Source of the DNA: Cupriavidus sp. P-10
GTDB taxonomy: Bacteria > Pseudomonadota > Gammaproteobacteria > Burkholderiales > Burkholderiaceae
Assembly (NCBI RefSeq): GCF_003402535.2
Contig: NZ_AP025171.1
Location: forward strand, 1,798,001-1,862,000
Direction: 5' to 3'
Length of the DNA stretch: 64,000 nucleotides
Numbering within the stretch: the first letter of the stretch is position 1; each line of letters starts with the position of its first letter. Below, in pieces: positions 1 through 64,000 of this stretch. Below the pieces are notes generated by a model. That model had not been told where the DNA came from and made no database searches. It was given only the letters and a program-made list of their open reading frames with translations. A program made the position numbers and the translations under genes.

Positions 1-750
1 GGTTTCGAGCTGTTCGACCGGTTGCCGGGACGCGTGGTGGCAACCAAGGGCGCCGAGGCGCTGTTCAAGGAAGTGGAACGTGCCTTCGTCGGACTGGACA
101 GCCTGAGCGACTCGGCGCGCGCCATCCGCGACGTCGGCGTCGGCACGCTGCGGGTGGCAGCCGCCGCGTCGATATCGCTGAGCGTGTTGCCGCAGGCAGT
201 CCGGCGCTTCAGCGAAAAATACCCACAGGTACGCATCGTCTGCGACACCAGCGAGTCCTATGTGATCGCCAACTGGATTGCCACGCAGCACTGCGACATC
301 GGCTTTGTTTCCAACATCTCCGACAAGCCGGGTGTCGTGGCGTCGGTCATACACACCGAAAGCGCCGTGTGTGTCGTGCCGGCGCGTCACCGGCTGGCGA
401 AGAAGAAGCGGCTCGTTCCGGAAGACCTGGCCGGCGAGCGCTTTATTTCCCTGCCCGGCGGAAATACCTCACGGCGTGCGATCGATGCCGTGTTCCGTGA
501 CGGCGACCGCATCATGGCGCTCGAAACGCCTTTCGCCGCGACGATCTGCAGGATGGTCAGCGAAGGCCTCGGCGTGAGCCTGGTGAACCCCATCGTCAGC
601 CGGACAATGAAGTTCCCGGGCGTGGTCGCCATCCCGTTCAAGCCCGATATCCCGTTCAGGAGCTACATGCTGCGCGCGCAACTGGCGCCACGCGACACGC
701 ACGCCAACCATTTCGCCGCCTGCATGCGAGCGGCCTTCGACGCCGTGTAA
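1..750 (+). CDS. LysR family transcriptional regulator, C-terminal part
   Basis: The reading frame is open from the first base, so the gene starts outside the window. The first residues (GFELFDRLPGRVVATKGAE) match the end of the LysR winged-helix domain. Residues from about 45 onward form the effector-binding domain (GTLRVAAAASISLSVLPQAV, the usual first strand and helix of the periplasmic-binding-protein fold). About 250 codons are visible and the family is usually about 300 residues, so only the first 45-50 residues are missing. It ends 13 bp before the convergent sugar dehydrogenase gene. Its target and ligand cannot be told from the window. The family call is secure. Confidence 0.9.
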   Translation, partial: GFELFDRLPGRVVATKGAEALFKEVERAFVGLDSLSDSARAIRDVGVGTLRVAAAASISLSVLPQAVRRFSEKYPQVRIVCDTSESYVIANWIATQHCDIGFVSNISDKPGVVASVIHTESAVCVVPARHRLAKKKRLVPEDLAGERFISLPGGNTSRRAIDAVFRDGDRIMALETPFAATICRMVSEGLGVSLVNPIVSRTMKFPGVVAIPFKPDIPFRSYMLRAQLAPRDTHANHFAACMRAAFDAV

Positions 751-763
751 CGCAGGGCGAGGC

Positions 764-2254
764 TTACTGCCCGCCGACTGTGGCATCGACCCGGTACACC
801 GCCCCACCGGTCGCCGAAGTCCCGCTGTCCGCCAGCACATACAGCGCCTGCGCGGCATCCACGCCAAAGGAATACACGCTGCCGGGGATCGTGACGTTCC
901 AGTCGACCTGCTCGGCCGCACCGCCATCGCGGAACACAAAACTCAGCAGCTTGCCGGTGCACAGGTCCGAATAAAAGTAGCGCCCTTGCAGCGCAACCAG
1001 CGCACTGCCCCGGTACACATAGCCGCCGACGATGGCGCAGCCGCCGGCATCGTGCCCGTACTCGAACACCGGCAGCGTCAGCCCGGCCGTGTCACAGGTG
1101 GCGGCGCCCACGCACGCAGTGCCTTCCATGCGGTTCCAGCCGTAGTTCAGCCCGGCGCTGGTGGCCGCCGCGACGTCGACTTCTTCGCGCTGGTTTTGGC
1201 CAACATCCGCGATATACAACTGTCCGGCATCGAAGGCGAAGCGCCAGGGATTGCGCAGTCCATATGCCCAGATCTCGCCGCGCCTGCCAGACTGGCCGGT
1301 GAACGGATTGCCGGCAGGAATGCCATAGGGCTGTCCGGATGCGCCGCTGGCATCGATGCGCAGCACCTTGCCGAGCAGCACGCCGAGGTTCTGCGCATTG
1401 CCGGACGGATCGCCCCCGCCGCCGCCATCGCCAGTGCCGACATAGAGCATCCCGTCGGGGCCGAATGCCAGTTGGCCACCGTTGTGGTTCTGGAAGTTGC
1501 TGTGCGGGATCGACAGCAACACCGTACCGGCCGTATCGGCAACGTCGGGATTGCTTGCGGAAGCCTGGTAGCGCGCGACGGTGATGGCGCCGTTGTTATC
1601 GGTGTAGTAGACGTAGAAGCGGCCGTTGCTGGCATAGGCTGGGTCAAAGGCCATCGACAGCAGGCCGCGCTCGCCGTCGGTGGTGGTCAGTGCATCGATA
1701 TCGAGGAAGGGCGTGGCCAGCAGCGCGCCATTGCGTACGATGCGGATGCGCCCTGCGCGCTCCACGATGAACAGGCGCGCGTCGCCCGCGGGCGCGGTGA
1801 GATAGATCGGCTCGCCCAGCCCGCCCGCCACCTGCACCAGCGACAGGCGCACCGACCGGGGCGCGCCGTAGACGACGTTTGCCGTAGCCCCGGCCCCGAC
1901 ATCTACCGACTGGGCAGGTTGCTGTGGTTGGTACTGGCTGGTGCCGGCGAGCACATCGGCGGCGCTGATGGTGTAGGTACCGGTGGCGAGATTGGACAGG
2001 GTTGCCGACTGGGTGACGGTCTGGCGGTATTGCCCCGGGCCGGTCACCGTGACCGCGGCCGGCGATCCGGCCGGCAGGCCCGTGACCGCCACCGACAGCG
2101 TTCCCGGCCCATCCGGCCCATTGCTGCCCCCGGAGCCGTTGCCGGGGTTGCTACCGGTACTGCCGCCATCACCACCACCGCCGCCGCACGCCGCCAGGCC
2201 CAGGCAGGCGGCAAGGAACCACTGGCACAGCGAAGATCGTAGTGAGACTGACAT
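764..2254 (-). CDS. PQQ-dependent sugar (glucose/sorbosone-type) dehydrogenase, lipoprotein
   Basis: The product is 496 residues with a lipoprotein signal peptide: a hydrophobic core followed by LGLAAC, with the lipid-accepting Cys at 23. A Gly-rich spacer and a small beta domain follow (about 45-135). From about 140 the sequence fits the soluble glucose dehydrogenase/sorbosone dehydrogenase six-bladed propeller: GLGEPIYLTAPAGDARLFIVE, then GERGLLSMAFDPAY, then the NHNGGQLAFGPDGMLYVGTGDGG core, then GLRNPWRF. The family oxidises sugars or aldoses with PQQ in the periplasm and passes electrons to the respiratory chain. The natural substrate is unknown. The Gly/Ser/Asn run after the lipobox is a flexible tether. 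The gene lies on the same strand as, and downstream of, the broken marR remnant. Confidence 0.85.
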   Translation of the reverse strand: MSVSLRSSLCQWFLAACLGLAACGGGGGDGGSTGSNPGNGSGGSNGPDGPGTLSVAVTGLPAGSPAAVTVTGPGQYRQTVTQSATLSNLATGTYTISAADVLAGTSQYQPQQPAQSVDVGAGATANVVYGAPRSVRLSLVQVAGGLGEPIYLTAPAGDARLFIVERAGRIRIVRNGALLATPFLDIDALTTTDGERGLLSMAFDPAYASNGRFYVYYTDNNGAITVARYQASASNPDVADTAGTVLLSIPHSNFQNHNGGQLAFGPDGMLYVGTGDGGGGGDPSGNAQNLGVLLGKVLRIDASGASGQPYGIPAGNPFTGQSGRRGEIWAYGLRNPWRFAFDAGQLYIADVGQNQREEVDVAAATSAGLNYGWNRMEGTACVGAATCDTAGLTLPVFEYGHDAGGCAIVGGYVYRGSALVALQGRYFYSDLCTGKLLSFVFRDGGAAEQVDWNVTIPGSVYSFGVDAAQALYVLADSGTSATGGAVYRVDATVGGQ

Positions 2255-2326
2255 GGCACGCTCCTGTCACCCCGGCGCCCGCTGCCACGCAAGAACCGCT
2301 CCTTGCCGTGGCAAGCTTCGCCTGCC

Positions 2327-2705
2327 CTACCCCTTGCCGCCGCGCCACACCTGCAGCGGATCCCAGGCCGGCGCGGCGTCTTCCGGCTGTGGCAAGGCCT
2401 GCGCCTGCTCCATCATGGCCTCGGCCCGCGCCTGCAGCTTGTCCAGGCAGCGCGACAGCACGCGCGCCTCTTCGGCGCTCAGGCACGCCGCCAGTTCCCG
2501 GTTGAAGGCACGCGCCTGCGCAAAAGCGCGGCGGTAGACCGCTTCGCCTTCCTCCGTCAGCGTGAACGCGGCGGCGCGCCGGTCCGAGCAGCCCGGCACG
2601 CGGCTGACCGAGCTGGCGCAAAGCGCCGGCCTGGACAAGGTGCTGGCCAGCCGGGCCGTGCACGCGCTGGTCGAACGCGGGCTAGTGCGGCGCGAGGCGC
2701 GTGAG
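2327..2705 (-). pseudogene. MarR family regulator, broken by an internal inversion
   Basis: The C-terminal half of a MarR regulator is read on the minus strand from about 2590 down to 2327 (wing CSDRRAAAFTLTEEGE, then the dimerisation helices with ELAACLSAEEARVLSR). The recognition-helix half that should precede it (RLTELAQSAGLDKVLASRAV, then HALVERGLVRRE) is instead read on the plus strand at about 2588-2702. The two pieces are complementary parts of one winged-helix domain, joined in opposite orientation inside the wing. The first 40 or so residues of the family are missing. I infer an inversion of about 115-120 bp plus a deletion. The product cannot be functional as it stands. An assembly error is the main alternative. 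Confidence 0.7.
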
Positions 2706-2719
2706 CAGGGTCGGATACG

Positions 2720-3433
2720 GTGCGCCCCGCCTACCAGGGCCTGATCCAGCAGATCGATGACCGCCTCGGCCTGCTGTGGGACCAGCTGGAACGGCTGGGC
2801 CGCTGGCAGGACACGCTGATCGTCTTTACCGCCGACCATGGCGACTTCCTCGGCGACCACTGGCTGGGTGAAAAGGAGCAGTTCTACGACACCGTGCAGA
2901 ACGTGCCGCTGATCGTCTACGATCCCTCGCCCGAGGCCGATGTCACCCGCGGCAGCGCGCAGCAGAGCATGGTTTCGGCAGTCGACGTGGTGCCGACGGT
3001 GCTCGACGCACTGGGGCTGCCGCCAGCCGACCATCGCATCGAGGGCCGCTCGCTGCTCGATCTGACCCGCGCGCGCAATGCGGGCAACTGGCGCGATTTC
3101 GTGGTCTCGGAACTCGACTACGCCTACCGCGGCGCACGGGTCGCGCTAGGCCGTCATCCGGGCGAATGCCGCGCCTGGATGGTGCGCGACGCACGCTGGA
3201 AATACGTCCACTGACACTGCTTCCGGCCACAGCTGTTCGACCTGGAAAACGATCCGGACGAGTATTTCGACCTGGGCGCCGACCCCGCCCATGAAACCGT
3301 GCGCAATGCCATGCGGCTGCGGCTGCTGGACTGGTTCTGCACGCTCAAGCCGCGCGTGACCGTGACCAACGAGGAAGTCGCGGCCAAGACCAACGTGTAC
3401 AAGCAGGCCGGCGTGTTCTTCGGCGTGTGGTGA
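2720..3433 (+). pseudogene. Sulfatase/phosphonate monoester hydrolase remnant
   Basis: The frame encodes the C-terminal part of an alkaline-phosphatase-superfamily sulfatase: RPAYQGLIQQIDDRLG, then the metal-site motif TLIVFTADHGDFLGDHW with GEKEQFYD, then VPLIVYDPS. Homology begins abruptly at the GTG at 2720, beside the inverted marR piece. About 300 N-terminal residues are gone, including the Cys/Ser-x-Pro-x-Arg site that becomes formylglycine. An in-frame TGA at 3212-3214 interrupts the sequence after KYVH. The same frame then continues with clear family residues (FRPQLFDLENDPDEYFDLG) to a second TGA at 3431-3433. The stop probably replaced a Trp codon. The gene is doubly inactivated. Confidence 0.85.
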
Positions 3434-3498
3434 ACGCGGCGGGTACGGAACCTGCAAACGCATTGGCGTCCGCACTCACCGCACTCCCCCACCCCGCC

Positions 3499-4419
3499 AT
3501 GAAACCTGTCACGCTGATTGGCGCCCCCACCGATGTCGGGGCCGGCACGCGCGGCTGCTCGATGGGCCCCGAGGCGCTGCGTGTCGCCGGCCTGGCGCAG
3601 GCGCTGGCACGCAACAACCTGCAGGTCGAGGACGCCGGCAACCTTGGCGGCCCCGCCAATCCCTGGCAGCCGCCGCAAGGCGGCATGCGCCATCTCGACG
3701 AAGTCGTGGCCTGGAACCAGGCCGTCTACGACGCGTGCCTGGGCACGCTGCAGGCGGGCCGGCTGCCACTGCTGATGGGCGGCGACCATTGCCTGGCAAT
3801 CGGATCGATCAGCGCGGCGGCGCGCCATTGCCGCGATACCGGCAAGACCCTGATGGTGCTGTGGCTCGATGCGCACGCCGACGCCAATATCGGCACCACC
3901 ACGCCCACCGGCAACATGCACGGCATGCCGGTGGCCTGCCTGTGCGGGCACGGACCGGCGCCACTGACCACGCTGGCCGGCCCGGCGCCCGCAGTGGACC
4001 GCAGCGCGATCCGGCAGATCGGTATCCGCAGTGTCGATACGGAGGAAAAGCGCCGCCTGCACGAACTGCAACTGGCGGTGTACGACATGCGCTACATCGA
4101 CGAGAACGGCATGCGCCACACCATGCAACAAGCGCTGGCCGGCATCGACGCGCAGACGCACCTGCACGTCAGCTTCGACGTGGATTTCCTCGACTGCGCG
4201 ATTGCGCCCGGCGTGGGCACCACCGTGCCGGGCGGCCCGACCTACCGTGAGACCCAGCTCTGCATGGAAATGATCGCCGATACCGGCCGGCTGGCGTCGC
4301 TCGACGTGATGGAGCTGAACCCGGCCTGCGACGTACGCAACCAGACCGGGCTACTGGCCGTGGACCTGATGGAAAGCCTGTTCGGCAAATCGACGCTGTG
4401 GCGTCCGCCGCCAGCCTGA
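3499..4419 (+). CDS. rocF: Arginase
   Basis: This is a 306-residue protein of the arginase/agmatinase/formiminoglutamase family, which uses two Mn ions to hydrolyse arginine to ornithine and urea. The metal ligands are visible: GGDH with His97, DAHAD with Asp124/His126/Asp128, and SFDVDFLD with Asp227 and Asp229. The GTTVPGGPTYRE loop and the opening VTLIGAPTDVGAGTRGCSMGP are arginase-like rather than agmatinase-like. I chose the ATG at 3499 because family homology starts at once. An upstream GTG at 3427 would add 24 uncharacteristic residues and overlap the sulfatase remnant. No strong ribosome binding site is visible. The protein is cytoplasmic, in arginine catabolism. Confidence 0.85.
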   Translation: MKPVTLIGAPTDVGAGTRGCSMGPEALRVAGLAQALARNNLQVEDAGNLGGPANPWQPPQGGMRHLDEVVAWNQAVYDACLGTLQAGRLPLLMGGDHCLAIGSISAAARHCRDTGKTLMVLWLDAHADANIGTTTPTGNMHGMPVACLCGHGPAPLTTLAGPAPAVDRSAIRQIGIRSVDTEEKRRLHELQLAVYDMRYIDENGMRHTMQQALAGIDAQTHLHVSFDVDFLDCAIAPGVGTTVPGGPTYRETQLCMEMIADTGRLASLDVMELNPACDVRNQTGLLAVDLMESLFGKSTLWRPPPA

Positions 4420-4585
4420 AAAAGTTGCACGGCGTGCCTGTCGATACTGCAACGGCATGGCCGATACGGCACCCAGGCACGCGCCAGGCGTGCGTGACGG
4501 CGCCGCGGCGGGTTGGCGCACGGTGGCGTACCCCTTGCAACACCGGTGATCAGGCCCACCGTTCGGGCCGGCAACCGGAGCGATC

Positions 4586-5110
4586 ATGAAGAACATCTGG
4601 ATCCTGGTGGCGGATGAATCCGTCGCCCGCGTCTTTGCCTCGCATGGCGACGCCGCCCCGCTGGCGGTGGTCGAAGAGATTACCGATGCCGCCGCGCATG
4701 CCGACCGCGCCGACCTGCGCCGCGATGCCTACGGCCGGCGTGGCCAGGCCGCCTCGCAGGGAGATGCCGGCCACCCGGGCGCGCACCAGGTTGGTCCGTC
4801 GACTGTCACCTCGTCCGCGGGGGAGGACGAACTGCACCAGGAAGCGCAGCTGTTCGCGCACCGTGTCGCGGACCTCCTCTCGGACGCCCGCAACAAGCAG
4901 CGCTATGAAGAACTCGTGCTGATCGCGGCGCCCCGTTTCCTCGGGCTGCTGCGCAAGACCTTGCCCGCTTCGGTCACCGGCGTGGTAACGCGCGAGATCG
5001 GCAAGGACCTGATCCACGTGCCCAACAACGACCTGCAGCAGCGGCTGGCCGACGAAGGCGTGGTGCCTGCGCGCCGCGACGAGCGTGTGAATATGGGAAG
5101 GGACCGCTGA
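4586..5110 (+). CDS. Host attachment family protein
   Basis: The product is 174 residues, opening MKNIWILVADESVARVFA and containing HADRADLRRDAYGRRGQ and the C-terminal core LLGLLRKTLP...VTREIGKDLIHV. This is the pattern of the family named 'protein required for attachment to host cells', which resembles eRF1/Pelota-like domains. The name comes from Agrobacterium work, and a role in attachment here is not supported by context. No signal peptide or membrane segment is present, so it is probably cytoplasmic. GGAGCG lies a few bases before the ATG. It converges on a small lipoprotein gene. Confidence 0.8.
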   Translation: MKNIWILVADESVARVFASHGDAAPLAVVEEITDAAAHADRADLRRDAYGRRGQAASQGDAGHPGAHQVGPSTVTSSAGEDELHQEAQLFAHRVADLLSDARNKQRYEELVLIAAPRFLGLLRKTLPASVTGVVTREIGKDLIHVPNNDLQQRLADEGVVPARRDERVNMGRDR

Positions 5111-5183
5111 CGACTGGAAACGCGCCACAGAAAAGCGGCCGCCCGCACCCGCCTGCGGTCGGCCGCGCGTGCGGCTGCGCGTG

Positions 5184-5444
5184 TCAGCGCGCCGTACCGG
5201 AACCGCTGGTCGCGCCGCTGGAGCCGCTGGACGTGCCACCAGGGCTGGTGGTGCTGGTCGCGCCGGACGTGCCGGTGGAAGTGCTGCCCGGCGAGCCATA
5301 GCCGCTGCGGCTGCGGTTCTGTTCAGACACCGAGCCGGAACCCGACAGCGATCCCGAGCCGCTGGTGCTGCCGGTTGCCGAGCAGCCGGCCAGGATGCCG
5401 AGCGAGGCAAGCAATGCAATGCCGATGCGTAGCGTCGTTTTCAT
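5184..5444 (-). CDS. Small Ser/Gly/Thr-rich lipoprotein
   Basis: The 86-residue product has a lipoprotein signal peptide (MKTTLRIGIALLASLGILAGC, lipid-accepting Cys at 21). An almost entirely Ser/Gly/Thr low-complexity tail follows, containing SGSGSLSGSGS and several TSGATS-like repeats. The start is fixed by GGAGG five bases before the ATG at 5444. There is no recognisable domain, and it is probably an unstructured envelope lipoprotein. Function unknown. Confidence 0.7.
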   Translation of the reverse strand: MKTTLRIGIALLASLGILAGCSATGSTSGSGSLSGSGSVSEQNRSRSGYGSPGSTSTGTSGATSTTSPGGTSSGSSGATSGSGTAR

Positions 5445-5766
5445 GTGGTCCTCCGTCTTGCTGGTTGCGGCCGGCCCTCGCATCGATGCAGGACCGGCCG
5501 GCGAGCGCGCTGAAATCGCCGCTCCGCTGCACATGACGCAACTGACGTACCAGTGGAGGTCGGCGATGGCAGGATTGGGGGTTGTGTTGCCGATGCTGCG
5601 GCAGGAAAGGACCAGTGTGCGGGATTGCTGCAGTAAGAAGTGCGCGGCGCGGGTAAAACTTACCGCGACTTACTGCGACTGCCCGCGACTGCCCGCGGCT
5701 TTACAGCGCCTTACCGCGCGGCCAGGCGTTGGCCGCATGTAGTTCAGCGCTTAAAGAAAACCCTGG
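5445..5766. other. Intergenic region with 10-bp repeats, no gene seen
   Basis: This 322-bp stretch lies between the starts and stops of two minus-strand genes. It should hold the promoter of the small lipoprotein gene. It contains the short tandem repeat described separately. No open frame in it has a convincing start site or composition. Confidence 0.5.
5661..5700 (+). repeat. 10-bp imperfect tandem repeat, 4 copies
   Basis: Four consecutive 10-mers, TACCGCGACT, TACTGCGACT, GCCCGCGACT and GCCCGCGGCT, sit in non-coding DNA just beyond the end of the GntR gene. No function can be assigned. Confidence 0.7.
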
Positions 5767-6477
5767 CTAGCGCTTGAGCGTCCATTTGTACGCGTAGCGG
5801 TCCGGGCGGAACAGCAGTTCGGCGCAGAGCAGCGGCGTGCCGTCGATGTCGTATGGCGTGCTGCGCAGCCGCAGCAGCGGCTCGCCCTCGGCCACGCCCA
5901 GGCGCCTGGCCACGTCCGCGGGCGCGGCCACGGCGCTCGCCTCCATGGTCGACTCCTTGAAGCGGTAGCCGAGGCGGTTTTCAAGCACCGACATCGCATC
6001 ATTGGTCTCCAGGTCTTCCTGCACCATCCGACGCATCAGCGGCTCGCGCCCCAGCAGCGTGAAATACGCTACCGGCGCATCGTCCCAGAAGCGCACGGTC
6101 GACACACTCAACACCTTCTCCGCGGGTTCCAGGTCGAGCACGCTCGTCACGAAGGCCGGGGCGCGCACCAGCCTGACCGACGCCAGCTTGCCGTAGGCCA
6201 GCTTGCCGCGCGCGCGGGCAGTCTCATAGAAACCGGTCAGCGCCCCCAGGCTCGGCGTATCGGTCGGGCGCGTGACGAAGCTGCCCTTGCCGTTGACCTT
6301 CTCGATCAGCCCGGCATTGTGCAGGCCCGACAACGCCTGGCGCACGGTGATCCGGCTCACAGCGAACTCCGTCATGAGTTCTGCCTCGGACGGCAGCTTG
6401 GCGCCCGGCCCCAACAGGTTGCGGACGATCCGCTCCCGGATTTCGTTCTCGATCTCTTTGAATCTTGGCAGCGCCAC
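5767..6477 (-). CDS. GntR family regulator with UTRA domain (HutC type)
   Basis: The 236-residue protein has an N-terminal GntR winged helix (about 8-75: LPSEAELMTEFAVSRITVRQ, then GLIEKVNGKGSFV) and a C-terminal UTRA ligand-binding domain (about 95-232). It is divergent from the GMC oxidoreductase operon. Two 16-bp palindromic sites of the ACCTGTTATAACAGGT type lie in the promoter region and are the obvious candidate operators. By family precedent it would repress the operon until a pathway intermediate binds the UTRA domain. The inducer is not known. The ATG at 6477 begins directly before the conserved helix. Confidence 0.88.
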   Translation of the reverse strand: MALPRFKEIENEIRERIVRNLLGPGAKLPSEAELMTEFAVSRITVRQALSGLHNAGLIEKVNGKGSFVTRPTDTPSLGALTGFYETARARGKLAYGKLASVRLVRAPAFVTSVLDLEPAEKVLSVSTVRFWDDAPVAYFTLLGREPLMRRMVQEDLETNDAMSVLENRLGYRFKESTMEASAVAAPADVARRLGVAEGEPLLRLRSTPYDIDGTPLLCAELLFRPDRYAYKWTLKR

Positions 6478-6527
6478 GTTTGTGCTCCGCCTGAAGGCGG
6501 ACTCCGATGCGGGGGATCAGGGATTAT

Positions 6528-6543
6528 ACCTATCATGACAGGT
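6528..6543. promoter_or_regulatory. Candidate GntR operator 1
   Basis: ACCTATCATGACAGGT is an imperfect copy of the perfect palindrome 35 bp downstream, sharing the ACAGGT half-site and the ACCT start. It lies 51 bp upstream of the gntR start. The repeated palindrome suggests two regulator dimers bound on the same general face of the helix or cooperatively. Inferred from symmetry and position only. Confidence 0.6.
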
Positions 6544-6562
6544 CAGGCAGCAAACCCGGTTG

Positions 6563-6578
6563 ACCTGTTATAACAGGT
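6563..6578. promoter_or_regulatory. Candidate GntR operator 2, perfect 16-bp palindrome
   Basis: ACCTGTTATAACAGGT is its own reverse complement. It overlaps the end of a possible -35 hexamer (TTGACC, 6560-6565) for the rightward oxidoreductase operon, so a bound repressor would block polymerase. It lies between the divergent gntR and GMC oxidoreductase genes. Confidence 0.7.
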
Positions 6579-6673
6579 AATGGCAGTATCGCATCGCCAG
6601 TGCATGCCAGCGCCCCCGCCTTCCCTAACCGACCCTTCGACCCTTGCATGCGGGCGACTCAGGAGACACACAA

Positions 6674-8350
6674 TTGGAAACCCAGGCAACAACACGGGCC
6701 GCCCGCGCAACGGCGGAATTCGATTACATCGTGATCGGGGCCGGCTCGGCGGGCTGCGCCGTGGCCGCAAGGCTCGCCGAAGACCGGCGCGTGACCGTGG
6801 CGCTGCTCGAAGCGGGCCCGCACGACCACCACTTTTCGGTCTGGGCGCCCATCGGCTTTGCCAACACGGTGCCCAAGGCCGGGCCGCGCAACTACGCGTA
6901 CTACACCGAGCCGCAGGCGGGCCTGAACGGCCGCCGTTCCTACCAGCCGCGGGGGCGCGGGCTGGGCGGCAGTTCGTCGATCAATGGCATGCTGTATGTG
7001 CGCGGCCATCGCGACGACTACGACCAATGGGCGGCACTGGGTTGCAAGGGCTGGGGCTTTGACGACGTACTGCCCTACTTCCGCCGCAGCGAGCACAACG
7101 CCAGGCTGGCCAACGATCCCCTGCACGGCAGCGACGGTCCGCTGCATGTCAGCGACCTGCGCTCGCCCAATCCGTTCTCGCAGCGCTTCGTCGAAGCGTC
7201 GCTGCAGGCAGGCATGGCGCCCAATGCCGATTTCAACGGGCAGACACAGGAAGGTGCCGGCCTGTACCAGGTGACGCAGCGCAATGGCGAACGCTGGAAC
7301 ACGGCGCGCGCCTACCTGCATCGCGGCGATGCCGCGGACAAGGCCTTCAACGGCGGCCGCAGCGGCCTGTCGGTGCTGACCGACGCGCAGGCGCTGCGCA
7401 TACTGTTCGAAGGCAGGCGCGCGACAGGCGTGGAAATCGTGCGCAACGGCGAGAAACAGGTGTTGCGCGCGCGGCGCGAGATCGTGCTCAGCACGGGCGC
7501 CTTCAACTCGCCGCAGTTGCTGATGGCTTCCGGCGTCGGCCCGGCGGCGCAACTGCGCAGCCTTGGCATCGACGTGGTCCACGACCTGCCCGGCGTGGGC
7601 GAAAACCTGCAGGACCACCTCGACATCATCGTCAACAAGCAACTGCACTCGACCGACCTGTTCGGGCAGACCGCAGGCGGGCTGCTGCGCATGGCGGGCG
7701 AGGTCATGCGCTACCGGCGCCACCGCACGGGCATGGTCACCTCCAACTTCGCCGAGGCCGGCGCGTTTATCCGCAGCCGTCCAGAGCTGTCCATCCCTGA
7801 CGTGCAACTGGTCTTCGTGGTGGCGCTGGTTGGCAACCGCAACATGGAGAAGCGCAGCAAGCTCGGCCACGGCTATTCGTGCCATGCCTGCGTGCTGCGT
7901 CCCAGGAGCCGCGGCCACGTGCGCCTGCGTAGTGCCGACATGCGTGAGGCGCCGCTGATCGATCCGCGCTTCCTGTCGGCCGAAGAGGACATGGCCGGCA
8001 TGGTAGCCGGCGTGCGCGCCATCCGCCGCATCTTCGCCCAGCCGGCGCTGGCGAAACACGGTGGCCGCGAACTGCTCACCGACGATTTCGGGCCGGACAA
8101 CAGCAACGAAGACGCGATCCGCCATTTCATCCGCACGCATGCGGACACCGTCTACCACCCGGTCGGCACCTGCAAGATGGGCATCGACGACATGTCGGTG
8201 GTCGATGCCGAGCTGCGCGTGCATGGCATCGACGGGCTGCGCGTCGCCGACGCCTCGGTGATGCCGACACTGGTCGGCGGCAACACCAACGCGCCGGCGA
8301 TCATGATCGGAGAGAAGGCCGCGGACCTGATCAGGGCCTCGGCCCGCTGA
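6674..8350 (+). CDS. GMC family FAD-dependent oxidoreductase (choline dehydrogenase-like)
   Basis: The 558-residue flavoprotein belongs to the glucose-methanol-choline family. It opens with the FAD-binding strand FDYIVIGAGSAGCAVAARLA, has the GRGLGGSSSINGMLYVRGH signature, a second GMC signature GAFNSPQLLMASGVGP, and the C-terminal active-site block HPVGTCKMG...NTNAPAIMIGEKAADLI. Family members oxidise primary alcohols to aldehydes. I placed the start at the TTG at 6674 because AGGAGA lies seven bases upstream. Another TTG at 6644 would add ten residues without a binding site. It is first in an operon with a dioxygenase and an aldehyde dehydrogenase, which suggests an alcohol-to-acid pathway. 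The substrate is unknown. Confidence 0.88.
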   Translation: METQATTRAARATAEFDYIVIGAGSAGCAVAARLAEDRRVTVALLEAGPHDHHFSVWAPIGFANTVPKAGPRNYAYYTEPQAGLNGRRSYQPRGRGLGGSSSINGMLYVRGHRDDYDQWAALGCKGWGFDDVLPYFRRSEHNARLANDPLHGSDGPLHVSDLRSPNPFSQRFVEASLQAGMAPNADFNGQTQEGAGLYQVTQRNGERWNTARAYLHRGDAADKAFNGGRSGLSVLTDAQALRILFEGRRATGVEIVRNGEKQVLRARREIVLSTGAFNSPQLLMASGVGPAAQLRSLGIDVVHDLPGVGENLQDHLDIIVNKQLHSTDLFGQTAGGLLRMAGEVMRYRRHRTGMVTSNFAEAGAFIRSRPELSIPDVQLVFVVALVGNRNMEKRSKLGHGYSCHACVLRPRSRGHVRLRSADMREAPLIDPRFLSAEEDMAGMVAGVRAIRRIFAQPALAKHGGRELLTDDFGPDNSNEDAIRHFIRTHADTVYHPVGTCKMGIDDMSVVDAELRVHGIDGLRVADASVMPTLVGGNTNAPAIMIGEKAADLIRASAR

Positions 8351-8420
8351 AAACCGTCGCCGCCCGGCTCGTCCGGGCGGCAAACTGCATCCGCAATAGC
8401 CACCACAGAGGAGACAACGC

Positions 8421-9323
8421 ATGCAAGCCACCACCCTGAGCCCGGAGGCGTTCCGCGCGCAAGACCCGGCCTCCTGGCCGTTCACCGTGCGCCGTTGCAC
8501 GCCCACCATCGGCGCCGAAGTCGAAGGCATCGATTTCCGCGAAGCCCTGGATGACGCCACCTACCTGGCGCTGCGCGCCGCGCTGCTCACGCACAAGGTG
8601 CTGTTCTTCCGCAAGCAGGCAATCACACCGGCCCAGCATGTGGCCGTGGCGCGCCGCTTCGGTGAGCTCGAAGTGCATCCCATGCTCGGCAACCATCCCG
8701 AACATCCGGAACTGGTTGTATTCGGCCGCGACGGCAACCAGCGCGGACGCGAGAATCTCTACCACTCCGACGTCAGCTGGCGCGAGGTGCCGTCGATGGG
8801 TTCGATGCTGCGCTGTGTGTCGTGCCCCGAGGTCGGCGGCGACACCATCTGGATCAACATGGCCGCCGCCTATGAAAAGCTGCCCGAGGACGTGAAGGCG
8901 CGCATTGCCAACCTGAAGGCGGTGCATGACGCGATGCCTACCTTCGGCGCCGCGATGTCCGAGGAAAGGTATGAGGAGATGCGCGCCAAGTACCCGCCGA
9001 TGGTGCATCCGGTGGTGCGCACCCATCCGGAAACCGGCGAAAAGATCCTCTTCGTCAACGAGGGTTTCACCACGCATTTCGCCAACTTCGTCAAGGAGCA
9101 GCCTTACCGCATCGGCTCGGACTTTCGTCCGGCCGAGCTGGACCTGCTGCAATACCTGTACCGCCAGGCGGCGGCGCCTGAATACCAGGTGCGTCTGCGC
9201 TGGCAGCCGGACACCATCGCCCTGTGGGACAACCGCTCCACGCAGCACTACGCGGTGCAGGACTACTTCCCCGCCGTGCGCCACATGAACCGCGCCACCA
9301 TCATCGGCGACCGCCCGGTATGA
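8421..9323 (+). CDS. TauD/TfdA family 2-oxoglutarate-dependent dioxygenase
   Basis: The 300-residue protein carries the complete Fe(II) facial triad: His115 and Asp117 in YHSDVSW and His276 in STQHYAVQDY. Arg291 in HMNRATI would bind 2-oxoglutarate. The family hydroxylates or cleaves small acids such as taurine, 2,4-D, sulfonates and quaternary amines. It is the middle gene of a three-gene operon 70 bp after the GMC oxidoreductase, with AGGAGA before its ATG. Its start contains the usual VRRCTPTIGAEVEGIDF segment. The substrate is not determinable from the sequence alone. Confidence 0.88.
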   Translation: MQATTLSPEAFRAQDPASWPFTVRRCTPTIGAEVEGIDFREALDDATYLALRAALLTHKVLFFRKQAITPAQHVAVARRFGELEVHPMLGNHPEHPELVVFGRDGNQRGRENLYHSDVSWREVPSMGSMLRCVSCPEVGGDTIWINMAAAYEKLPEDVKARIANLKAVHDAMPTFGAAMSEERYEEMRAKYPPMVHPVVRTHPETGEKILFVNEGFTTHFANFVKEQPYRIGSDFRPAELDLLQYLYRQAAAPEYQVRLRWQPDTIALWDNRSTQHYAVQDYFPAVRHMNRATIIGDRPV

Positions 9324-9358
9324 GCGGCCCTTTCCCAACGATCCGCGAGACCAACCCG

Positions 9359-10780
9359 ATGAAACTCGTCGACAAGTTCTATATCAATGGCCAGTGGGTG
9401 CAACCCGCGCCAGGCGTGACCCAGGCCGACCTGATTGATCCGGCCACCGAGTCGCTGGCGGGCAAGGTTGCCATGGGCACCGCCGCCGACGTGGACCAGG
9501 CGGTCGCCGCTGCACGCGCCGCCTTCCCCGCGTGGTCCGCCTCCACCCGCGAGGAACGCATCGCCCTGCTCGAGCGCATCATGGCCGCCTACCAGGCGCG
9601 CCTGGGCGACCTGGCGCAGGCGGTGCGGCAGGAGATCGGCGCGCCGATCACCGTCGCCACCAACCTGCAGGCCGCCATCGGCCTGGCCCAACTGCAGGCC
9701 ACGGTGCAGGCGCTGCGTGAATTCGAGTTCGAAAGCGAGCGCGGCAAGAGCTACATCCTGCGCGAGGCCATCGGTGTGGCTGCGCTGATCACGCCCTGGA
9801 ACTGGCCGCTGAACCAGATCGCCGCCAAGGTGGCGCCGGCGCTGGCGGCGGGTTGCACGGTGGTGCTCAAGCCGTCGGAAATCGCGCCACTCGACGCGCA
9901 GATCTTCGCCGAGATCATGGATGCCGCCGGCACCCCGCCGGGCGTGTTCAACATGGTCTTTGGCGAGGGCCGCGTGGTCGGCACGGCGCTGTCGGCGCAC
10001 CGCGATGTCGACATGGTCTCGATCACCGGCTCGACCCGCGCGGGCGTCGAGGTGGCGGTCAGCGCCGCGCCCACGGTCAAGCGCGTGACGCAGGAACTCG
10101 GCGGCAAGTCGCCGCTGGTGATCCTGGACGACGCCGACCTGCAGGCCGCCGTGACCAGCGGCGTTGCGCACGTGATGCTGAATTCCGGGCAGACCTGCAT
10201 CGCGCCGACGCGCATGCTGGTGCCGCGCGCACAGTATGAACAGGCGGTGCAGATCGCCGCCGCGGTGGCCAACGCGGTCACGGTCGGCGATCCCGCCGAT
10301 GCGCAGACCAGGATGGGGCCGATCTCGAACCGCGCGCAGTACGAGAAGGTGCAGCGGCTGATCGGCATCGGCATCGAGGAAGGGGCGCGCGTGGCCGCCG
10401 GCGGTCCGGGCCGTCCCGACGGGCTCGCGCAAGGCTTCTATGCCCGCCCGACCATCTTTGCCGACGTGCGCAACGACATGACCATCGCGCGCGAGGAGAT
10501 CTTCGGACCGGTGCTGTGCATGCTCCCTTACGACACGGAAGAAGAAGCCGTGGCCATCGCCAACGATACGGAGTTCGGCCTGGCGGCGTACATCGCGTCG
10601 TCCAACCCCGAGCGTACCCGCAAGCTGGCCGCGCGCCTGCGCGCCGGCAGCGTGCGCATCAACGGCGCGACGATGGACATCTCGGTGCCGTTCGGCGGCT
10701 ACAAGACCTCGGGCAACGGCCGCGAGTTCGGTCCGGAAGGCATTGCCGAGTATCTCGAAACCAAGACCGTCACCGCCTGA
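9359..10780 (+). CDS. NAD(P)-dependent aldehyde dehydrogenase
   Basis: The 473-residue member of the ALDH superfamily opens KLVDKFYINGQWV. It has the cofactor motif ITPWNWPLNQIAAKVAPALA, the general base Glu246 in TQELGGKSP and the nucleophile Cys280 in GQTCIAPTRM. It oxidises an aldehyde, probably that made by the upstream GMC oxidoreductase. An in-frame ATG at 9320 overlaps the dioxygenase stop as ATGA and would add 13 residues. That start would imply translational coupling and is a real alternative. I prefer 9359 because family homology starts there. It is the last gene of the operon. Confidence 0.88.
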   Translation: MKLVDKFYINGQWVQPAPGVTQADLIDPATESLAGKVAMGTAADVDQAVAAARAAFPAWSASTREERIALLERIMAAYQARLGDLAQAVRQEIGAPITVATNLQAAIGLAQLQATVQALREFEFESERGKSYILREAIGVAALITPWNWPLNQIAAKVAPALAAGCTVVLKPSEIAPLDAQIFAEIMDAAGTPPGVFNMVFGEGRVVGTALSAHRDVDMVSITGSTRAGVEVAVSAAPTVKRVTQELGGKSPLVILDDADLQAAVTSGVAHVMLNSGQTCIAPTRMLVPRAQYEQAVQIAAAVANAVTVGDPADAQTRMGPISNRAQYEKVQRLIGIGIEEGARVAAGGPGRPDGLAQGFYARPTIFADVRNDMTIAREEIFGPVLCMLPYDTEEEAVAIANDTEFGLAAYIASSNPERTRKLAARLRAGSVRINGATMDISVPFGGYKTSGNGREFGPEGIAEYLETKTVTA

Positions 10781-10869
10781 CCACGCAAAGCGGGGCCTGG
10801 TCGATCATGGCCACGCCGCCAAACGAGAGACTGAGGCCTCGGCCGCCAGAAGCGTCACCATGGCGGGCT

Positions 10870-11658
10870 TCAGCGCACGGCGCAGGTGATGTCGCGCGGG
10901 ATCCAGGTGCGCGCGTTGTCGGCGCCCGCGCGCGCGAGCACCATGCGGTGGTCGTAGTAGTGCGGCCGGTAGAGGCCGCGCAGCCACTGCACCGGCCGGC
11001 CGTCGTTGTCGCGCACCACGCGCAGCACCGATAGCAGCGCGGCGCCCATCGGCTCGTCGAGCAGCGGCGCCACGTGCGCATCGGCCAGGCAGCTGGAAAT
11101 GCTCTGGTCGGCCTGGCTGATGCGCACGCCGCCGCGCTCCAGCAGCGCCAGCCCCGAGGTCTCCGTGATTGCCTGCGGGCTGAACAGAGGCGCCATCTCA
11201 GGCGGGATGTACATGGTCACGCACGACACCGGCCGACCCTCCAGGCTGCGCACGCGCACGATACGCAGCACTGCCTGCAACGGCGGTACGCCGAGCAGCT
11301 CGGCGACTTCCGGCGGGCACGGCAGCATGCCGTAGTCGATCAGCCGGATCATGGTTTCGCCGTGATCCTCCAGCAGCCCGTCGGCCAGCCGCCACGCGCG
11401 CGCCACCCCTGGCGAACGGCTGGCGTGGTCCTTGTTGACAAAGGTGCCATGCCCGGCGCGCCGGTACACCAGGCCTTCCTTCACCAGTTCGGACAGCGCC
11501 CGCCGCATGGTTACCCGCGCTACCTGGTATTGCTCGACCAGCCTTAATTCGGGGGGCAAGCCGGATTGGTCGAAAATGCCGCTGGCAATTTGCTGGCGCA
11601 GTATGAGGTAGATCTGGTGATAACGCGGCACAGGTGAATTGGATTTCGCCATGGTCAT
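10870..11658 (-). CDS. GntR family regulator with UTRA domain
   Basis: The 262-residue protein has a GntR winged helix at about 12-80 (LPPELRLVEQYQVARVTMRR, then GLVYRRAGHGTFV) and a UTRA domain to the C-terminus. It sits convergently behind the GMC/dioxygenase/ALDH operon, so that operon is bracketed by two UTRA regulators. The two proteins are not close copies. Its own promoter lies in the AT-richer 11659-12015 gap. Whether it acts on the catabolic operon, on itself or on distant genes cannot be told. The start could also be the ATG two codons later at 11652. Confidence 0.86.
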   Translation of the reverse strand: MTMAKSNSPVPRYHQIYLILRQQIASGIFDQSGLPPELRLVEQYQVARVTMRRALSELVKEGLVYRRAGHGTFVNKDHASRSPGVARAWRLADGLLEDHGETMIRLIDYGMLPCPPEVAELLGVPPLQAVLRIVRVRSLEGRPVSCVTMYIPPEMAPLFSPQAITETSGLALLERGGVRISQADQSISSCLADAHVAPLLDEPMGAALLSVLRVVRDNDGRPVQWLRGLYRPHYYDHRMVLARAGADNARTWIPRDITCAVR

Positions 11659-12015
11659 CGGGAGGTAGCCGGCAAGCCCTTGAAATATTGGGCTTGTCAG
11701 GGGGCAATGCGGCTCTTTCAGCCGGTTGCGAACGATATCAAAGGATTTATTGGCACCTCAATGGGACATTGGATGGAACATTTTCACGAGCTTCTGAAAT
11801 ACAACATGGAGCCACCACAATTGCGGTTATTTCGGGCGCCCGGGCGATATTCATCAGGTGCTTCACGTGCAAATGTGGGGCCCATGCGGACGGCCCCCCG
11901 GCGCCGCCCTGCCGTGATTGTCTGACACCAGTAGCCGGCAGCGTCCGACAGCCGCGCGCCACCAGACAGCTATCTTTCAAGGACGGTGCCACGCCTTTTG
12001 CCGAAGCGCCCGGCT
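11659..12015. other. Divergent intergenic region, AT-richer than surroundings
   Basis: This 357-bp region separates the divergent gntR and permease genes and must contain both promoters. The part from about 11670 to 11870 is clearly richer in A/T than its surroundings. A rightward 81-codon frame at 11680-11925 has no family resemblance and poor composition, so I do not call it. No clear palindrome was found. Confidence 0.5.
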
Positions 12016-13275
12016 ATGTCGACCATTCCCGACCCCGCTCCCTCCCCATTGCCGCATGCCGCGCCGCCCGCCCCTGCCTCGGGCGAAGGGAGCGTGCGCG
12101 TGCCGGACACCGCCGCGCCCGAGGACAGTGCCCCCACGGAAGCGGCCGGATCGGAGGCCCCCGCCGACGGACCGATGGTCACGGTCGCGTCTGCCACGGT
12201 GTCGGCGGCGCTGCAGCGTGCCAGCACGGCGCTGGTCGTACTGGCGGTGCTGTTCTCGCTCTACGCCGTGCATATCGCCCGCGATTTCCTCGTGCCGGTC
12301 GTGATCGCCATCGTGCTCGCCTACCTGCTCGACCCGCCGGTATGCGCGCTGCAGCGGCTGGGCATGCCCCGCGTGGCGGCCGGCACGCTGGTGCTGCTGG
12401 CAGTGCTGTGCGCGCTGCTCAGCGGCGCCTATCTGCTGCAAGGCCAGGTGGAGTCCATCGTCAACAGCCTGCCCGAGGTCGCCAGCAAGCTGTCCCGCTC
12501 GGTCGGCGCCCTGCTGAGTGGCGACGATTCGATGTGGCAGAAAGTCCGGCGCGCCGCCACCGTGCTCAGCGGCACCGGGCAGCCGCCGCCGGTGCGCGTG
12601 CCGCACGTGGTGGTGGAACACTCGCCCGACCAGATCAACAACATGCTGCTGGCCGGTTCCGTGAGCGTCTTCACCATGGCCGGCCAGGCAGTCGTGGTGG
12701 TGTTCCTGCTGTATTTCCTGCTGCTGGCGGGTGACACCTTCAAGCGCAAGTTCGTCAAGATGGTCGGAAATACCATCTCGGAAAAGAAAATCAGCGTGCA
12801 CATGCTGGACGAGGTCAACCGCTCGATCCAGCGCTACATGGGCATGCTGCTGGTGACCAATGCGGCCCTGGGCGTCTGTACCTGGCTGCTGCTGAAATGG
12901 CTGGGGGTCAATAACGCGGGGAGCTGGTCGATTGCCGCGGCGGCGCTGCACCTGGTGCCCTACTTCGGCGCGATGGCGATCGCGGTGTGCCTGGGCATGG
13001 TGACGTTCATGCAGTTCGGCACGCTGGGCATGGCTGCGGCAGCCGCGGGCGGGTCGCTGCTGATCGCCACGCTGATCGGCTCGGTCATTACCACCTGGAT
13101 GACCGGGCGCATGGCCAGGATGAATGCGGTCGCGGTATTCGTCGCGCTGCTGCTGTTCACCTGGCTGTGGGGCGTATGGGGCATGCTCCTCGCCATCCCG
13201 CTGATCACCATTGCCAAGGTGGTGGCCGACCATATCGAAGGGCTGGAAGTGGTGGCGGAGTTCCTTGGCGAATAG
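12016..13275 (+). CDS. AI-2E family transporter (PerM-like membrane protein)
   Basis: The 419-residue membrane protein has a disordered Pro/Ala/Glu-rich N-terminus of about 60 residues. About seven or eight hydrophobic segments follow (for example ALVVLAVLFSLYAVHIA, VVVVFLLYFLLLAGDTF, VALLLFTWLWGVWGMLL), with a large hydrophilic loop at about 140-205. The pattern DFLVPVVIAIVLAYLLDPP and the C-terminal GMLLAIPLITIAKV are typical of the AI-2E/PerM family. Some members export small molecules or act as ion antiporters. Nothing here supports autoinducer transport specifically. The ATG at 12016 is preferred; a GTG at 11986 sits too close to its possible binding site. Confidence 0.82.
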   Translation: MSTIPDPAPSPLPHAAPPAPASGEGSVRVPDTAAPEDSAPTEAAGSEAPADGPMVTVASATVSAALQRASTALVVLAVLFSLYAVHIARDFLVPVVIAIVLAYLLDPPVCALQRLGMPRVAAGTLVLLAVLCALLSGAYLLQGQVESIVNSLPEVASKLSRSVGALLSGDDSMWQKVRRAATVLSGTGQPPPVRVPHVVVEHSPDQINNMLLAGSVSVFTMAGQAVVVVFLLYFLLLAGDTFKRKFVKMVGNTISEKKISVHMLDEVNRSIQRYMGMLLVTNAALGVCTWLLLKWLGVNNAGSWSIAAAALHLVPYFGAMAIAVCLGMVTFMQFGTLGMAAAAAGGSLLIATLIGSVITTWMTGRMARMNAVAVFVALLLFTWLWGVWGMLLAIPLITIAKVVADHIEGLEVVAEFLGE

Positions 13276-13350
13276 TCCGTTCGCTTCCCCACCATCCCGT
13301 GCCACACCGGCGCAAGTCCCCGCACCTATACTCAACCCACGGATGCTGCA

Positions 13351-13372
13351 CCACAGCATTTTCCTGCTGTGG
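13351..13372 (+). promoter_or_regulatory. Short hairpin in a likely 5' leader
   Basis: CCACAGCA and TGCTGTGG form an 8-bp perfect stem around a TTTTCC loop. It ends 10 bp before the GGAGGA ribosome binding site of the small Cys protein at 13395. It could shape the leader mRNA or be an operator. It lacks the trailing T-run of a terminator. Confidence 0.4.
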
Positions 13373-13394
13373 AATTCGTGCTGGAGGAACCAAC

Positions 13395-13610
13395 ATGCCT
13401 TTATGCGAGCTTTGCCTGTCGCAACTGGACCGGCCGGGCCATTTCCCGCCTCACTCGAGCTTGCTGAAGTCGGCGCGTCTGCGCACCACCAGCGGCCAGA
13501 ATGCCTTCGTGTACCGCTGCGGCGATTGCGGCGAAAGCCTGCTGCTGGCCTCCGCCGACGGCGAGGCGCCGGACCGGTGGACCCGGCTGGACGCCGAGGG
13601 CTGGCGCTGA
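13395..13610 (+). CDS. Small protein with two Cys pairs, zinc-ribbon-like
   Basis: The 71-residue protein opens MPLCELCLSQLDRPGH and carries a second pair in YRCGDCGESLLLAS. The two CxxC knuckles about 40 residues apart suggest a small zinc ribbon. GGAGGA lies six bases before the ATG, a strong site that fixes the start inside a longer open frame. It lies between the permease and the DUF3079 gene. Function unknown. Confidence 0.65.
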   Translation: MPLCELCLSQLDRPGHFPPHSSLLKSARLRTTSGQNAFVYRCGDCGESLLLASADGEAPDRWTRLDAEGWR

Positions 13611-13738
13611 AGCTGCGCCCGGCGCAATCGGCAAGCCAACGCTGTGCTTCGGCCCGCCTTGATCTTGGGCAAATCTGCATTGGATGGGCGGCCGGATAAT
13701 TTGGCTCAGACGGGCCCTTTCCGCCCGCCCCTCACGCC

Positions 13739-13948
13739 ATGGCCAAGAAATTTCCCCTCCACCCGAGCCATCCCGAGCGCGTCTGCTGGGGTTGCGACAA
13801 ATATTGCCCCACGGACGCCATGGGATGCGGCAACGGCTCCAGCCGGACGCAGCATCCCATCGAGCTGCTCGGTGACGACTGGCTCGACTACGGCGACTGG
13901 GGCATTGACGTCCCTGACACCACTGCGCGCGGACCCGCACCGGTTTAA
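13739..13948 (+). CDS. DUF3079 domain protein
   Basis: The 69-residue product, MAKKFPLHPSHPERVCWGCD followed by KYCPTDAMGCGNGSSRTQHP and LLGDDWLDYGDWG, matches the small DUF3079 family of proteobacteria. Four Cys residues (C-x2-C-x3-C-x6-C) suggest metal binding. No function is established. It is the second small Cys-rich gene in a row on this strand. Confidence 0.82.
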   Translation: MAKKFPLHPSHPERVCWGCDKYCPTDAMGCGNGSSRTQHPIELLGDDWLDYGDWGIDVPDTTARGPAPV

Positions 13949-14121
13949 CCGGCCGCGCAACTCCACAAACTGATGATGGCGTCGCGCGGATGCCCGATCA
14001 CGGGATCGGGCAGTGTCGCACGCGGTGGCGGCAAGAACCACAACGCGGGCGGGATTACAATCGCCTTCAGGCTACCCAGCCCTTCCGCCCACAGCCCCTA
14101 CCGCTTCCCACCGGAACCATC

Positions 14122-15570
14122 ATGCTGAACCTCCAGGATTCTTCGCTGCTGCGGCAGCAGTGCTATATCGACGGCCGCTGGATCGATGGCGAGCGCCGTA
14201 TCGACGTGACCAACCCCGCCACCGGCGAACGCGTCGGCCAGGTGCCGCAGCTGGGCGCCGATGAAACCCGCCAGGCCATCGAAGCCGCCAACCGCGCCCT
14301 GCCGGCCTGGCTCGCGCGCACGGCCAAGGAACGTTCGGCGCTGCTGCGCAAGTGGTTCGAGCTGATCCTGGCCAGCCAGGAAGACCTGGCGCGCATCATG
14401 ACCGCCGAACAGGGCAAGCCGATCGCCGAGGCGCGCGGCGAAATCGCCTATGCAGCCTCGTTCATCGAATGGTTTGCCGAGGAAGGCAAGCGGGTCTATG
14501 GCGACACCATTCCGGCACCCGCCACCAACCAGCGCATCGTCGTCACCAAGGAGCCGGTGGGCGTATGCGCGGCGATCACCCCATGGAACTTCCCGGCAGC
14601 GATGATCACGCGCAAGGCCGGCCCGGCCCTGGCGGTCGGCTGCACCATGGTGCTCAAGCCCGCCTCACAGACGCCGCTGACCGCGCTGGCGCTGGTGGCG
14701 CTGGCCGAGCGTGCCGGCATTCCGGCCGGCGTGCTGTCAGTGGTGACTGGCTCGGCGAGTGCGATCGGCGGCGAGATGAGCAGCAACCCGCTGGTGCGCA
14801 AGCTGACCTTTACCGGCTCGACCGAAGTGGGCCGCGTGCTGATGGCGCAGACCGCGTCGACCATCAAGAAGGTTTCGATGGAACTGGGTGGCAACGCGCC
14901 CTTCATCGTGTTCGACGATGCCGACCTCGACGCCGCGGTGGAAGGCGCGATCGTGTCCAAGTACCGCAACGCAGGCCAGACCTGCGTCTGTGCCAACCGC
15001 ATCTATGTGCAAGCGGGCGTGTACGAGGCCTTTGCGCAGAAGCTGGTGGCAGCCGTGGCGGCGCTCAAGGTCGGCAACGGCATGGAAGACGGCGTGCGCA
15101 TCGGGCCGCTGATCGATGACAAGGCCGTGACAAAGGTGGAAGAGCATATCGCCGACGCCGTCGGCAAGGGTGCGCGCGTGCTGCACGGCGGCCAGCGCCA
15201 CGCGCTCGGCCATTCGTTCTTCCAGCCGACCGTGCTGGCCGATGTCGCGCCCGGCATGCTGGTCGCGCGCGAGGAAACCTTCGGGCCGCTGGCGCCGCTG
15301 TTCCGCTTCGAGACCGAGGATGAAGTCGTGGCGATGGCCAACGACACCGAATTCGGCCTGGCCAGCTACTTCTATGCGCGCGACCTGGGCCGCGTCTGGC
15401 GCGTGTCGGAACGGCTGGAGTACGGCATGGTCGGCGTCAACACGGGGCTGATCTCGAACGAGGTGGCGCCGTTCGGCGGCGTCAAGCAGTCGGGCGTCGG
15501 CCGCGAGGGTTCGCACTACGGCATCGAGGATTACCTGGTCATCAAGTACACCTGCATGGCCGGGATCTGA
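14122..15570 (+). CDS. gabD: Succinate-semialdehyde dehydrogenase
   Basis: The 482-residue ALDH belongs to the GabD branch: QQCYIDGRWIDGERRIDVTN, then TPWNFPAAMITRKAGPALAV, base Glu254 in MELGGNAP, nucleophile Cys288 in GQTCVCANRI, and the GabD-typical end EGSHYGIEDYLVIKYTCMAG. GabD oxidises succinate semialdehyde to succinate in GABA and related catabolism. The length is normal. No gabT is adjacent. The ATG at 14122 starts immediately before homology. A strong GC-rich hairpin follows the stop. Confidence 0.86.
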   Translation: MLNLQDSSLLRQQCYIDGRWIDGERRIDVTNPATGERVGQVPQLGADETRQAIEAANRALPAWLARTAKERSALLRKWFELILASQEDLARIMTAEQGKPIAEARGEIAYAASFIEWFAEEGKRVYGDTIPAPATNQRIVVTKEPVGVCAAITPWNFPAAMITRKAGPALAVGCTMVLKPASQTPLTALALVALAERAGIPAGVLSVVTGSASAIGGEMSSNPLVRKLTFTGSTEVGRVLMAQTASTIKKVSMELGGNAPFIVFDDADLDAAVEGAIVSKYRNAGQTCVCANRIYVQAGVYEAFAQKLVAAVAALKVGNGMEDGVRIGPLIDDKAVTKVEEHIADAVGKGARVLHGGQRHALGHSFFQPTVLADVAPGMLVAREETFGPLAPLFRFETEDEVVAMANDTEFGLASYFYARDLGRVWRVSERLEYGMVGVNTGLISNEVAPFGGVKQSGVGREGSHYGIEDYLVIKYTCMAGI

Positions 15571-15573
15571 AGC

Positions 15574-15607
15574 CGCGGCGGCGCGCCGCTCAGCGCGCGC
15601 CGCCGCG
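15574..15607 (+). terminator. GC-rich hairpin after gabD
   Basis: A 12-bp perfect stem (CGCGGCGGCGCG with its complement at 15596-15607) around a 10-nt loop begins just after the gabD stop. The downstream T-run is weak (CTT), so it may be a Rho-independent terminator of low quality or an mRNA-stabilising hairpin. Confidence 0.5.
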
Positions 15608-15612
15608 CTTGC

Positions 15613-15656
15613 GCCCGCCCTGCGCCCGCCCTGCACCCGCCCTGCACCCGCCCTGC
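15613..15656 (+). repeat. 11-bp tandem repeat, 4 copies
   Basis: Four consecutive units of GCCCGCCCTGC or ACCCGCCCTGC lie in the intergenic space between gabD and the convergent hypothetical gene. They are probably slippage-prone filler; no function is seen. Confidence 0.75.
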
Positions 15657-15694
15657 CCCCTTGCCGCGCTGATCTCGCAGCGGGGCCCACGGGG

Positions 15695-16486
15695 CTATTC
15701 CGGCGAGCAGGCCGAGCGGAAGCGCTCGATCTGGTCGTGGAAGCGCTGCATCTGCTCGAACTGGTAGCGGGCATGGTCCGCGCTGTATGGCCTGCCTAAC
15801 TCATGCAGCGCGCCGTCGGCGGCCCGCGACAGCCCTTCCAGCACCTGTGCCAGGGCCCTCCCTTCCACGCTGCGATGCCGGCGCAGGCGCCACGACAGCG
15901 CTTCCTGGCCCTGGCCGAACAGGCTCTGGTCGAGATGGCCGAGCCGCTCGGCGGCGGCCTGCGCTTCGTGCAGCGCCGCCAAATAGGCGCACACCGCCGA
16001 CAGCCGCTGGTTCATCTCGCCGCCGCGGCACAGCAGTTCGCTGGCACACCTGCGCAAGCGCTCCGCCGCGCCGTGCTCGCCCGCCGGCGGGCCGTCGGGC
16101 ACATACGTGCCGAGCGGCCGCACCGACAGCGCCAGCCCCGGTGGCAGCACACTGGTGCAATGACTGGCCAACTGGCGCTGCAGCGCGCCGTCGAGTTCGC
16201 AGCAGGCCGCCACGTCGGCCTCGACATAGAAGTCCAGTGATGCCTGCCGGCCGCGCTCGCTGGAAACCACCGTGCGCACCGGCTGGTGCCCCGCCTGTGC
16301 GAGGACGCGGAGCGCGGCTTCGATGGAGCGCTGCGCGTTGCCGTCCCCCGGCAGCGCGCCGACCAGGGCCGGCACGTGCGGCATGCCGGTGATTTCGGTG
16401 CGGGTCCGCAAGAAGGCGCCCGGCCGGCTCGCGGTGCCGGTCAGGCGCAGGCTGGTTTCGACGTAGTTCAGGGCCGTACCCGTCAT
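15695..16486 (-). CDS. Unknown protein in the FNR-FlhD operon
   Basis: The 263-residue protein has no recognised domain. It appears to have a beta-rich N-terminal half (SLRLTGTASRPGAFLRTRTE, and LDFYVEADVAACCELD) and a helical C-terminal half rich in Leu/Ala/Gln/Arg. No signal peptide or membrane span is present. GGAGG five bases before the ATG at 16486 sets the start. It is the third gene behind an FNR-like regulator and a FlhD homologue, 87 bp after the latter, so it is probably co-transcribed. Function unknown. Confidence 0.6.
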   Translation of the reverse strand: MTGTALNYVETSLRLTGTASRPGAFLRTRTEITGMPHVPALVGALPGDGNAQRSIEAALRVLAQAGHQPVRTVVSSERGRQASLDFYVEADVAACCELDGALQRQLASHCTSVLPPGLALSVRPLGTYVPDGPPAGEHGAAERLRRCASELLCRGGEMNQRLSAVCAYLAALHEAQAAAERLGHLDQSLFGQGQEALSWRLRRHRSVEGRALAQVLEGLSRAADGALHELGRPYSADHARYQFEQMQRFHDQIERFRSACSPE

Positions 16487-16573
16487 CAATGCCTCCGTGG
16501 TTGGTTGCGGTGCCCGTTCGGGCGGTGGCGCGGCGCGCGCCGGGGATGGGCGTGGACTGGCCGGGGATGGCCA

Positions 16574-16966
16574 TCAGGGCGCCCCGTCGGCAGACTGCGA
16601 AGCCATCACGATCGCCGCATGCAGGGCCTGCAGCGGGTGCCGCGCCTCGGGCGCCGTCAGCGATGCCAGCAGCTTGCAGTCGTCCAGCCGGAAGCGGCAC
16701 AGCAGCAGGTTCGAACGCGCCAGCGACATCATCTGTGCCGGGGTCAGCGCGGCGAGCGCGTGCCCCAGTTCCTGCCGCATGCCAAGCCGGAACAGCGCCT
16801 CGGCTTCGTGCTGGCGCAGCAGGCGCTGCGCCAGCAGCAGGTATGACAGGTTCAACTGCTGGATATCGCGCAGGATGTCGGTGCCGGCAACGCCGCGGCT
16901 CATCCCGTCTGGCGTCGTGCCTGCGATCGCGTCCGCGGCGTCCGGGTGCGCCGGCTTGCGCGTCAT
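16574..16966 (-). CDS. FlhD homologue (flagellar-type transcriptional regulator)
   Basis: The 130-residue protein aligns along its length with E. coli FlhD: DILRDIQQLNLSYLLLAQRL, then AEALFRLGMRQELGHALAAL, then LLLCRFRLDD, which keeps the FlhD Cys. FlhD normally works only with FlhC as the flagellar master regulator, but no flhC is adjacent and no flagellar gene is in the window. Its start overlaps the stop of the FNR-like gene as ATGA, which implies translational coupling. It may be a FlhD paralogue used for redox or metabolic control, or it may partner a distant FlhC. An extended N-terminus of about 27 residues is not in E. coli FlhD. Confidence 0.85.
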   Translation of the reverse strand: MTRKPAHPDAADAIAGTTPDGMSRGVAGTDILRDIQQLNLSYLLLAQRLLRQHEAEALFRLGMRQELGHALAALTPAQMMSLARSNLLLCRFRLDDCKLLASLTAPEARHPLQALHAAIVMASQSADGAP

Positions 16967-17751
16967 TGGACGGGTGCCGCGCTATCGGCGGCGGTGTCCG
17001 TGGCGGTGTACGCCGAGATCGTAGGGCGTTCGGCGATGGCGCGCAGCGCGGGCTTGTCCAGCAGCTCGACGCAACGGTGCCGTACGCGGATCAGCCCGAT
17101 CTCGGCCAGCCGCGAAAACTGGCGGCTGACTGTCTCCAGTGTCAGGCCGACATAGCTGCCGATCTCTTCGCGGCTCATGCGCAGGATGAATGCGGATGAC
17201 GAAAAGCCGCGCGCCGCAAAGCCGTCGGCCATCCACAGCAGGAATGTCACCAGCCGCTCCTCGGCGGTCATCAGCGCCAGCATGGTCTGCATGGCCCGCG
17301 CGCGCTGCGCCTGGCAGTCGAGCGCCAGGAACAGCAGGCCGGCCAGCGCGGGCGCGGCGGCTGTGGCGACGCCCCGCAGGTCGACCGCGATCATGCACAG
17401 CATGGTGTCTTCCAGCGCCGTGGCATACGACACGTAGCGCGTGCGCGCCAGGCTGTCGAGCCCGACCAGTTCGCCGGGAAAATGGAAGCCGACCACCTGC
17501 GTGCGTCCGTCTTCGGTACTGACATGCGTCTTGACCGTGCCGACGCGGACCGCATAGAGCGCGGTGACCGGATCGCCGATCAGGTACAGCGGCTGCCCCT
17601 TGCGCAGACGGACGCTGCGCTGCGGCCCGCCCGCGGGAAGCGCGTGCTGCACCAGGCTGGCCGCATGGCAGCCCCGCGCCTGGGGGCAACTGTGGCAGCA
17701 CGGCTGGGCGTCGGGCGGCGCGGACCGCTCGCTGGTAGGTGGCAATTGCAT
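16963..17751 (-). CDS. FNR-type Crp/Fnr transcriptional regulator
   Basis: The 262-residue protein has the FNR architecture. The Fe-S ligands are Cys19-x2-Cys22-x5-Cys28 near the N-terminus and a central Cys119 in DTMLCMIAVD. A cyclic-nucleotide-type beta barrel (about 45-150), a long dimer helix and a C-terminal HTH follow. The recognition helix reads GLTLETVSRQFSRL; the ETVSR pattern is that of FNR proteins that read TTGAT-N4-ATCAA. By family knowledge it senses oxygen through a [4Fe-4S] cluster. It heads an operon with flhD-like and unknown genes and is divergent from a hybrid histidine kinase gene 240 bp away. Confidence 0.9.
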   Translation of the reverse strand: MQLPPTSERSAPPDAQPCCHSCPQARGCHAASLVQHALPAGGPQRSVRLRKGQPLYLIGDPVTALYAVRVGTVKTHVSTEDGRTQVVGFHFPGELVGLDSLARTRYVSYATALEDTMLCMIAVDLRGVATAAAPALAGLLFLALDCQAQRARAMQTMLALMTAEERLVTFLLWMADGFAARGFSSSAFILRMSREEIGSYVGLTLETVSRQFSRLAEIGLIRVRHRCVELLDKPALRAIAERPTISAYTATDTAADSAAPVQ

Positions 17752-17991
17752 CGTCTCGTGACAAAGATTGACGGCGTAAAGAACTTGTGACCCATTCTAT
17801 GAATCGCACATCGCGTAACAATCTGTATATTCCGAATCATCATCGCGAAGCTTCCGACCGCGCCGGCGCGGCGGTCGCCTGCTTCGGCGCGGAGCGCGGT
17901 ATCCTTATGTGACGCGCAGCGCCGTGCCGCGAGCGCGCATATCCGGACCACGCCGGCGGCATGCCGGCATGCATGCGAACCTGAATTCGCC

Positions 17992-19959
17992 ATGAAAAAA
18001 GCCCCCGCCGGCCCTGATGGCCCGGCCGCAGGCGCGTCGCCCGGCGAGCAGCGGGCCGAGGCGTCCCCCGACGCACCCTACCGGACCCTGGTCGAGGCCG
18101 TGCAGGACTACGCCATCTTCACGCTCGACGTGAACGGGTATGTGTCGAGTTGGAACAAGGGCGCGGCACGCATCAAGGGCTATACGCGCAAAGAGATTCT
18201 GGGCAAGCACTTCTCTACTTTCTACACGCCCGATGCGGTGGCACGACACTGGCCAGATGCCGAACTCAAGGCCGCCGCCGAGCTCGGACGCTTCGAGGAC
18301 GAAGGCTGGCGCCTGCGCAAGGACGGCAGCCGCTTCTGGGCCAATGTGGTGATCACGGCGCTCAGGGACGCCGACGGCAAGCTGATCGGCTTCGGCAAGG
18401 TGACGCGCGACATGACCGCGCAGCGCCGCACCGCCGAAGCGCTGCGCCAGAGCGAGGAAACGCTGCGGCTGCTGGTGGAAGGCGTGAAGGACTACGCGGT
18501 GTTCATGCTCGATCCCGCCGGCAATATCGTCAGCTGGAATTCCGGCGCCTCATACATCAAGGGCTACCGCCGCGACGAGATCCTGGGCCGGCATTTCTCG
18601 GTGTTCTACCCGCCCGACGACGTTGCCGCCGGCAAGCCGGCGCGGTTGCTCGAACAGGCCCGGCGCGGCGGCCGCGTCGAGGACGAAGGCTGGCGCGTGC
18701 GCAAGGACGGCTCGCTGTTCTGGGCCAACGTCACGCTGACCGCCGTCTACGACGAATCGCGCGCGCTGCGAGGCTTTGCCAAGGTCACCCGCGACATGAG
18801 CGAGCGCCGCCGCCACGAGGAACTGGAGCGCTCCAGCCAGCGCATGAGCGAATTCCTGGCCACGCTGTCGCATGAGCTGCGCAATCCGCTGGCACCGGTA
18901 CACAGCGCGCTGGCGGCGATGCGCCTGGCACCCGGCGACGCGGCGCTGGCAGACAGGGGCCTGAGCCTGATCGAGCGCCAGGTCACGCACCTGAGCCGGC
19001 TGGTCGACGACTTGCTCGACATCGGCCGCATCACCTCGGGGCGCATCGAGCTGCGCACCGGAACGCTGGAATTCAACGAAGTGATCGCGCTCGCCATCGA
19101 GGCGGCACGGCCGTCGCTCGATGCCAAGTCGCAGCGCGTCGCGGTGCAGACCCATGCCGCGTCGATCCGGATGCACGCCGACAAGACCCGGCTGGTGCAG
19201 GTGATGCAGAACCTGATCCTGAACGCGTCGAAGTTCTCGCTGCAGCAGACGACCATCAGCATCGTCACCGCCGTACAAAACCGTACCCTTCTGGTACAGG
19301 TGATCGACCAGGGCCGCGGCATCGCGCCGCAATCGATGGAAGACATCTTCAACATGTTCGTGCAGGAAAGCCGCCCCGGCACCGATACGCAGGGCGGGCT
19401 GGGCATCGGCCTGTCGCTGTGCCGCGCGCTGGTGGAGCTGCATGGCGGCACCATTGCCGCCGCCAGCGCCGGTCCTGGCATGGGCAGCACCTTCACGCTG
19501 CGCCTGCCGCTGCCGGTGGTGCATGAAGGCGCCACGCCGCAACCTCCGGGACGCGCCGCAGCCGGCAGCCCGGCCAGCGCCGCGCTGCAGACACAGCGCA
19601 TCCTGCTGGTCGACGACAACCGCGATGCCGCCGACAGCCTGGCGATGCTGCTGGAAATGTGCGGCCACGACGTGACCATTGCCTACGATGGCGCCGAAGC
19701 GCTGCACGTGGCGCCGCGCTGCCGCCCGCATATCGCGCTGATCGACCTGGCCATGCCGGGCATGGACGGCTTCGAGGTGGTGCGCGCCATGCGCGGCGTG
19801 GCCGGCACCGAACACACCCGCTACGTCGCGCTGACCGGCTTCGGCCAGCCCGCCGACCGGCAGCAGAGCGAGCGCGCGGGGTTCGATGCGCACCTGGTCA
19901 AGCCGGTGGAGCTGGAAACGCTGTTCGGCACCATCGCCCGGCTGCAGCGGCCCGAATAA
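17992..19959 (+). CDS. PAS-PAS hybrid sensor histidine kinase with receiver
   Basis: The 655-residue protein has no membrane spans, so it is a cytoplasmic sensor. Two similar PAS domains (about 30-145 and 160-270) share EDEGWR(L/V)RKDGS and (S/D)FWANV repeats. A HisKA domain with His294 in LSHELRNPLAP follows, then a HATPase domain (DQGRGIAP, GGLGIGLSLCR) and a C-terminal receiver with Asp585 in ALIDLAMPGMDG. It presumably passes phosphate to a separate regulator. The divergent FNR operon next door suggests, without proof, a redox or respiratory input. PAS domains often hold flavin or haem; none can be assigned here. Confidence 0.9.
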   Translation: MKKAPAGPDGPAAGASPGEQRAEASPDAPYRTLVEAVQDYAIFTLDVNGYVSSWNKGAARIKGYTRKEILGKHFSTFYTPDAVARHWPDAELKAAAELGRFEDEGWRLRKDGSRFWANVVITALRDADGKLIGFGKVTRDMTAQRRTAEALRQSEETLRLLVEGVKDYAVFMLDPAGNIVSWNSGASYIKGYRRDEILGRHFSVFYPPDDVAAGKPARLLEQARRGGRVEDEGWRVRKDGSLFWANVTLTAVYDESRALRGFAKVTRDMSERRRHEELERSSQRMSEFLATLSHELRNPLAPVHSALAAMRLAPGDAALADRGLSLIERQVTHLSRLVDDLLDIGRITSGRIELRTGTLEFNEVIALAIEAARPSLDAKSQRVAVQTHAASIRMHADKTRLVQVMQNLILNASKFSLQQTTISIVTAVQNRTLLVQVIDQGRGIAPQSMEDIFNMFVQESRPGTDTQGGLGIGLSLCRALVELHGGTIAAASAGPGMGSTFTLRLPLPVVHEGATPQPPGRAAAGSPASAALQTQRILLVDDNRDAADSLAMLLEMCGHDVTIAYDGAEALHVAPRCRPHIALIDLAMPGMDGFEVVRAMRGVAGTEHTRYVALTGFGQPADRQQSERAGFDAHLVKPVELETLFGTIARLQRPE

Positions 19960-20093
19960 GCTGCGCCGCGACCGCCCGCTGCACGCGTGCAGGCGGCGGA
20001 AGGCCACCTTCGCCAAAGCCAAACCCGCGCCTGCGCGCACTGCGACACACTGAGGCCCGTTCCATCGCCAATAAACAGATGAAGGAGACAGCG

Positions 20094-21074
20094 ATGCAGG
20101 GTTGGATCAGGCGCGCAGCCAGCGGGCTGCTGTTCGCATTCGCCGCCACCGCGGCAGGCACGGTACTGGCGGATTACCCGGACAAGCCGGTCCGGCTGGT
20201 GGTGCCCTTCCCGCCCGGCGGGGCGACCGACCTGCTGGCGCGCGAAATCGGCAATGCCCTGTCGGCGCGGCTGCACCAGCCGGTGGTCATCGACAACCGG
20301 CCCGGCGCCGGCGGCAACCTGGCGGCTATTGCCGTGGCGCGCGCCCCGGCCGACGGCTACACGCTGCTGTTTGGCACCTTTGGCTCGCTCGCGGTCAACA
20401 AGAGCCTGTATGACAAGCCGGGCTACGACCCGCTCAAGGATTTTGCTCCGGTAGCCTCCGTGGCCTACCTGCCCAACGTGCTGGTGGTGCACCCCTCGGT
20501 GCCGGCGCGCAACGTGCAGGAACTGCTGGCGCTGGCGCGCAAGGAGCCGGGCAAGCTGACCTACGGCTCGTTCGGCAACGGCTCGTCGTCGCACCTGGCA
20601 GGCGAGCTGTTTACCCACCTCGCCGGTGTCAATATCGCGCATATTCCGTACAAGGGCAGCGCCGCGTCGATGACCGACCTGATCGGCGGCCGCATCACCA
20701 TGATGTTCGACAGCGTCTCCACCGCGCTGCCGTATATCCGCGACAACCGCGTGCGCGCGCTGGCGGTGACCACGCAGAAGCCCTCGGACCAGTTGCCGGG
20801 CGTGCCGACGCTGGCCGCCGCGGGCGTGCCCAACTATGAACTGACCGCGTGGTTCGGCGTGGCCGCGCCGGCCGGCACGCCCAAGCCCGTGATCGACCGG
20901 CTCAACGGCGAGATCGTTGCCGCGCTGAAGCAGCCGGAGCTGTCGGCAAAGCTGGCCAGCCAGGGCACGGTGCCGTTCCCGGCCACGCCCGCGCAGTTCG
21001 GCAGCTATATCCGTGCGCAGTACGAGAAGTGGGACGGCCTGATCAAATCCGCCAATATCCGGCTGGACCAGTAA
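20094..21074 (+). CDS. Bug family periplasmic substrate-binding protein (TctC-like)
   Basis: The 326-residue receptor has a signal peptide (RRAASGLLFAFAATAAGTVLA, cleaved near ADYP) and the family core YPDKPVRLVVPFPPGGATD, VVIDNRPGAGGNLAAIAVAR and YKGSAASMTDLIGG. Such proteins bind carboxylates or aromatic acids, sometimes for tripartite tricarboxylate transporters. No tctA/tctB lie nearby, so this is an orphan receptor, which is common in Cupriavidus and Bordetella. GAAGGAGA precedes the ATG at 20094 and rules against longer starts. It may belong functionally with the catabolic genes on the other side of the IclR pair. Confidence 0.9.
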   Translation: MQGWIRRAASGLLFAFAATAAGTVLADYPDKPVRLVVPFPPGGATDLLAREIGNALSARLHQPVVIDNRPGAGGNLAAIAVARAPADGYTLLFGTFGSLAVNKSLYDKPGYDPLKDFAPVASVAYLPNVLVVHPSVPARNVQELLALARKEPGKLTYGSFGNGSSSHLAGELFTHLAGVNIAHIPYKGSAASMTDLIGGRITMMFDSVSTALPYIRDNRVRALAVTTQKPSDQLPGVPTLAAAGVPNYELTAWFGVAAPAGTPKPVIDRLNGEIVAALKQPELSAKLASQGTVPFPATPAQFGSYIRAQYEKWDGLIKSANIRLDQ

Positions 21075-21083
21075 CCGGCTGAG

Positions 21084-21944
21084 TCAGCCTGCCGCGCCGC
21101 GCAGCGCGCCGAAGCGCCACGACAGCCGCCGTGCCGCCTGGCTTACCAGCGCGGCGGGCGCGCCTTCCGTGCCGCTGTCGAAGCTGCCGGTCGACCCCAT
21201 CACCGCGATCACCAGTGCCAGGCTGCCGGTATGGTCGAACACCGGCGCGGCCAGCGTATCGATGCCCGGCACCGGGTGGCTCAGCGCGTTGTCGATCTGC
21301 GCCGCGCGCACCCGTGCCAGCCGGGCGGCGTAATCGGGCGCCAGCCTGCCGTCCTCGGCCAGCACCTGCTCGGCGGCAGCACCGGCCATGCGCAAATGGT
21401 CGGTCCGCAGCAGGCCGGCGAGCACGTTGTCGGGCAAGTGCGCCGCCACGGTGCGGCCGATCGCGGTATGGACCAGCGACAGCACCGTGCCGACGCGCAG
21501 GCTGACATGCTGCGGCCGCGCCGATTCCTCCAGCCTGACCACGGTCGGACCCATCGGGCCCAGCACGGCCATGGCCACGCTCAGGCCGGTGGTGCCCGCG
21601 AGTTCGATCACTTCGGGCTCGGCCTCGCGCGTCGGCGATAGCCGCTGCAGCGCGACCAGCCCGAGCTCCAGTCCCAGCGCGCCACACAGGTAATTGCCGG
21701 CGGCATCGCGCGCAAGCAGCCCGGTCTTCTGCAGGCTGACCAGGTGCGGGAATGCCTTGGCCGCGGGCATGCCGGCGGCCAGCGCGAGGTCGCGCAAGGC
21801 CAGCGGGCGCCCAGCGGCCACCAGCGCGCCGAGCAGCTGGCCGGTGCTGTCCAGGGACTGGATGCCCCGCTGCGTCTTGCCGCCTTCGGCGTCGGTATCC
21901 GGGCTGGCGTTGCCGGCCGGATCAGGTATGCGGCTCGGGCTCAT
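21084..21944 (-). CDS. IclR family transcriptional regulator (second of tandem pair)
   Basis: The 286-residue protein has an IclR winged helix at about 25-90 (GIQSLDSTGQLLGALVAAGR, then LVSLQKTGLLARDAAG) and an effector domain carrying SVAMAVLGPMGPTVVRLEES. Its ATG overlaps the stop of the upstream IclR gene by 4 bp (ATGA), so the pair is translationally coupled. The two share the GIQS(L/V) opening and general layout and look like an old duplication. They probably control the divergent monooxygenase operon at 23135-27720. Confidence 0.88.
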   Translation of the reverse strand: MSPSRIPDPAGNASPDTDAEGGKTQRGIQSLDSTGQLLGALVAAGRPLALRDLALAAGMPAAKAFPHLVSLQKTGLLARDAAGNYLCGALGLELGLVALQRLSPTREAEPEVIELAGTTGLSVAMAVLGPMGPTVVRLEESARPQHVSLRVGTVLSLVHTAIGRTVAAHLPDNVLAGLLRTDHLRMAGAAAEQVLAEDGRLAPDYAARLARVRAAQIDNALSHPVPGIDTLAAPVFDHTGSLALVIAVMGSTGSFDSGTEGAPAALVSQAARRLSWRFGALRGAAG

Positions 21945-22801
21945 GCAGGGCTTTCCTCTTCCGTTCCTTCCGCACCTTCGTCGCGCAAGGCCGCGGCGAT
22001 ATCCGCCGCCGCTGCCAGCAGCGCCCGTGCGGCGGTGCCGCCCCAGGCGACGTCGATGGCGCCGGTCGAGCCGACCAGCGTCAGCACCAGCCGCAACGCC
22101 CCGGCAGCGTCCAGCACCGGCACGCTGAGGCTGCTGATCGCGGGACTGGGCGTGTCGATGCTGCGCTCGATACCGCGCTCGCGGATTGCCTGCAGTGCGG
22201 CGCTGAAGTCCGCCTGCTGTGCGTTGGTCGCGTCCGGCTGCTGCGCGCGCCACAGCGGCTGCCACTGCGCCGGCGGCCCGAACGCGCAGTAGACGCGGCC
22301 GGTGGCCGTGGCCGCCAGTGCCATCACGGTGCCAACGTGCAGGTTCACGTGCAGCGGCGCGCTGGCGGGTACGTAGCGCACGATGGTGGGCCCTTGCGGC
22401 CCGGCAATGCTGATGGCCACGCTGAAGCCCGATGACTGCGCCAGCGCGTCGACGCGCGGCAGCGCGGCGCGGTAGGCCGGATCCTGCTCCAGGCGCAGCA
22501 TGCCAAGCTGCAGCGACAACGGCCCGGGCTCGTAGCGGCCGGACACGTGGTCGCGCTTGAGCAGGCCCAGGCGCGTCAGGCTGACCAGGTAGGCGTGCGC
22601 CTGCGCCGGCGCCAGCTGCGCGGCCTCGGCCAGCGCTGCCAGCGGCATCGGAACGCGCGCCGCCGCCAGCGCGGCCAGCAGCCGGCCGCCGACCTCCACA
22701 CTCTGGATGCCGCGCTGGGCCTTGTCTGCCTTGTCTGCCTTTTCCGGCTTGCCTTCCCTTTCAGCCTTGCCGGCCGCGCCGGTTGCCTTGCCCCTGGCCA
22801 T
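21941..22801 (-). CDS. IclR family transcriptional regulator (first of tandem pair)
   Basis: The 286-residue protein has a Lys/Glu/Ala-rich tail of about 28 residues, then an IclR winged helix (GIQSVEVGGRLLAALAAARV, then YLVSLTRLGLLKRDHVSGRY) and an effector domain (SVAISIAGPQGPTIVRYVPA). It is divergent from the MBL-fold/monooxygenase operon across a 333-bp gap containing short palindromes. The start is the ATG at 22801, five bases after AGGG. A GTG two codons earlier is possible. IclR proteins of this type commonly respond to aromatic acids. The effector here is unknown. Confidence 0.88.
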   Translation of the reverse strand: MARGKATGAAGKAEREGKPEKADKADKAQRGIQSVEVGGRLLAALAAARVPMPLAALAEAAQLAPAQAHAYLVSLTRLGLLKRDHVSGRYEPGPLSLQLGMLRLEQDPAYRAALPRVDALAQSSGFSVAISIAGPQGPTIVRYVPASAPLHVNLHVGTVMALAATATGRVYCAFGPPAQWQPLWRAQQPDATNAQQADFSAALQAIRERGIERSIDTPSPAISSLSVPVLDAAGALRLVLTLVGSTGAIDVAWGGTAARALLAAAADIAAALRDEGAEGTEEESPA

Positions 22802-23134
22802 CGCCACCCTGTGTGATCGGAAAACCCGGATATTAATCGAACGCCATCCGCGCGCCCTCGGATCAGGGTTAACCCGCGCGGCAGATTACAGCGAGAACCC
22901 GTTCCCTCGGCGGCCTTCTACAAATTTGTTATAGACGAACGAATTAGCTATTGATTAATCTGGCGGCGTTTCCTAAGATTGCACTACCCCGTCGCAACAC
23001 GCAGGCACCACCGCGTGGAAGACCCATAGAAACGGGGGCGAGACAGCCCGTGCCGCCGTCCAGTCCTGCGGCACATGCAAGCGCAAATACGAGCGCACGT
23101 GCCGTCTTGCCTCCCCCACACCAAGGAAGACGCC
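22802..23134. promoter_or_regulatory. Divergent promoter/operator region of the IclR-monooxygenase locus
   Basis: This 333-bp region contains no gene. The segment from about 22917 to 22962 is strikingly AT-rich for this genome. It holds the perfect palindrome ACAAATTTGT (22920-22929) and GATTAATC (22952-22959). Further left, GGGTTAACCC (22866-22875) is another perfect palindrome. These are candidate IclR sites or promoter elements. The assignment is from symmetry and position only. Confidence 0.5.
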
Positions 23135-24094
23135 ATGTCCAAGGCATTCGCATCCCAGGCCGACCTCGAAGCCAAGCAAGTCACGTTTACCCAGCTGTCC
23201 GAGAACGCCTGGGCCTACACCGCGGAGGGCGACCCCAATTCCGGCGTCGTGATCGGCGACGACGGCGTGCTGATCGTCGACACCACCGCCACGCCGGCGA
23301 TGGCGCAGGACCTGATCGCGCGCATCCGCACCATCACCGACAAGCCCATCAAGTACGTGGTGCTGTCGCACTATCACGCGGTGCGCGTGCTGGGCGCCTC
23401 CGCCTACTTCGCCGAGGGCGCGCAGCAGGTCATCGCCAGCCGCGGTACGTGGGAAATGATCGTGGAGCGTGGCGAGGCGGACATGAAGTCCGAGATCGAG
23501 CGCTTCCCGCGCCTGTTCGCCGGTGTCGAAACCGTGCCCGGCCTGACCTGGCCGACGCTGGTGTTCGAGAAGGAAATCACGCTGTTCCTCGGCAAGCTGG
23601 AAGTCCGCATCGCCCACCTGGGCTCGGGCCACACCAAGGGCGACACCGTGGTCTGGCTGCCGCAGCAGAAGGTGCTGTTCTCCGGCGACCTGGTCGAGTA
23701 CGACGCCGCCTGCTACTGCGGCGACGCCCAGCTGGAAGAATGGCCCGCCACGCTCGACGCGCTGCAGGCGCTCAACCCCGAGAAGCTGGTCCCGGGCCGC
23801 GGCCCCGCGCTGACCACGCCGGAAGAGGTAAGGAAAGGCCTCGCCTACACCAAGGACTTCGTCACCACGCTGTTCCAGTCGGGCAAGGAAGCCGTAGCCG
23901 AGAAGCTCGACCTGAAGGCCGCGATGGCGCATGCGCGCCGCGCCATGGATCCCAAGTTTGGCCAGGTCTTTATCTACGAGCACTGCCTGCCGTTCGACGT
24001 CTCGCGCGCCTATGACGAAGCCAGCGGTATCCGCCACCCGCGCATCTGGACCGCGCAGCGCGACAAGGAAATGTGGGCCGCGCTGCAGGACTGA
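23135..24094 (+). CDS. MBL-fold hydrolase-like protein with altered metal motif
   Basis: The 319-residue protein has the metallo-beta-lactamase fold pattern: GVVIGDDGVLIVDTTATPAM, then LSHYHAVRVLGASAYF, then HLGSGHTKGDTVVWLP, then VLFSGDLVEYDA. The usual HxHxDH motif reads His79-Tyr-His81-Ala-Val83-Arg84, so the Asp and third His that build the second metal site are replaced. The later ligands His (SGHT) and Asp (SGDL) are kept. AAGGAAGA precedes the ATG at 23135. It is first in an operon with a flavin monooxygenase, a DUF2783 protein and an MFS transporter, and may hydrolyse or isomerise a pathway product. Confidence 0.83.
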   Translation: MSKAFASQADLEAKQVTFTQLSENAWAYTAEGDPNSGVVIGDDGVLIVDTTATPAMAQDLIARIRTITDKPIKYVVLSHYHAVRVLGASAYFAEGAQQVIASRGTWEMIVERGEADMKSEIERFPRLFAGVETVPGLTWPTLVFEKEITLFLGKLEVRIAHLGSGHTKGDTVVWLPQQKVLFSGDLVEYDAACYCGDAQLEEWPATLDALQALNPEKLVPGRGPALTTPEEVRKGLAYTKDFVTTLFQSGKEAVAEKLDLKAAMAHARRAMDPKFGQVFIYEHCLPFDVSRAYDEASGIRHPRIWTAQRDKEMWAALQD

Positions 24095-24158
24095 GCAACC
24101 GAAGACCCATAACAAGTCGGGCAACGTAGCAACACAGAGTTGGATGGAGAGACAGGCA

Positions 24159-25877
24159 ATGAGCAGCATCGACTACCAGCGGATGTCGTTTGAGTACCAG
24201 CCGTGCGCGGAACAAGGCGCCGGGCAGGCGGATGGCACGGTCCATCCTGTCGTGGTGGTGGGCGCTGGCCCGATCGGGCTGGCCACCGCCATCGACCTGG
24301 CGCAGCGCGGCGTGCGCGTGGTGCTGGTCGACGACGACTGCACGCTGTCCACCGGCTCGCGCGCCATCTGCTTCGCCAAGCGCACGCTGGATATCTTCGA
24401 CCGGCTGGGCTGCGGCGAGCGCATGGTGGAAAAAGGCGTGAGCTGGAACGTCGGCAAGGTGTTCCTGCGCGACCAGCAGGTCTACAGCTTCGACCTGCTG
24501 CCGGAAAGCGGCCACCGCCGCCCGGCCTTTATCAACCTGCAGCAGTACTACGTCGAAGGCTACCTGCTGGAGCGCGCGCAGACTCTGCCCAATATCGAGA
24601 TCCGCTGGCACAACAAGGTGGTCGGGCTTGAGCAGCGCGCGGACGGCGCGGTGCTGACCATCGAGACGCCACAAGGCTGCTACCCGTTGGCCGCGCGCTA
24701 CGTGGTGGCGGCCGATGGCTCGCGCAGCCCGATGCGCAAGCTGCTGGGCCTGGACAGCAAGGGCCGCACCTTCCGCGACCGCTTCCTGATCGCCGACGTG
24801 AAGATGGAAGCGGACTTTCCCAGCGAGCGCTGGTTCTGGTTCGACCCGCCCTTCCACCCCAACCAGTCGGTGCTGTTGCACCGCCAGCCGGACAATGTCT
24901 GGCGCATCGACTTCCAGCTCGGCTGGGACGCCGACCCGGTGCTGGAGAAAACGCCCGAGCGCGTGATCCCGCGCGTGCAGGCGCTGCTCGGCAACGACGT
25001 GAAGTTCGAGCTGGAATGGGTCAGCGTGTACACGTTCTCGTGCCTGCGCATGGACAGCTTCCGCCACGGCAATATCCTGTTCGCCGGCGATTCCGCGCAT
25101 GGCGTGTCGCCGTTCGGGGCGCGCGGCGCCAACAGCGGCGTGCAGGATGCGGAGAACCTGGCGTGGAAGCTGGCCTACGTGCTGCAGGGCCATGCAGCCG
25201 ACAGCCTGCTCGATACGTACGCCAGCGAGCGCGAATACGCCGCTGACGAGAACCTCCTGAACTCGACCCGCGCCACCGACTTCATCACGCCAAAAAGCGC
25301 CGTCAGCCGCGTGTTCCGCGACGCGGTGCTGACACTGTCGAAGCGGCACGCCTTTGCCCGCGGCCTGGTCAACAGCGGTCGCCTGTCGGTGCCCGCGGTG
25401 CTGCACGGCTCGCCGCTGAACACCGGCGACGCCGATGACGGCTATGCCGGCAACATGGTGCCGGGCGCGGTCTGTGCCGATGCGCCGGTGTCCGGGCCGC
25501 AGGGTGCCGGCTGGCTGCTGTCGCACCTGGGGCAGGATTTCACCGTGCTGCTGTTCGGCAATCCCGATGCCCTCGATGCCGCCACGCTGGCAGACCTGTC
25601 CGCGCTCAGGCAAGGCAACGTACCGCTGCGGCTGGTCTACGTCACGGATGCGGAGCAGCCGGCGATGACCTGTACCAACGCCATCGTGCTGCGCGACGAC
25701 CAGGGCCTGGCCACGGCCCGCTACGGCGCCAGGCCCGGCACCTGCTACCTGGTGCGGCCCGACCAGCATGTGTGCGCACGCTGGCGCCGCGCGGACCCTG
25801 CCGCGATCCGCGCCGCGCTGGCGCGCGCCACCGGCGCCGGCCTGGCCGCGCCGGCCCCGGACCGGATCGCCGCCTGA
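24159..25877 (+). CDS. FAD-dependent aromatic monooxygenase (MhpA/PheA type)
   Basis: The 572-residue flavoprotein hydroxylase has the FAD strand VVVVGAGPIGLATAIDLAQR, the DG motif (YVVAADGSRSPMRKLLGL) and the GD motif (ILFAGDSAHGVSPFGARGAN). The C-terminal thioredoxin-like extension is also seen in phenol hydroxylase and 3-(3-hydroxyphenyl)propionate hydroxylase. It would use NAD(P)H and O2 to hydroxylate a phenolic acid in the cytoplasm. The start at 24159 follows GGAGAGA. It is followed by a DUF2783 gene, a pairing known for this monooxygenase group. The exact substrate is open. Confidence 0.87.
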   Translation: MSSIDYQRMSFEYQPCAEQGAGQADGTVHPVVVVGAGPIGLATAIDLAQRGVRVVLVDDDCTLSTGSRAICFAKRTLDIFDRLGCGERMVEKGVSWNVGKVFLRDQQVYSFDLLPESGHRRPAFINLQQYYVEGYLLERAQTLPNIEIRWHNKVVGLEQRADGAVLTIETPQGCYPLAARYVVAADGSRSPMRKLLGLDSKGRTFRDRFLIADVKMEADFPSERWFWFDPPFHPNQSVLLHRQPDNVWRIDFQLGWDADPVLEKTPERVIPRVQALLGNDVKFELEWVSVYTFSCLRMDSFRHGNILFAGDSAHGVSPFGARGANSGVQDAENLAWKLAYVLQGHAADSLLDTYASEREYAADENLLNSTRATDFITPKSAVSRVFRDAVLTLSKRHAFARGLVNSGRLSVPAVLHGSPLNTGDADDGYAGNMVPGAVCADAPVSGPQGAGWLLSHLGQDFTVLLFGNPDALDAATLADLSALRQGNVPLRLVYVTDAEQPAMTCTNAIVLRDDQGLATARYGARPGTCYLVRPDQHVCARWRRADPAAIRAALARATGAGLAAPAPDRIAA

Positions 25878-25913
25878 GGCACGCCGGACAGCACGAGAAC
25901 AGGAGACGACAAC

Positions 25914-26144
25914 ATGCCCGCCACCCTCAATACGCAACCCAACCTGGCCCGGCCCGACGATTTCTATGAAGCGCTGATCGAGATGCACCGCGGCCTCGAC
26001 GACGCCCAGAGCCAGGCCGCCAACGCGCAGCTGATCCTGCTGCTGGCCAACCATATCGGCGACCACGACGTGCTGCTGGCCGCGCTGCAGGCAGCGCGCG
26101 AAGGCGTGGCCGACATGCCGTCCGCGGTAGCGCCGGCAGCCTGA
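25914..26144 (+). CDS. DUF2783 domain protein
   Basis: The 76-residue, mostly helical protein contains DDFYEALIEMHRGLDDAQS, ANAQLILLLANHIGD and LLAALQAARE. It belongs to the small DUF2783 family found next to aromatic flavin monooxygenases. An accessory or subunit-like role is inferred from that conserved pairing. AGGAGA lies before the ATG. Confidence 0.8.
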   Translation: MPATLNTQPNLARPDDFYEALIEMHRGLDDAQSQAANAQLILLLANHIGDHDVLLAALQAAREGVADMPSAVAPAA

Positions 26145-26316
26145 CCCGGCACGGGCGCGGCCAGGCCGCGTCCCATTCCGCTCTTTCCCCGCGCTTTTCC
26201 CCCGGCTGACCCCGGGCCGCCAACGAGCGCGCAACAGACGCGCCCGGCGGCGCCATCCCTGGCTGCAACCATCCCGACGCAACGCCCGCAGCCGCCACCG
26301 TACGGAGACAAACAGC

Positions 26317-27720
26317 ATGAGCCATCCGGTCTCAGGGGACCTTGCGTCCCTGCATCTGACGCCCGCGACCCCCACCACCCTTCCCGGACTGCCAGCGCTG
26401 GCGGCGCGCGAGGAAGACGCGCTCTACCGCAAGGTGTGGCTGCGCATCATCCCGTTCCTGTTTATTTGCTACGTGGTCTCGTTCCTGGACCGCATCAACA
26501 TCGGCTTCGCCCAGTTGCAGATGAAGCAGGACCTTGGCTTCAGCGATGCCATGTACGGCCTGGGCGCCGCGATCTTCTACGTCGGCTACGTGCTGTGCGA
26601 AGTACCGAGCAACATGCTGCTGGCGCGCTTCGGCGCGCGCCGCACCTTCACCCGCATCATGGTGCTGTGGGGCCTGGCCTCGGTGGGCATGATGGCCGTG
26701 TCGACGCCGGCGCAGTTCTACACGCTGCGCTTCCTGCTGGGTGTGTTCGAGGCGGGCTTCTTTCCCGGCATCGTGCTCTACCTGACCTACTGGTTCCCGG
26801 CACGGCGCCGCGCCGCGGTGATGGCGATCTTCTTTGCCGGCGTGGCGGTGGCGGGTGTGCTCGGCGGCCTGGTCTCCGGCTGGATCATGCGCGACATGGC
26901 CGGCGTGCTCGGCCTGCAGGGCTGGAAGTGGATGTTCGCGATCGAAGGCGCGCCCGCGGTCTTGCTGGGACTGATCGCCGCGCGCTGCCTGGTGGACGGC
27001 CCGGAACAGGCCCGCTGGCTCAGCGCCGACGAGCGCGCTTACCTGACACGCGCCGCGGCGGGCGAGGCGGGCAACGCGGCCGAAGCGAGAAAAGGCGGCC
27101 ATTCGCTGCAGGCGCTACGCACGGTGCTGCGCAACCCGCGCGTGTACCTGTTCGCCTTTATCTACTTTTCGCTGACCTGCGGCTCGCTCGCGCTGAGCTT
27201 CTGGATGCCGCTGATCATCCGCGACTTCGGCATCAGCGACGTGATGTCGGTCAGCCTGTATTCGGTGGTGCCCAATGCCGTCGGCGCGGTGGGGCTGATC
27301 CTGATCGCGCGCCATTCGGACCGCAGCGGCGAGCGCCACCGCCATTTCCTGCTGTGCACCGCCGGCGGCGCGCTGGCGCTGGCCGCGCTCACGCTGCACC
27401 CGTCCAGCCTGGCGGCAATGCTGGCGATCCTGTCGGTTGCCGCGGTGCTGATCTTTGCCGCGCTGCCGGTGTTCTGGTCGCTGCCGCCCAGCTACCTGCC
27501 GGGTGCGAGCGCAGCGGCCGGCATCGCCATGATCAGCAGCGTCGGCATTACCAGCGGCATCGTCAGTCCGTGGGTGATCGGGCAGATCAAGACCCGCACC
27601 GGCAGCCTCGACCATGCGCTGTTGCTGCTGGCGGCGCTGCTGCTCGCCAGCGGGCTTGCGATGTGGCTGGGCGTGCCACGCCAGCCCGCGCAAGAATCCC
27701 GCCAGGCCGACCAGGAGTAA
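26317..27720 (+). CDS. MFS transporter, anion:cation symporter type
   Basis: The 467-residue protein has 12 predicted membrane segments. The N-terminal block RIIPFLFICYVVSFLDRINI with GFAQLQMKQDLGFS is the signature of the ACS group, which takes up carboxylates and aromatic acids. It also has FGARRTFTRIMVLWGLAS and FFPGIVLYLTYWFPARRRA. A central hydrophilic loop lies at about 225-265. It is the last gene of the monooxygenase operon and probably imports the operon's aromatic or carboxylic substrate. Confidence 0.9.
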   Translation: MSHPVSGDLASLHLTPATPTTLPGLPALAAREEDALYRKVWLRIIPFLFICYVVSFLDRINIGFAQLQMKQDLGFSDAMYGLGAAIFYVGYVLCEVPSNMLLARFGARRTFTRIMVLWGLASVGMMAVSTPAQFYTLRFLLGVFEAGFFPGIVLYLTYWFPARRRAAVMAIFFAGVAVAGVLGGLVSGWIMRDMAGVLGLQGWKWMFAIEGAPAVLLGLIAARCLVDGPEQARWLSADERAYLTRAAAGEAGNAAEARKGGHSLQALRTVLRNPRVYLFAFIYFSLTCGSLALSFWMPLIIRDFGISDVMSVSLYSVVPNAVGAVGLILIARHSDRSGERHRHFLLCTAGGALALAALTLHPSSLAAMLAILSVAAVLIFAALPVFWSLPPSYLPGASAAAGIAMISSVGITSGIVSPWVIGQIKTRTGSLDHALLLLAALLLASGLAMWLGVPRQPAQESRQADQE

Positions 27721-27785
27721 TCAGAAGGCAGGCCTGCCACGGGTTTCGTCAAACCGGAATGTCCGCACCCGAGCGGGTGCGGCGC

Positions 27786-28094
27786 TTAGTGGGACCGGCC
27801 GCAGGGGATGACCTGCGCGATCTCCTCGCGCACCACCTCGACCACATCGTCGATCTCCAGCCCTTCAGCCGTCACCAGCACATCCTGTCCGCGGCCGATC
27901 GCGTAGACCACGCCGCGCCAGCGGCCGGGCTCGACCGCTTCGTTCAGGCGGATATTGAATTCGGTGTCCTGGTCCTGGCTGTACACGGTCACCAGGTCGC
28001 CAACCTGGGGTGCCCGCACAGCTTCTCCGTCGAACGCCCGTGCCACCACGGTCACCGGCGACTGCGTCAGCCCCCTGGCAAATCTTGCACGCAT
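27786..28094 (-). CDS. Small acidic protein of unknown function
   Basis: The 102-residue product appears beta-rich (VGDLVTVYSQDQDTEFNIRL, and WRGVVYAIGRGQDVLVTAEG), perhaps a small barrel, with an acidic C-terminal helix ending in IPCGRSH. No family is recognised. GAGGAG precedes the ATG at 28094. Upstream it has one copy of the CAGCTTACAAG motif that recurs near other small stress-type genes. Confidence 0.6.
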   Translation of the reverse strand: MRARFARGLTQSPVTVVARAFDGEAVRAPQVGDLVTVYSQDQDTEFNIRLNEAVEPGRWRGVVYAIGRGQDVLVTAEGLEIDDVVEVVREEIAQVIPCGRSH

Positions 28095-28291
28095 GGCCCG
28101 CTCCTCTAATGCAATCCAAATCCAGCTTACAAGAGGGCCGCCAAATAACCAGAAATTTCAGCGCGGAAGTCGGGCTTGCTGCCCTCCGCGCATTGTCCAG
28201 GGCTACTTCTCCGGCCTGTCAGACGCCGCCGGATAGACAGCCGGCGTAGATCGCCGACAATAAAGGAATCGACAGCCGAGGAGACAGCAAA

Positions 28292-28513
28292 ATGGGCACC
28301 AGCATACACGTTGTGCCGCATCAGGACGGCTGGGATGTGATCCGCGAAGGCGCCCGCTACGCCGAATCCCACCATGCCACCCAGGAAGAAGCCATCGCCG
28401 CCGCGACTACGCAGGCGCAGCGCGACCGTGTTGAATTGCTGATCCATGGCCGCGATGGCCAGATCCGCTCGCGCAACAGCTTCGGCCACGATCCGCGCAC
28501 CATACCGGGCTAA
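28292..28513 (+). CDS. DUF2188 domain protein
   Basis: The 73-residue product, SIHVVPHQDGWDVIREGARY with TQEEAIAAATTQAQRDRVEL and IHGRDGQIRSRNSFGHDP, is the full DUF2188 domain, a small alpha/beta unit common in proteobacteria and often among stress genes. Biochemical role unknown. It has a good ribosome binding site (GAGGAGA) and precedes a set of envelope and stress proteins. Confidence 0.82.
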   Translation: MGTSIHVVPHQDGWDVIREGARYAESHHATQEEAIAAATTQAQRDRVELLIHGRDGQIRSRNSFGHDPRTIPG

Positions 28514-28576
28514 GCCCCGATCCCGAGACCGCGCCGGGAGCGCCGGAAACCTGGCCATCCCGGCTATAAAACCTGG

Positions 28577-28903
28577 CTACAAAATCTGTTTGCGGGATTT
28601 CGGCGCCTTCGGCTCCGAAGCCGGATAGTCGTATCGCTGCGCCGACTGCGGCCCCTCGTTCACCGCGGGCGACCCCGGCGTGGCGGGCGTGGCCGGTGTC
28701 GCGCGGCCGCTGCTTGCAGAAGGGGAAGCTGGCGTGGCTGGCGTGGCTGGCGTGGCGCGGCGCGTATCGCCTTGCCCCGGCTTGACGTCGGATGCGGCTG
28801 TGCCAGGGGCGCGCGTGTCGGCGCCTGGCCGCGTGGTCGTGGTCTGGGCCCAGGCCGGCACGCTCAGCAACGCGGCCAGTGCAAAGCTTGCAAGGTGCTT
28901 CAT
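28577..28903 (-). CDS. Small exported protein with TPA repeats
   Basis: The 108-residue product has a signal peptide (MKHLASFALAALLSVPAWA, cleaved before QTTTT). The mature protein is a disordered Thr/Pro/Ala-rich stretch containing two runs of ATPATPATP, followed by a basic tail. The DNA behind one run is a 9-bp tandem repeat. No domain is recognised; it is probably a periplasmic low-complexity protein. Confidence 0.6.
   Translation of the reverse strand: MKHLASFALAALLSVPAWAQTTTTRPGADTRAPGTAASDVKPGQGDTRRATPATPATPASPSASSGRATPATPATPGSPAVNEGPQSAQRYDYPASEPKAPKSRKQIL
28731..28757 (+). repeat. 9-bp tandem repeat coding for TPA units
   Basis: Three consecutive copies of GGCGTGGC(T/G) are read on the minus strand as ATPATP within the small exported protein gene. 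Copy number may vary between strains without shifting the frame. Confidence 0.65.
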
Positions 28904-28998
28904 GGCGGTCTCCTTGATTGGTCGGCCAACACGTTTGTTCCCGGCCGTGAAGCCGGGGCCGAAGCGAAAGTCGTGCCATAGCCCTCACGCGACGATGC

Positions 28999-29277
28999 CT
29001 ACCCCCCGGTACGGTCCGGCGCCACGCGCACGTGGTTGACCACTTCGCGCACGCCGCCAGCCGCGCGAATGCAGGCTTCGATCGCTTCGCTGCCCGCCTG
29101 CGTGCCGATCGCGCCCTCGATGGTGACGCGCCCATCGGCGATGTTGAGTGCGATTTCGCTGACATCCAGGCCGCTGTCCCACAGGCGAGCGCACAGCTTT
29201 GCCTGCAGTGCGGTGTCGGCGGCCGTGACAGCCGTGCCGCGTGGATTGGTGCGCGGCGGATTCGACGGATCCTGCAT
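28999..29277 (-). CDS. BON domain protein, short
   Basis: The 92-residue protein is essentially one BON domain: DVSEIALNIADGRVTIEGAI, then AIEACIRAAGGVREVVNHVR. BON domains bind phospholipid or other ligands and occur in envelope stress proteins such as OsmY. No signal peptide is present, so it is probably cytoplasmic. It lies 16 bp after a second BON gene on the same strand and is likely co-transcribed with it. Confidence 0.78.
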   Translation of the reverse strand: MQDPSNPPRTNPRGTAVTAADTALQAKLCARLWDSGLDVSEIALNIADGRVTIEGAIGTQAGSEAIEACIRAAGGVREVVNHVRVAPDRTGG

Positions 29278-29293
29278 GCGTGGCCCTCCGGCG

Positions 29294-29857
29294 TCAGTAC
29301 ATGCGCATGCCGTGGCCGGGGTGCACCGCCGAAGTGTCGCCCCGCGCCACGCGCAGGTGGTTGACCACCTCCCTGACGCCATAGACCTCGTCGGCGACAT
29401 CCTCGATCCCGTACTTCTGCTGGCGCTGCGGCACGCTGCCCTCCAGCGTGACCACGCCCTGCTCGACTCGAACCTCGACATCTTCCACCTGCAACCGCGC
29501 ACTGTGCGCGAGCTGCTCGCACAGGTCCTCCAGGATGCGCGCGTCGCTGCGCTGATAGTTGCGTGGGCCTACCGGCCGAGCCTGGCGCGGGCCGCCGCGG
29601 TAAAGGTCCATGCGCTCGTTGTAGCCGGTGAACTGGCGGTAAGGATCGCGCCCGCGCGGCGCCTGCCGGGCGCGTGCCTCGGGCGGGCTGCCGGACTGCC
29701 CGCCCTGCGTGCCCTGCGTGCCGCCGAACTCGCCGGGGTCCACCGGCTCGTCGTAGTCGTAGACGCCATAGGCGCCCACGTAGTGGCTGCGCATGTCGGT
29801 GTCTGGCCCGGCGCTTTCATGCCAGGGTTCTCCACGCCGGTTGTCTCTACGGTCCAT
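29294..29857 (-). CDS. BON domain protein with disordered N-terminus
   Basis: The 187-residue protein has about 100 residues rich in Gly/Asp/Arg/Pro/Tyr, then PRNYQRSDARILEDLCEQL and a BON domain (VEDVEVRVEQGVVTLEGSVP, VYGVREVVNHLRVARG). It is clearly a paralogue of the protein at 58338-59105 on the far side of the trehalose/glycogen cluster. The start is the ATG at 29857 with GGAGA upstream. A longer frame would run through the 15-bp repeats and is rejected. Probably a stress-induced cytoplasmic or envelope-associated protein. Confidence 0.8.
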   Translation of the reverse strand: MDRRDNRRGEPWHESAGPDTDMRSHYVGAYGVYDYDEPVDPGEFGGTQGTQGGQSGSPPEARARQAPRGRDPYRQFTGYNERMDLYRGGPRQARPVGPRNYQRSDARILEDLCEQLAHSARLQVEDVEVRVEQGVVTLEGSVPQRQQKYGIEDVADEVYGVREVVNHLRVARGDTSAVHPGHGMRMY

Positions 29858-29872
29858 TGTCGTCTCCGCTTG

Positions 29873-29932
29873 CAGCACCGCAATCTGCAGCACCGCGATT
29901 TTCAGCACCGCTAATTACAGCACCGCTATTTC
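29873..29932 (+). repeat. 15-bp tandem repeat, 4 copies
   Basis: CAGCACCGC recurs exactly every 15 bp four times, each followed by a variable AT-rich hexamer (AATCTG, GATTTT, TAATTA, TATTTC). It lies between the BON gene start and the stop of the upstream reductase gene and slightly overlaps the latter's last codons. It spans the BON gene's leader, so copy number could affect its expression. Confidence 0.8.
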
Positions 29933-31068
29933 TGCCGCGGCGGCAGCAGGCCGCGGTCGGGCTCGCTGAGCTTGCCGGCGCGCAGCTGCTGCACCGCGCA
30001 CGCCAGCGCGCGTGCCACGTTATCCACCTCGACCTGCACGCCTTCATCCTCGTCCAGTTCAGCGTGGCTGGTGGCATAGGGCTTGTAGTAGCCGATAAAC
30101 CGGTCCAGCCGAGCCTGCTGCCCGGCATCGACCAGGCCCATCCAGTCGAGCCAGTCGGACAGCGCGCGACGCACGCCTTCGATGCCGGCCACGTCCCCGT
30201 GGACCACCAGTCCGTAGGTACGGCCTGCGAGGTGCTTGGGGTAGTCCCACCCCGCCAGTTCGACCGACTTGGCACGCACCGCGTCCTTGCCCTGCGTGCT
30301 GGTCGGATCCGGGTTGCCACCGTCGGCGCAGACCAGCCGGTCCATCATCAGCTTCAGCGGACTGGTGGCCTGGTACCAGTAGACCGGCGTGACGATCAGC
30401 ACGCCATGGCAGCCGGCCCAGCGCGGATAGATCTCGTTCATCCAGTCGTTGACCTGGCCGAGCGCGTGGTTGGGGTAGCAACTGCACGGCCAGTGGCACA
30501 GCGGCATCGACGTCGAGACGCAGCCCTTGCATGGATGGATGTGCAGGTCGGCATCAGAGGTCAGCAGGCTCAGGTCGAGCATATCGACTTCCATCGCCTG
30601 CGCTTCCAGCGTGGCGCGCGCACGTTGTGCCAGCCGCCAGGACTTTGACATCTCGCCGGGGCAGGTGTAGTCGTTGCGCGCGGCGGCACAGACCAGGAGC
30701 ACGCGCGACGGCGTGGCGGGGTCGGCCTGGCGTTGCTGGGCCGCGCGGATCGCCTCGCTGGCGGCACGCCATTCGTCGGACAACTCATAGTCCGGATCGG
30801 CGAAGCCGGGTCCCGCCTTGCGCTTCAGCGGCGCCTTGCGGCCTTCCTGGTACGCCTCCCACGCAATGCGCTCAAGCCGCGCCAGCGCATCATCCTCCGC
30901 GCGGTATGCGGGGTCGGTGAAGCGCGCCATGAAGCGCTGCCGGAAGGTGTCGCGCGGAACCGGCCCGGTCACCTGTCCTTTGCGCACGTCGGCGGGGTCG
31001 CCCGGATGCCGCGGCTTGCGGGGTGCATCCGGCGCCGGCGGGTCCGGCTTGTGCGTCGGGTCTGGCAT
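29926..31068 (-). CDS. Flavodoxin-fold NAD(P)H oxidoreductase with Cys cluster
   Basis: The 380-residue protein has an unusual charged N-terminal region of about 120 residues, then a flavodoxin-like FMN reductase domain (RVLLVCAAARNDYTCPGE; GVLIVTPVYWYQATSPLKLM; TYGLVVHGDVAGIEGVRRAL). Between strands it carries HPCKGCVSTSMPLCHWPCSC, five Cys in 18 residues (C-x2-C-x7-C-x3-C-x-C), which could bind a metal or Fe-S centre. The start at 31068 follows GGAGA. The PVYW loop supports FMN binding. Substrate unknown; context is general stress genes. Confidence 0.78.
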   Translation of the reverse strand: MPDPTHKPDPPAPDAPRKPRHPGDPADVRKGQVTGPVPRDTFRQRFMARFTDPAYRAEDDALARLERIAWEAYQEGRKAPLKRKAGPGFADPDYELSDEWRAASEAIRAAQQRQADPATPSRVLLVCAAARNDYTCPGEMSKSWRLAQRARATLEAQAMEVDMLDLSLLTSDADLHIHPCKGCVSTSMPLCHWPCSCYPNHALGQVNDWMNEIYPRWAGCHGVLIVTPVYWYQATSPLKLMMDRLVCADGGNPDPTSTQGKDAVRAKSVELAGWDYPKHLAGRTYGLVVHGDVAGIEGVRRALSDWLDWMGLVDAGQQARLDRFIGYYKPYATSHAELDEDEGVQVEVDNVARALACAVQQLRAGKLSEPDRGLLPPRQK

Positions 31069-31319
31069 AGGTGTCTCCGTTGGTTCTCTCGTGCATGCCC
31101 TGCTACCGGACATGCAAGATAGACGCCATCGTCCGTCACCAAGTGCGCCGCGCGCTGCCACGCAGCTTTTACAAGGTCCCGGCTGACGCTGCATGTACAT
31201 TTTTCCCCGCTTGGGCGCGCCAATGACGCGGGCACGACGCCCGGGCGGCGCCTGGCCGGTGACACCACGCTGGCACGGAACCTGCCGCCGCTGCCATAAA
31301 TTCCACTCCGGGTGCCGAC

Positions 31320-31925
31320 ATGGACATCGTGGAAATTCTGGCCGATCTGATGCGAAACGCCGTGGGCGAAGGCGATGACCTGTTGTGGTGGCAAGGCGCG
31401 GTGCGCGCCGCGATAGTCTTCGTCGGCACCTGGGCGATGCTGCGGCTGGCGGGGCGCCGGGCCTTCGCGCAGAAGTCTTCGTTCGACCTGTGCATCGTGC
31501 TGCTGCTGGGCGCGGTGCTGGCGCGCGTGGTGGTAGGTGCGACGTCGTTCGCGGTGGCCTTCGCCGCCGCGTTCGTGCTGGTACTGCTGCACCGCGCGGT
31601 GGGCTGGCTGTCGGGCCGCTATCCCGCCTTCGACCGTCTCACCGGCGGGCATGCGCTCGATCTGCTGAGCCAGGGGGAGCTGGATAGCGGGCGGGTGCGC
31701 CGGGCCATGCTGACCGAGGAAGACCTGCAAGCCAACCTGCGCGCGACGCTGCAGACCGACAGCTTTGCCGACCTGACGCGCGTAGTGCTCGAGCGCGACG
31801 GCAAGGTGACGTTCGTGCGCCAGCCCAGGGACGACGAGCCCGCGAAGCAAAGCCCGGCTGCGGCCACGCCGACCGTGTCGCGCGGCAATGGGGTGCCGGT
31901 CCGGCCCCGGAGTGCGCGTCAATGA
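31320..31925 (+). CDS. DUF421 (YetF-like) membrane protein
   Basis: The 201-residue protein has three N-terminal membrane segments (WWQGAVRAAIVFVGTWAMLR, SSFDLCIVLLLGAVLARVVV, FAVAFAAAFVLVLLHRAVGW). A cytoplasmic DUF421 domain follows (LDSGRVRRAMLTEEDLQANL, LTRVVLERDGKVTFVR). Related YetF/YdfR proteins occur in spore and stress contexts. Function is not settled. Its stop overlaps the start of the CinA gene as ATGA. Confidence 0.82.
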   Translation: MDIVEILADLMRNAVGEGDDLLWWQGAVRAAIVFVGTWAMLRLAGRRAFAQKSSFDLCIVLLLGAVLARVVVGATSFAVAFAAAFVLVLLHRAVGWLSGRYPAFDRLTGGHALDLLSQGELDSGRVRRAMLTEEDLQANLRATLQTDSFADLTRVVLERDGKVTFVRQPRDDEPAKQSPAAATPTVSRGNGVPVRPRSARQ

Positions 31926-32500
31926 GCCGCCCCGAGGCTGCCACCGGCTCCGGCGATCACCGCAGCGTCGCCCGTTATCTGCGGCGCCAAGGGATCCACG
32001 TGGTCACCGCGGAATCGTGCACGGCGGGACTGATCGCCTCGCGCATCGCCGAGGTGCCGGGCTGCGGCGATGTCCTGTATTGCGCCATCGTGGCGTATTC
32101 GCCGTCGGCCAAGGAGCAGTTGCTGCGTGTGCCCACGGAAACCATCCGCCGGCACGGCCTGACCAGCGAAGAAGTATCAATGGCGATGGCGCTTGGCGCG
32201 ATGCAACTCAGCGGCGCCGACCTGGCTCTGGCGAACACTGGTGTCGCCGATGACGGCGGCGATGGCGACACGCCGGCCGGCACGCAGTGCTTTGCGTGGG
32301 TATTCCGCCGGCCCGGCCATGCCGGCCATGATGTGCTGGCGGCGCCGGCGGGCGTGGCGGTGTTCACGGAAACCCGGCGCTTCCCCGGCGAGCGCAACGC
32401 CGTGCGGGAAGCCGCGGCGGACTGGGCGCTGGCCCGGATCTGCCATTACCACGAACTGGCGCGCCGCGGCGAAGGCAACCGCACCGCGGCCCGCGACTGA
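31922..32500 (+). CDS. CinA-type nicotinamide-nucleotide amidohydrolase domain protein
   Basis: The 192-residue protein corresponds to the stand-alone C-terminal CinA domain (PncC type): VTAESCTAGLIASRIAEVPG, VAYSPSAKEQLLRVP, LALANTGVADDGG. PncC deamidates nicotinamide mononucleotide to nicotinate mononucleotide in NAD recycling. The usual GVAGPGGG loop reads NTGVADDGGDG here, which is a notable change near the active site, so activity is uncertain. It is translationally coupled to the DUF421 gene. An extra C-terminal basic tail is present. Confidence 0.8.
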   Translation: MSRPEAATGSGDHRSVARYLRRQGIHVVTAESCTAGLIASRIAEVPGCGDVLYCAIVAYSPSAKEQLLRVPTETIRRHGLTSEEVSMAMALGAMQLSGADLALANTGVADDGGDGDTPAGTQCFAWVFRRPGHAGHDVLAAPAGVAVFTETRRFPGERNAVREAAADWALARICHYHELARRGEGNRTAARD

Positions 32501-32534
32501 ATTGCCGGCCACGCCTCGCGGCGCAACGGCATAA

Positions 32535-32548
32535 CCCAGGGCCCTGGG
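32535..32548. other. Perfect 14-bp palindrome after cinA
   Basis: CCCAGGGCCCTGGG is its own reverse complement, 34 bp after the CinA stop and 34 bp before the next start. It may be part of a weak terminator or an operator of the following exported-protein gene. Nothing further supports either. Confidence 0.4.
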
Positions 32549-32581
32549 CCCGACCGACGTAGTCTTGCAATGGAGACCCAT

Positions 32582-32923
32582 ATGAAACGCATCCTCGCTA
32601 CCACGGCACTGGTCGTCGGCGCCGCGCTCTGCCTGCCGGCCTTCGCCCAACAGGCTCCGGCCTCGCCTACCGCGCCGAATCCAAGCGCGCCACCGATCGA
32701 AGGCGCCGGCGCTTCGCGCAACCAGCCAGCCGCCACCGACATGACCACGGCACCGGCCGACACCACCAAGGACACCGCCAAGAAGTCCAAGGCGAAATCC
32801 GGCAAGGAGGCAAACACCGCCCGCAGCAAGAAGCCACGCGAACAGGGCACGCCGTCGGCACCGACCGCCGATGCGCCAAGCGGCCCGAAGGGCGATTCAC
32901 CGGACCCGGCGCCCAAGCAGTAA
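32582..32923 (+). CDS. Small exported Lys/Pro/Ala-rich protein
   Basis: The 113-residue product has a clear signal peptide (MKRILATTALVVGAALCLPA, cut near FAQQA). The mature part is disordered and rich in Ala, Pro, Thr and Lys, with a basic centre KKSKAKSGKEA. The start at 32582 has GGAGA upstream. No domain is recognised. It is one of several similar low-complexity secreted proteins in this stress region. Confidence 0.6.
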   Translation: MKRILATTALVVGAALCLPAFAQQAPASPTAPNPSAPPIEGAGASRNQPAATDMTTAPADTTKDTAKKSKAKSGKEANTARSKKPREQGTPSAPTADAPSGPKGDSPDPAPKQ

Positions 32924-32975
32924 GCGCGATCCCGGCGGAGCTGCAGCGGACGGGCTCACGCCGGATGGGCGCTGC

Positions 32976-33602
32976 CTAGGTATCCCCGCGCAGCGCCCGG
33001 GTCGCCTGCGCCAGCGCGGCTTCGCGCTCGCGCTTGCGCCAGCGGTGGCAGCGCCACAACTCTTCCAGGTAAGGCAGGCCGGCCAGCAAGGCTACCGCGA
33101 CGAACAGTCCGGCCAGGTAGCCCGGCGGCAGCGGTGCGGGTTTCCATGCCAGCGCCAGCCGCGCCGGTTCGCTGCCCGCGCCGAACAGCGCCAGGAACTG
33201 GCCCCAGTACATCACCACCACATATGAGGCGGCAGCCATCGGCAGGACTTCGAGCAGGCTATGCATATGCTGCTCGACCGGCGCGATACGGCGGCGCTTG
33301 CTCGCGTACTGCACGTCCCACCACGCCGTGGCCTCGTGGAGCACGAGCGCCGCCAGCACCACGGCGATCACCAGCGCATTGACCTCCAGGAACAGCACCA
33401 TCAGAAGGGGCAGGCCGACCCCGGCCAGCATCAGCATGTGCAGCCAGGATTCGCGCACGCCGGCGTTGCGCTCGATGTGCGTCAGGCGGTGGCACAGCCA
33501 GTCGCCCGCGCCGGCCAGCAGCCACAGCGGCACCAGGCCGTACATCAGCACCAGGCGCGCGGCATGTTCGAACGCTTGCAGGTCTGCAGCAGCAGTGGGC
33601 AT
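32976..33602 (-). CDS. Integral membrane protein of unknown function
   Basis: The 208-residue protein has about five hydrophobic segments (LVLMYGLVPLWLLAGAGDWL, MLMLAGVGLPLLMVLFLEVN, LVIAVVLAALVLHEATAWWD, LPMAAASYVVVMYWGQFLAL, YLAGLFVAVALLAGLPYLEE). His residues lie in or near the membrane (CHRLTHIERN, LHEATAWWD, VEQHMHS) and could bind metal. The C-terminus is basic. No family can be named with confidence. Confidence 0.65.
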   Translation of the reverse strand: MPTAAADLQAFEHAARLVLMYGLVPLWLLAGAGDWLCHRLTHIERNAGVRESWLHMLMLAGVGLPLLMVLFLEVNALVIAVVLAALVLHEATAWWDVQYASKRRRIAPVEQHMHSLLEVLPMAAASYVVVMYWGQFLALFGAGSEPARLALAWKPAPLPPGYLAGLFVAVALLAGLPYLEELWRCHRWRKREREAALAQATRALRGDT

Positions 33603-33632
33603 GGTGGATGAGACAGTGTCCCGATTGTTCCC

Positions 33633-34088
33633 TTACGGACGCGCCGGTTGCGACGGTTGCGACGGTTGCGAACGGTATTGTTCGCGCAGCACCCGGAACA
33701 GCTCATGGCTGACCTGCACGCCGCGGTACTGGCGCCGCACCACCGCGCGCAGGCGCGAGCCCAGCACGTGCGCGCGGAGCGCGCGTGCATAGCGCCGCTG
33801 CACCGCCTGTTCGCCCTTGCTGACCGCGTGCAGGATGGCGCGATCCGAACGGTGCTTGCCGGAGCCGGCGCTGCACGCCGCGGCCGGCATGGCCTCCGGC
33901 AACTGCCCGAGCTGCAGCAGGCACGCCTGCAGTTCCTGCGCCGCCAGGGCAAAGGCATTGGCGCGGCTGGTCAGCACCGACTTGAGATGCGGATTGGCAG
34001 CGGCGAGCGCCGCGCGCCGGCAATCGTGTTCGCCCTCGCGCGAGACCGCGATGAGCGCGTTGAGCACCAGGATCTTTTTCTTTGCCAT
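33633..34088 (-). CDS. PA2169/DUF2383-like four-helix-bundle protein
   Basis: The 151-residue helical protein fits the PA2169 family: ILVLNALIAVSREGEHDCRR, LTSRANAFALAAQELQACL, RSDRAILHAVSKGEQAVQRR, and RAVVRRQYRGVQVSHELFRV. Ferritin-like bundles of this kind occur among stress proteins. The basic C-terminus ends in QPSQPSQP repeats. Family assignment is by remembered pattern, so moderate confidence. Confidence 0.65.
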   Translation of the reverse strand: MAKKKILVLNALIAVSREGEHDCRRAALAAANPHLKSVLTSRANAFALAAQELQACLLQLGQLPEAMPAAACSAGSGKHRSDRAILHAVSKGEQAVQRRYARALRAHVLGSRLRAVVRRQYRGVQVSHELFRVLREQYRSQPSQPSQPARP

Positions 34089-34124
34089 CGCACACCTGCC
34101 TGGTCCGCGGCCGGACCCGTAGAG

Positions 34125-34508
34125 TCATCGATCAGGGCCGGCCGAGCCCGGCGGTTGCCGGCGGTCGCCCCGCAGCTGGCGCATGTCGGCGCCGGACAAG
34201 GATAGTGGCCCCGCGCCCGCGTTGCCAGTGCTGTCGCGCGCCGCGTTGAAGGCCCGGTGCGATGCCGCTTGCCCGGCCTTGCGCGCTTCGCGCATGCCGC
34301 GCAGGTTCATCACGATCAGCGCCAGCTGCAGCACGATCAGCGCGTAGGCATCGCCATGCCATCCCCAGGCGATCCACAGCACGTTGCTGGCCATGAACAC
34401 CCAGAAACCTGCGCGGCGCCGCGCAATGGAGCGCGACCCGACCAGCCATGTGGCAAGCACCGTCACCACCATCGCCGGCCACTGCGTAGCCTCCAGCCAC
34501 CAGTCCAT
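34125..34508 (-). CDS. Small membrane protein
   Basis: The 127-residue protein has three hydrophobic segments (WPAMVVTVLATWLVGSRSIA, AGFWVFMASNVLWIAWGWHG, AYALIVLQLALIVMNLRGM) and a basic, disordered C-terminal tail. The layout resembles a fragment of PnuC-like or YgjV-like membrane proteins but is too short to name. It is divergent from glgE across a 327-bp gap. The ATG at 34508 follows a GGGGAAA stretch. Confidence 0.6.
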   Translation of the reverse strand: MDWWLEATQWPAMVVTVLATWLVGSRSIARRRAGFWVFMASNVLWIAWGWHGDAYALIVLQLALIVMNLRGMREARKAGQAASHRAFNAARDSTGNAGAGPLSLSGADMRQLRGDRRQPPGSAGPDR

Positions 34509-34835
34509 GCACGTTTCCCCGGTTGGTCCATCGTGACAGCGGGCAAGAAGCGTACCGGGCAATGCGCCTTCGGGCCGCGTGTGTGGCACCCGGCCCTCGC
34601 CCGGCAGCTTCTTGCCATCGGTCATGGCGAAGCCGGTACTTTTTACAAGCGGTAGCGTCAGGCGCACATTGCCTTTCGGCGGAAATCCTTTGGCGCGGCC
34701 GGGCTCCGCCGCATATCTTCAATCGTGCAGGCGCGCTGGCACGCACTTCGCATGGGTGTGCCATCCCGCCGGCTGGCCGTCTGGCGCCGGGCGGGACATT
34801 GTTGCTCCGCCGGAGCGAACCACCGGGAGGATTTT
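34509..34835. promoter_or_regulatory. Leader region of the alpha-glucan/trehalose cluster
   Basis: This 327-bp gap lies between the divergent small membrane protein gene and glgE. No gene is seen. It carries GTACTTTTTACAAGCGG at 34636-34652, one of several similar motifs near stress genes in this window and close to GTACTTTCTACAATCG before treZ. It must contain the promoter for the glgE-treS-glgB-glgX-malQ run. Confidence 0.5.
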
Positions 34836-37800
34836 GTGCGGATCTGCCAGATGGACCTGACCGGAACGCCGGACGCCGACGAACACGCCCTGCAACGCGT
34901 GGCGGCGCTGGGCTTCGACCACGTACTGATCGGCGGCTGGCCGCACCTGTCCGGGACTGACACGCTGGCGGCGTGCAGCCGGCATGGGCTGGCGCCGCTG
35001 CTCGACATTTCACTGGACCGCTCCGGCACCGACGGGGAAGGCGCCACCGATCCCGACTGGATCGATGCCGCGGCCCCCGCTTTCGCGCCTCACGAGACCG
35101 ACAACCATCTGCCCGGCGCGCGCCTGCGCTGGCATGACCCGCGCGTGGCCGAAGCGCTGGTGCAATGGTGGGCCGCGCGGCTGCGGCTGGCATGGGCCTC
35201 GGGCGCTGCCGGCTTTTGCTGTCGCGCGCCGGCACGCGTGCCCGGCAGGCATTGGGCAGCGCTGGCCGACACCCTGCGCAACGACGCCACCCCGCCCGAA
35301 GCGCGCGGCACGCCGCTCCTGCTGGCGTGGACGCCCGGCCTGACGCCCGCGCAGCTCGACGACCTGGCTTCCGCCGGCTTCGATGGCGCCTTCTGCTCGC
35401 TGCCGTGGTGGGACTTCCGCAGCGCCTGGCTGACCGAGGAGATCGCGCGGCTGCGCCGCTTCGGCCGGGTGCTGGCCGCACCCGCGCTGACCCCTGCCAG
35501 CCAGGATGCGCTGAGCGCACGGCGCGCGCTGTGGACCGCCGCCGCCATCGGCGACGGCATCCTGGTGCCAGCCGGTTTCGAGACCGGTGGCGCACTTGCA
35601 CGCGACCCCCTGGCTCCCGACGGCGCCGGCCAGGACGGGGCGCCATACGACATCACGCATGAGCTGCTGGAGGCCACCACCTGGCTCGCCTCGCGCGATC
35701 CCGCGCCGGCGCTGGCGGTGCGGCTGCTCAGCGGGCCCGAGGCGCCGCTCACGGTGCTGGCGCGGCTGCCCGCACCGAACGGCCTGTGCACGGATCCGGC
35801 CACGGGCAACGGCTTTGCCGAGCCAGATGGCGCCGCGGCGCTGATGGTGGTGGTCAATCCCGATCCCATGGCACCCGGCACGCTTGGCGCAGACCGCATG
35901 CTGAGCGCGCTGCCGCACGCCAGCGCCCACCTTGAAGCCACGCCAGGCGGACCCGGCGGCACGGTGAATGCCAGCAACCGGCTCGACGCCCTGGGGTCGA
36001 TCACGCTTGCCCCCGCCGACATCCGCCTCTTTGAAGCGCCGCCGGTGCCGCTGACCCGGCCCGGCATGCCACGCGCCGATGCGCGCGCGCCGCACGGACA
36101 CGAGACCCTGGCCGCAACCGGGCTGGGCAGCGTGGTCGCCGCCATGGAAGCGCCGCGCGTCGCCATCGAACGCGTCGAACCCGCCTGCGACGACGGCCGC
36201 TTCGCGGTGCGGCGCGTAGTGGGCGAACGCGTGGACGTCAGCGCCGATATCTGGATGGACGGGCACGACAAGCTCGCCGCCGTCGTACTGTGGCGTGCCC
36301 CGGGCGAGACCGACTGGCACGAAGAGCCGCTGCAGCCCGTGGTCAACGACCGCTGGCAAGGCAGTTTTCCGCTGGTGGCGCTGGGCCGCCATGAATTCAC
36401 CGTCGAGGCCTGGCGCGATGCCTATGCCAGCTGGCTCGACGAGATCAGCAAGAAGCGCGCGGCCGGGCTCGACGTCAGCCTGGAAACCGAGGAAGGCGCA
36501 CGACTGATTGCGGACGCGCTGCTGGGTCCCGGGGGCAAGAGCGGCAAGAACGGAAAGAAAGGCAATGGCAGGAAGAACGGCCAGAAGCCTGCGTCGGACA
36601 GCGAATTGTCCGCCATCGTCGAGGACCTGACCGCCGCGGCGGGCGATGACAAACGCCGTCTTCAGATCCTGCTGTCGCCCCGCACCGCGGCCGCCATGCA
36701 GGCTCACATGGCCACCCCGGCGGGCAGGCAGTTCGCCTCGCGCCACCCGGTGGCGCTGCCGGTAGAGGCCGACCGTCTCGCGGCGCGCTACGCCAGCTGG
36801 TACGAGCTGTTCCCGCGCTCGCAAAGCAACGACGAGCAGCGCCACGGCACCTTCGACGATGTCATCACACGGCTGCCCGCCATCCGCGCAATGGGCTTCG
36901 ACGTGCTCTACTTCACGCCGATCCACCCCATTGGCCGTACCCACCGCAAGGGCCGCAACAACAGCCTGCGCGCCGAGCCCGACGACCCGGGCAGCCCGTA
37001 TGCGATCGGCGGCGACGAGGGCGGGCACGATGCCTTGCATCCCGAGCTGGGCACGTTCGACGATTTCCGCCGCCTGTGCAATGCCGCCGCCGCGAACGGG
37101 CTGGAGATCGCGCTCGACTTCGCGATCCAGTGCTCGCCCGACCACCCGTGGCTGAAAGACCATCCAGAATGGTTCGCGCACCGCCCCGACGGCTCGCTGC
37201 GCTATGCCGAGAATCCGCCCAAGAAGTACGAGGACATCGTCAACGTCGACTTCTACGCCGCGCCGCCCGCCGGCGCCGCGCTGTGGCAGGCGCTGCGCGA
37301 CGTGGTGATGTTCTGGGCCGACCACGGCGTGCGCATCTTCCGCGTGGACAACCCGCATACCAAGCCGCTGCCGTTCTGGGAGTGGATGATCGCCGACGTG
37401 CGCGCCCGCCACCCCGACACCATCTTTCTGGCCGAGGCCTTCACGCGGCCGAAGATGATGGCGCGGCTGGCCAAGCTGGGCTTCAGCCAGTCGTACACCT
37501 ACTTCACCTGGCGCAACACCAAGTGGGAACTGACCGAGTACCTGACCGAGCTGACGCAGGGCCCGCTGCGCGAATTCTTCCGCCCGCACTTCTTCGTCAA
37601 TACGCCGGACATCAATCCCTATTTCCTGCACCACGGCGGCCGCCCTGCGTTCCTGATCCGCGCGGCGCTGGCCACCTTGCTGTCGGGGTTGTGGGGCATG
37701 TACAACGGCTTCGAGCTGTGCGAGAGCGCACCGTTCGTGCTCGACGGCAAGGTGCGCGAGGAATACCTCGACTCCGAGAAGTACCAGCTGCGCGCCCGCG

Positions 37801-38243
37801 ACTGGCACCAGCGCGGCAACATCGTCGCCGAGATCTCGCGCCTGAACGAGATCCGCGCCGGCCACCCCGCGCTGCAGAGCCACCTGGGGCTGCGCTTCTA
37901 CCATGCCGGCAGCGATGCGGTGCTGTGGTTCGCGCGCTTCGTTCCCGGCACCGACTACCTGTTCGGCGATGACGTGCTGCTGGGCGCGATCAACCTGGAC
38001 CCGCGCAGCGCGCACGAGACCGACATCGAACTGCCGCTGTGGGAATGGGGCCTGCCCGACCATGCGCGCGTGGCCGTGCACGACCTGATGCGTGGCCAGC
38101 GCTTCGAGCTGCAGGGCAAGCACCAGCGCATCCGCCTCGACCCGGCGCAGTTGCCCTTCGCGGTGTGGCAGGTACGCCCGCTGGACCGGCCGGCGCCGCG
38201 CCCCGCCGCCGCCCCGGTGTCGACCGACCCGCACGGCGCCTGA
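34836..38243 (+). CDS. glgE: GlgE: alpha-1,4-glucan:maltose-1-phosphate maltosyltransferase, with N-terminal barrel-like extension
   Basis: The enzyme adds the maltosyl unit of alpha-maltose-1-phosphate to the non-reducing end of alpha-1,4-glucans. Residues from about 437 to 1135 (about 700) form a normal-length GlgE: an N-terminal beta domain, then the GH13 barrel with nucleophile Asp838 in RIFRVDNPHTKP and acid/base Glu867 in IFLAEAFTRP. Residues 1-436 are extra and look like a degenerate amylase barrel (FDHVLIGGWPHLSGTD, ILVPAGFETGG) without catalytic Asp/Glu motifs. A Lys/Gly/Asn-rich insert (GGKSGKNGKKGNGRKNG) lies near residue 570. The GTG at 34836 follows GGGAGG with ideal spacing. It is the first gene of the cluster. 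Confidence 0.92.
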   Translation: MRICQMDLTGTPDADEHALQRVAALGFDHVLIGGWPHLSGTDTLAACSRHGLAPLLDISLDRSGTDGEGATDPDWIDAAAPAFAPHETDNHLPGARLRWHDPRVAEALVQWWAARLRLAWASGAAGFCCRAPARVPGRHWAALADTLRNDATPPEARGTPLLLAWTPGLTPAQLDDLASAGFDGAFCSLPWWDFRSAWLTEEIARLRRFGRVLAAPALTPASQDALSARRALWTAAAIGDGILVPAGFETGGALARDPLAPDGAGQDGAPYDITHELLEATTWLASRDPAPALAVRLLSGPEAPLTVLARLPAPNGLCTDPATGNGFAEPDGAAALMVVVNPDPMAPGTLGADRMLSALPHASAHLEATPGGPGGTVNASNRLDALGSITLAPADIRLFEAPPVPLTRPGMPRADARAPHGHETLAATGLGSVVAAMEAPRVAIERVEPACDDGRFAVRRVVGERVDVSADIWMDGHDKLAAVVLWRAPGETDWHEEPLQPVVNDRWQGSFPLVALGRHEFTVEAWRDAYASWLDEISKKRAAGLDVSLETEEGARLIADALLGPGGKSGKNGKKGNGRKNGQKPASDSELSAIVEDLTAAAGDDKRRLQILLSPRTAAAMQAHMATPAGRQFASRHPVALPVEADRLAARYASWYELFPRSQSNDEQRHGTFDDVITRLPAIRAMGFDVLYFTPIHPIGRTHRKGRNNSLRAEPDDPGSPYAIGGDEGGHDALHPELGTFDDFRRLCNAAAANGLEIALDFAIQCSPDHPWLKDHPEWFAHRPDGSLRYAENPPKKYEDIVNVDFYAAPPAGAALWQALRDVVMFWADHGVRIFRVDNPHTKPLPFWEWMIADVRARHPDTIFLAEAFTRPKMMARLAKLGFSQSYTYFTWRNTKWELTEYLTELTQGPLREFFRPHFFVNTPDINPYFLHHGGRPAFLIRAALATLLSGLWGMYNGFELCESAPFVLDGKVREEYLDSEKYQLRARDWHQRGNIVAEISRLNEIRAGHPALQSHLGLRFYHAGSDAVLWFARFVPGTDYLFGDDVLLGAINLDPRSAHETDIELPLWEWGLPDHARVAVHDLMRGQRFELQGKHQRIRLDPAQLPFAVWQVRPLDRPAPRPAAAPVSTDPHGA

Positions 38244-38264
38244 CCGGCATACGTGGAGACACGG

Positions 38265-43911
<5,647 letters not shown>

Positions 43912-43915
<4 letters not shown>

Positions 43916-46152
43916 CCCGACCCTTCGCGGACCGGCTTCTCCCCGGCAAGCCATATCCACTGGGCGCCCACTGGGACGGGCTGGGGGTCAACTTCGCGGT
44001 GTTCTCGGCGCATGCCTCGCGCATCGACCTGTGCCTGTTCTCCGAGAACGGCCGCAAGGAACTGGCACGCATGCCGCTGCCGGAATGCACCGACGAGATC
44101 TGGCACGGCTACCTCCCCAACGCGGCACTCGGCACGCTGTACGGCTACCGCGCGCATGGCCCCTACGATCCCGCGCACGGGCACCGCTTCAACCCGCACA
44201 AGCTGCTGCTGGACCCCTACGCGCGCCAGCTGAGCGGCCCGGTGCGCTGGGCCGATGTGCTGTTCGGCTACCGCCTCCAGAGCGCGCGCGGCGACCTGAC
44301 GCCGGACCGCCGCGACAGCGCCCAGAGCATGCCCAAGGCGGTGGTGATCGACGAAAGCTTTCACTGGGGCGACGACCGCCCGCCCGCGGTGCCGTGGCCT
44401 GCCACCGTCATCTACGAGGCCCACCTGCGTGGCCTGTCGATGCTGCGCGACGACCTGCTGCCCAACCTGCGCGGCTCCTTCGCCTCGCTGTGCGACCCGC
44501 GCTTTATCGACCACCTGGTGCAGATGGGCATCACCACCGTGGAGCTGCTGCCGGTACACGCCATCCTGCAGGACCGCTTCCTGCTGGAGCGCGGGCTGCG
44601 CAACTACTGGGGCTACAACACCATCGCGTACTTCGCCCCGGAACCGGCGTACCTGGGCACAGGGCAGTTGCAGGAATTCAAGGTGGCGATGCGGCGCCTG
44701 CATGCAGCCGGCATCGAAGTGATCCTGGACGTGGTCTACAACCACACCTGCGAGGGCAACGAACTGGGGCCGACGGTATCGTGGCGCGGCCTGGACAACG
44801 CCAGCTACTACCGCCTGATGCCGGGCGACGAGCGCCACTACATCAACGACACCGGCTGCGGCAACACGCTCAACCTGTCGCAACCGCGCGTGCTGCAGAT
44901 GGTGATGGACTCGCTGCGCTACTGGGTGGAGTGCTACCACATAGATGGCTTCCGTTTCGACCTGGGCAGCACGCTCGGGCGCGAGGGCAACGGCTTCGAC
45001 CAGGGCTCGGGCTTCTTCGATGCGCTGATGCAGGACCCGGTGCTGAGCCGCGTCAAGCTGATCTCGGAACCGTGGGACCTGGGCCCCGGTGGCTACCAGC
45101 TCGGCAACCACCCGCCCGGCTTTGCCGAATGGAACGACAAGTTCCGCGACGCGGTGCGCCGCTTCTGGCGCGGCGATGCCGGCAAGCGCGGCGAACTGGC
45201 CGCGCGGCTGGCGGCCTCGGCAGACATGTTCGACCGGCGCCACCGGCGCCCGTGGGCCAGCGTCAACTTCATCACCGCGCACGACGGCTTTACGCTGGCG
45301 GACCTGGTCAGCTACAGCAGCAAGCACAACGAAGCCAACGGCGAGGACAACCGCGACGGCACCGACGACAACGCCAGCGCCAACTGGAGCCCGGACGGCA
45401 GCATCGAAGGCCCGACCGACGACCCGGAGATCCTGGAGCGCCGCAATCGGGTGGCGCAGGCGCTGATGGCCACGCTGCTGCTCGCGCAAGGCACGCCGAT
45501 GCTGACCGCCGGTGACGAATGGGGGCGCACCCAGCACGGCAACAACAACGCCTATTGCCAGGACAACGAGATCTCGTGGCTGCACTGGAAGCAGGCCCAG
45601 ACGCCCGGTGCGCAGCCGCTGCAGCACATGGTGCGACGCCTGCTCGCACTGCGCCGGCGGCTGCACGCGCTCACCGGCGACCGCTTCGCCCACGGGCGCC
45701 AGGAACCGGCGCGCGGCATCGCCGACATTGCCTGGTTCGATACCGACGGCAAACCGCCCACCCCCGAGGAATGGGCAGACCCGGAAGTCCGCACGCTGGC
45801 ACTGCGCCGCGCTGCCCCGCCGCCGCAACCTGAGCGTCCGCAACTGGGTTCGATGCCGGAAGAGGAGGAGGACGAAGACGATGCGCGCACCGTGCAGGTG
45901 ACGCTGCTGCTGCTCAACGCCGGCGAGGCCGATGCGTCGTTCCTGCTGCCCGAGCCCAGGCTGGCCTGGACCCGGCTCTTCGACAGCAGCCGTCCCGAAG
46001 CCACCGAGTCCGAGCTTGCCGGCGATGCGGTGGGCGAAAGCCAGGTGGTGCCGGGCCATTCGCTGGTGCTGCTGGCCGCCCCGGCCCGCAGCCGTGAGAG
46101 CCCGCACCAGGAAAGCCCTCCGCTGGGCGCGCCGCAGGAGACACAGGAATGA
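43912..46152 (+). CDS. glgX: Glycogen debranching enzyme
   Basis: The 746-residue isoamylase-type GH13 enzyme hydrolyses alpha-1,6 branches. It opens with [20 protein letters not shown] (CBM48). Catalytic residues are Asp350 in [12 protein letters not shown] and Glu386 in [16 protein letters not shown], with the third Asp in [14 protein letters not shown]. An acidic run, [12 protein letters not shown], lies in the C-terminal part. In a cluster with treY/treZ it may do the job of TreX, giving linear chains for trehalose release. Start and stop overlap both neighbours as ATGA. Confidence 0.93.
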
Positions 46153-48407
46153 CCCGACGTACGCACGCGCCGCCCCCCACGCCACTGCAGAAGCTGGCGC
46201 TGCGCGCGGACCTGCAGCCGCATTGGACGGATGCATGGAGCCAGCCGCAAACCGTGTCCGACGACGCGCTGCGGCGCGTGCTGGACGGCCTTGGCCTGCC
46301 CTGCTCGACGCCTGGCCAGTGCGAAGCCTCGCGCGCCTGGCTCGCGGCCGATGACGCCGCCCATACGCTGCCGCCGCTGGTCACCGCCGAACGCGGCCAG
46401 CCGGTGGCGGTGCCATGGCCGCACACGCTGCCGGAGCGCGCTTACCGGCTGACGCTGGAAGACGGCGCCATCGTGACCGGCACCGCAGTGCGCGCGCACG
46501 CGGACGGTAATCCGGCCGGCACCATGCTGCTGCCGCCCATCGATGTTTGCGGCTACCACCGGCTCGAACTGGGCGATGCGCAAACGGTGCTGGCGGTGGC
46601 TCCCGCACGCTGCTACGGCGTAGCGGACGCGCTACGTCACGCCGGCCGCGCCGCTGCCGGCGCCGGCGCACGCCCATGGGGCCTGGCAGTACAGCTCTAC
46701 AGCCTGCGCCGCGGCGCCAACTGCGGCATGGGCGACCTGACCGCACTGGCCGGGTGTTGCACCAGCGCCGCTGCCCTGCACGCCGACGCGGTCGCGATCA
46801 ATCCGCTGCATGCCGGCTTTGCCGCGCTGCCGCAGCGCTACAGCCCGTATGCGCCTTCCAGCCGGCTGTTCCTGAATCCGCTGTACGCCGATCCCGCCGC
46901 GATGTTCGGCCAGGCAGCGCTGGACGCGGCCATCGCCTCGCTTGGCATCGGCGAGCAGCTGGCCGCCCTCGAAGCGCTCTCGGAAATCGACTGGATCGCG
47001 CTGGCGCCGCTGCGCTACGCCGTGCTGCACTGGCTCTGGCAGCGGCGCGAAAGCCTGCTGCCGCGTGCGGCGCTGGACGACTGCGCCGCCTTCCGGGCGC
47101 GGGGGGGCACTGCGCTGCATGCGCACGCCTGCTACGAGGCGATCCAGGCGCAGCGGCTGGCCGGCTCCACCAACGGCATGAACCACGCGTCGGCGCCCGA
47201 CTGGCGCTGCTGGCCGGTCACGCTGCGCTCGCCCACCGACGCCGCGGTGGCGGCCTTTGCCCGCGACCATGCCGACGATGTGGCCTGCCACGCCTTCCTG
47301 CAATGGCTCGCCGCCGATGGCATGGCGCGTGCGCAGCGCGCCGCGCGCGACGCCGGCATGGCGGTCGGCGTGGTCTGCGACCTGGCCGTTGGCGCCGACC
47401 CGGGCGGCAGCCAGGCATGGACCCGCCAGCAGGAAATCCTGGCCGGCTTCCATGCCGGCGCGCCGCCGGACCTGTACAACCCGCTCGGCCAGGACTGGGG
47501 CGTCGCGGTGTTCTCGCCGCGCGGCCTGCGCCAGCACGGTTACGCCGCCTTCCTGGAAATGCTGCGCGCGAACCTCTCCCACTGCGGCGGGCTGCGCATC
47601 GACCATGTGCTGGGCCTGGCGCGGATGTGGCTGGTGCCCGCCGGCGCATCCGCCAGCGACGGCGCCTACCTGCGCTACCCGCTGAACGACCTGCTGCGGC
47701 TGGTGGCGCTGGAATCCTGGCGGCACCGCGCCATCATCATCGGCGAGAACCTCGGCACGGTCCCGCCCGAGCTGAACGCGGCGCTGGCCGCGCGCGGCGT
47801 GCTCGGCATCGACGTGCTGTGGTTCCAGCGCGAGGCAGTGACGGCGGCCAAAGCCGATGCCGAAGCCGATGCCGATCCAGCCGTCGAAGCCGATCCCGTC
47901 GCGCCGTTCCAGCCACCCGCGCAGTGGCCGCCCGAGGCCATCGCCACCACCTCCACGCACGACCTGCCCACCGTCGCCGGCTGGTGGGCCGGGCGCGACC
48001 TCGACTGGCGCGACCGGATGAAGCTGCTCGCGCCCGGCGAAACCCTGGCGCAGGCGCAGGCGGGCCGAGCCCGAGAGCGCAGCGCGCTGTGGCAGGCGCT
48101 GAACCAGGCCGGGCTATGTCAGGGCCAGGAGCCCGATCCCGCGCACGCACCGCTGGACGCCGTGCTTGCCTGGCTGGGCACAGCCCGCACCGCCATGCGC
48201 GTGGTTCCGCTGGAAGACCTGCTGGGCGAGGCCGAGCAGCCCAACCTGCCCGGCACCACCAGCGTCCATCCCAACTGGCAGCGCCGGCTTGATGCCGACG
48301 TGCGCGCGCTGGCCGACGCGCCGGAACTGCGCGCCCGCGCGCAATCGATTCGGCAAGCCGTTCGCAGTGGCCGTCACCGCACCCTGGATCCGCCACCGCG
48401 CGGCTAG
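46149..48407 (+). CDS. malQ: 4-alpha-glucanotransferase (amylomaltase)
   Basis: The 752-residue GH77 enzyme transfers maltodextrin segments between chains, recycling short chains for phosphorylase or GlgE. Family motifs include WGLAVQLYSLRRGANCGMGD, YSPYAPSSRLFLNPLY, nucleophile Asp485 (LRIDHVLGLARMW), Glu533 (IGENLGTVPPEL) and STHDLPTVAGWW. A run of Ala/Asp/Glu residues (ADAEADADPAVEADPV) interrupts the region after the catalytic Glu and looks like a loop expansion. The ATG overlaps the glgX stop. Confidence 0.92.
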   Translation: MTRRTHAPPPTPLQKLALRADLQPHWTDAWSQPQTVSDDALRRVLDGLGLPCSTPGQCEASRAWLAADDAAHTLPPLVTAERGQPVAVPWPHTLPERAYRLTLEDGAIVTGTAVRAHADGNPAGTMLLPPIDVCGYHRLELGDAQTVLAVAPARCYGVADALRHAGRAAAGAGARPWGLAVQLYSLRRGANCGMGDLTALAGCCTSAAALHADAVAINPLHAGFAALPQRYSPYAPSSRLFLNPLYADPAAMFGQAALDAAIASLGIGEQLAALEALSEIDWIALAPLRYAVLHWLWQRRESLLPRAALDDCAAFRARGGTALHAHACYEAIQAQRLAGSTNGMNHASAPDWRCWPVTLRSPTDAAVAAFARDHADDVACHAFLQWLAADGMARAQRAARDAGMAVGVVCDLAVGADPGGSQAWTRQQEILAGFHAGAPPDLYNPLGQDWGVAVFSPRGLRQHGYAAFLEMLRANLSHCGGLRIDHVLGLARMWLVPAGASASDGAYLRYPLNDLLRLVALESWRHRAIIIGENLGTVPPELNAALAARGVLGIDVLWFQREAVTAAKADAEADADPAVEADPVAPFQPPAQWPPEAIATTSTHDLPTVAGWWAGRDLDWRDRMKLLAPGETLAQAQAGRARERSALWQALNQAGLCQGQEPDPAHAPLDAVLAWLGTARTAMRVVPLEDLLGEAEQPNLPGTTSVHPNWQRRLDADVRALADAPELRARAQSIRQAVRSGRHRTLDPPPRG

Positions 48408-48521
48408 CCGCAAGGATCGGCGCGCGAAGGTGGCGCCCACCCCACCCGCGCCGCGATCCGGGCGCGCACTGCTCTCCCATCCGCTAAGCTTGACCCACCA
48501 GCATGCGCAGGAGGTCCCGCC

Positions 48522-51065
48522 ATGAAGGAAGTGATCCGGCCCGAGCACGCCGACGACACCCGTACCGCCCTGTCCGGCGCCAGCCTGCGGCGCGCGTTCC
48601 TGGACCACGTGTTCCATACCCAGGGCAAGCTGCCCGGGCACGCCAGCCAGAACGACCTCTACCAGGCGGCGGCGCACACCGTGCGCGACCGGTTGGTGCA
48701 GCGCTGGATCAGCACCGCCGAAGCCTACCTGGGCCAGCCTTCGCGCACCGTCGCCTACCTGTCGGCCGAATTCCTGATGGGCCCGCACCTGGGCAACAAC
48801 CTGATCAACCTCGGCATCTTCGATGAAGTGCGCGAGGCCATGGCGGCGGCCGGGCTGGATCTCGACCGCATCCTGGAGCAGGAAGTCGAGCCGGGGCTAG
48901 GCAACGGCGGCCTGGGTCGGCTGGCGGCGTGCTTCATGGATTCGCTGGCGACGCTGGAGATCCCGGCGCTGGGCTACGGCATCCGTTACGAATACGGCAT
49001 CTTCCAGCAGACCATCATGGACGGCATGCAGGTGGAGAAGACCGATACCTGGCTGCGCAACGGCAACCCGTGGGAGATCCAGCGCTCCGAATGGGCGGTA
49101 CAGGTGCGCCTCGGCGGCCACACCGAGCACTACACCGACGACCGCGGCCACTACCGCGTGCGCTGGGTGCCGGCCAAGACCGTGGCCGGCGTGCCCTTCG
49201 ACTCGCCGATCCTGGGCTACCGCGTCAATACCGTGAACACGCTGCGGCTGTGGCGCGCCGATGCCACCGAGGCCTTCGACTTCCATACCTTCAACCGCGG
49301 CGACTACCTCGGCGCGGTGAGCAAGAAGGTGACGTCGGAGAACCTGACCAAGGTGCTCTACCCCAACGACGAGACCGCGCAGGGCAAGGAGCTGCGGCTG
49401 GAGCAGCAGTACTTCTTCGTCGCCTGTTCGCTGCAGGACATGTTGCGGCTGCTGGCCGTCGATGGTATCCCGGTGACGCGCTTCCACGAGAAGTTCGCGG
49501 TGCAGCTGAACGACACGCACCCGGCGGTAGGTATCGCCGAACTGATGCGGCTGCTGGTCGACGAGAACGACCTGACATGGAACGAGGCCTGGGACATCAC
49601 CCAGCGCGCCTTCGCCTATACCAACCACACGCTGCTGCCCGAGGCGCTGGAGCGCTGGCCGCTGCAGTTGTTCCGCCGTGTGCTGCCACGGCACCTGGAA
49701 ATCATCCTGGAGATCAACGCGCGCTTCCTGGACGAGGTTCGCATCCGTTTCTTCGGCGACGAATCGCGGCTGTCGCGGCTGTCGCTGATCGACGAGCAGG
49801 GCGAGCGCCATGTGCGCATGGCCAACCTGGCGTGCGTGGGCAGCCACGCCATCAATGGCGTGGCCGAGCTGCACTCGCGGCTGATGCGCGAGGACGTGCT
49901 CAAGGACTTCTACGCGATGTGGCCGGAGAAATTCACCAGCATCACCAACGGCGTCACGCCGCGACGCTGGCTGGCGCTGTCCAACCCGAGGCTGACGCGG
50001 CTGGTGACCGATGCGATCGGCGATGGCTGGATCTCCGACCTGGAGCGCATCCGCGTGCTCGAGCCCTATGCAGACGATGCCGGCTTCCGCAAGGGATGGC
50101 AGGCGATGCGGCGCGCCAACAAGGAAGACCTGGCGCAGCTGATCCGCGACACCACCGGCGTGGTGGTGGATCCGTCGTCGATGTTCGACGTGATGGTCAA
50201 GCGCATCCACGAATACAAGCGCCAGCACCTCGCGGTGCTGCACGTGATCGCGCTGTACCACCGCATCAAGTCCGACGCGAACGCGGAGATCCCCCCGCGC
50301 ACCTTCCTGTTCGGCGGCAAGGCCGCGCCGGGTTACGAATACGCCAAGCTGATGATCCGCTTCATCACCTCGGTCGCCGAAGTGATCAACCGCGACCCGC
50401 AGGTGCGCGACCGGCTCAAGGTGGTGTTCCTGCCCAACTTCAACGTCACCTACGGCCAGCGCATCTACCCGGCGGCCGACCTGTCCGAGCAGATCTCGCT
50501 GGCGGGCAAGGAGGCCTCCGGCACCGGCAACATGAAGTTCGCGATGAACGGCGCGCTCAACATCGGCACCATGGACGGCGCCAATATCGAGCTGCGCGAG
50601 GCCGTCGGCAACGACAACTTCTTCCCGTTCGGCCTGACCGCGTCCGAGGTCTATGCCCTGCGCGCGAGCGGCTACGACCCGGCGGCCTACTACCACAGCA
50701 ATCCGCAGTTGCGCGCTGTGATCGACCTGGTCCAGCAGGGCTTCTTCTCGCGCGGCGATCCGGCGCTGTTCCGGCCGCTGTGCAACCCGCAGGCGGGGCA
50801 CGACCCCTACCTGCTGCTGGCGGACTTCGCTTCCTATATCGAATGCCAGCAGATCGTCTCCGACGCCTATGCCGACCAGGATCGCTGGCAACGCATGTCG
50901 ATCCTGTCGTGCGCGCGTTCCGGCCGCTTTTCGTCCGATCGCGCCATCCGTGAATACTGCGAGCGCATCTGGAACGTCGAGCCGGTGCCGGTGCGGCTCC
51001 TGCACCGTGCCAGCGGCGCGCCGTGGCAGGTAGATCCCGGCGCCCGGGGGCCGCGCGCGGCATAG
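48522..51065 (+). CDS. glgP: Glycogen/maltodextrin phosphorylase
   Basis: The 847-residue GT35 enzyme releases glucose-1-phosphate from alpha-1,4-glucans using PLP. Clear signatures are VEPGLGNGGLGRLAACFMDS, KFAVQLNDTHPAVGIAELMR and the PLP site EASGTGNMKFAMNGALNIGT with Lys672. Length is full. It follows malQ after 114 bp, with AGGAGG before the ATG, so it may have its own promoter or be read through. With GlgX and MalQ it forms the glucan breakdown arm. Confidence 0.95.
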   Translation: MKEVIRPEHADDTRTALSGASLRRAFLDHVFHTQGKLPGHASQNDLYQAAAHTVRDRLVQRWISTAEAYLGQPSRTVAYLSAEFLMGPHLGNNLINLGIFDEVREAMAAAGLDLDRILEQEVEPGLGNGGLGRLAACFMDSLATLEIPALGYGIRYEYGIFQQTIMDGMQVEKTDTWLRNGNPWEIQRSEWAVQVRLGGHTEHYTDDRGHYRVRWVPAKTVAGVPFDSPILGYRVNTVNTLRLWRADATEAFDFHTFNRGDYLGAVSKKVTSENLTKVLYPNDETAQGKELRLEQQYFFVACSLQDMLRLLAVDGIPVTRFHEKFAVQLNDTHPAVGIAELMRLLVDENDLTWNEAWDITQRAFAYTNHTLLPEALERWPLQLFRRVLPRHLEIILEINARFLDEVRIRFFGDESRLSRLSLIDEQGERHVRMANLACVGSHAINGVAELHSRLMREDVLKDFYAMWPEKFTSITNGVTPRRWLALSNPRLTRLVTDAIGDGWISDLERIRVLEPYADDAGFRKGWQAMRRANKEDLAQLIRDTTGVVVDPSSMFDVMVKRIHEYKRQHLAVLHVIALYHRIKSDANAEIPPRTFLFGGKAAPGYEYAKLMIRFITSVAEVINRDPQVRDRLKVVFLPNFNVTYGQRIYPAADLSEQISLAGKEASGTGNMKFAMNGALNIGTMDGANIELREAVGNDNFFPFGLTASEVYALRASGYDPAAYYHSNPQLRAVIDLVQQGFFSRGDPALFRPLCNPQAGHDPYLLLADFASYIECQQIVSDAYADQDRWQRMSILSCARSGRFSSDRAIREYCERIWNVEPVPVRLLHRASGAPWQVDPGARGPRAA

Positions 51066-51249
51066 ATGCCTTCATGCGCGCATGCGCGAAGTGTGCGGTA
51101 TCGCATGCGCGGGACGCCGAATGAACCCCGGTACTTTCTACAATCGCCCATGTAACAAAACTGTCGGCACGGCCCGCTCCTGCCCGCGCGCCGCGCCGCA
51201 ATGCGCTGTTCTGCTGGCATGGAGTTCGCATTGCGCAAGAGCCGCCGCA
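51066..51249. promoter_or_regulatory. Probable separate promoter region for treZ-treY
   Basis: This 184-bp gap holds GGTACTTTCTACAATCG at 51130-51146, closely similar to the motif before glgE. This suggests treZ-treY is started independently but under the same control. No gene is seen in it. Confidence 0.4.
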
Positions 51250-53301
51250 ATGCCTACCTCAAGGTCCCCAGATCCAGACCCAGACCCAGACGCCAACCGT
51301 TGGCAGGAGCCGAATTTGAATGCGAACCCGATTCTAGTCGCCCCGGGTGCCAGGTCCACCCTGCCAAACCTGGCCCCGCTCGACTGCTTTGCCGCGCCCT
51401 CTTCACGGGCCTTTTCCTCCAACGACGAACACGCGCAGGACTACCTGTTCGGGCCGGCCTGGCTGCCTGACGGGCGCGTGCGCTTCCGCCTGTGGGCGCC
51501 TGACGCGGCCGAGCAAGGCCACGCCGTGCGGCTCGAAATCGCGGGCCTGGGACCCGTCCATATGGCGGCGGGGCCCAACGGCTGGTTCGAGGCGATCGTG
51601 CCGTGCTGCGAAGGCGCGCGCTACTGGTTCCGGCTCGACGACGGCACCACCGTGCCCGACCCGGCCTCGCGCTGGCAGGCCGACGACGTGCACGGGCCGA
51701 GCATCGTGCCGGCGCGCGACGCTAGTGCCTCGTACGCGTGGACATGCCCCGACTGGCGCGGCCGGCCCTGGCATGAGGCCATCGTCTATGAAATGCATGT
51801 CGGCCTGTGCGGCGGCTTTGCGGGCGCCGCGCAGCAACTGCCGCGGCTGGCCGCGCTGGGCTTCACCGCCATCGAGCTGATGCCGGTGGCCGAGTTTCCC
51901 GGCGCACGCAACTGGGGCTACGACGGCGTGCTGCCGTTCGCGCCGGAGTCCAGCTACGGCACCCCTGACGAGTTGCGCGCGCTGGTCGACCGTGCGCACG
52001 CGCTCGGCCTGATGGTGCTGCTGGACGTGGTCTACAACCACTTCGGGCCCGAGGGCAACTACCTGCACCGCTACGCCAGCGCCTTCTTCCGCACCGACCG
52101 GCAGACCCCATGGGGCCCGGCCATCGATTTCCGGCGCCCGCAGGTCCGGCGCTTCTTCACCGAGAACGCGCGCTACTGGCTGGAACAGTTCCGCTTCGAC
52201 GGGCTGCGGCTCGACGCGGTCCACGCCATCGAGGACGAAGGCTGGCTTGCGGCGCTGCCCGGCGAACTGCGTACGGCGCTGGCCGATAGCGCTCGCGGCA
52301 CTGGCGGTGATCGCCACGTGCACCTGGTGCTGGAGAACGACAACAACGACGCCGCGCTGCTGGCGCAGGGCTTCGATGCGCAATGGAACGATGACGCCCA
52401 CCACGCGCTGCATGTGCTGCTGACGGGCGAGGACGACGGCTACTATCGCGACTATGCCGGCCCCGCCGGCGTTGCTCCCGCTGCCGCCGAGCGTGGCCAG
52501 CCTGCGCTGCGCCACCTCGCGCGCGTGCTGGCCGAAGGCTTTGCCTACCAGGGCGAGCCCTCGCGGCACCGTTCCGCCGGCGCGGCCGCCGCCGTGTGCC
52601 GCGGCCAGCCCAGCGCGCACCTGCCGCCCACGGCCTTTGTCAGCTTCCTGCAGAACCACGACCAGGCCGGCAACCGCGCGCTCGGCGAACGGCTGGCCAG
52701 CCTGGCCGACCCGCGCGCGCTGCGTGCCGCCGTGGCGCTGCAGCTGCTGTGCCCGCAGGTGCCGTTGGTGTTCATGGGCGAAGAGACCGGCTCGCGGCAG
52801 CCGTTCCTCTACTTCACCAGCCATCCGCCGGAACTGGCCGAGGCCGTGCGCGAAGGCCGCCGCCGCGAATTCGCCGCCAGCGCGGCCTTCGGCGACGATG
52901 CGCGCGCCGCCGCCATCCCCGATCCCAACGACCTGGTTACGTTCGACGCGTCGCGGCCTGCGCTGGAGGACGACGCTGACTGGGCCCCGTACTACCGCGA
53001 GCTGCTGTCGATCCGGCGACGCGAGCTGTTGCACCGGCTGCCGGGCTGCCAGTCTGCCGGTGTCGACATCCTGGGCCGCGCGGCGCTTTGCGCGCGCTGG
53101 CACCTGATGGACGGCATGGAGCTGAGCCTGTGGCTGAACCTCGGCGACGAAGCGGTGCCCGCCATGCAACCCTGTCACGACCAGCGCGCGGCGCTGCATG
53201 AGAGCGCACCGGGCGCTGCCGCGGAACTGTCCGCCGGCATGCTGCCGCCGCTGGCCTGCGTCGCCACGTTGTGCGAGCCCGCCGCGGCGCGCGCCAGGTA
53301 A
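51250..53301 (+). CDS. treZ: Malto-oligosyltrehalose trehalohydrolase
   Basis: The 683-residue GH13 enzyme cuts trehalose from maltooligosyl-trehalose. Features are VRFRLWAPDAAEQGHAVRLE (N-terminal beta domain), GVLPFAPESSYGTPDELRAL, nucleophile Asp322 (GLRLDAVHAIEDEG), Glu in HLVLENDNND and Asp in FLQNHDQAGNRALGER. The N-terminal 60 residues before the domain include a PDPDPDPD run and are poorly conserved. A TTG at 51316 with AGGAG six bases upstream is an equally good start giving 661 residues. Its TAA stop overlaps the treY ATG by one base. Confidence 0.9.
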   Translation: MPTSRSPDPDPDPDANRWQEPNLNANPILVAPGARSTLPNLAPLDCFAAPSSRAFSSNDEHAQDYLFGPAWLPDGRVRFRLWAPDAAEQGHAVRLEIAGLGPVHMAAGPNGWFEAIVPCCEGARYWFRLDDGTTVPDPASRWQADDVHGPSIVPARDASASYAWTCPDWRGRPWHEAIVYEMHVGLCGGFAGAAQQLPRLAALGFTAIELMPVAEFPGARNWGYDGVLPFAPESSYGTPDELRALVDRAHALGLMVLLDVVYNHFGPEGNYLHRYASAFFRTDRQTPWGPAIDFRRPQVRRFFTENARYWLEQFRFDGLRLDAVHAIEDEGWLAALPGELRTALADSARGTGGDRHVHLVLENDNNDAALLAQGFDAQWNDDAHHALHVLLTGEDDGYYRDYAGPAGVAPAAAERGQPALRHLARVLAEGFAYQGEPSRHRSAGAAAAVCRGQPSAHLPPTAFVSFLQNHDQAGNRALGERLASLADPRALRAAVALQLLCPQVPLVFMGEETGSRQPFLYFTSHPPELAEAVREGRRREFAASAAFGDDARAAAIPDPNDLVTFDASRPALEDDADWAPYYRELLSIRRRELLHRLPGCQSAGVDILGRAALCARWHLMDGMELSLWLNLGDEAVPAMQPCHDQRAALHESAPGAAAELSAGMLPPLACVATLCEPAAARAR

Positions 53302-55964
53302 TGCCGGCCACGGCAGGCACCGCGCCGGCAGCCGCGCGCGGCTTGCCGCGCGCCACCGCCCGGTTGCAGCTGCACCCTGGCTTCACCTTCGCCGATGCCG
53401 CCGGCGTGGTCGACTACTACGCCGCGCTGGGGGTCAGCCACCTGTACCTGTCACCGGTCTGCGAGGCACGGCCGGGCTCCTCGCACGGCTACGACGTCAC
53501 CGACTTCACCCGCGTGCGCGAGGAACTGGGCGGCGAGGCCGGCCTGAAGGCGCTCGCCGCGCGCGCGCGCAGCGCCGGCCTCGGGCTGATCCTCGATATC
53601 GTCCCCAACCACATGGCGGCGGACTGCACCCACAACGGCTGGTGGCGCGATGTGCTGGCGCACGGGCGCGCCAGCCCCCATGCCGGCTGCTTCGACATCG
53701 ACTGGACGCCGCGCGACCCGGCGCTGCATGGCAAGGTCCTGCTGCCAATCCTGGGGCAGTCGTACTGGGACGCGGTAGTCGCGGGCGAGCTGCAGTGGGT
53801 GCCCGCCAGCGGCGGACAGCCGGCCCATTTGCGCTACTTCGACCACGTGCTGCCGCTGGCGCCCGGCAGCGCCGATGCCGAGGCCACCACCGACCCCGGC
53901 TGGTACGACACCACGCAGGCCTCCGGTCGCAGCCGCCTGCACGCGCTGGCGGAACGCCAGCACTACCGGCTGGCCTGGTGGCGCACCGCTGCCGCCGCGC
54001 TGAACTGGCGCCGCTTCTTCGAGATCAGCGACCTGGTCGGCGTGTGCGAAGAAGACCCGCAGGTCTTTGACGCGGTCCATGCGCTGGTCTTCAGGCTGCT
54101 GAGCGAGGGCTGGATCGACGGCGTGCGCGTGGACCATGTCGACGGGCTGGCCGATCCTGCCGGCTACTGCCGCCGCCTGCGCGACGGACTCGACCGGCAT
54201 GCCGCCGCGCGCCCGCCGCTGCTGCGGCTGCAGCGCCCGTGGCTGGTGGTCGAGAAAATCCTCGGCGGCGGCGAACGGCTGCCGCCGGACTGGCAGGTCG
54301 ACGGCACCACCGGCTACGACTTCATGGATGAAGTGGCCGCGGTGCTGCACGACGAGGCCGGCGAAGCGGCGCTCACTGCGCTGTGGGCCATGACCAGCGG
54401 CGACGCGCGCCCGTACACCGATTATGTGCGCGAGGCCCGCTGCCTGGTGCTGCAGCGGCACCTCGTCACCGAATGCGAAGGCGTGACGGCCCGCCTGCAC
54501 GCCTGCGCGCAACAGGAGCCCGGCACCCGCGACCTCACGCCGGCGGCGCTGCGGCAAGCACTGATGGCGCTGATGGCCGCAGTGCCGGTCTACCGCAGCT
54601 ACTACGACGCGCAGCCGACGGCGCGCGACGCCGGCGCCGCGCATGCCGATGACGCCATGGTCGACCAGGCCCTGCTGTCCGCGCGCGGCGGCCTGGCACC
54701 GGACGAGGCCGTGGCGCTGGCATTCATCGCCGGCTGCCTGCGCACGCAGGCCGCGCCGGACAGCGATACTGGCGTGCTGCGCCGCCGCCTGCAGCAGCTA
54801 ATGCCGGCGCTGGCGGCCAAGGCCGGCGAGGACACCGCCTTCTACCGCTACGGCCGGCTGCTGTCGCGCAACGAGGTGGGCAGCGACCCGGCGCAGCTGG
54901 CCACGCCGCCGGCGCAATTCCACGCCCGCATGGCGGCGCGCCGGCTGGCCGGCCCGCATGCGATGCTGGCCACTGCCACGCATGACCACAAGCGGGGCGA
55001 GGACGCACGCATGCGGCTGGCCGTGCTGAGCGAGCTGCCGGGCACTTTCGCCGACGCGGTCGCCGCGTGGGAGCGCGACTGCGCGTCACTGCTCGCCACG
55101 CTGCCGCGCGCGCCCGACCCGGCCAGCCGGCTGATGCTGTACCAGGCGCTGATCGGGGCATGGCCGATGGAGCATGCCGGCGAAGCGGCGCCGGTACCTG
55201 AAGCCCTGCTGGCGCGGATTTCAGCGTGGCAGGTCAAGGCCATCCGCGAAGCCAAGCGCCATGGCAACTGGACCTGCCCCGATGCCGAGTACGAAGGGGC
55301 ATGCGAGGCCTTCCTGCGCGGGATCGCGGCGGCGTGGCCGCAGGGCGTGCTGGCCCATATCGGCAGCTTTGCGCAGCGGATTGCCACTGCCGGCGCGGTG
55401 AATAGCCTGGCGCAGGTGCTGGTGCAACTGACCGCGCCCGGCATCCCGGACCGTTACCAGGGCACCGAAGGCTGGGACCTTAGCCTGGTGGACCCTGACA
55501 ACCGGTGCGCGCCGGACTTCACCCGGCTGCAGTCACGGCTGGCGTGCGGCGCGGGCTGGGCACACTGGCTGGCGCACTGGCGCGACGGCCGGCTCAAGCA
55601 GCAACTGGTGCGCCATGTGCTCGCCGCGCGCGGCGCCGACCCCGGGCTGTTTGCCGACGGCCAGTACAGCATGCTGGCTGCCCAGGGCGCGCTGGCGCCG
55701 CAGGTACTCGCGTTTGCGCGCAGCACTGCGTCGCGCCAGGCCGTCACCGTGGTAACGCGGCTGTCGGCGTCCCGGGTCGACCCGGCCGTGCCGCGCATTC
55801 CGCCGGCGTACTGGGGCGACACCACGCTGAACCTTGGCGCGCCACAGCCGGGCCGCTGGATCGACGCGCTGACGGGACATCCGCTCGATGCGCCCGCTGG
55901 CCGCCTGCGCCTGCGCGATGTGCTGGGCGGGCTGCCGGTGGCACTGCTGCTGCGCGAGCCCTGA
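53301..55964 (+). CDS. treY: Malto-oligosyltrehalose synthase
   Basis: The 887-residue GH13 enzyme converts the reducing-end linkage of maltodextrins to alpha,alpha-1,1, the first step of the TreY/TreZ route. Signatures are DYYAALGVSHLYLSPVCEAR with PGSSHGYDVTDF, LDIVPNHMA, Asp278 (GVRVDHVDGLADP), Glu318 (WLVVEKILGGGERLP) and ATHDHKRGEDARMRL. Length is somewhat above the common 720-800. The ATG shares a base with the treZ stop (TAATG), so the two are coupled. It is the last gene of the carbohydrate cluster. Confidence 0.94.
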   Translation: MPATAGTAPAAARGLPRATARLQLHPGFTFADAAGVVDYYAALGVSHLYLSPVCEARPGSSHGYDVTDFTRVREELGGEAGLKALAARARSAGLGLILDIVPNHMAADCTHNGWWRDVLAHGRASPHAGCFDIDWTPRDPALHGKVLLPILGQSYWDAVVAGELQWVPASGGQPAHLRYFDHVLPLAPGSADAEATTDPGWYDTTQASGRSRLHALAERQHYRLAWWRTAAAALNWRRFFEISDLVGVCEEDPQVFDAVHALVFRLLSEGWIDGVRVDHVDGLADPAGYCRRLRDGLDRHAAARPPLLRLQRPWLVVEKILGGGERLPPDWQVDGTTGYDFMDEVAAVLHDEAGEAALTALWAMTSGDARPYTDYVREARCLVLQRHLVTECEGVTARLHACAQQEPGTRDLTPAALRQALMALMAAVPVYRSYYDAQPTARDAGAAHADDAMVDQALLSARGGLAPDEAVALAFIAGCLRTQAAPDSDTGVLRRRLQQLMPALAAKAGEDTAFYRYGRLLSRNEVGSDPAQLATPPAQFHARMAARRLAGPHAMLATATHDHKRGEDARMRLAVLSELPGTFADAVAAWERDCASLLATLPRAPDPASRLMLYQALIGAWPMEHAGEAAPVPEALLARISAWQVKAIREAKRHGNWTCPDAEYEGACEAFLRGIAAAWPQGVLAHIGSFAQRIATAGAVNSLAQVLVQLTAPGIPDRYQGTEGWDLSLVDPDNRCAPDFTRLQSRLACGAGWAHWLAHWRDGRLKQQLVRHVLAARGADPGLFADGQYSMLAAQGALAPQVLAFARSTASRQAVTVVTRLSASRVDPAVPRIPPAYWGDTTLNLGAPQPGRWIDALTGHPLDAPAGRLRLRDVLGGLPVALLLREP

Positions 55965-55985
55965 AAAGCGCGTCACACGTGTATG

Positions 55986-56675
55986 TCACAAGCGCGGCAT
56001 GTGCGGGATCGGGGCTTGCGATGCGATCGGGGTCAGCGGCGGGCGCGGGACCCTGGGCGCATAGGGCCCATGCGGACCATGCGGACCATGCAACCCGTGC
56101 GGGTCGTGCGGCGGCACCGCCTGGCCGTGATGGAATGGCTGGGCCTCGGCGGGCGGCTCGCGCTGCGCCTGGCTGGGCGAGGCGCTGCGGTCCTGCGGCA
56201 GGTAGGGCCGGATCACGACGGCGACGTAGTCGTCTTCCTTCGGCGTCACCACGATATAGGCAAGGCCGGACATCACCAGCCCCACTTCGCCCAGTTCGGT
56301 GGCAATGCGCGCCACGATAAAGCGCTGCAGCAGCAGCGGGTTGACGCTGTCGTCGATGGCAAGCGCCGCCGTGCAGATGGTCAGAAAGCAGCGCTCGACT
56401 TCGCGGCAGACCACCACCACTTCATCGAGCGCATAGCCGGAACGGCTGGCACGCACCAGCACCGAAACGCCGGAACTGGGCGCGGCGCGGTGCCAGCCGG
56501 GCTTGATCTTGAAACTGGGCAGCGTCAACCCGGAGCCTGTGTCCTGCGCGACCGTATTAAAGCGCTGGGCAAAATCCAGCGGAGTGATCGCGAGCAGCTG
56601 GCGTTCGACCGGCGCTGAGGAAACCGACACCGAAGAGGCCAGGATGACGGTGGACAGGATGCTGGCGAAATTCAT
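55986..56675 (-). CDS. Exported protein of unknown function with His/Pro/Gly tail
   Basis: The 229-residue protein has an N-terminal signal-like segment (MNFASILSTVILASSVSVSS). A folded region of about 20-160 contains three Cys (VVVCREVERCFLTICTAALA) and a hydrophobic stretch AYIVVTPKEDDYVAVVIRPY. The tail is low-complexity with PHDPHGLHGPHGPHGPYAP, a His-rich repeat that could bind metal. No family is recognised. It converges on treY with a 21-bp gap. Confidence 0.6.
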   Translation of the reverse strand: MNFASILSTVILASSVSVSSAPVERQLLAITPLDFAQRFNTVAQDTGSGLTLPSFKIKPGWHRAAPSSGVSVLVRASRSGYALDEVVVVCREVERCFLTICTAALAIDDSVNPLLLQRFIVARIATELGEVGLVMSGLAYIVVTPKEDDYVAVVIRPYLPQDRSASPSQAQREPPAEAQPFHHGQAVPPHDPHGLHGPHGPHGPYAPRVPRPPLTPIASQAPIPHMPRL

Positions 56676-57181
56676 TTCTACCCTCGCAACAGGATGTGCC
56701 GCTCCCCCCGGCCGGCTGCGCTGATAGCCCCGTCAGCGCGCGGCACACGGAGCCGCCGCGGCGTGGGGCCGGCGTGGCGGGTTGTGCTCGGCGGCACATG
56801 CCGAACGCCAGTTGTGGCCAGCATTGCTTCACTATAGACAGGACGGCACGCAAGCACACGACGGTACGCAAGCGGCGCGCCACGGGGCGCGGTGCGTCCC
56901 GGTGCGGGCGGCGTCCACGGCACGATCTGGCCTGGCTGCATGGCGCATGCACTTTCTGCAGCTACTGTAAAAACTACGGCGCGCCTCATTGCGGAAGCAC
57001 CACCCTGGCGGGCGCTACGCTGCGGCGCAAGCCGCACAACCTCCTTTCGCCCCCCGGGAACGGAGCTTGCAGGTTGGTAGCAGGTGCGGGCAGGGTTGCA
57101 TCAGCCCGCCGCTTGCGTAGTAGCCGCCGTCGCGTCCTTGACCCCGTCATTGACGCCGGCGCACCGTACAGGAGGACCGCC
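56676..57181. other. 506-bp divergent intergenic region
   Basis: This region separates two divergent exported-protein genes and holds no convincing gene; the long frames crossing it lack start sites and family patterns. A reverse-strand AGTTTTTACAGTAGC (56961-56975) resembles the motif before glgE. TATAGA near 56834 is a weak -10 candidate. Otherwise nothing is seen. Confidence 0.45.
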
Positions 57182-57553
57182 ATGACAACTCGTTTCCGCT
57201 CCCGCATTCGCCATCTGGCGCTGCCGCTGGCGGTATTCGCCATGGCAGTCGCCCCGGCGGTGCCGGCGGCACCCACCGATGCGCCAGCCGCGCCATCCTC
57301 AACCGGGCGCACCGCCGCGCCGCGCGACACCGAAATTGCCAGCGACCGCACCATCACGTCCGAAGTCCAGGCACGCCTGGCTAACGCCCGCACGCTCGCC
57401 CCGGCGAAGATCCGCGTGTCGACCACCGACGGCGTGGTCAAGCTCGAAGGCTCGGTACGCGACGACAAGCAGCGCGCCATGGCCATGGAACTGGCCCGTT
57501 CGGTACGCGGCGTGACCGCGGTATCCGATGAACTGCGCGCCGGTACCGATTGA
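57182..57553 (+). CDS. Exported BON domain protein
   Basis: The 123-residue protein has a signal peptide (RSRIRHLALPLAVFAMAVAP, cut near VPAAP) and one BON domain: DRTITSEVQARLANARTLAP, then IRVSTTDGVVKLEGSVRDDK, then ARSVRGVTAVSDELRAG. This is the OsmY-like periplasmic arrangement, linked to osmotic and envelope stress. AGGAGG precedes the ATG. It is the first of three small genes on this strand. Confidence 0.82.
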   Translation: MTTRFRSRIRHLALPLAVFAMAVAPAVPAAPTDAPAAPSSTGRTAAPRDTEIASDRTITSEVQARLANARTLAPAKIRVSTTDGVVKLEGSVRDDKQRAMAMELARSVRGVTAVSDELRAGTD

Positions 57554-57595
57554 AAACCCGGATTGAAGACCGCTCGAATCTAGCCTGGAGACACC

Positions 57596-57829
57596 ATGAG
57601 CACCCATCGCCAGCCCGACCATGACACCACGCGGCGCCACAGCGAGCCGCGGCCCGACCCGCACAAGGGCGGGCCCGACATCGAACACGAGCGCGGCAAG
57701 CCGGGACGCGACCGCCGCCACGACGTCGAGCGCGAGCACGATATTCCCGACGAGAACGGCGAGCCGCCTTCGGTGAAGCGCCGCGGCGGCAACCCGGAGG
57801 AAAGCGAGCCGCCGGTGGAAAACACCTGA
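57596..57829 (+). CDS. Small, highly charged disordered protein
   Basis: The 77-residue protein is almost all charged or polar (MSTHRQPDHDTTRRHSEPRP through NPEESEPPVENT), with no hydrophobic core. It resembles hydrophilin-like stress proteins in composition, but no family is recognised. It has a good GGAGA site and lies 42 bp after the BON gene. Confidence 0.55.
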   Translation: MSTHRQPDHDTTRRHSEPRPDPHKGGPDIEHERGKPGRDRRHDVEREHDIPDENGEPPSVKRRGGNPEESEPPVENT

Positions 57830-57876
57830 CCGCTGCATCGCGCCACCATGCCACACCGGACCGCACAGGAGAGACC

Positions 57877-58263
57877 ATGAGCAAGACCGTACGTACCGGC
57901 GCCCGCCACGGGGACCGTGTCGGCAGCACCAGCGGCACGCGACGGGACAGCGCGCAAGCTTCGGCCGGAGGCGGCCGCCCGCGTGACAAGACAGCAACGG
58001 GCGCCGCGCGGGCCCAGGCCGGCAATATCCCCAGCACCCTGGATCCGGATCTGGACCAGGAGACCAACGATATCGAGAGCGAACTCGAGCAGCGCGATGA
58101 AGAATCGCACATGCCGCCGGAAGACGAAATTCCGGAAGAAGAGATCGCCGATGAAGTGGTGCGCGCCGCCGAGGGGCTGCCGGCCGAGGTGCCGGTCGAC
58201 AAGGCCGACCGTACCGACGACCGCGACGAGCACCCGCCCAACCTGCCCCGCCGCGAGCCCTGA
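57877..58263 (+). CDS. Disordered acidic protein
   Basis: The 128-residue protein has a basic Gly/Arg/Ser-rich first half and a strongly acidic second half (DLDQETNDIESELEQRDEES, PEDEIPEEEIADEVVRAAEG). No domain is recognised. AGGAGAG before the ATG is a strong site. It is probably co-transcribed with the two genes before it and is followed by a strong bidirectional terminator. A hydrophilin-like role is a guess from composition. Confidence 0.55.
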   Translation: MSKTVRTGARHGDRVGSTSGTRRDSAQASAGGGRPRDKTATGAARAQAGNIPSTLDPDLDQETNDIESELEQRDEESHMPPEDEIPEEEIADEVVRAAEGLPAEVPVDKADRTDDRDEHPPNLPRREP

Positions 58264-58285
58264 CATCTGACAAGCCGGCAGGGAA

Positions 58286-58323
58286 GAAGGGCGGCGGCGC
58301 AGGTTCGTGCGCCGCCGCCCTTC
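58286..58323. terminator. Strong bidirectional hairpin terminator
   Basis: A perfect 16-bp stem (GAAGGGCGGCGGCGCA at 58286-58301 and its complement at 58308-58323) closes a 6-nt loop. It lies between two convergent genes, 22 bp after one stop and 14 bp before the other. Confidence 0.85.
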
Positions 58324-58337
58324 TCGTTCCCTCACCC

Positions 58338-59105
58338 TCACTCCGAAGCAAGCAAGCCGTAGCGCTGCACGCGGATGTGGTTGATCACGTCCTGCACGCC
58401 GAACACGCGCTCGGCAATGTCCTCGATGTCGTACTTGGTGTGGCGGTCATTGACCTTGCCTTCCAGCGTCACCACGCCCTCCTGCACGCGGACTTCGACA
58501 TCGCTGACATCGAGTTCGTCATCCCGCGCCAGCCGGTTGCAGACCTCATCGTGGATGCGGTCGTCCTCACGACGGTAATTGCGCGGACCGGCGGGACGCC
58601 GCTGCGCGGGCGCGTCCCACTCGTCGTCACTGCCGCCATAGCCGCCGTAGCCGCCGTAGCCGCCATCGCCACCATAGCCGCGGGCCTCGCGCTCAAGGCG
58701 CTCGTCTTGCCAGCGCCCGTAGCCGTAGCGCTCAGGCTCGCCGTAGCCGCCATGGCCACCATAGCCGCCACCACGTTCATCGCGACCGCGGCTCGCACCC
58801 GTCGCACTGCTCCGCGACCACTCGTCTTCATAACGCGGATCGCCACGGCCGCCGGCCCTATGGCGCGGGTCGGCCGGCCGGCGCCATTCGTCGACGTAAC
58901 GCCCATACCAGCCTTCGTCGCCGCGTGTCACGTCCTCGGCCTGGTCGCGTGGCAGACGCTCGGCGGTATTGCCGTAGCGGCCGCCGCTCAGTTCTCGCTG
59001 GCGCCGGTTGCGCGACTGGGCGGGGATGCCGCTGTAGCCCTGGTCATTGCTGCCGTACTGCTGGTCGGGGCGCCTGCGCAGGTAGTTGTCGTCGCTATGT
59101 CTCAT
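58338..59105 (-). CDS. BON domain protein with Gly/Tyr/Arg-rich N-terminus
   Basis: The 255-residue protein has about 165 disordered residues rich in Gly, Tyr, Arg and Asp, including GGDGGYGGYGGYGG and GRDERGGGYGGHGGYGEPER. PRNYRREDDRIHDEVCNRLA and a BON domain (VSDVEVRVQEGVVTLEGKVN, VFGVQDVINHIRVQR) follow. The C-terminal 85 residues are closely related to the BON protein at 29294-29857. The RG/GY-rich tail could promote phase separation or nucleic-acid binding, as speculation. AGGAG precedes the ATG at 59105. Confidence 0.8.
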   Translation of the reverse strand: MRHSDDNYLRRRPDQQYGSNDQGYSGIPAQSRNRRQRELSGGRYGNTAERLPRDQAEDVTRGDEGWYGRYVDEWRRPADPRHRAGGRGDPRYEDEWSRSSATGASRGRDERGGGYGGHGGYGEPERYGYGRWQDERLEREARGYGGDGGYGGYGGYGGSDDEWDAPAQRRPAGPRNYRREDDRIHDEVCNRLARDDELDVSDVEVRVQEGVVTLEGKVNDRHTKYDIEDIAERVFGVQDVINHIRVQRYGLLASE

Positions 59106-59125
59106 CGTCGTGCTCCTATGTGTCC

Positions 59126-59869
59126 CTATGCCTGAGTACGGATCTCCGCGCCCGCGGCGGCCGGCGGCGCTTCCGCCATCGGCACCTCGAAGCAGGCCAG
59201 CAGCGGCAGGTGGTCGGAGGCGACCCGCGCCAGCGGCGAGCGATGGCTGGCCACCGAGACCAGATGCGCGCGCGGCGATACCCAGATCCGGTCCAGCGCA
59301 AAAACCGGCATGCGCGAGGGGAACGTGGCGGTGTGGGGAGTGTGTTCGAAATACGCGTGCAGCCAGCGCAGCGGACGTCCCCACAAGAACCACTCGTTGA
59401 CATCGCCCAGCAGGATGGTGGGCAACGGCGGCGCCGCGGCGATGTAATTGAGCAGTTGCTGCACCTGGTGACGCCGCTCGCCGGGGCGCAGCCCCAGGTG
59501 CGTGGCGATAACGCGCAACGCGCTGATGTGCCCCGACGCGGTACAGGCCAACGTGACGTCGATCGCGCCACGTGCCTCGCAACCTTTCACCGTGAGGTCG
59601 ATCTGGTTGACCGCCTGCGGCGCGAAGCGCGTCAGCAGGGCATTGCCGAAGTCCGCGTTGCCGCGCACGCGGGTAAAACCCGACACCACATGCATGCCGG
59701 TGTGCCCCGCCAGGTATTCAAGCGTGTGGTCATTGCTGCTGCCCGACTCGACTTCCTGCAGCGCGACGATATCCGCGCTGAGTTCTTCGAGCACCGCGGC
59801 GATGCGGTCGGGACGGTAGCGGCGGTCGGTACCGACTGCGCGATGGATGTTGTAGCTGGCCACCGTCAT
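59126..59869 (-). CDS. Endonuclease/exonuclease/phosphatase family protein
   Basis: The 247-residue enzyme of the EEP (DNase I/ExoIII-like) fold has MTVASYNIHRAVGTDRRYRP, IVALQEVESG (metal Glu), LGLRPGERRHQV, ILLGDVNEW (Asp and Asn) and ASDHLPLLACFE (catalytic Asp-His). Members cleave DNA, phospholipids or phosphoesters; the substrate is unclear. I start at the ATG at 59869, where family homology begins. An ATG at 59995 would add 42 unconserved residues and would run across a promoter-like TTTACAAG motif. It lies 20 bp upstream of the BON gene on the same strand, so probably one operon. Confidence 0.78.
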   Translation of the reverse strand: MTVASYNIHRAVGTDRRYRPDRIAAVLEELSADIVALQEVESGSSNDHTLEYLAGHTGMHVVSGFTRVRGNADFGNALLTRFAPQAVNQIDLTVKGCEARGAIDVTLACTASGHISALRVIATHLGLRPGERRHQVQQLLNYIAAAPPLPTILLGDVNEWFLWGRPLRWLHAYFEHTPHTATFPSRMPVFALDRIWVSPRAHLVSVASHRSPLARVASDHLPLLACFEVPMAEAPPAAAGAEIRTQA

Positions 59870-60100
59870 GCGCGCGAGCCCCGCGGTGCGCACGGGGCCG
59901 CAATGGAGTGCCTGGCTGGCATCCGGCACGCTGCACTGGCCGTCGGCCGCTTGCGCAGGATTTACAAGAGGCGGTAAGTCCGGTTGCATTCGCATTTTGC
60001 CGCGCCCTGCCGGGTGAAAAGGCCGTGGCCAGCGCGGCGGCAGGACGCCGCGCGCGGGCCAGGCGGCCATTGCGAGAATTGCCCTGTCAGGCGCTCGGGA

Positions 60101-60457
60101 TCAGGCACCGTCCAGGAACTGGCTGCGCGGGCCAAGGCGTCGGCCAAGGTCCGGGCTGACCCAGCGGGTGCCGCTGTCCATATACGGGTCAGGCGTGCGC
60201 TGAATGGGCGGGGTGGTCATGCCGGGCTGCGCCGGCACGGTAGAAGGCTGGGCTTCGGGCGCCGGCGCGAGGTCCTGCCGTGTAGCAGTGTTGGCGCCCT
60301 GCGTGTACGGGTCGAACTTGTCGGTGCTGCGTGCGCCCTGCGAATATGGGTCATAGGTGCCGCGCGGCGTGCCAGGCGTCATCTGCGCCATGGCGGGAAT
60401 CGCAGCGGCGGCGAGCGCGACGGCGGCGAGGAGTCGGCTGGGTCGGATATGCTTCAT
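60101..60457 (-). CDS. Small exported protein with DPY(S/T)QGA repeats
   Basis: The 118-residue product has a signal peptide (SRLLAAVALAAAAIPAMAQ, cut after AMA). The mature part contains an internal repeat: TYDPYSQGARSTDKFDPYTQ, then GANT, then TPDPYMDSGT. It is Pro/Thr-rich and probably unstructured. Start has GGAGG on its strand within spacing. Function unknown. Confidence 0.6.
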   Translation of the reverse strand: MKHIRPSRLLAAVALAAAAIPAMAQMTPGTPRGTYDPYSQGARSTDKFDPYTQGANTATRQDLAPAPEAQPSTVPAQPGMTTPPIQRTPDPYMDSGTRWVSPDLGRRLGPRSQFLDGA

Positions 60458-60563
60458 GGTTACCTCCGTTCAGGACGCGATGTGCGCGCCAGTAACCATG
60501 AGCAAGCGAAAGGCGTGCCTGTACCTTATGGTCCAGGCTGCGCCCCGCGCTCGCGACTGAGGC

Positions 60564-63500
60564 TCAGGCCATGCTGACCCTGTCCCGCGCGCCTGCCTGC
60601 GGCGTGCCGGCCTTGCCGCGCGCCAGCACCGGCACCAGCGCCGCGCCTGTATGGCTGGCCTGGATCCGCGCCAGCGACTCCGGATCGGCCGCGCCGACGA
60701 TGGTGCCACCGCCCGCGCCGCCTTCCGGCCCCAGGTCGATGATCCAGTCGGCCTCGGCGATCACGTCGAGGTCATGCTCGATCACCACCACGCTGTGGCC
60801 GCCGTCGGTGAGGCGGTGCAGCACGCGGATCAGCCGCGCCACGTCGGCCATGTGCAGGCCAACGGTAGGCTCGTCCAGCACGTACAGCGTATGCGGCGCC
60901 TTCTGGCCGCGGCGCGTGATGTCGTCGCGCACCTTGCTCAGTTCGGTGACCAGCTTGATGCGCTGCGCCTCGCCGCCTGACAGCGTCGGCGACGGCTGGC
61001 CCAGCGTCAGGTAGCCCAGCCCCACGTCCTTCATCAGCTGCAGCGGGTGCGCAATATTGGACATCGATGCAAAAAATTCCACTGCCTCGTCGATCTCCAT
61101 GGTCAGCACGTCGCCGATGTTCTTGCCACGCCAGGTGACCGCGAGCGTCTCGGGATTGAAGCGCTGGCCGTGGCAGACATCGCATGGCACCTTCACGTCC
61201 GGCAGGAAGCTCATGCCGATGGTGCGCACGCCCTGCCCTTCGCACGCGGGACAGCGTCCATCGCCGGTGTTGAACGAAAAGCGCGACGCGGCATAGCCGC
61301 GCGCACGCGCCTCGAGCGTATCGGCGAAGAGCCGTCGGATCGTGTCCCACACGCCGATATATGTGGCCGGGCATGAGCGCGGCGTCTTGCCGATCGGCGT
61401 CTGGTCGACTTCCAGCACGCGGTCGATCGATTCCCAGCCCGTGATGGCGTCGCAGCCGTACCAGTCGTGATCCACCTTGAGGGGCTTTTTCGCCGTCGAC
61501 TTGCTCGCCTTCGCCTCTTCCTTGGCCGCATTGCGCGCGCGGCGCGTGGCCGGCGACGACAACACCGAGCGGCCCACCGCATCGAGCAGGTTCGTCATCA
61601 GCACGTCGCGCGCCAGTGTCGACTTGCCCGAGCCCGACACGCCGGTGATTGCCACCAGCCGTGACAGCGGAATGCGCGCGGTCACGTGGCGCAGGTTGTG
61701 CAACGAAGCGCCGTGCACGGTCAGCCATTCCGACGGATCGGCCGGCTTTCCTGCTGCGCCCGGCTTCACGGGACGGCGCGCCTGCAGCGGATGGATGATC
61801 GGCTGCGCCAGGAACTGGCCGGTGGTGGAAGTCGGCGCCGCGGCAAGGTCGGCCACGCCGCCCTGCGCCACCAGCGTGCCGCCGCGCTTGCCCGCGCCGG
61901 GGCCGATGTCGATGATGTGGTCGGCGCGGCGGATGGTGTCCTCGTCATGCTCGACCACCACCAGCGTATTGCCCTTGTCGCCCAGCTTGCGCAGCGCATC
62001 GAGCAGGATCTGGTTGTCGCGCGGATGCAGGCCGATGGTGGGCTCGTCCAGCACGTAGCACACACCTTGCAGGTTGCTGCCAAGCTGCGCCGCCAGGCGG
62101 ATGCGCTGGGCCTCGCCGCCGGACAGGCTCGGCGCGGCGCGGTCCAGGCTCAGGTAGCCCAGGCCCACTTCTTCCAGGAACTGCAGCCGGCTGCCGATTT
62201 CGCTGACCACGTCGCGCGCGATCTCGGCATCGCGGCCGGTCAGGCGCAGGCCGTCGACCCAGCGGCGGGTGTCGGACACGGTCCATTGCGCCACGTCGAC
62301 GATGGCCTGCGTATCGAACGTGACCGCGCGCGCCACCGGGTTCAGGCGCGTGCCATGGCAGTCGGGGCACGGCGCTTCGCCCACGCCTTCGGGTTCCAGC
62401 TCTTCCGATGGCAGGCTCTGCTCGCGGCCGCGGTTGTCGTCGGCGAGCACGGTATCGTCGTATGCCGCGCGCTGCTCGCGCGTCAGCGCCAGGCCGGTGC
62501 CGACGCAGCTGCCGCACCAGCCGTGCTTGCTGTTGTAGGAAAACATGCGCGGGTCCAGCTCGGGATAGCTGGTGCCGCACTCGGGACAGGCGCGCTTGGT
62601 CGAGAACACCTTGACCTCGCCCACGTGCGCGGTGCCGCCGTTGGTCATGGCATGGTCCAGCCCGTCGAGCGGCGCCAGCAGGTGCATCACGCCCTTGCCC
62701 GCTTCCAGGGCCTGCGCCAGCAGTGCACGCAGTTGCGGCTCGTTTTCAGGCGTGATGACCAGGTCGCCGACCGGCAGCTCGATGGTGTGCTCGCGGAAAC
62801 GGTCCAGGCGCGGCCACGGATCGACCGGCAGGAACTCGCCATCGACGCGCAGATGCGTATTGCCGCGCGCCTTGGCCCATTTGGCCAGGTCGGTATAGAC
62901 GCCCTTGCGGTTCACCACCAGAGGCGCCAGGAAGCCGACGTGCTGGCCGCGATGGTCGCGCAGCAACTGCGCGGCGATCGATTCCGGGCTCTGCGACGTC
63001 ACCGGCGCGCCGTCATGCACGCAGTGCTGGATGCCCAGCTTGACGTAGAGCAGGCGCAGGAAGTGCCACACCTCGGAAGTGGTCGCCACCGTGCTCTTGC
63101 GGCCGCCGCGCGACAGGCGCTGCTCGATGGCGACGGTCGGCGGGATGCCGTAGACCGCATCCACCTCGGGCCGCCCCGCCGGCTGCACGATCGAGCGCGC
63201 ATACGCGTTGAGCGATTCCAGGTAGCGGCGCTGGCCTTCGTGGAACAGGATGTCGAACGCCAGCGTCGACTTGCCCGAGCCGGACACGCCGGTGACCACG
63301 TTGAATTTGCCGTGCGGGATATCGACGTTGAGCGACTTCAGGTTGTGCTCGTGCGCGTTGACGATGCGCACCACGTCCTCGCCCTCGATCTCGCGGCGCG
63401 CGCGGCGGGCCTGCAATACCGCCTGCAGCGGCACGCCTTCGGCTTCGGCGCCGGCGGCACGTTCAGCGGCAAGCGTGCCGGCTTCGCCGAGCGCGGCGTC

Positions 63501-64000
63501 ATAGTGGATCAGCGCCTGGCCGGTATGCGACGCGGCACAGCCCTTCACGTCTTCGGGCGTGCCGGTGCAAACCACGCGGCCGCCGGCATCGCCGCCTTCG
63601 GGTCCCAGGTCGATCAGCCAGTCCGCGGCGCGGATCACGTCGAGGTTGTGCTCGATCACGATCAGCGAATGGCCGCTGTCGAGCAGCTTGCCGAAGGCCA
63701 GCATCAGCTTGGCGATATCGTCGAAGTGCAAACCCGTGGTCGGTTCGTCGAACATGAACAGACGGCGCGGCAGCGTGCTGCCGCGGGTGCGCGACGGCGT
63801 GGCCTGCGCGGCTTCGGCCAGGAAGCCGGCCAGCTTCAGGCGCTGCGCCTCGCCGCCCGACAACGTGGGCACGGGCTGGCCCAGCTTCATGTATTCGAGG
63901 CCGACATCGACGATGGGCTGCAGCACCCGCAGCACCGCGGCATCGCTGGCGAAATAGGACGCCGCTTCGCTGACAGTCAACTCCAGCACGTCGGCGATGC
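60564..64000 (-). CDS. uvrA: UvrA excinuclease, tandem-duplicated long form, C-terminal part
   Basis: The gene runs off the right edge; 1145 codons are visible. In order they hold the second ATPase half of one UvrA copy (signature LSGGEAQRLKLAGF, Walker B MFDEPTTGLHF), then a complete second copy: Walker A GVSGSGKSTLAFDILFHEGQ, zinc module CPECGTSYPELDPRMFSYNS, signature LSGGEAQRIRLAAQ, a second Walker A GVSGSGKSTLARDVLMTN, a CPACEGQG/CDVCHG zinc module, LSGGEAQRIKLVTE and VLDEPTVGLHM. Standard UvrA is about 950 residues, so the full gene should be near 1900, a double UvrA. UvrA recognises DNA damage for nucleotide excision repair. A separate canonical uvrA probably exists elsewhere. Confidence 0.92.
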   Translation of the reverse strand, partial: IADVLELTVSEAASYFASDAAVLRVLQPIVDVGLEYMKLGQPVPTLSGGEAQRLKLAGFLAEAAQATPSRTRGSTLPRRLFMFDEPTTGLHFDDIAKLMLAFGKLLDSGHSLIVIEHNLDVIRAADWLIDLGPEGGDAGGRVVCTGTPEDVKGCAASHTGQALIHYDAALGEAGTLAAERAAGAEAEGVPLQAVLQARRARREIEGEDVVRIVNAHEHNLKSLNVDIPHGKFNVVTGVSGSGKSTLAFDILFHEGQRRYLESLNAYARSIVQPAGRPEVDAVYGIPPTVAIEQRLSRGGRKSTVATTSEVWHFLRLLYVKLGIQHCVHDGAPVTSQSPESIAAQLLRDHRGQHVGFLAPLVVNRKGVYTDLAKWAKARGNTHLRVDGEFLPVDPWPRLDRFREHTIELPVGDLVITPENEPQLRALLAQALEAGKGVMHLLAPLDGLDHAMTNGGTAHVGEVKVFSTKRACPECGTSYPELDPRMFSYNSKHGWCGSCVGTGLALTREQRAAYDDTVLADDNRGREQSLPSEELEPEGVGEAPCPDCHGTRLNPVARAVTFDTQAIVDVAQWTVSDTRRWVDGLRLTGRDAEIARDVVSEIGSRLQFLEEVGLGYLSLDRAAPSLSGGEAQRIRLAAQLGSNLQGVCYVLDEPTIGLHPRDNQILLDALRKLGDKGNTLVVVEHDEDTIRRADHIIDIGPGAGKRGGTLVAQGGVADLAAAPTSTTGQFLAQPIIHPLQARRPVKPGAAGKPADPSEWLTVHGASLHNLRHVTARIPLSRLVAITGVSGSGKSTLARDVLMTNLLDAVGRSVLSSPATRRARNAAKEEAKASKSTAKKPLKVDHDWYGCDAITGWESIDRVLEVDQTPIGKTPRSCPATYIGVWDTIRRLFADTLEARARGYAASRFSFNTGDGRCPACEGQGVRTIGMSFLPDVKVPCDVCHGQRFNPETLAVTWRGKNIGDVLTMEIDEAVEFFASMSNIAHPLQLMKDVGLGYLTLGQPSPTLSGGEAQRIKLVTELSKVRDDITRRGQKAPHTLYVLDEPTVGLHMADVARLIRVLHRLTDGGHSVVVIEHDLDVIAEADWIIDLGPEGGAGGGTIVGAADPESLARIQASHTGAALVPVLARGKAGTPQAGARDRVSMA

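Follow-up and report, generated by a model that had tools for sequence, protein, structure and literature searches.

A GlgE-pathway gene run without glgA in Cupriavidus sp. P-10, probably fed by OtsAB, and its apparently tandem GlgE

The window analysed here, a stretch of 64,000 nucleotides from Cupriavidus sp. P-10, contains eight intact plus-strand genes at 34836-55964, namely glgE, treS-mak, glgB, glgX, malQ, glgP, treZ, and treY. We consider it probable that together they are a GlgE-pathway operon in which a glycogen-like glucan is built from trehalose and broken down to it again, an ancestral glgA has been lost twice within the genus, OtsAB would be the only recognised entry, and GlgE would be a tandem protein with a dead N-terminal copy. 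Most likely, OtsAB feed a glucan store made by GlgE, and TreYZ provide the return route, which would make this a less usual configuration of a known pathway. That the pathway exists, that it is tied to trehalose, and that it can occur without GlgA activity are all known already. In the full-text literature open to searching, judged largely by title and abstract (the 2011 survey of Chandra and colleagues and other subscription papers fall outside it), we met neither a tandem GlgE, or any N-terminal extension of GlgE in Proteobacteria, nor the Cupriavidus glgA losses.

Both directions of trehalose-glucan interconversion are encoded in one run

A first reading made from the letters alone (the sequence-only reading) had named eight same-strand genes, and the identities it gave them stood, each being backed by NCBIfam, Pfam, or PDB matches (Table 1). 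Seven of the eight proteins score above the NCBIfam curated cut-offs: in the one fused protein TreS reaches 935 bits against a cut-off of 678 and Mak 557 against 375, and the others are GlgB (1002 vs. 741), GlgX (1002 vs. 641), MalQ (283 vs. 206), GlgP (1178 vs. 553), TreZ (625 vs. 539), and TreY (935 vs. 499). The exception is GlgE, which passes no NCBIfam model but does pass the Pfam model GlgE_dom_N_S (186 vs. 25 bits). Its residues 440-1113 match solved GlgE chains in the PDB (E 1.6e-174), aligning nearly throughout with the Streptomyces and Mycobacterium enzymes (e.g., 3zss, 5cgm, 4u33) with the catalytic residues conserved, and in this working half the catalytic D838, E867, and D925 are kept in 78 of 78 aligned proteins. 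Over the best segment, the protein is 84-94% identical to a group of named Cupriavidus records.

Table 1. Features of the gene run and its upstream neighbour, in window positions.
Feature	Position	Strand	Basis or remark
DUF2383 (PA2169-family) gene, divergent, upstream of glgE; neighbour, not pathway	33633..34088	-	PF09537, 43.4 vs. 30.8 bits
glgE, maltose-1-phosphate maltosyltransferase, 1135 aa	34836..38243	+	PF11896, PF21702; PDB GlgE matches; GTG start, GGGAGG upstream
GlgE N-terminal domain, residues 1-437; apparently a decayed second copy of the catalytic barrel	34836..36146	+	profile-profile match; catalytic positions replaced
treS-mak fusion (trehalose synthase and maltokinase), 1124 aa	38253..41627	+	TIGR02456, TIGR02457 above cut-off
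glgB, branching enzyme, 763 aa	41624..43915	+	NF003811/TIGR01515 above cut-off; PF22019, PF02922
glgX, debranching enzyme, 746 aa	43912..46152	+	TIGR02100 above cut-off
malQ, 4-alpha-glucanotransferase, 752 aa	46149..48407	+	TIGR00217 above cut-off; PF02446
malQ-glgP gap, 114 bp	48408..48521		about 2-2.7 kb with other genes in form B relatives
glgP, glucan phosphorylase, 847 aa	48522..51065	+	TIGR02093 above cut-off
glgP-treZ gap, 16 bp	51066..51081		site of glgA in form B Cupriavidus genomes
treZ, maltooligosyltrehalose trehalohydrolase, 739 aa	51082..53301	+	TIGR02402 above cut-off, residues 133-692
treY, maltooligosyltrehalose synthase	53301..55964	+	TIGR02401 above cut-off; ORF opens at GTG 53271

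The GlgE-pathway set is complete, with an intact catalytic Asp/Glu/Asp in GlgE and with TreS, maltokinase, and GlgB, and the TreY/TreZ set is complete as well, with TreY, TreZ, and the debrancher all encoded. Genes for both directions of interconversion (TreS-Mak, GlgE, and GlgB; GlgX, TreY, and TreZ) are thus present, just as had been claimed. The further claim that most genes overlap by 1-4 bp holds for part of the run: the seven junctions are, in order, a 9-bp gap, three 4-bp overlaps, a 114-bp gap, a 16-bp gap, and the treZ/treY overlap, which is 1 bp (TAATG) from the treY start that we prefer, ATG 53301, or 31 bp from GTG 53271. This spacing is compatible with a single operon. Promoter and plus-strand terminator scans gave no match in the three stretches scanned, and an Rfam search at gathering thresholds and a tRNA scan returned nothing bearing on the run. 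Because its gene order is common to 28 of 60 Cupriavidus genomes, the window's included, the run is not a chance arrangement. TreZ has about 130 residues N-terminal to its family model.

Expression data from a relative are in line with the co-expression that the sequence-only reading called for. In C. necator H16, RNA-seq places H16_B1557 (glycosidase-like), H16_B1558 (trehalose synthase), glgB, pulA, treY, malQ, and glgP, i.e., seven genes of these kinds, among the top 50 differentially expressed genes, up in the glycerol phase; treZ is not named among them in the available text (PMC4377017). Judging by function and order, H16_B1557 would be glgE and pulA would be glgX, in the same run. A glycosyl hydrolase named on glycerol, H16_B1563 (PMC7712004), could be treZ, a guess from its numbering. 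The co-induction in H16 does not prove one mRNA.

GlgA and GlgC are not recognised in the genome, and otsAB lies elsewhere

The absence searches covered the whole genome (9.08 Mb in five contigs, listed as 100% complete), of which the window lies on contig C2. For GT5 GlgA (PF08323), the whole-genome six-frame search gave zero matches, while the control search matched in 12 of 14 genomes, which rules out a glgA overlooked by annotation. Four genome-wide matches to the glgC model (TIGR02091) all fell below threshold, the best at 24.6 bits against a cut-off of 424.9. The stated absence of glgA and glgC is borne out, then, both in the run and genome-wide at curated cut-offs, and no functional glgA-glgC pair was found. 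Neither the GT5 enzyme on which the classical GlgC-GlgA route and a Pseudomonas-type GlgA entry depend nor an ADP-glucose pyrophosphorylase was recognised.

Single genome matches were found for otsA (GT20 synthase; C1:404935, 409 bits) and for otsB (trehalose phosphatase; C1:402152, 123 bits), the latter about 2.2 kb before the former with a GH15 enzyme between them; the pair is unlinked to the glgE run. With GlgA gone, GlgE would be the sole alpha-1,4-glucan polymerase recognised in the genome, and otsAB is likely the entry for net synthesis. One element of the sequence-only reading, a buffer that does without ADP-glucose, has to be recast accordingly: any net gain of trehalose would have to be made by the unlinked otsAB pair, which uses an NDP-glucose, and so the system probably does depend on nucleotide sugar.

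Gene orders in Cupriavidus suggest repeated loss of glgA

The comparison covered 60 Cupriavidus genomes, the window's own included, with gene orders taken from fetched stretches and tblastn mapping. OtsA is present in all 60, GlgE in 54, and a GlgP-family match in 54 (53 above cut-off); a strong GT5 (E below 1e-60) occurs in 24, in 20 of which it is operon-borne. Among the 54 GlgE-bearing genomes, 28 (window included) have the window's order without glgA, here form A. In the 20 of form B, glgA follows glgP and about 2-2.7 kb of other DNA separates malQ from glgP, a spacing counted only where both genes are present in the stretch. Form C (glgE-treS-glgB-glgX-treZ-malQ-treY), a third glgA-less lineage, occurs in three genomes, in one of which (G005) it was traced only to malQ. 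One genome (G058) has glgA upstream of a broken glgE, and G043 and G045 are too fragmented for assignment. The single run seen by the sequence-only reading is therefore real in the window but not genus-wide, given the 20 of 60 genomes in which glgA follows glgP and other genes split malQ from glgP.

Of the 20 form B genomes, 18 show the order glgP-glgA-treZ-treY on a single contig, the other two (G009, G048) having a contig break inside it. A GlgA may persist in part of form A, since two of its 28 genomes (G026, G039) carry a strong GT5 elsewhere; that of G026 adjoins a phosphorylase of a different type (DUF3417 and PF00343), and none of the four large ORFs in this 9-kb stretch is GlgC. One genome with the form A order (G040) has an unrelated 2.3-kb insert between glgP and treZ, which we considered as a glgA remnant and rejected, as it holds an unrelated ORF and gives no significant GT5 match.

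Between malQ and glgP, 12 form B genomes carry an antisense PAS/histidine kinase/receiver gene, and two loci of the other form B clade (L141, L151) an antisense type IB topoisomerase, confirmed by Pfam in L151 and accompanied in L141, by reading, by a small receiver. The idea that the antisense hybrid kinase was always lost along with glgA is ruled out by the basal form B clade, which has other genes there. A 655-aa hybrid kinase in the window (17992-19959) is 38% identical to the form B kinase, too low to claim that the latter has moved.

Four concatenated operon proteins were used for two trees, a 56-row FastTree and a quick 41-row IQ-TREE (15 of the 56 rows removed, mostly near-duplicates); both are operon trees, not species trees. 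They leave out the genomes with broken or fragmented operons (G038, G043, G045, G046, G058), of which G038 is counted in form A and G046 in form B on gene order alone. In both trees, glgA-bearing form B falls on both sides of the window's clade. This glgA-less clade of 14 rows has an SH-aLRT of 100 in the 41-row IQ-TREE and a printed support of 0.68 in the 56-row FastTree, in which values may have been displaced by re-rooting. Apart from this clade, the form A row G037 sits inside a form B clade with support of 100 (41-row IQ-TREE). Presence or absence of glgA in the ingroup requires three changes (label B), and 0 of 500 shuffles gave as low a number. Import of a window-type operon into G037 was rejected because, over its first six genes, this locus is nearer to form B than to the clade of the window; its treZ and treY are uninformative against form B, due to a wrong paralogue being matched and the form B loci stopping short.

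The uninterrupted glgA-less run is best read as a derived form within Cupriavidus. The ancestral operon most likely held glgA, and the trees suggest at least two independent losses, one in the window's clade and one in G037. Parsimony and position favour loss over gain: with glgA at the identical place in both form B clades, two losses would be simpler than repeated gain. In other genera, a GT5 lies upstream of glgE in 9 of 48 named loci, whose flanks extend to at most 10 kb, so that absence of a GT5 there says little about the rest of those genomes. Since the glgA position in these outgroups is seen only upstream of glgE, the gene must have moved at some point.

Residues 1-437 of GlgE resemble a decayed copy of its own barrel

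Although the sequence-only reading named glgE correctly, it missed an extra N-terminal domain; the protein reaches 1135 aa because it opens with about 437 residues that resemble a degenerate GlgE barrel. Against Pfam, these give no match at E up to 1. A profile built from 51 relatives (51 of the 78 rows of the alignment) has GlgE chains as all eight of its best PDB matches, the best at E 2.4e-16. In profile-profile alignment, the domain matches the catalytic part of GlgE over 346 columns (E 3.6e-17), compared with 151, 126, 158, and 76 columns for TreS, GlgB, TreZ, and TreY (E 1e-6 to 1e-7, the TreY profile coming from few sequences) and 87 columns for GlgX (E 8e-4), and it does not match MalQ or GlgP. 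Because the match to GlgE is both the longest and the strongest, the best reading of residues 1-437 is a second copy of the barrel of GlgE itself.

This duplicate is apparently dead. Residues were counted in 78 rows, window included, after two of 79 named GlgE loci (one partial, one frameshifted) were left out. At the nucleophile position, Arg130 here, the rows have R in 31, D in 26, L in 12, I in 6, and other residues in 3; all 26 with Asp are Burkholderia, Paraburkholderia, Caballeronia, or Trinickia records. Thr166 occupies the acid/base position, with Thr in 77 of 78, and no conserved counterpart of the third catalytic Asp was seen in a region partly gapped in the profile-profile alignment. 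Trp191, Trp192, and Trp198 are invariant (78 of 78). Compared with 16 distant relatives, the domain is 25-38% identical and the working half 66-74%; the domain evolves faster, yet it is retained.

An alternative is that this is no decayed GlgE copy but a separate GH13-like or carbohydrate-binding domain that might even have kept glycosidase activity. The Asp kept at the nucleophile position in a third of the proteins would fit this, as would the 18 of 51 members that touch the hDGE_amylase model and the 16 of 51 that touch a generic alpha-amylase model. We consider it unlikely given the GlgE-only PDB matches, the much longer profile match to GlgE than to the other enzymes, and the near-uniform Thr at the acid/base position. 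A protein search with the domain also argues against it: of the 8000 candidates it scored, only four were hits, namely a partial GlgE and three proteins of 211-359 aa without a Pfam family, at least some from Cupriavidus, which may be gene fragments.

In a sample of 398 spread Pseudomonadota genomes, 63 of them with GlgE, the profile matches directly upstream of GlgE in 19 (E below 1e-24, eight coded families). In most GlgEs the profile also picks up the working half (about 1e-9 to 1e-17), and the count of 19 may be low, as at most four candidates were scored per genome and one 1046-aa frame (G341) matched in its working half only. The decayed barrel copy is probably a non-catalytic glucan-handling module, a role made plausible by the secondary glucan-binding site described as aiding polymer extension in S. 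coelicolor GlgE (PMC5076824). As a tentative extension, a large minority of proteobacterial GlgEs might be tandem proteins whose long-kept dead barrel seizes or orients glucan chains or sets the oligomer state, bettering priming or chain length; this could help GlgE act as the sole polymerase and may be why glgA was dropped repeatedly once OtsAB alone supplied trehalose.

The solved GlgE chains have about 660-720 residues, and what corresponds in them to residues 1-437 is only their own catalytic barrel; the N-terminal domain is absent from the solved actinobacterial structures. With the tandem GlgE, an enzyme under study as an actinobacterial drug target gains a pseudoenzyme domain open to testing.

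Proposed pathway, alternatives, and related systems

In the pathway we propose, OtsAB would make the trehalose that enters the store, TreS would convert it to maltose, Mak would phosphorylate the maltose, GlgE would polymerise the maltose-1-phosphate, and GlgB would add branches. On the return, GlgX would debranch and TreY/TreZ would free trehalose, with GlgP and MalQ as an alternative exit giving glucose-1-phosphate for central metabolism. Loss of glgA in the window's clade and in one other lineage would have left OtsAB as the only recognised entry. Such a store costs one ATP per maltosyl unit. Flux directions here are what we infer from the encoded enzymes, and, because both directions lie in one run, control would have to lie partly beyond transcription, or else the cycle would just burn ATP.

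The run could instead be mainly degradative, with imported maltodextrin or trehalose as its substrate, the main flow through GlgX, MalQ, GlgP, TreY, and TreZ, and GlgE only clearing maltose-1-phosphate. This would suit the presence of phosphorylase, amylomaltase, and debrancher within a run that encodes no GT5-type synthase, the rise of genes of these kinds in C. necator H16 on a fructose to glycerol shift (PMC4377017), and an MFS transporter at 26317-27720. We regard it as quite improbable, since GlgB and TreS-Mak sit in the tightest part of the run, otsAB provide an internal trehalose source, and no recognisable maltodextrin or trehalose importer was found among the scanned window proteins, a selection of ORFs from the window only. 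Least probable, in our view, is an unrecognised GT4 (GlgM-like or Rv3032-like) that makes maltose-1-phosphate or linear glucan from a nucleotide sugar, leaving OtsAB and TreS as a side route. The genome does hold 16 GT4-like matches to the GlgM-type model (TIGR02149), the best at 75.6 bits, but all are far below the curated cut-off of 302.4, and the same search matched in all 14 named control genomes, above cut-off in only one.

The OtsAB-fed GlgE store that we favour is closely paralleled in Pseudomonas. P. aeruginosa PAO1 is described as having the same GlgE, TreS/Pep2, GlgB, GlgX, MalQ, TreZ, and TreY, also without glgC, but in two operons plus an orphan glgP, with a UDP-glucose GlgA entry and no otsAB (Woodcock et al., PMC8084333); the P-10 genome has one run including glgP, no GlgA, and otsAB elsewhere. 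According to that paper, GlgA is the pathway entry in Pseudomonas, a glgA deletion removes all these metabolites, and expression of otsAB in the delta-glgA strain restores trehalose, maltose-1-phosphate, and GlgE-derived glucan. Form A Cupriavidus resembles this engineered delta-glgA::otsAB strain and looks like its natural counterpart.

Two environmental Chlamydiae, Estrella and Waddlia, likewise have a GlgE, TreS-Mak, and GlgB cluster with OtsAB in the genome, and the classical GlgC-GlgA route is judged not to operate in them (PMC7935935). In the account given there, these two have a fusion of glgA with glgB, which in Estrella carries a nonsense mutation, whereas no glgA is left here; OtsAB is named for these two and TreY-TreZ for other chlamydiae, whereas TreYZ is in the operon here. 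Chlamydial relatives with GlgE and OtsAB are reported to accumulate glycogen, and GlgE can itself prime (PMC7935935). A GlgE-only store therefore has precedent, since both the P. aeruginosa delta-glgA::otsAB strain and these chlamydiae make glucan (PMC8084333, PMC7935935). The mycobacterial network, as known in part from general background and in part from PMC11046441, shares OtsAB, TreS, Mak, GlgE, GlgB, and TreYZ; it differs in also having GlgM making maltose-1-phosphate, where neither GlgC nor GlgM rises above cut-off here, and in a GlgE of about 700 aa without the N-terminal copy.

Cupriavidus offers a natural comparison on the question of why two glucan polymerases, and a glucan-trehalose-glucan loop that looks futile, are retained in bacteria. 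Because the same operon occurs with and without GlgA in sister clades, with OtsA in all 60 genomes, the role of each entry is testable by species comparison or deletion.

Genomic neighbourhood

In Pseudomonas, trehalose is reported to serve osmotolerance and GlgE-derived glucan desiccation tolerance (PMC8084333), and by analogy an osmotic or desiccation role may apply here. Stress genes had been described on both sides of the run: the upstream DUF2383 gene and the BON-domain matches flanking the run point that way, but the other identified neighbours are not clear stress genes. A PA2169-family (DUF2383) gene lies upstream of glgE in 8 of 79 named loci. On two named Cupriavidus plasmids the operon is near Ku and LigD: C. 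campinensis MJ1 plasmid NZ_CP043441.1, of form B, has LigD and Ku matches downstream, and C. basilensis plasmid pRK1-2 (NZ_CP062806.1), of form C, has a catalase, a PA2169-family gene, Ku, and LigD nearby. Such surroundings may point to a survival island; in P. aeruginosa, similar genes are grouped.

Variation of the glg/tre operon among Cupriavidus genomes

GlgE was not found in six of the 60 Cupriavidus genomes compared. One of these, G052 (locus L166), retains treZ, treY and the antisense kinase (the PAS/histidine kinase/receiver gene lying between malQ and glgP in 12 of the form B genomes, i.e., those with glgA after glgP), and the glgE half of the operon is absent from the stretch examined, as if most of the operon had been deleted. 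A fourth arrangement occurs in G058 (L157), where glgA lies upstream of a glgE, treS-mak run and the matches to that run are spread over several frames.

On the C. basilensis plasmid pRK1-2 (L168, NZ_CP062806.1, 807-30885), the operon is flanked on one side by a catalase and a PA2169-family gene and on the other by Ku and LigD, an assemblage that resembles a transferable survival island.

Associated features in the window's own genome

Coordinates of associated features
Feature	Location	Strand	Basis
otsB, GH15 glycosidase and otsA, grouped	L163 14-8276 (G000 C1)		
PAS-PAS-histidine kinase-receiver hybrid, 655 aa	window 17992-19959	+	
TreZ residues ahead of the family model, ~130	window 51082-51470		family-model match

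The GH15 glycosidase could work on the same pool, either as a glucoamylase or as a trehalase; an OprB-type porin is encoded upstream of the group it forms with otsB and otsA. The hybrid kinase in the window shares 38% identity with the antisense kinase within form B operons. As for the N-terminal extension of TreZ, the alignment of many relatives begins only at about residue 75-133.
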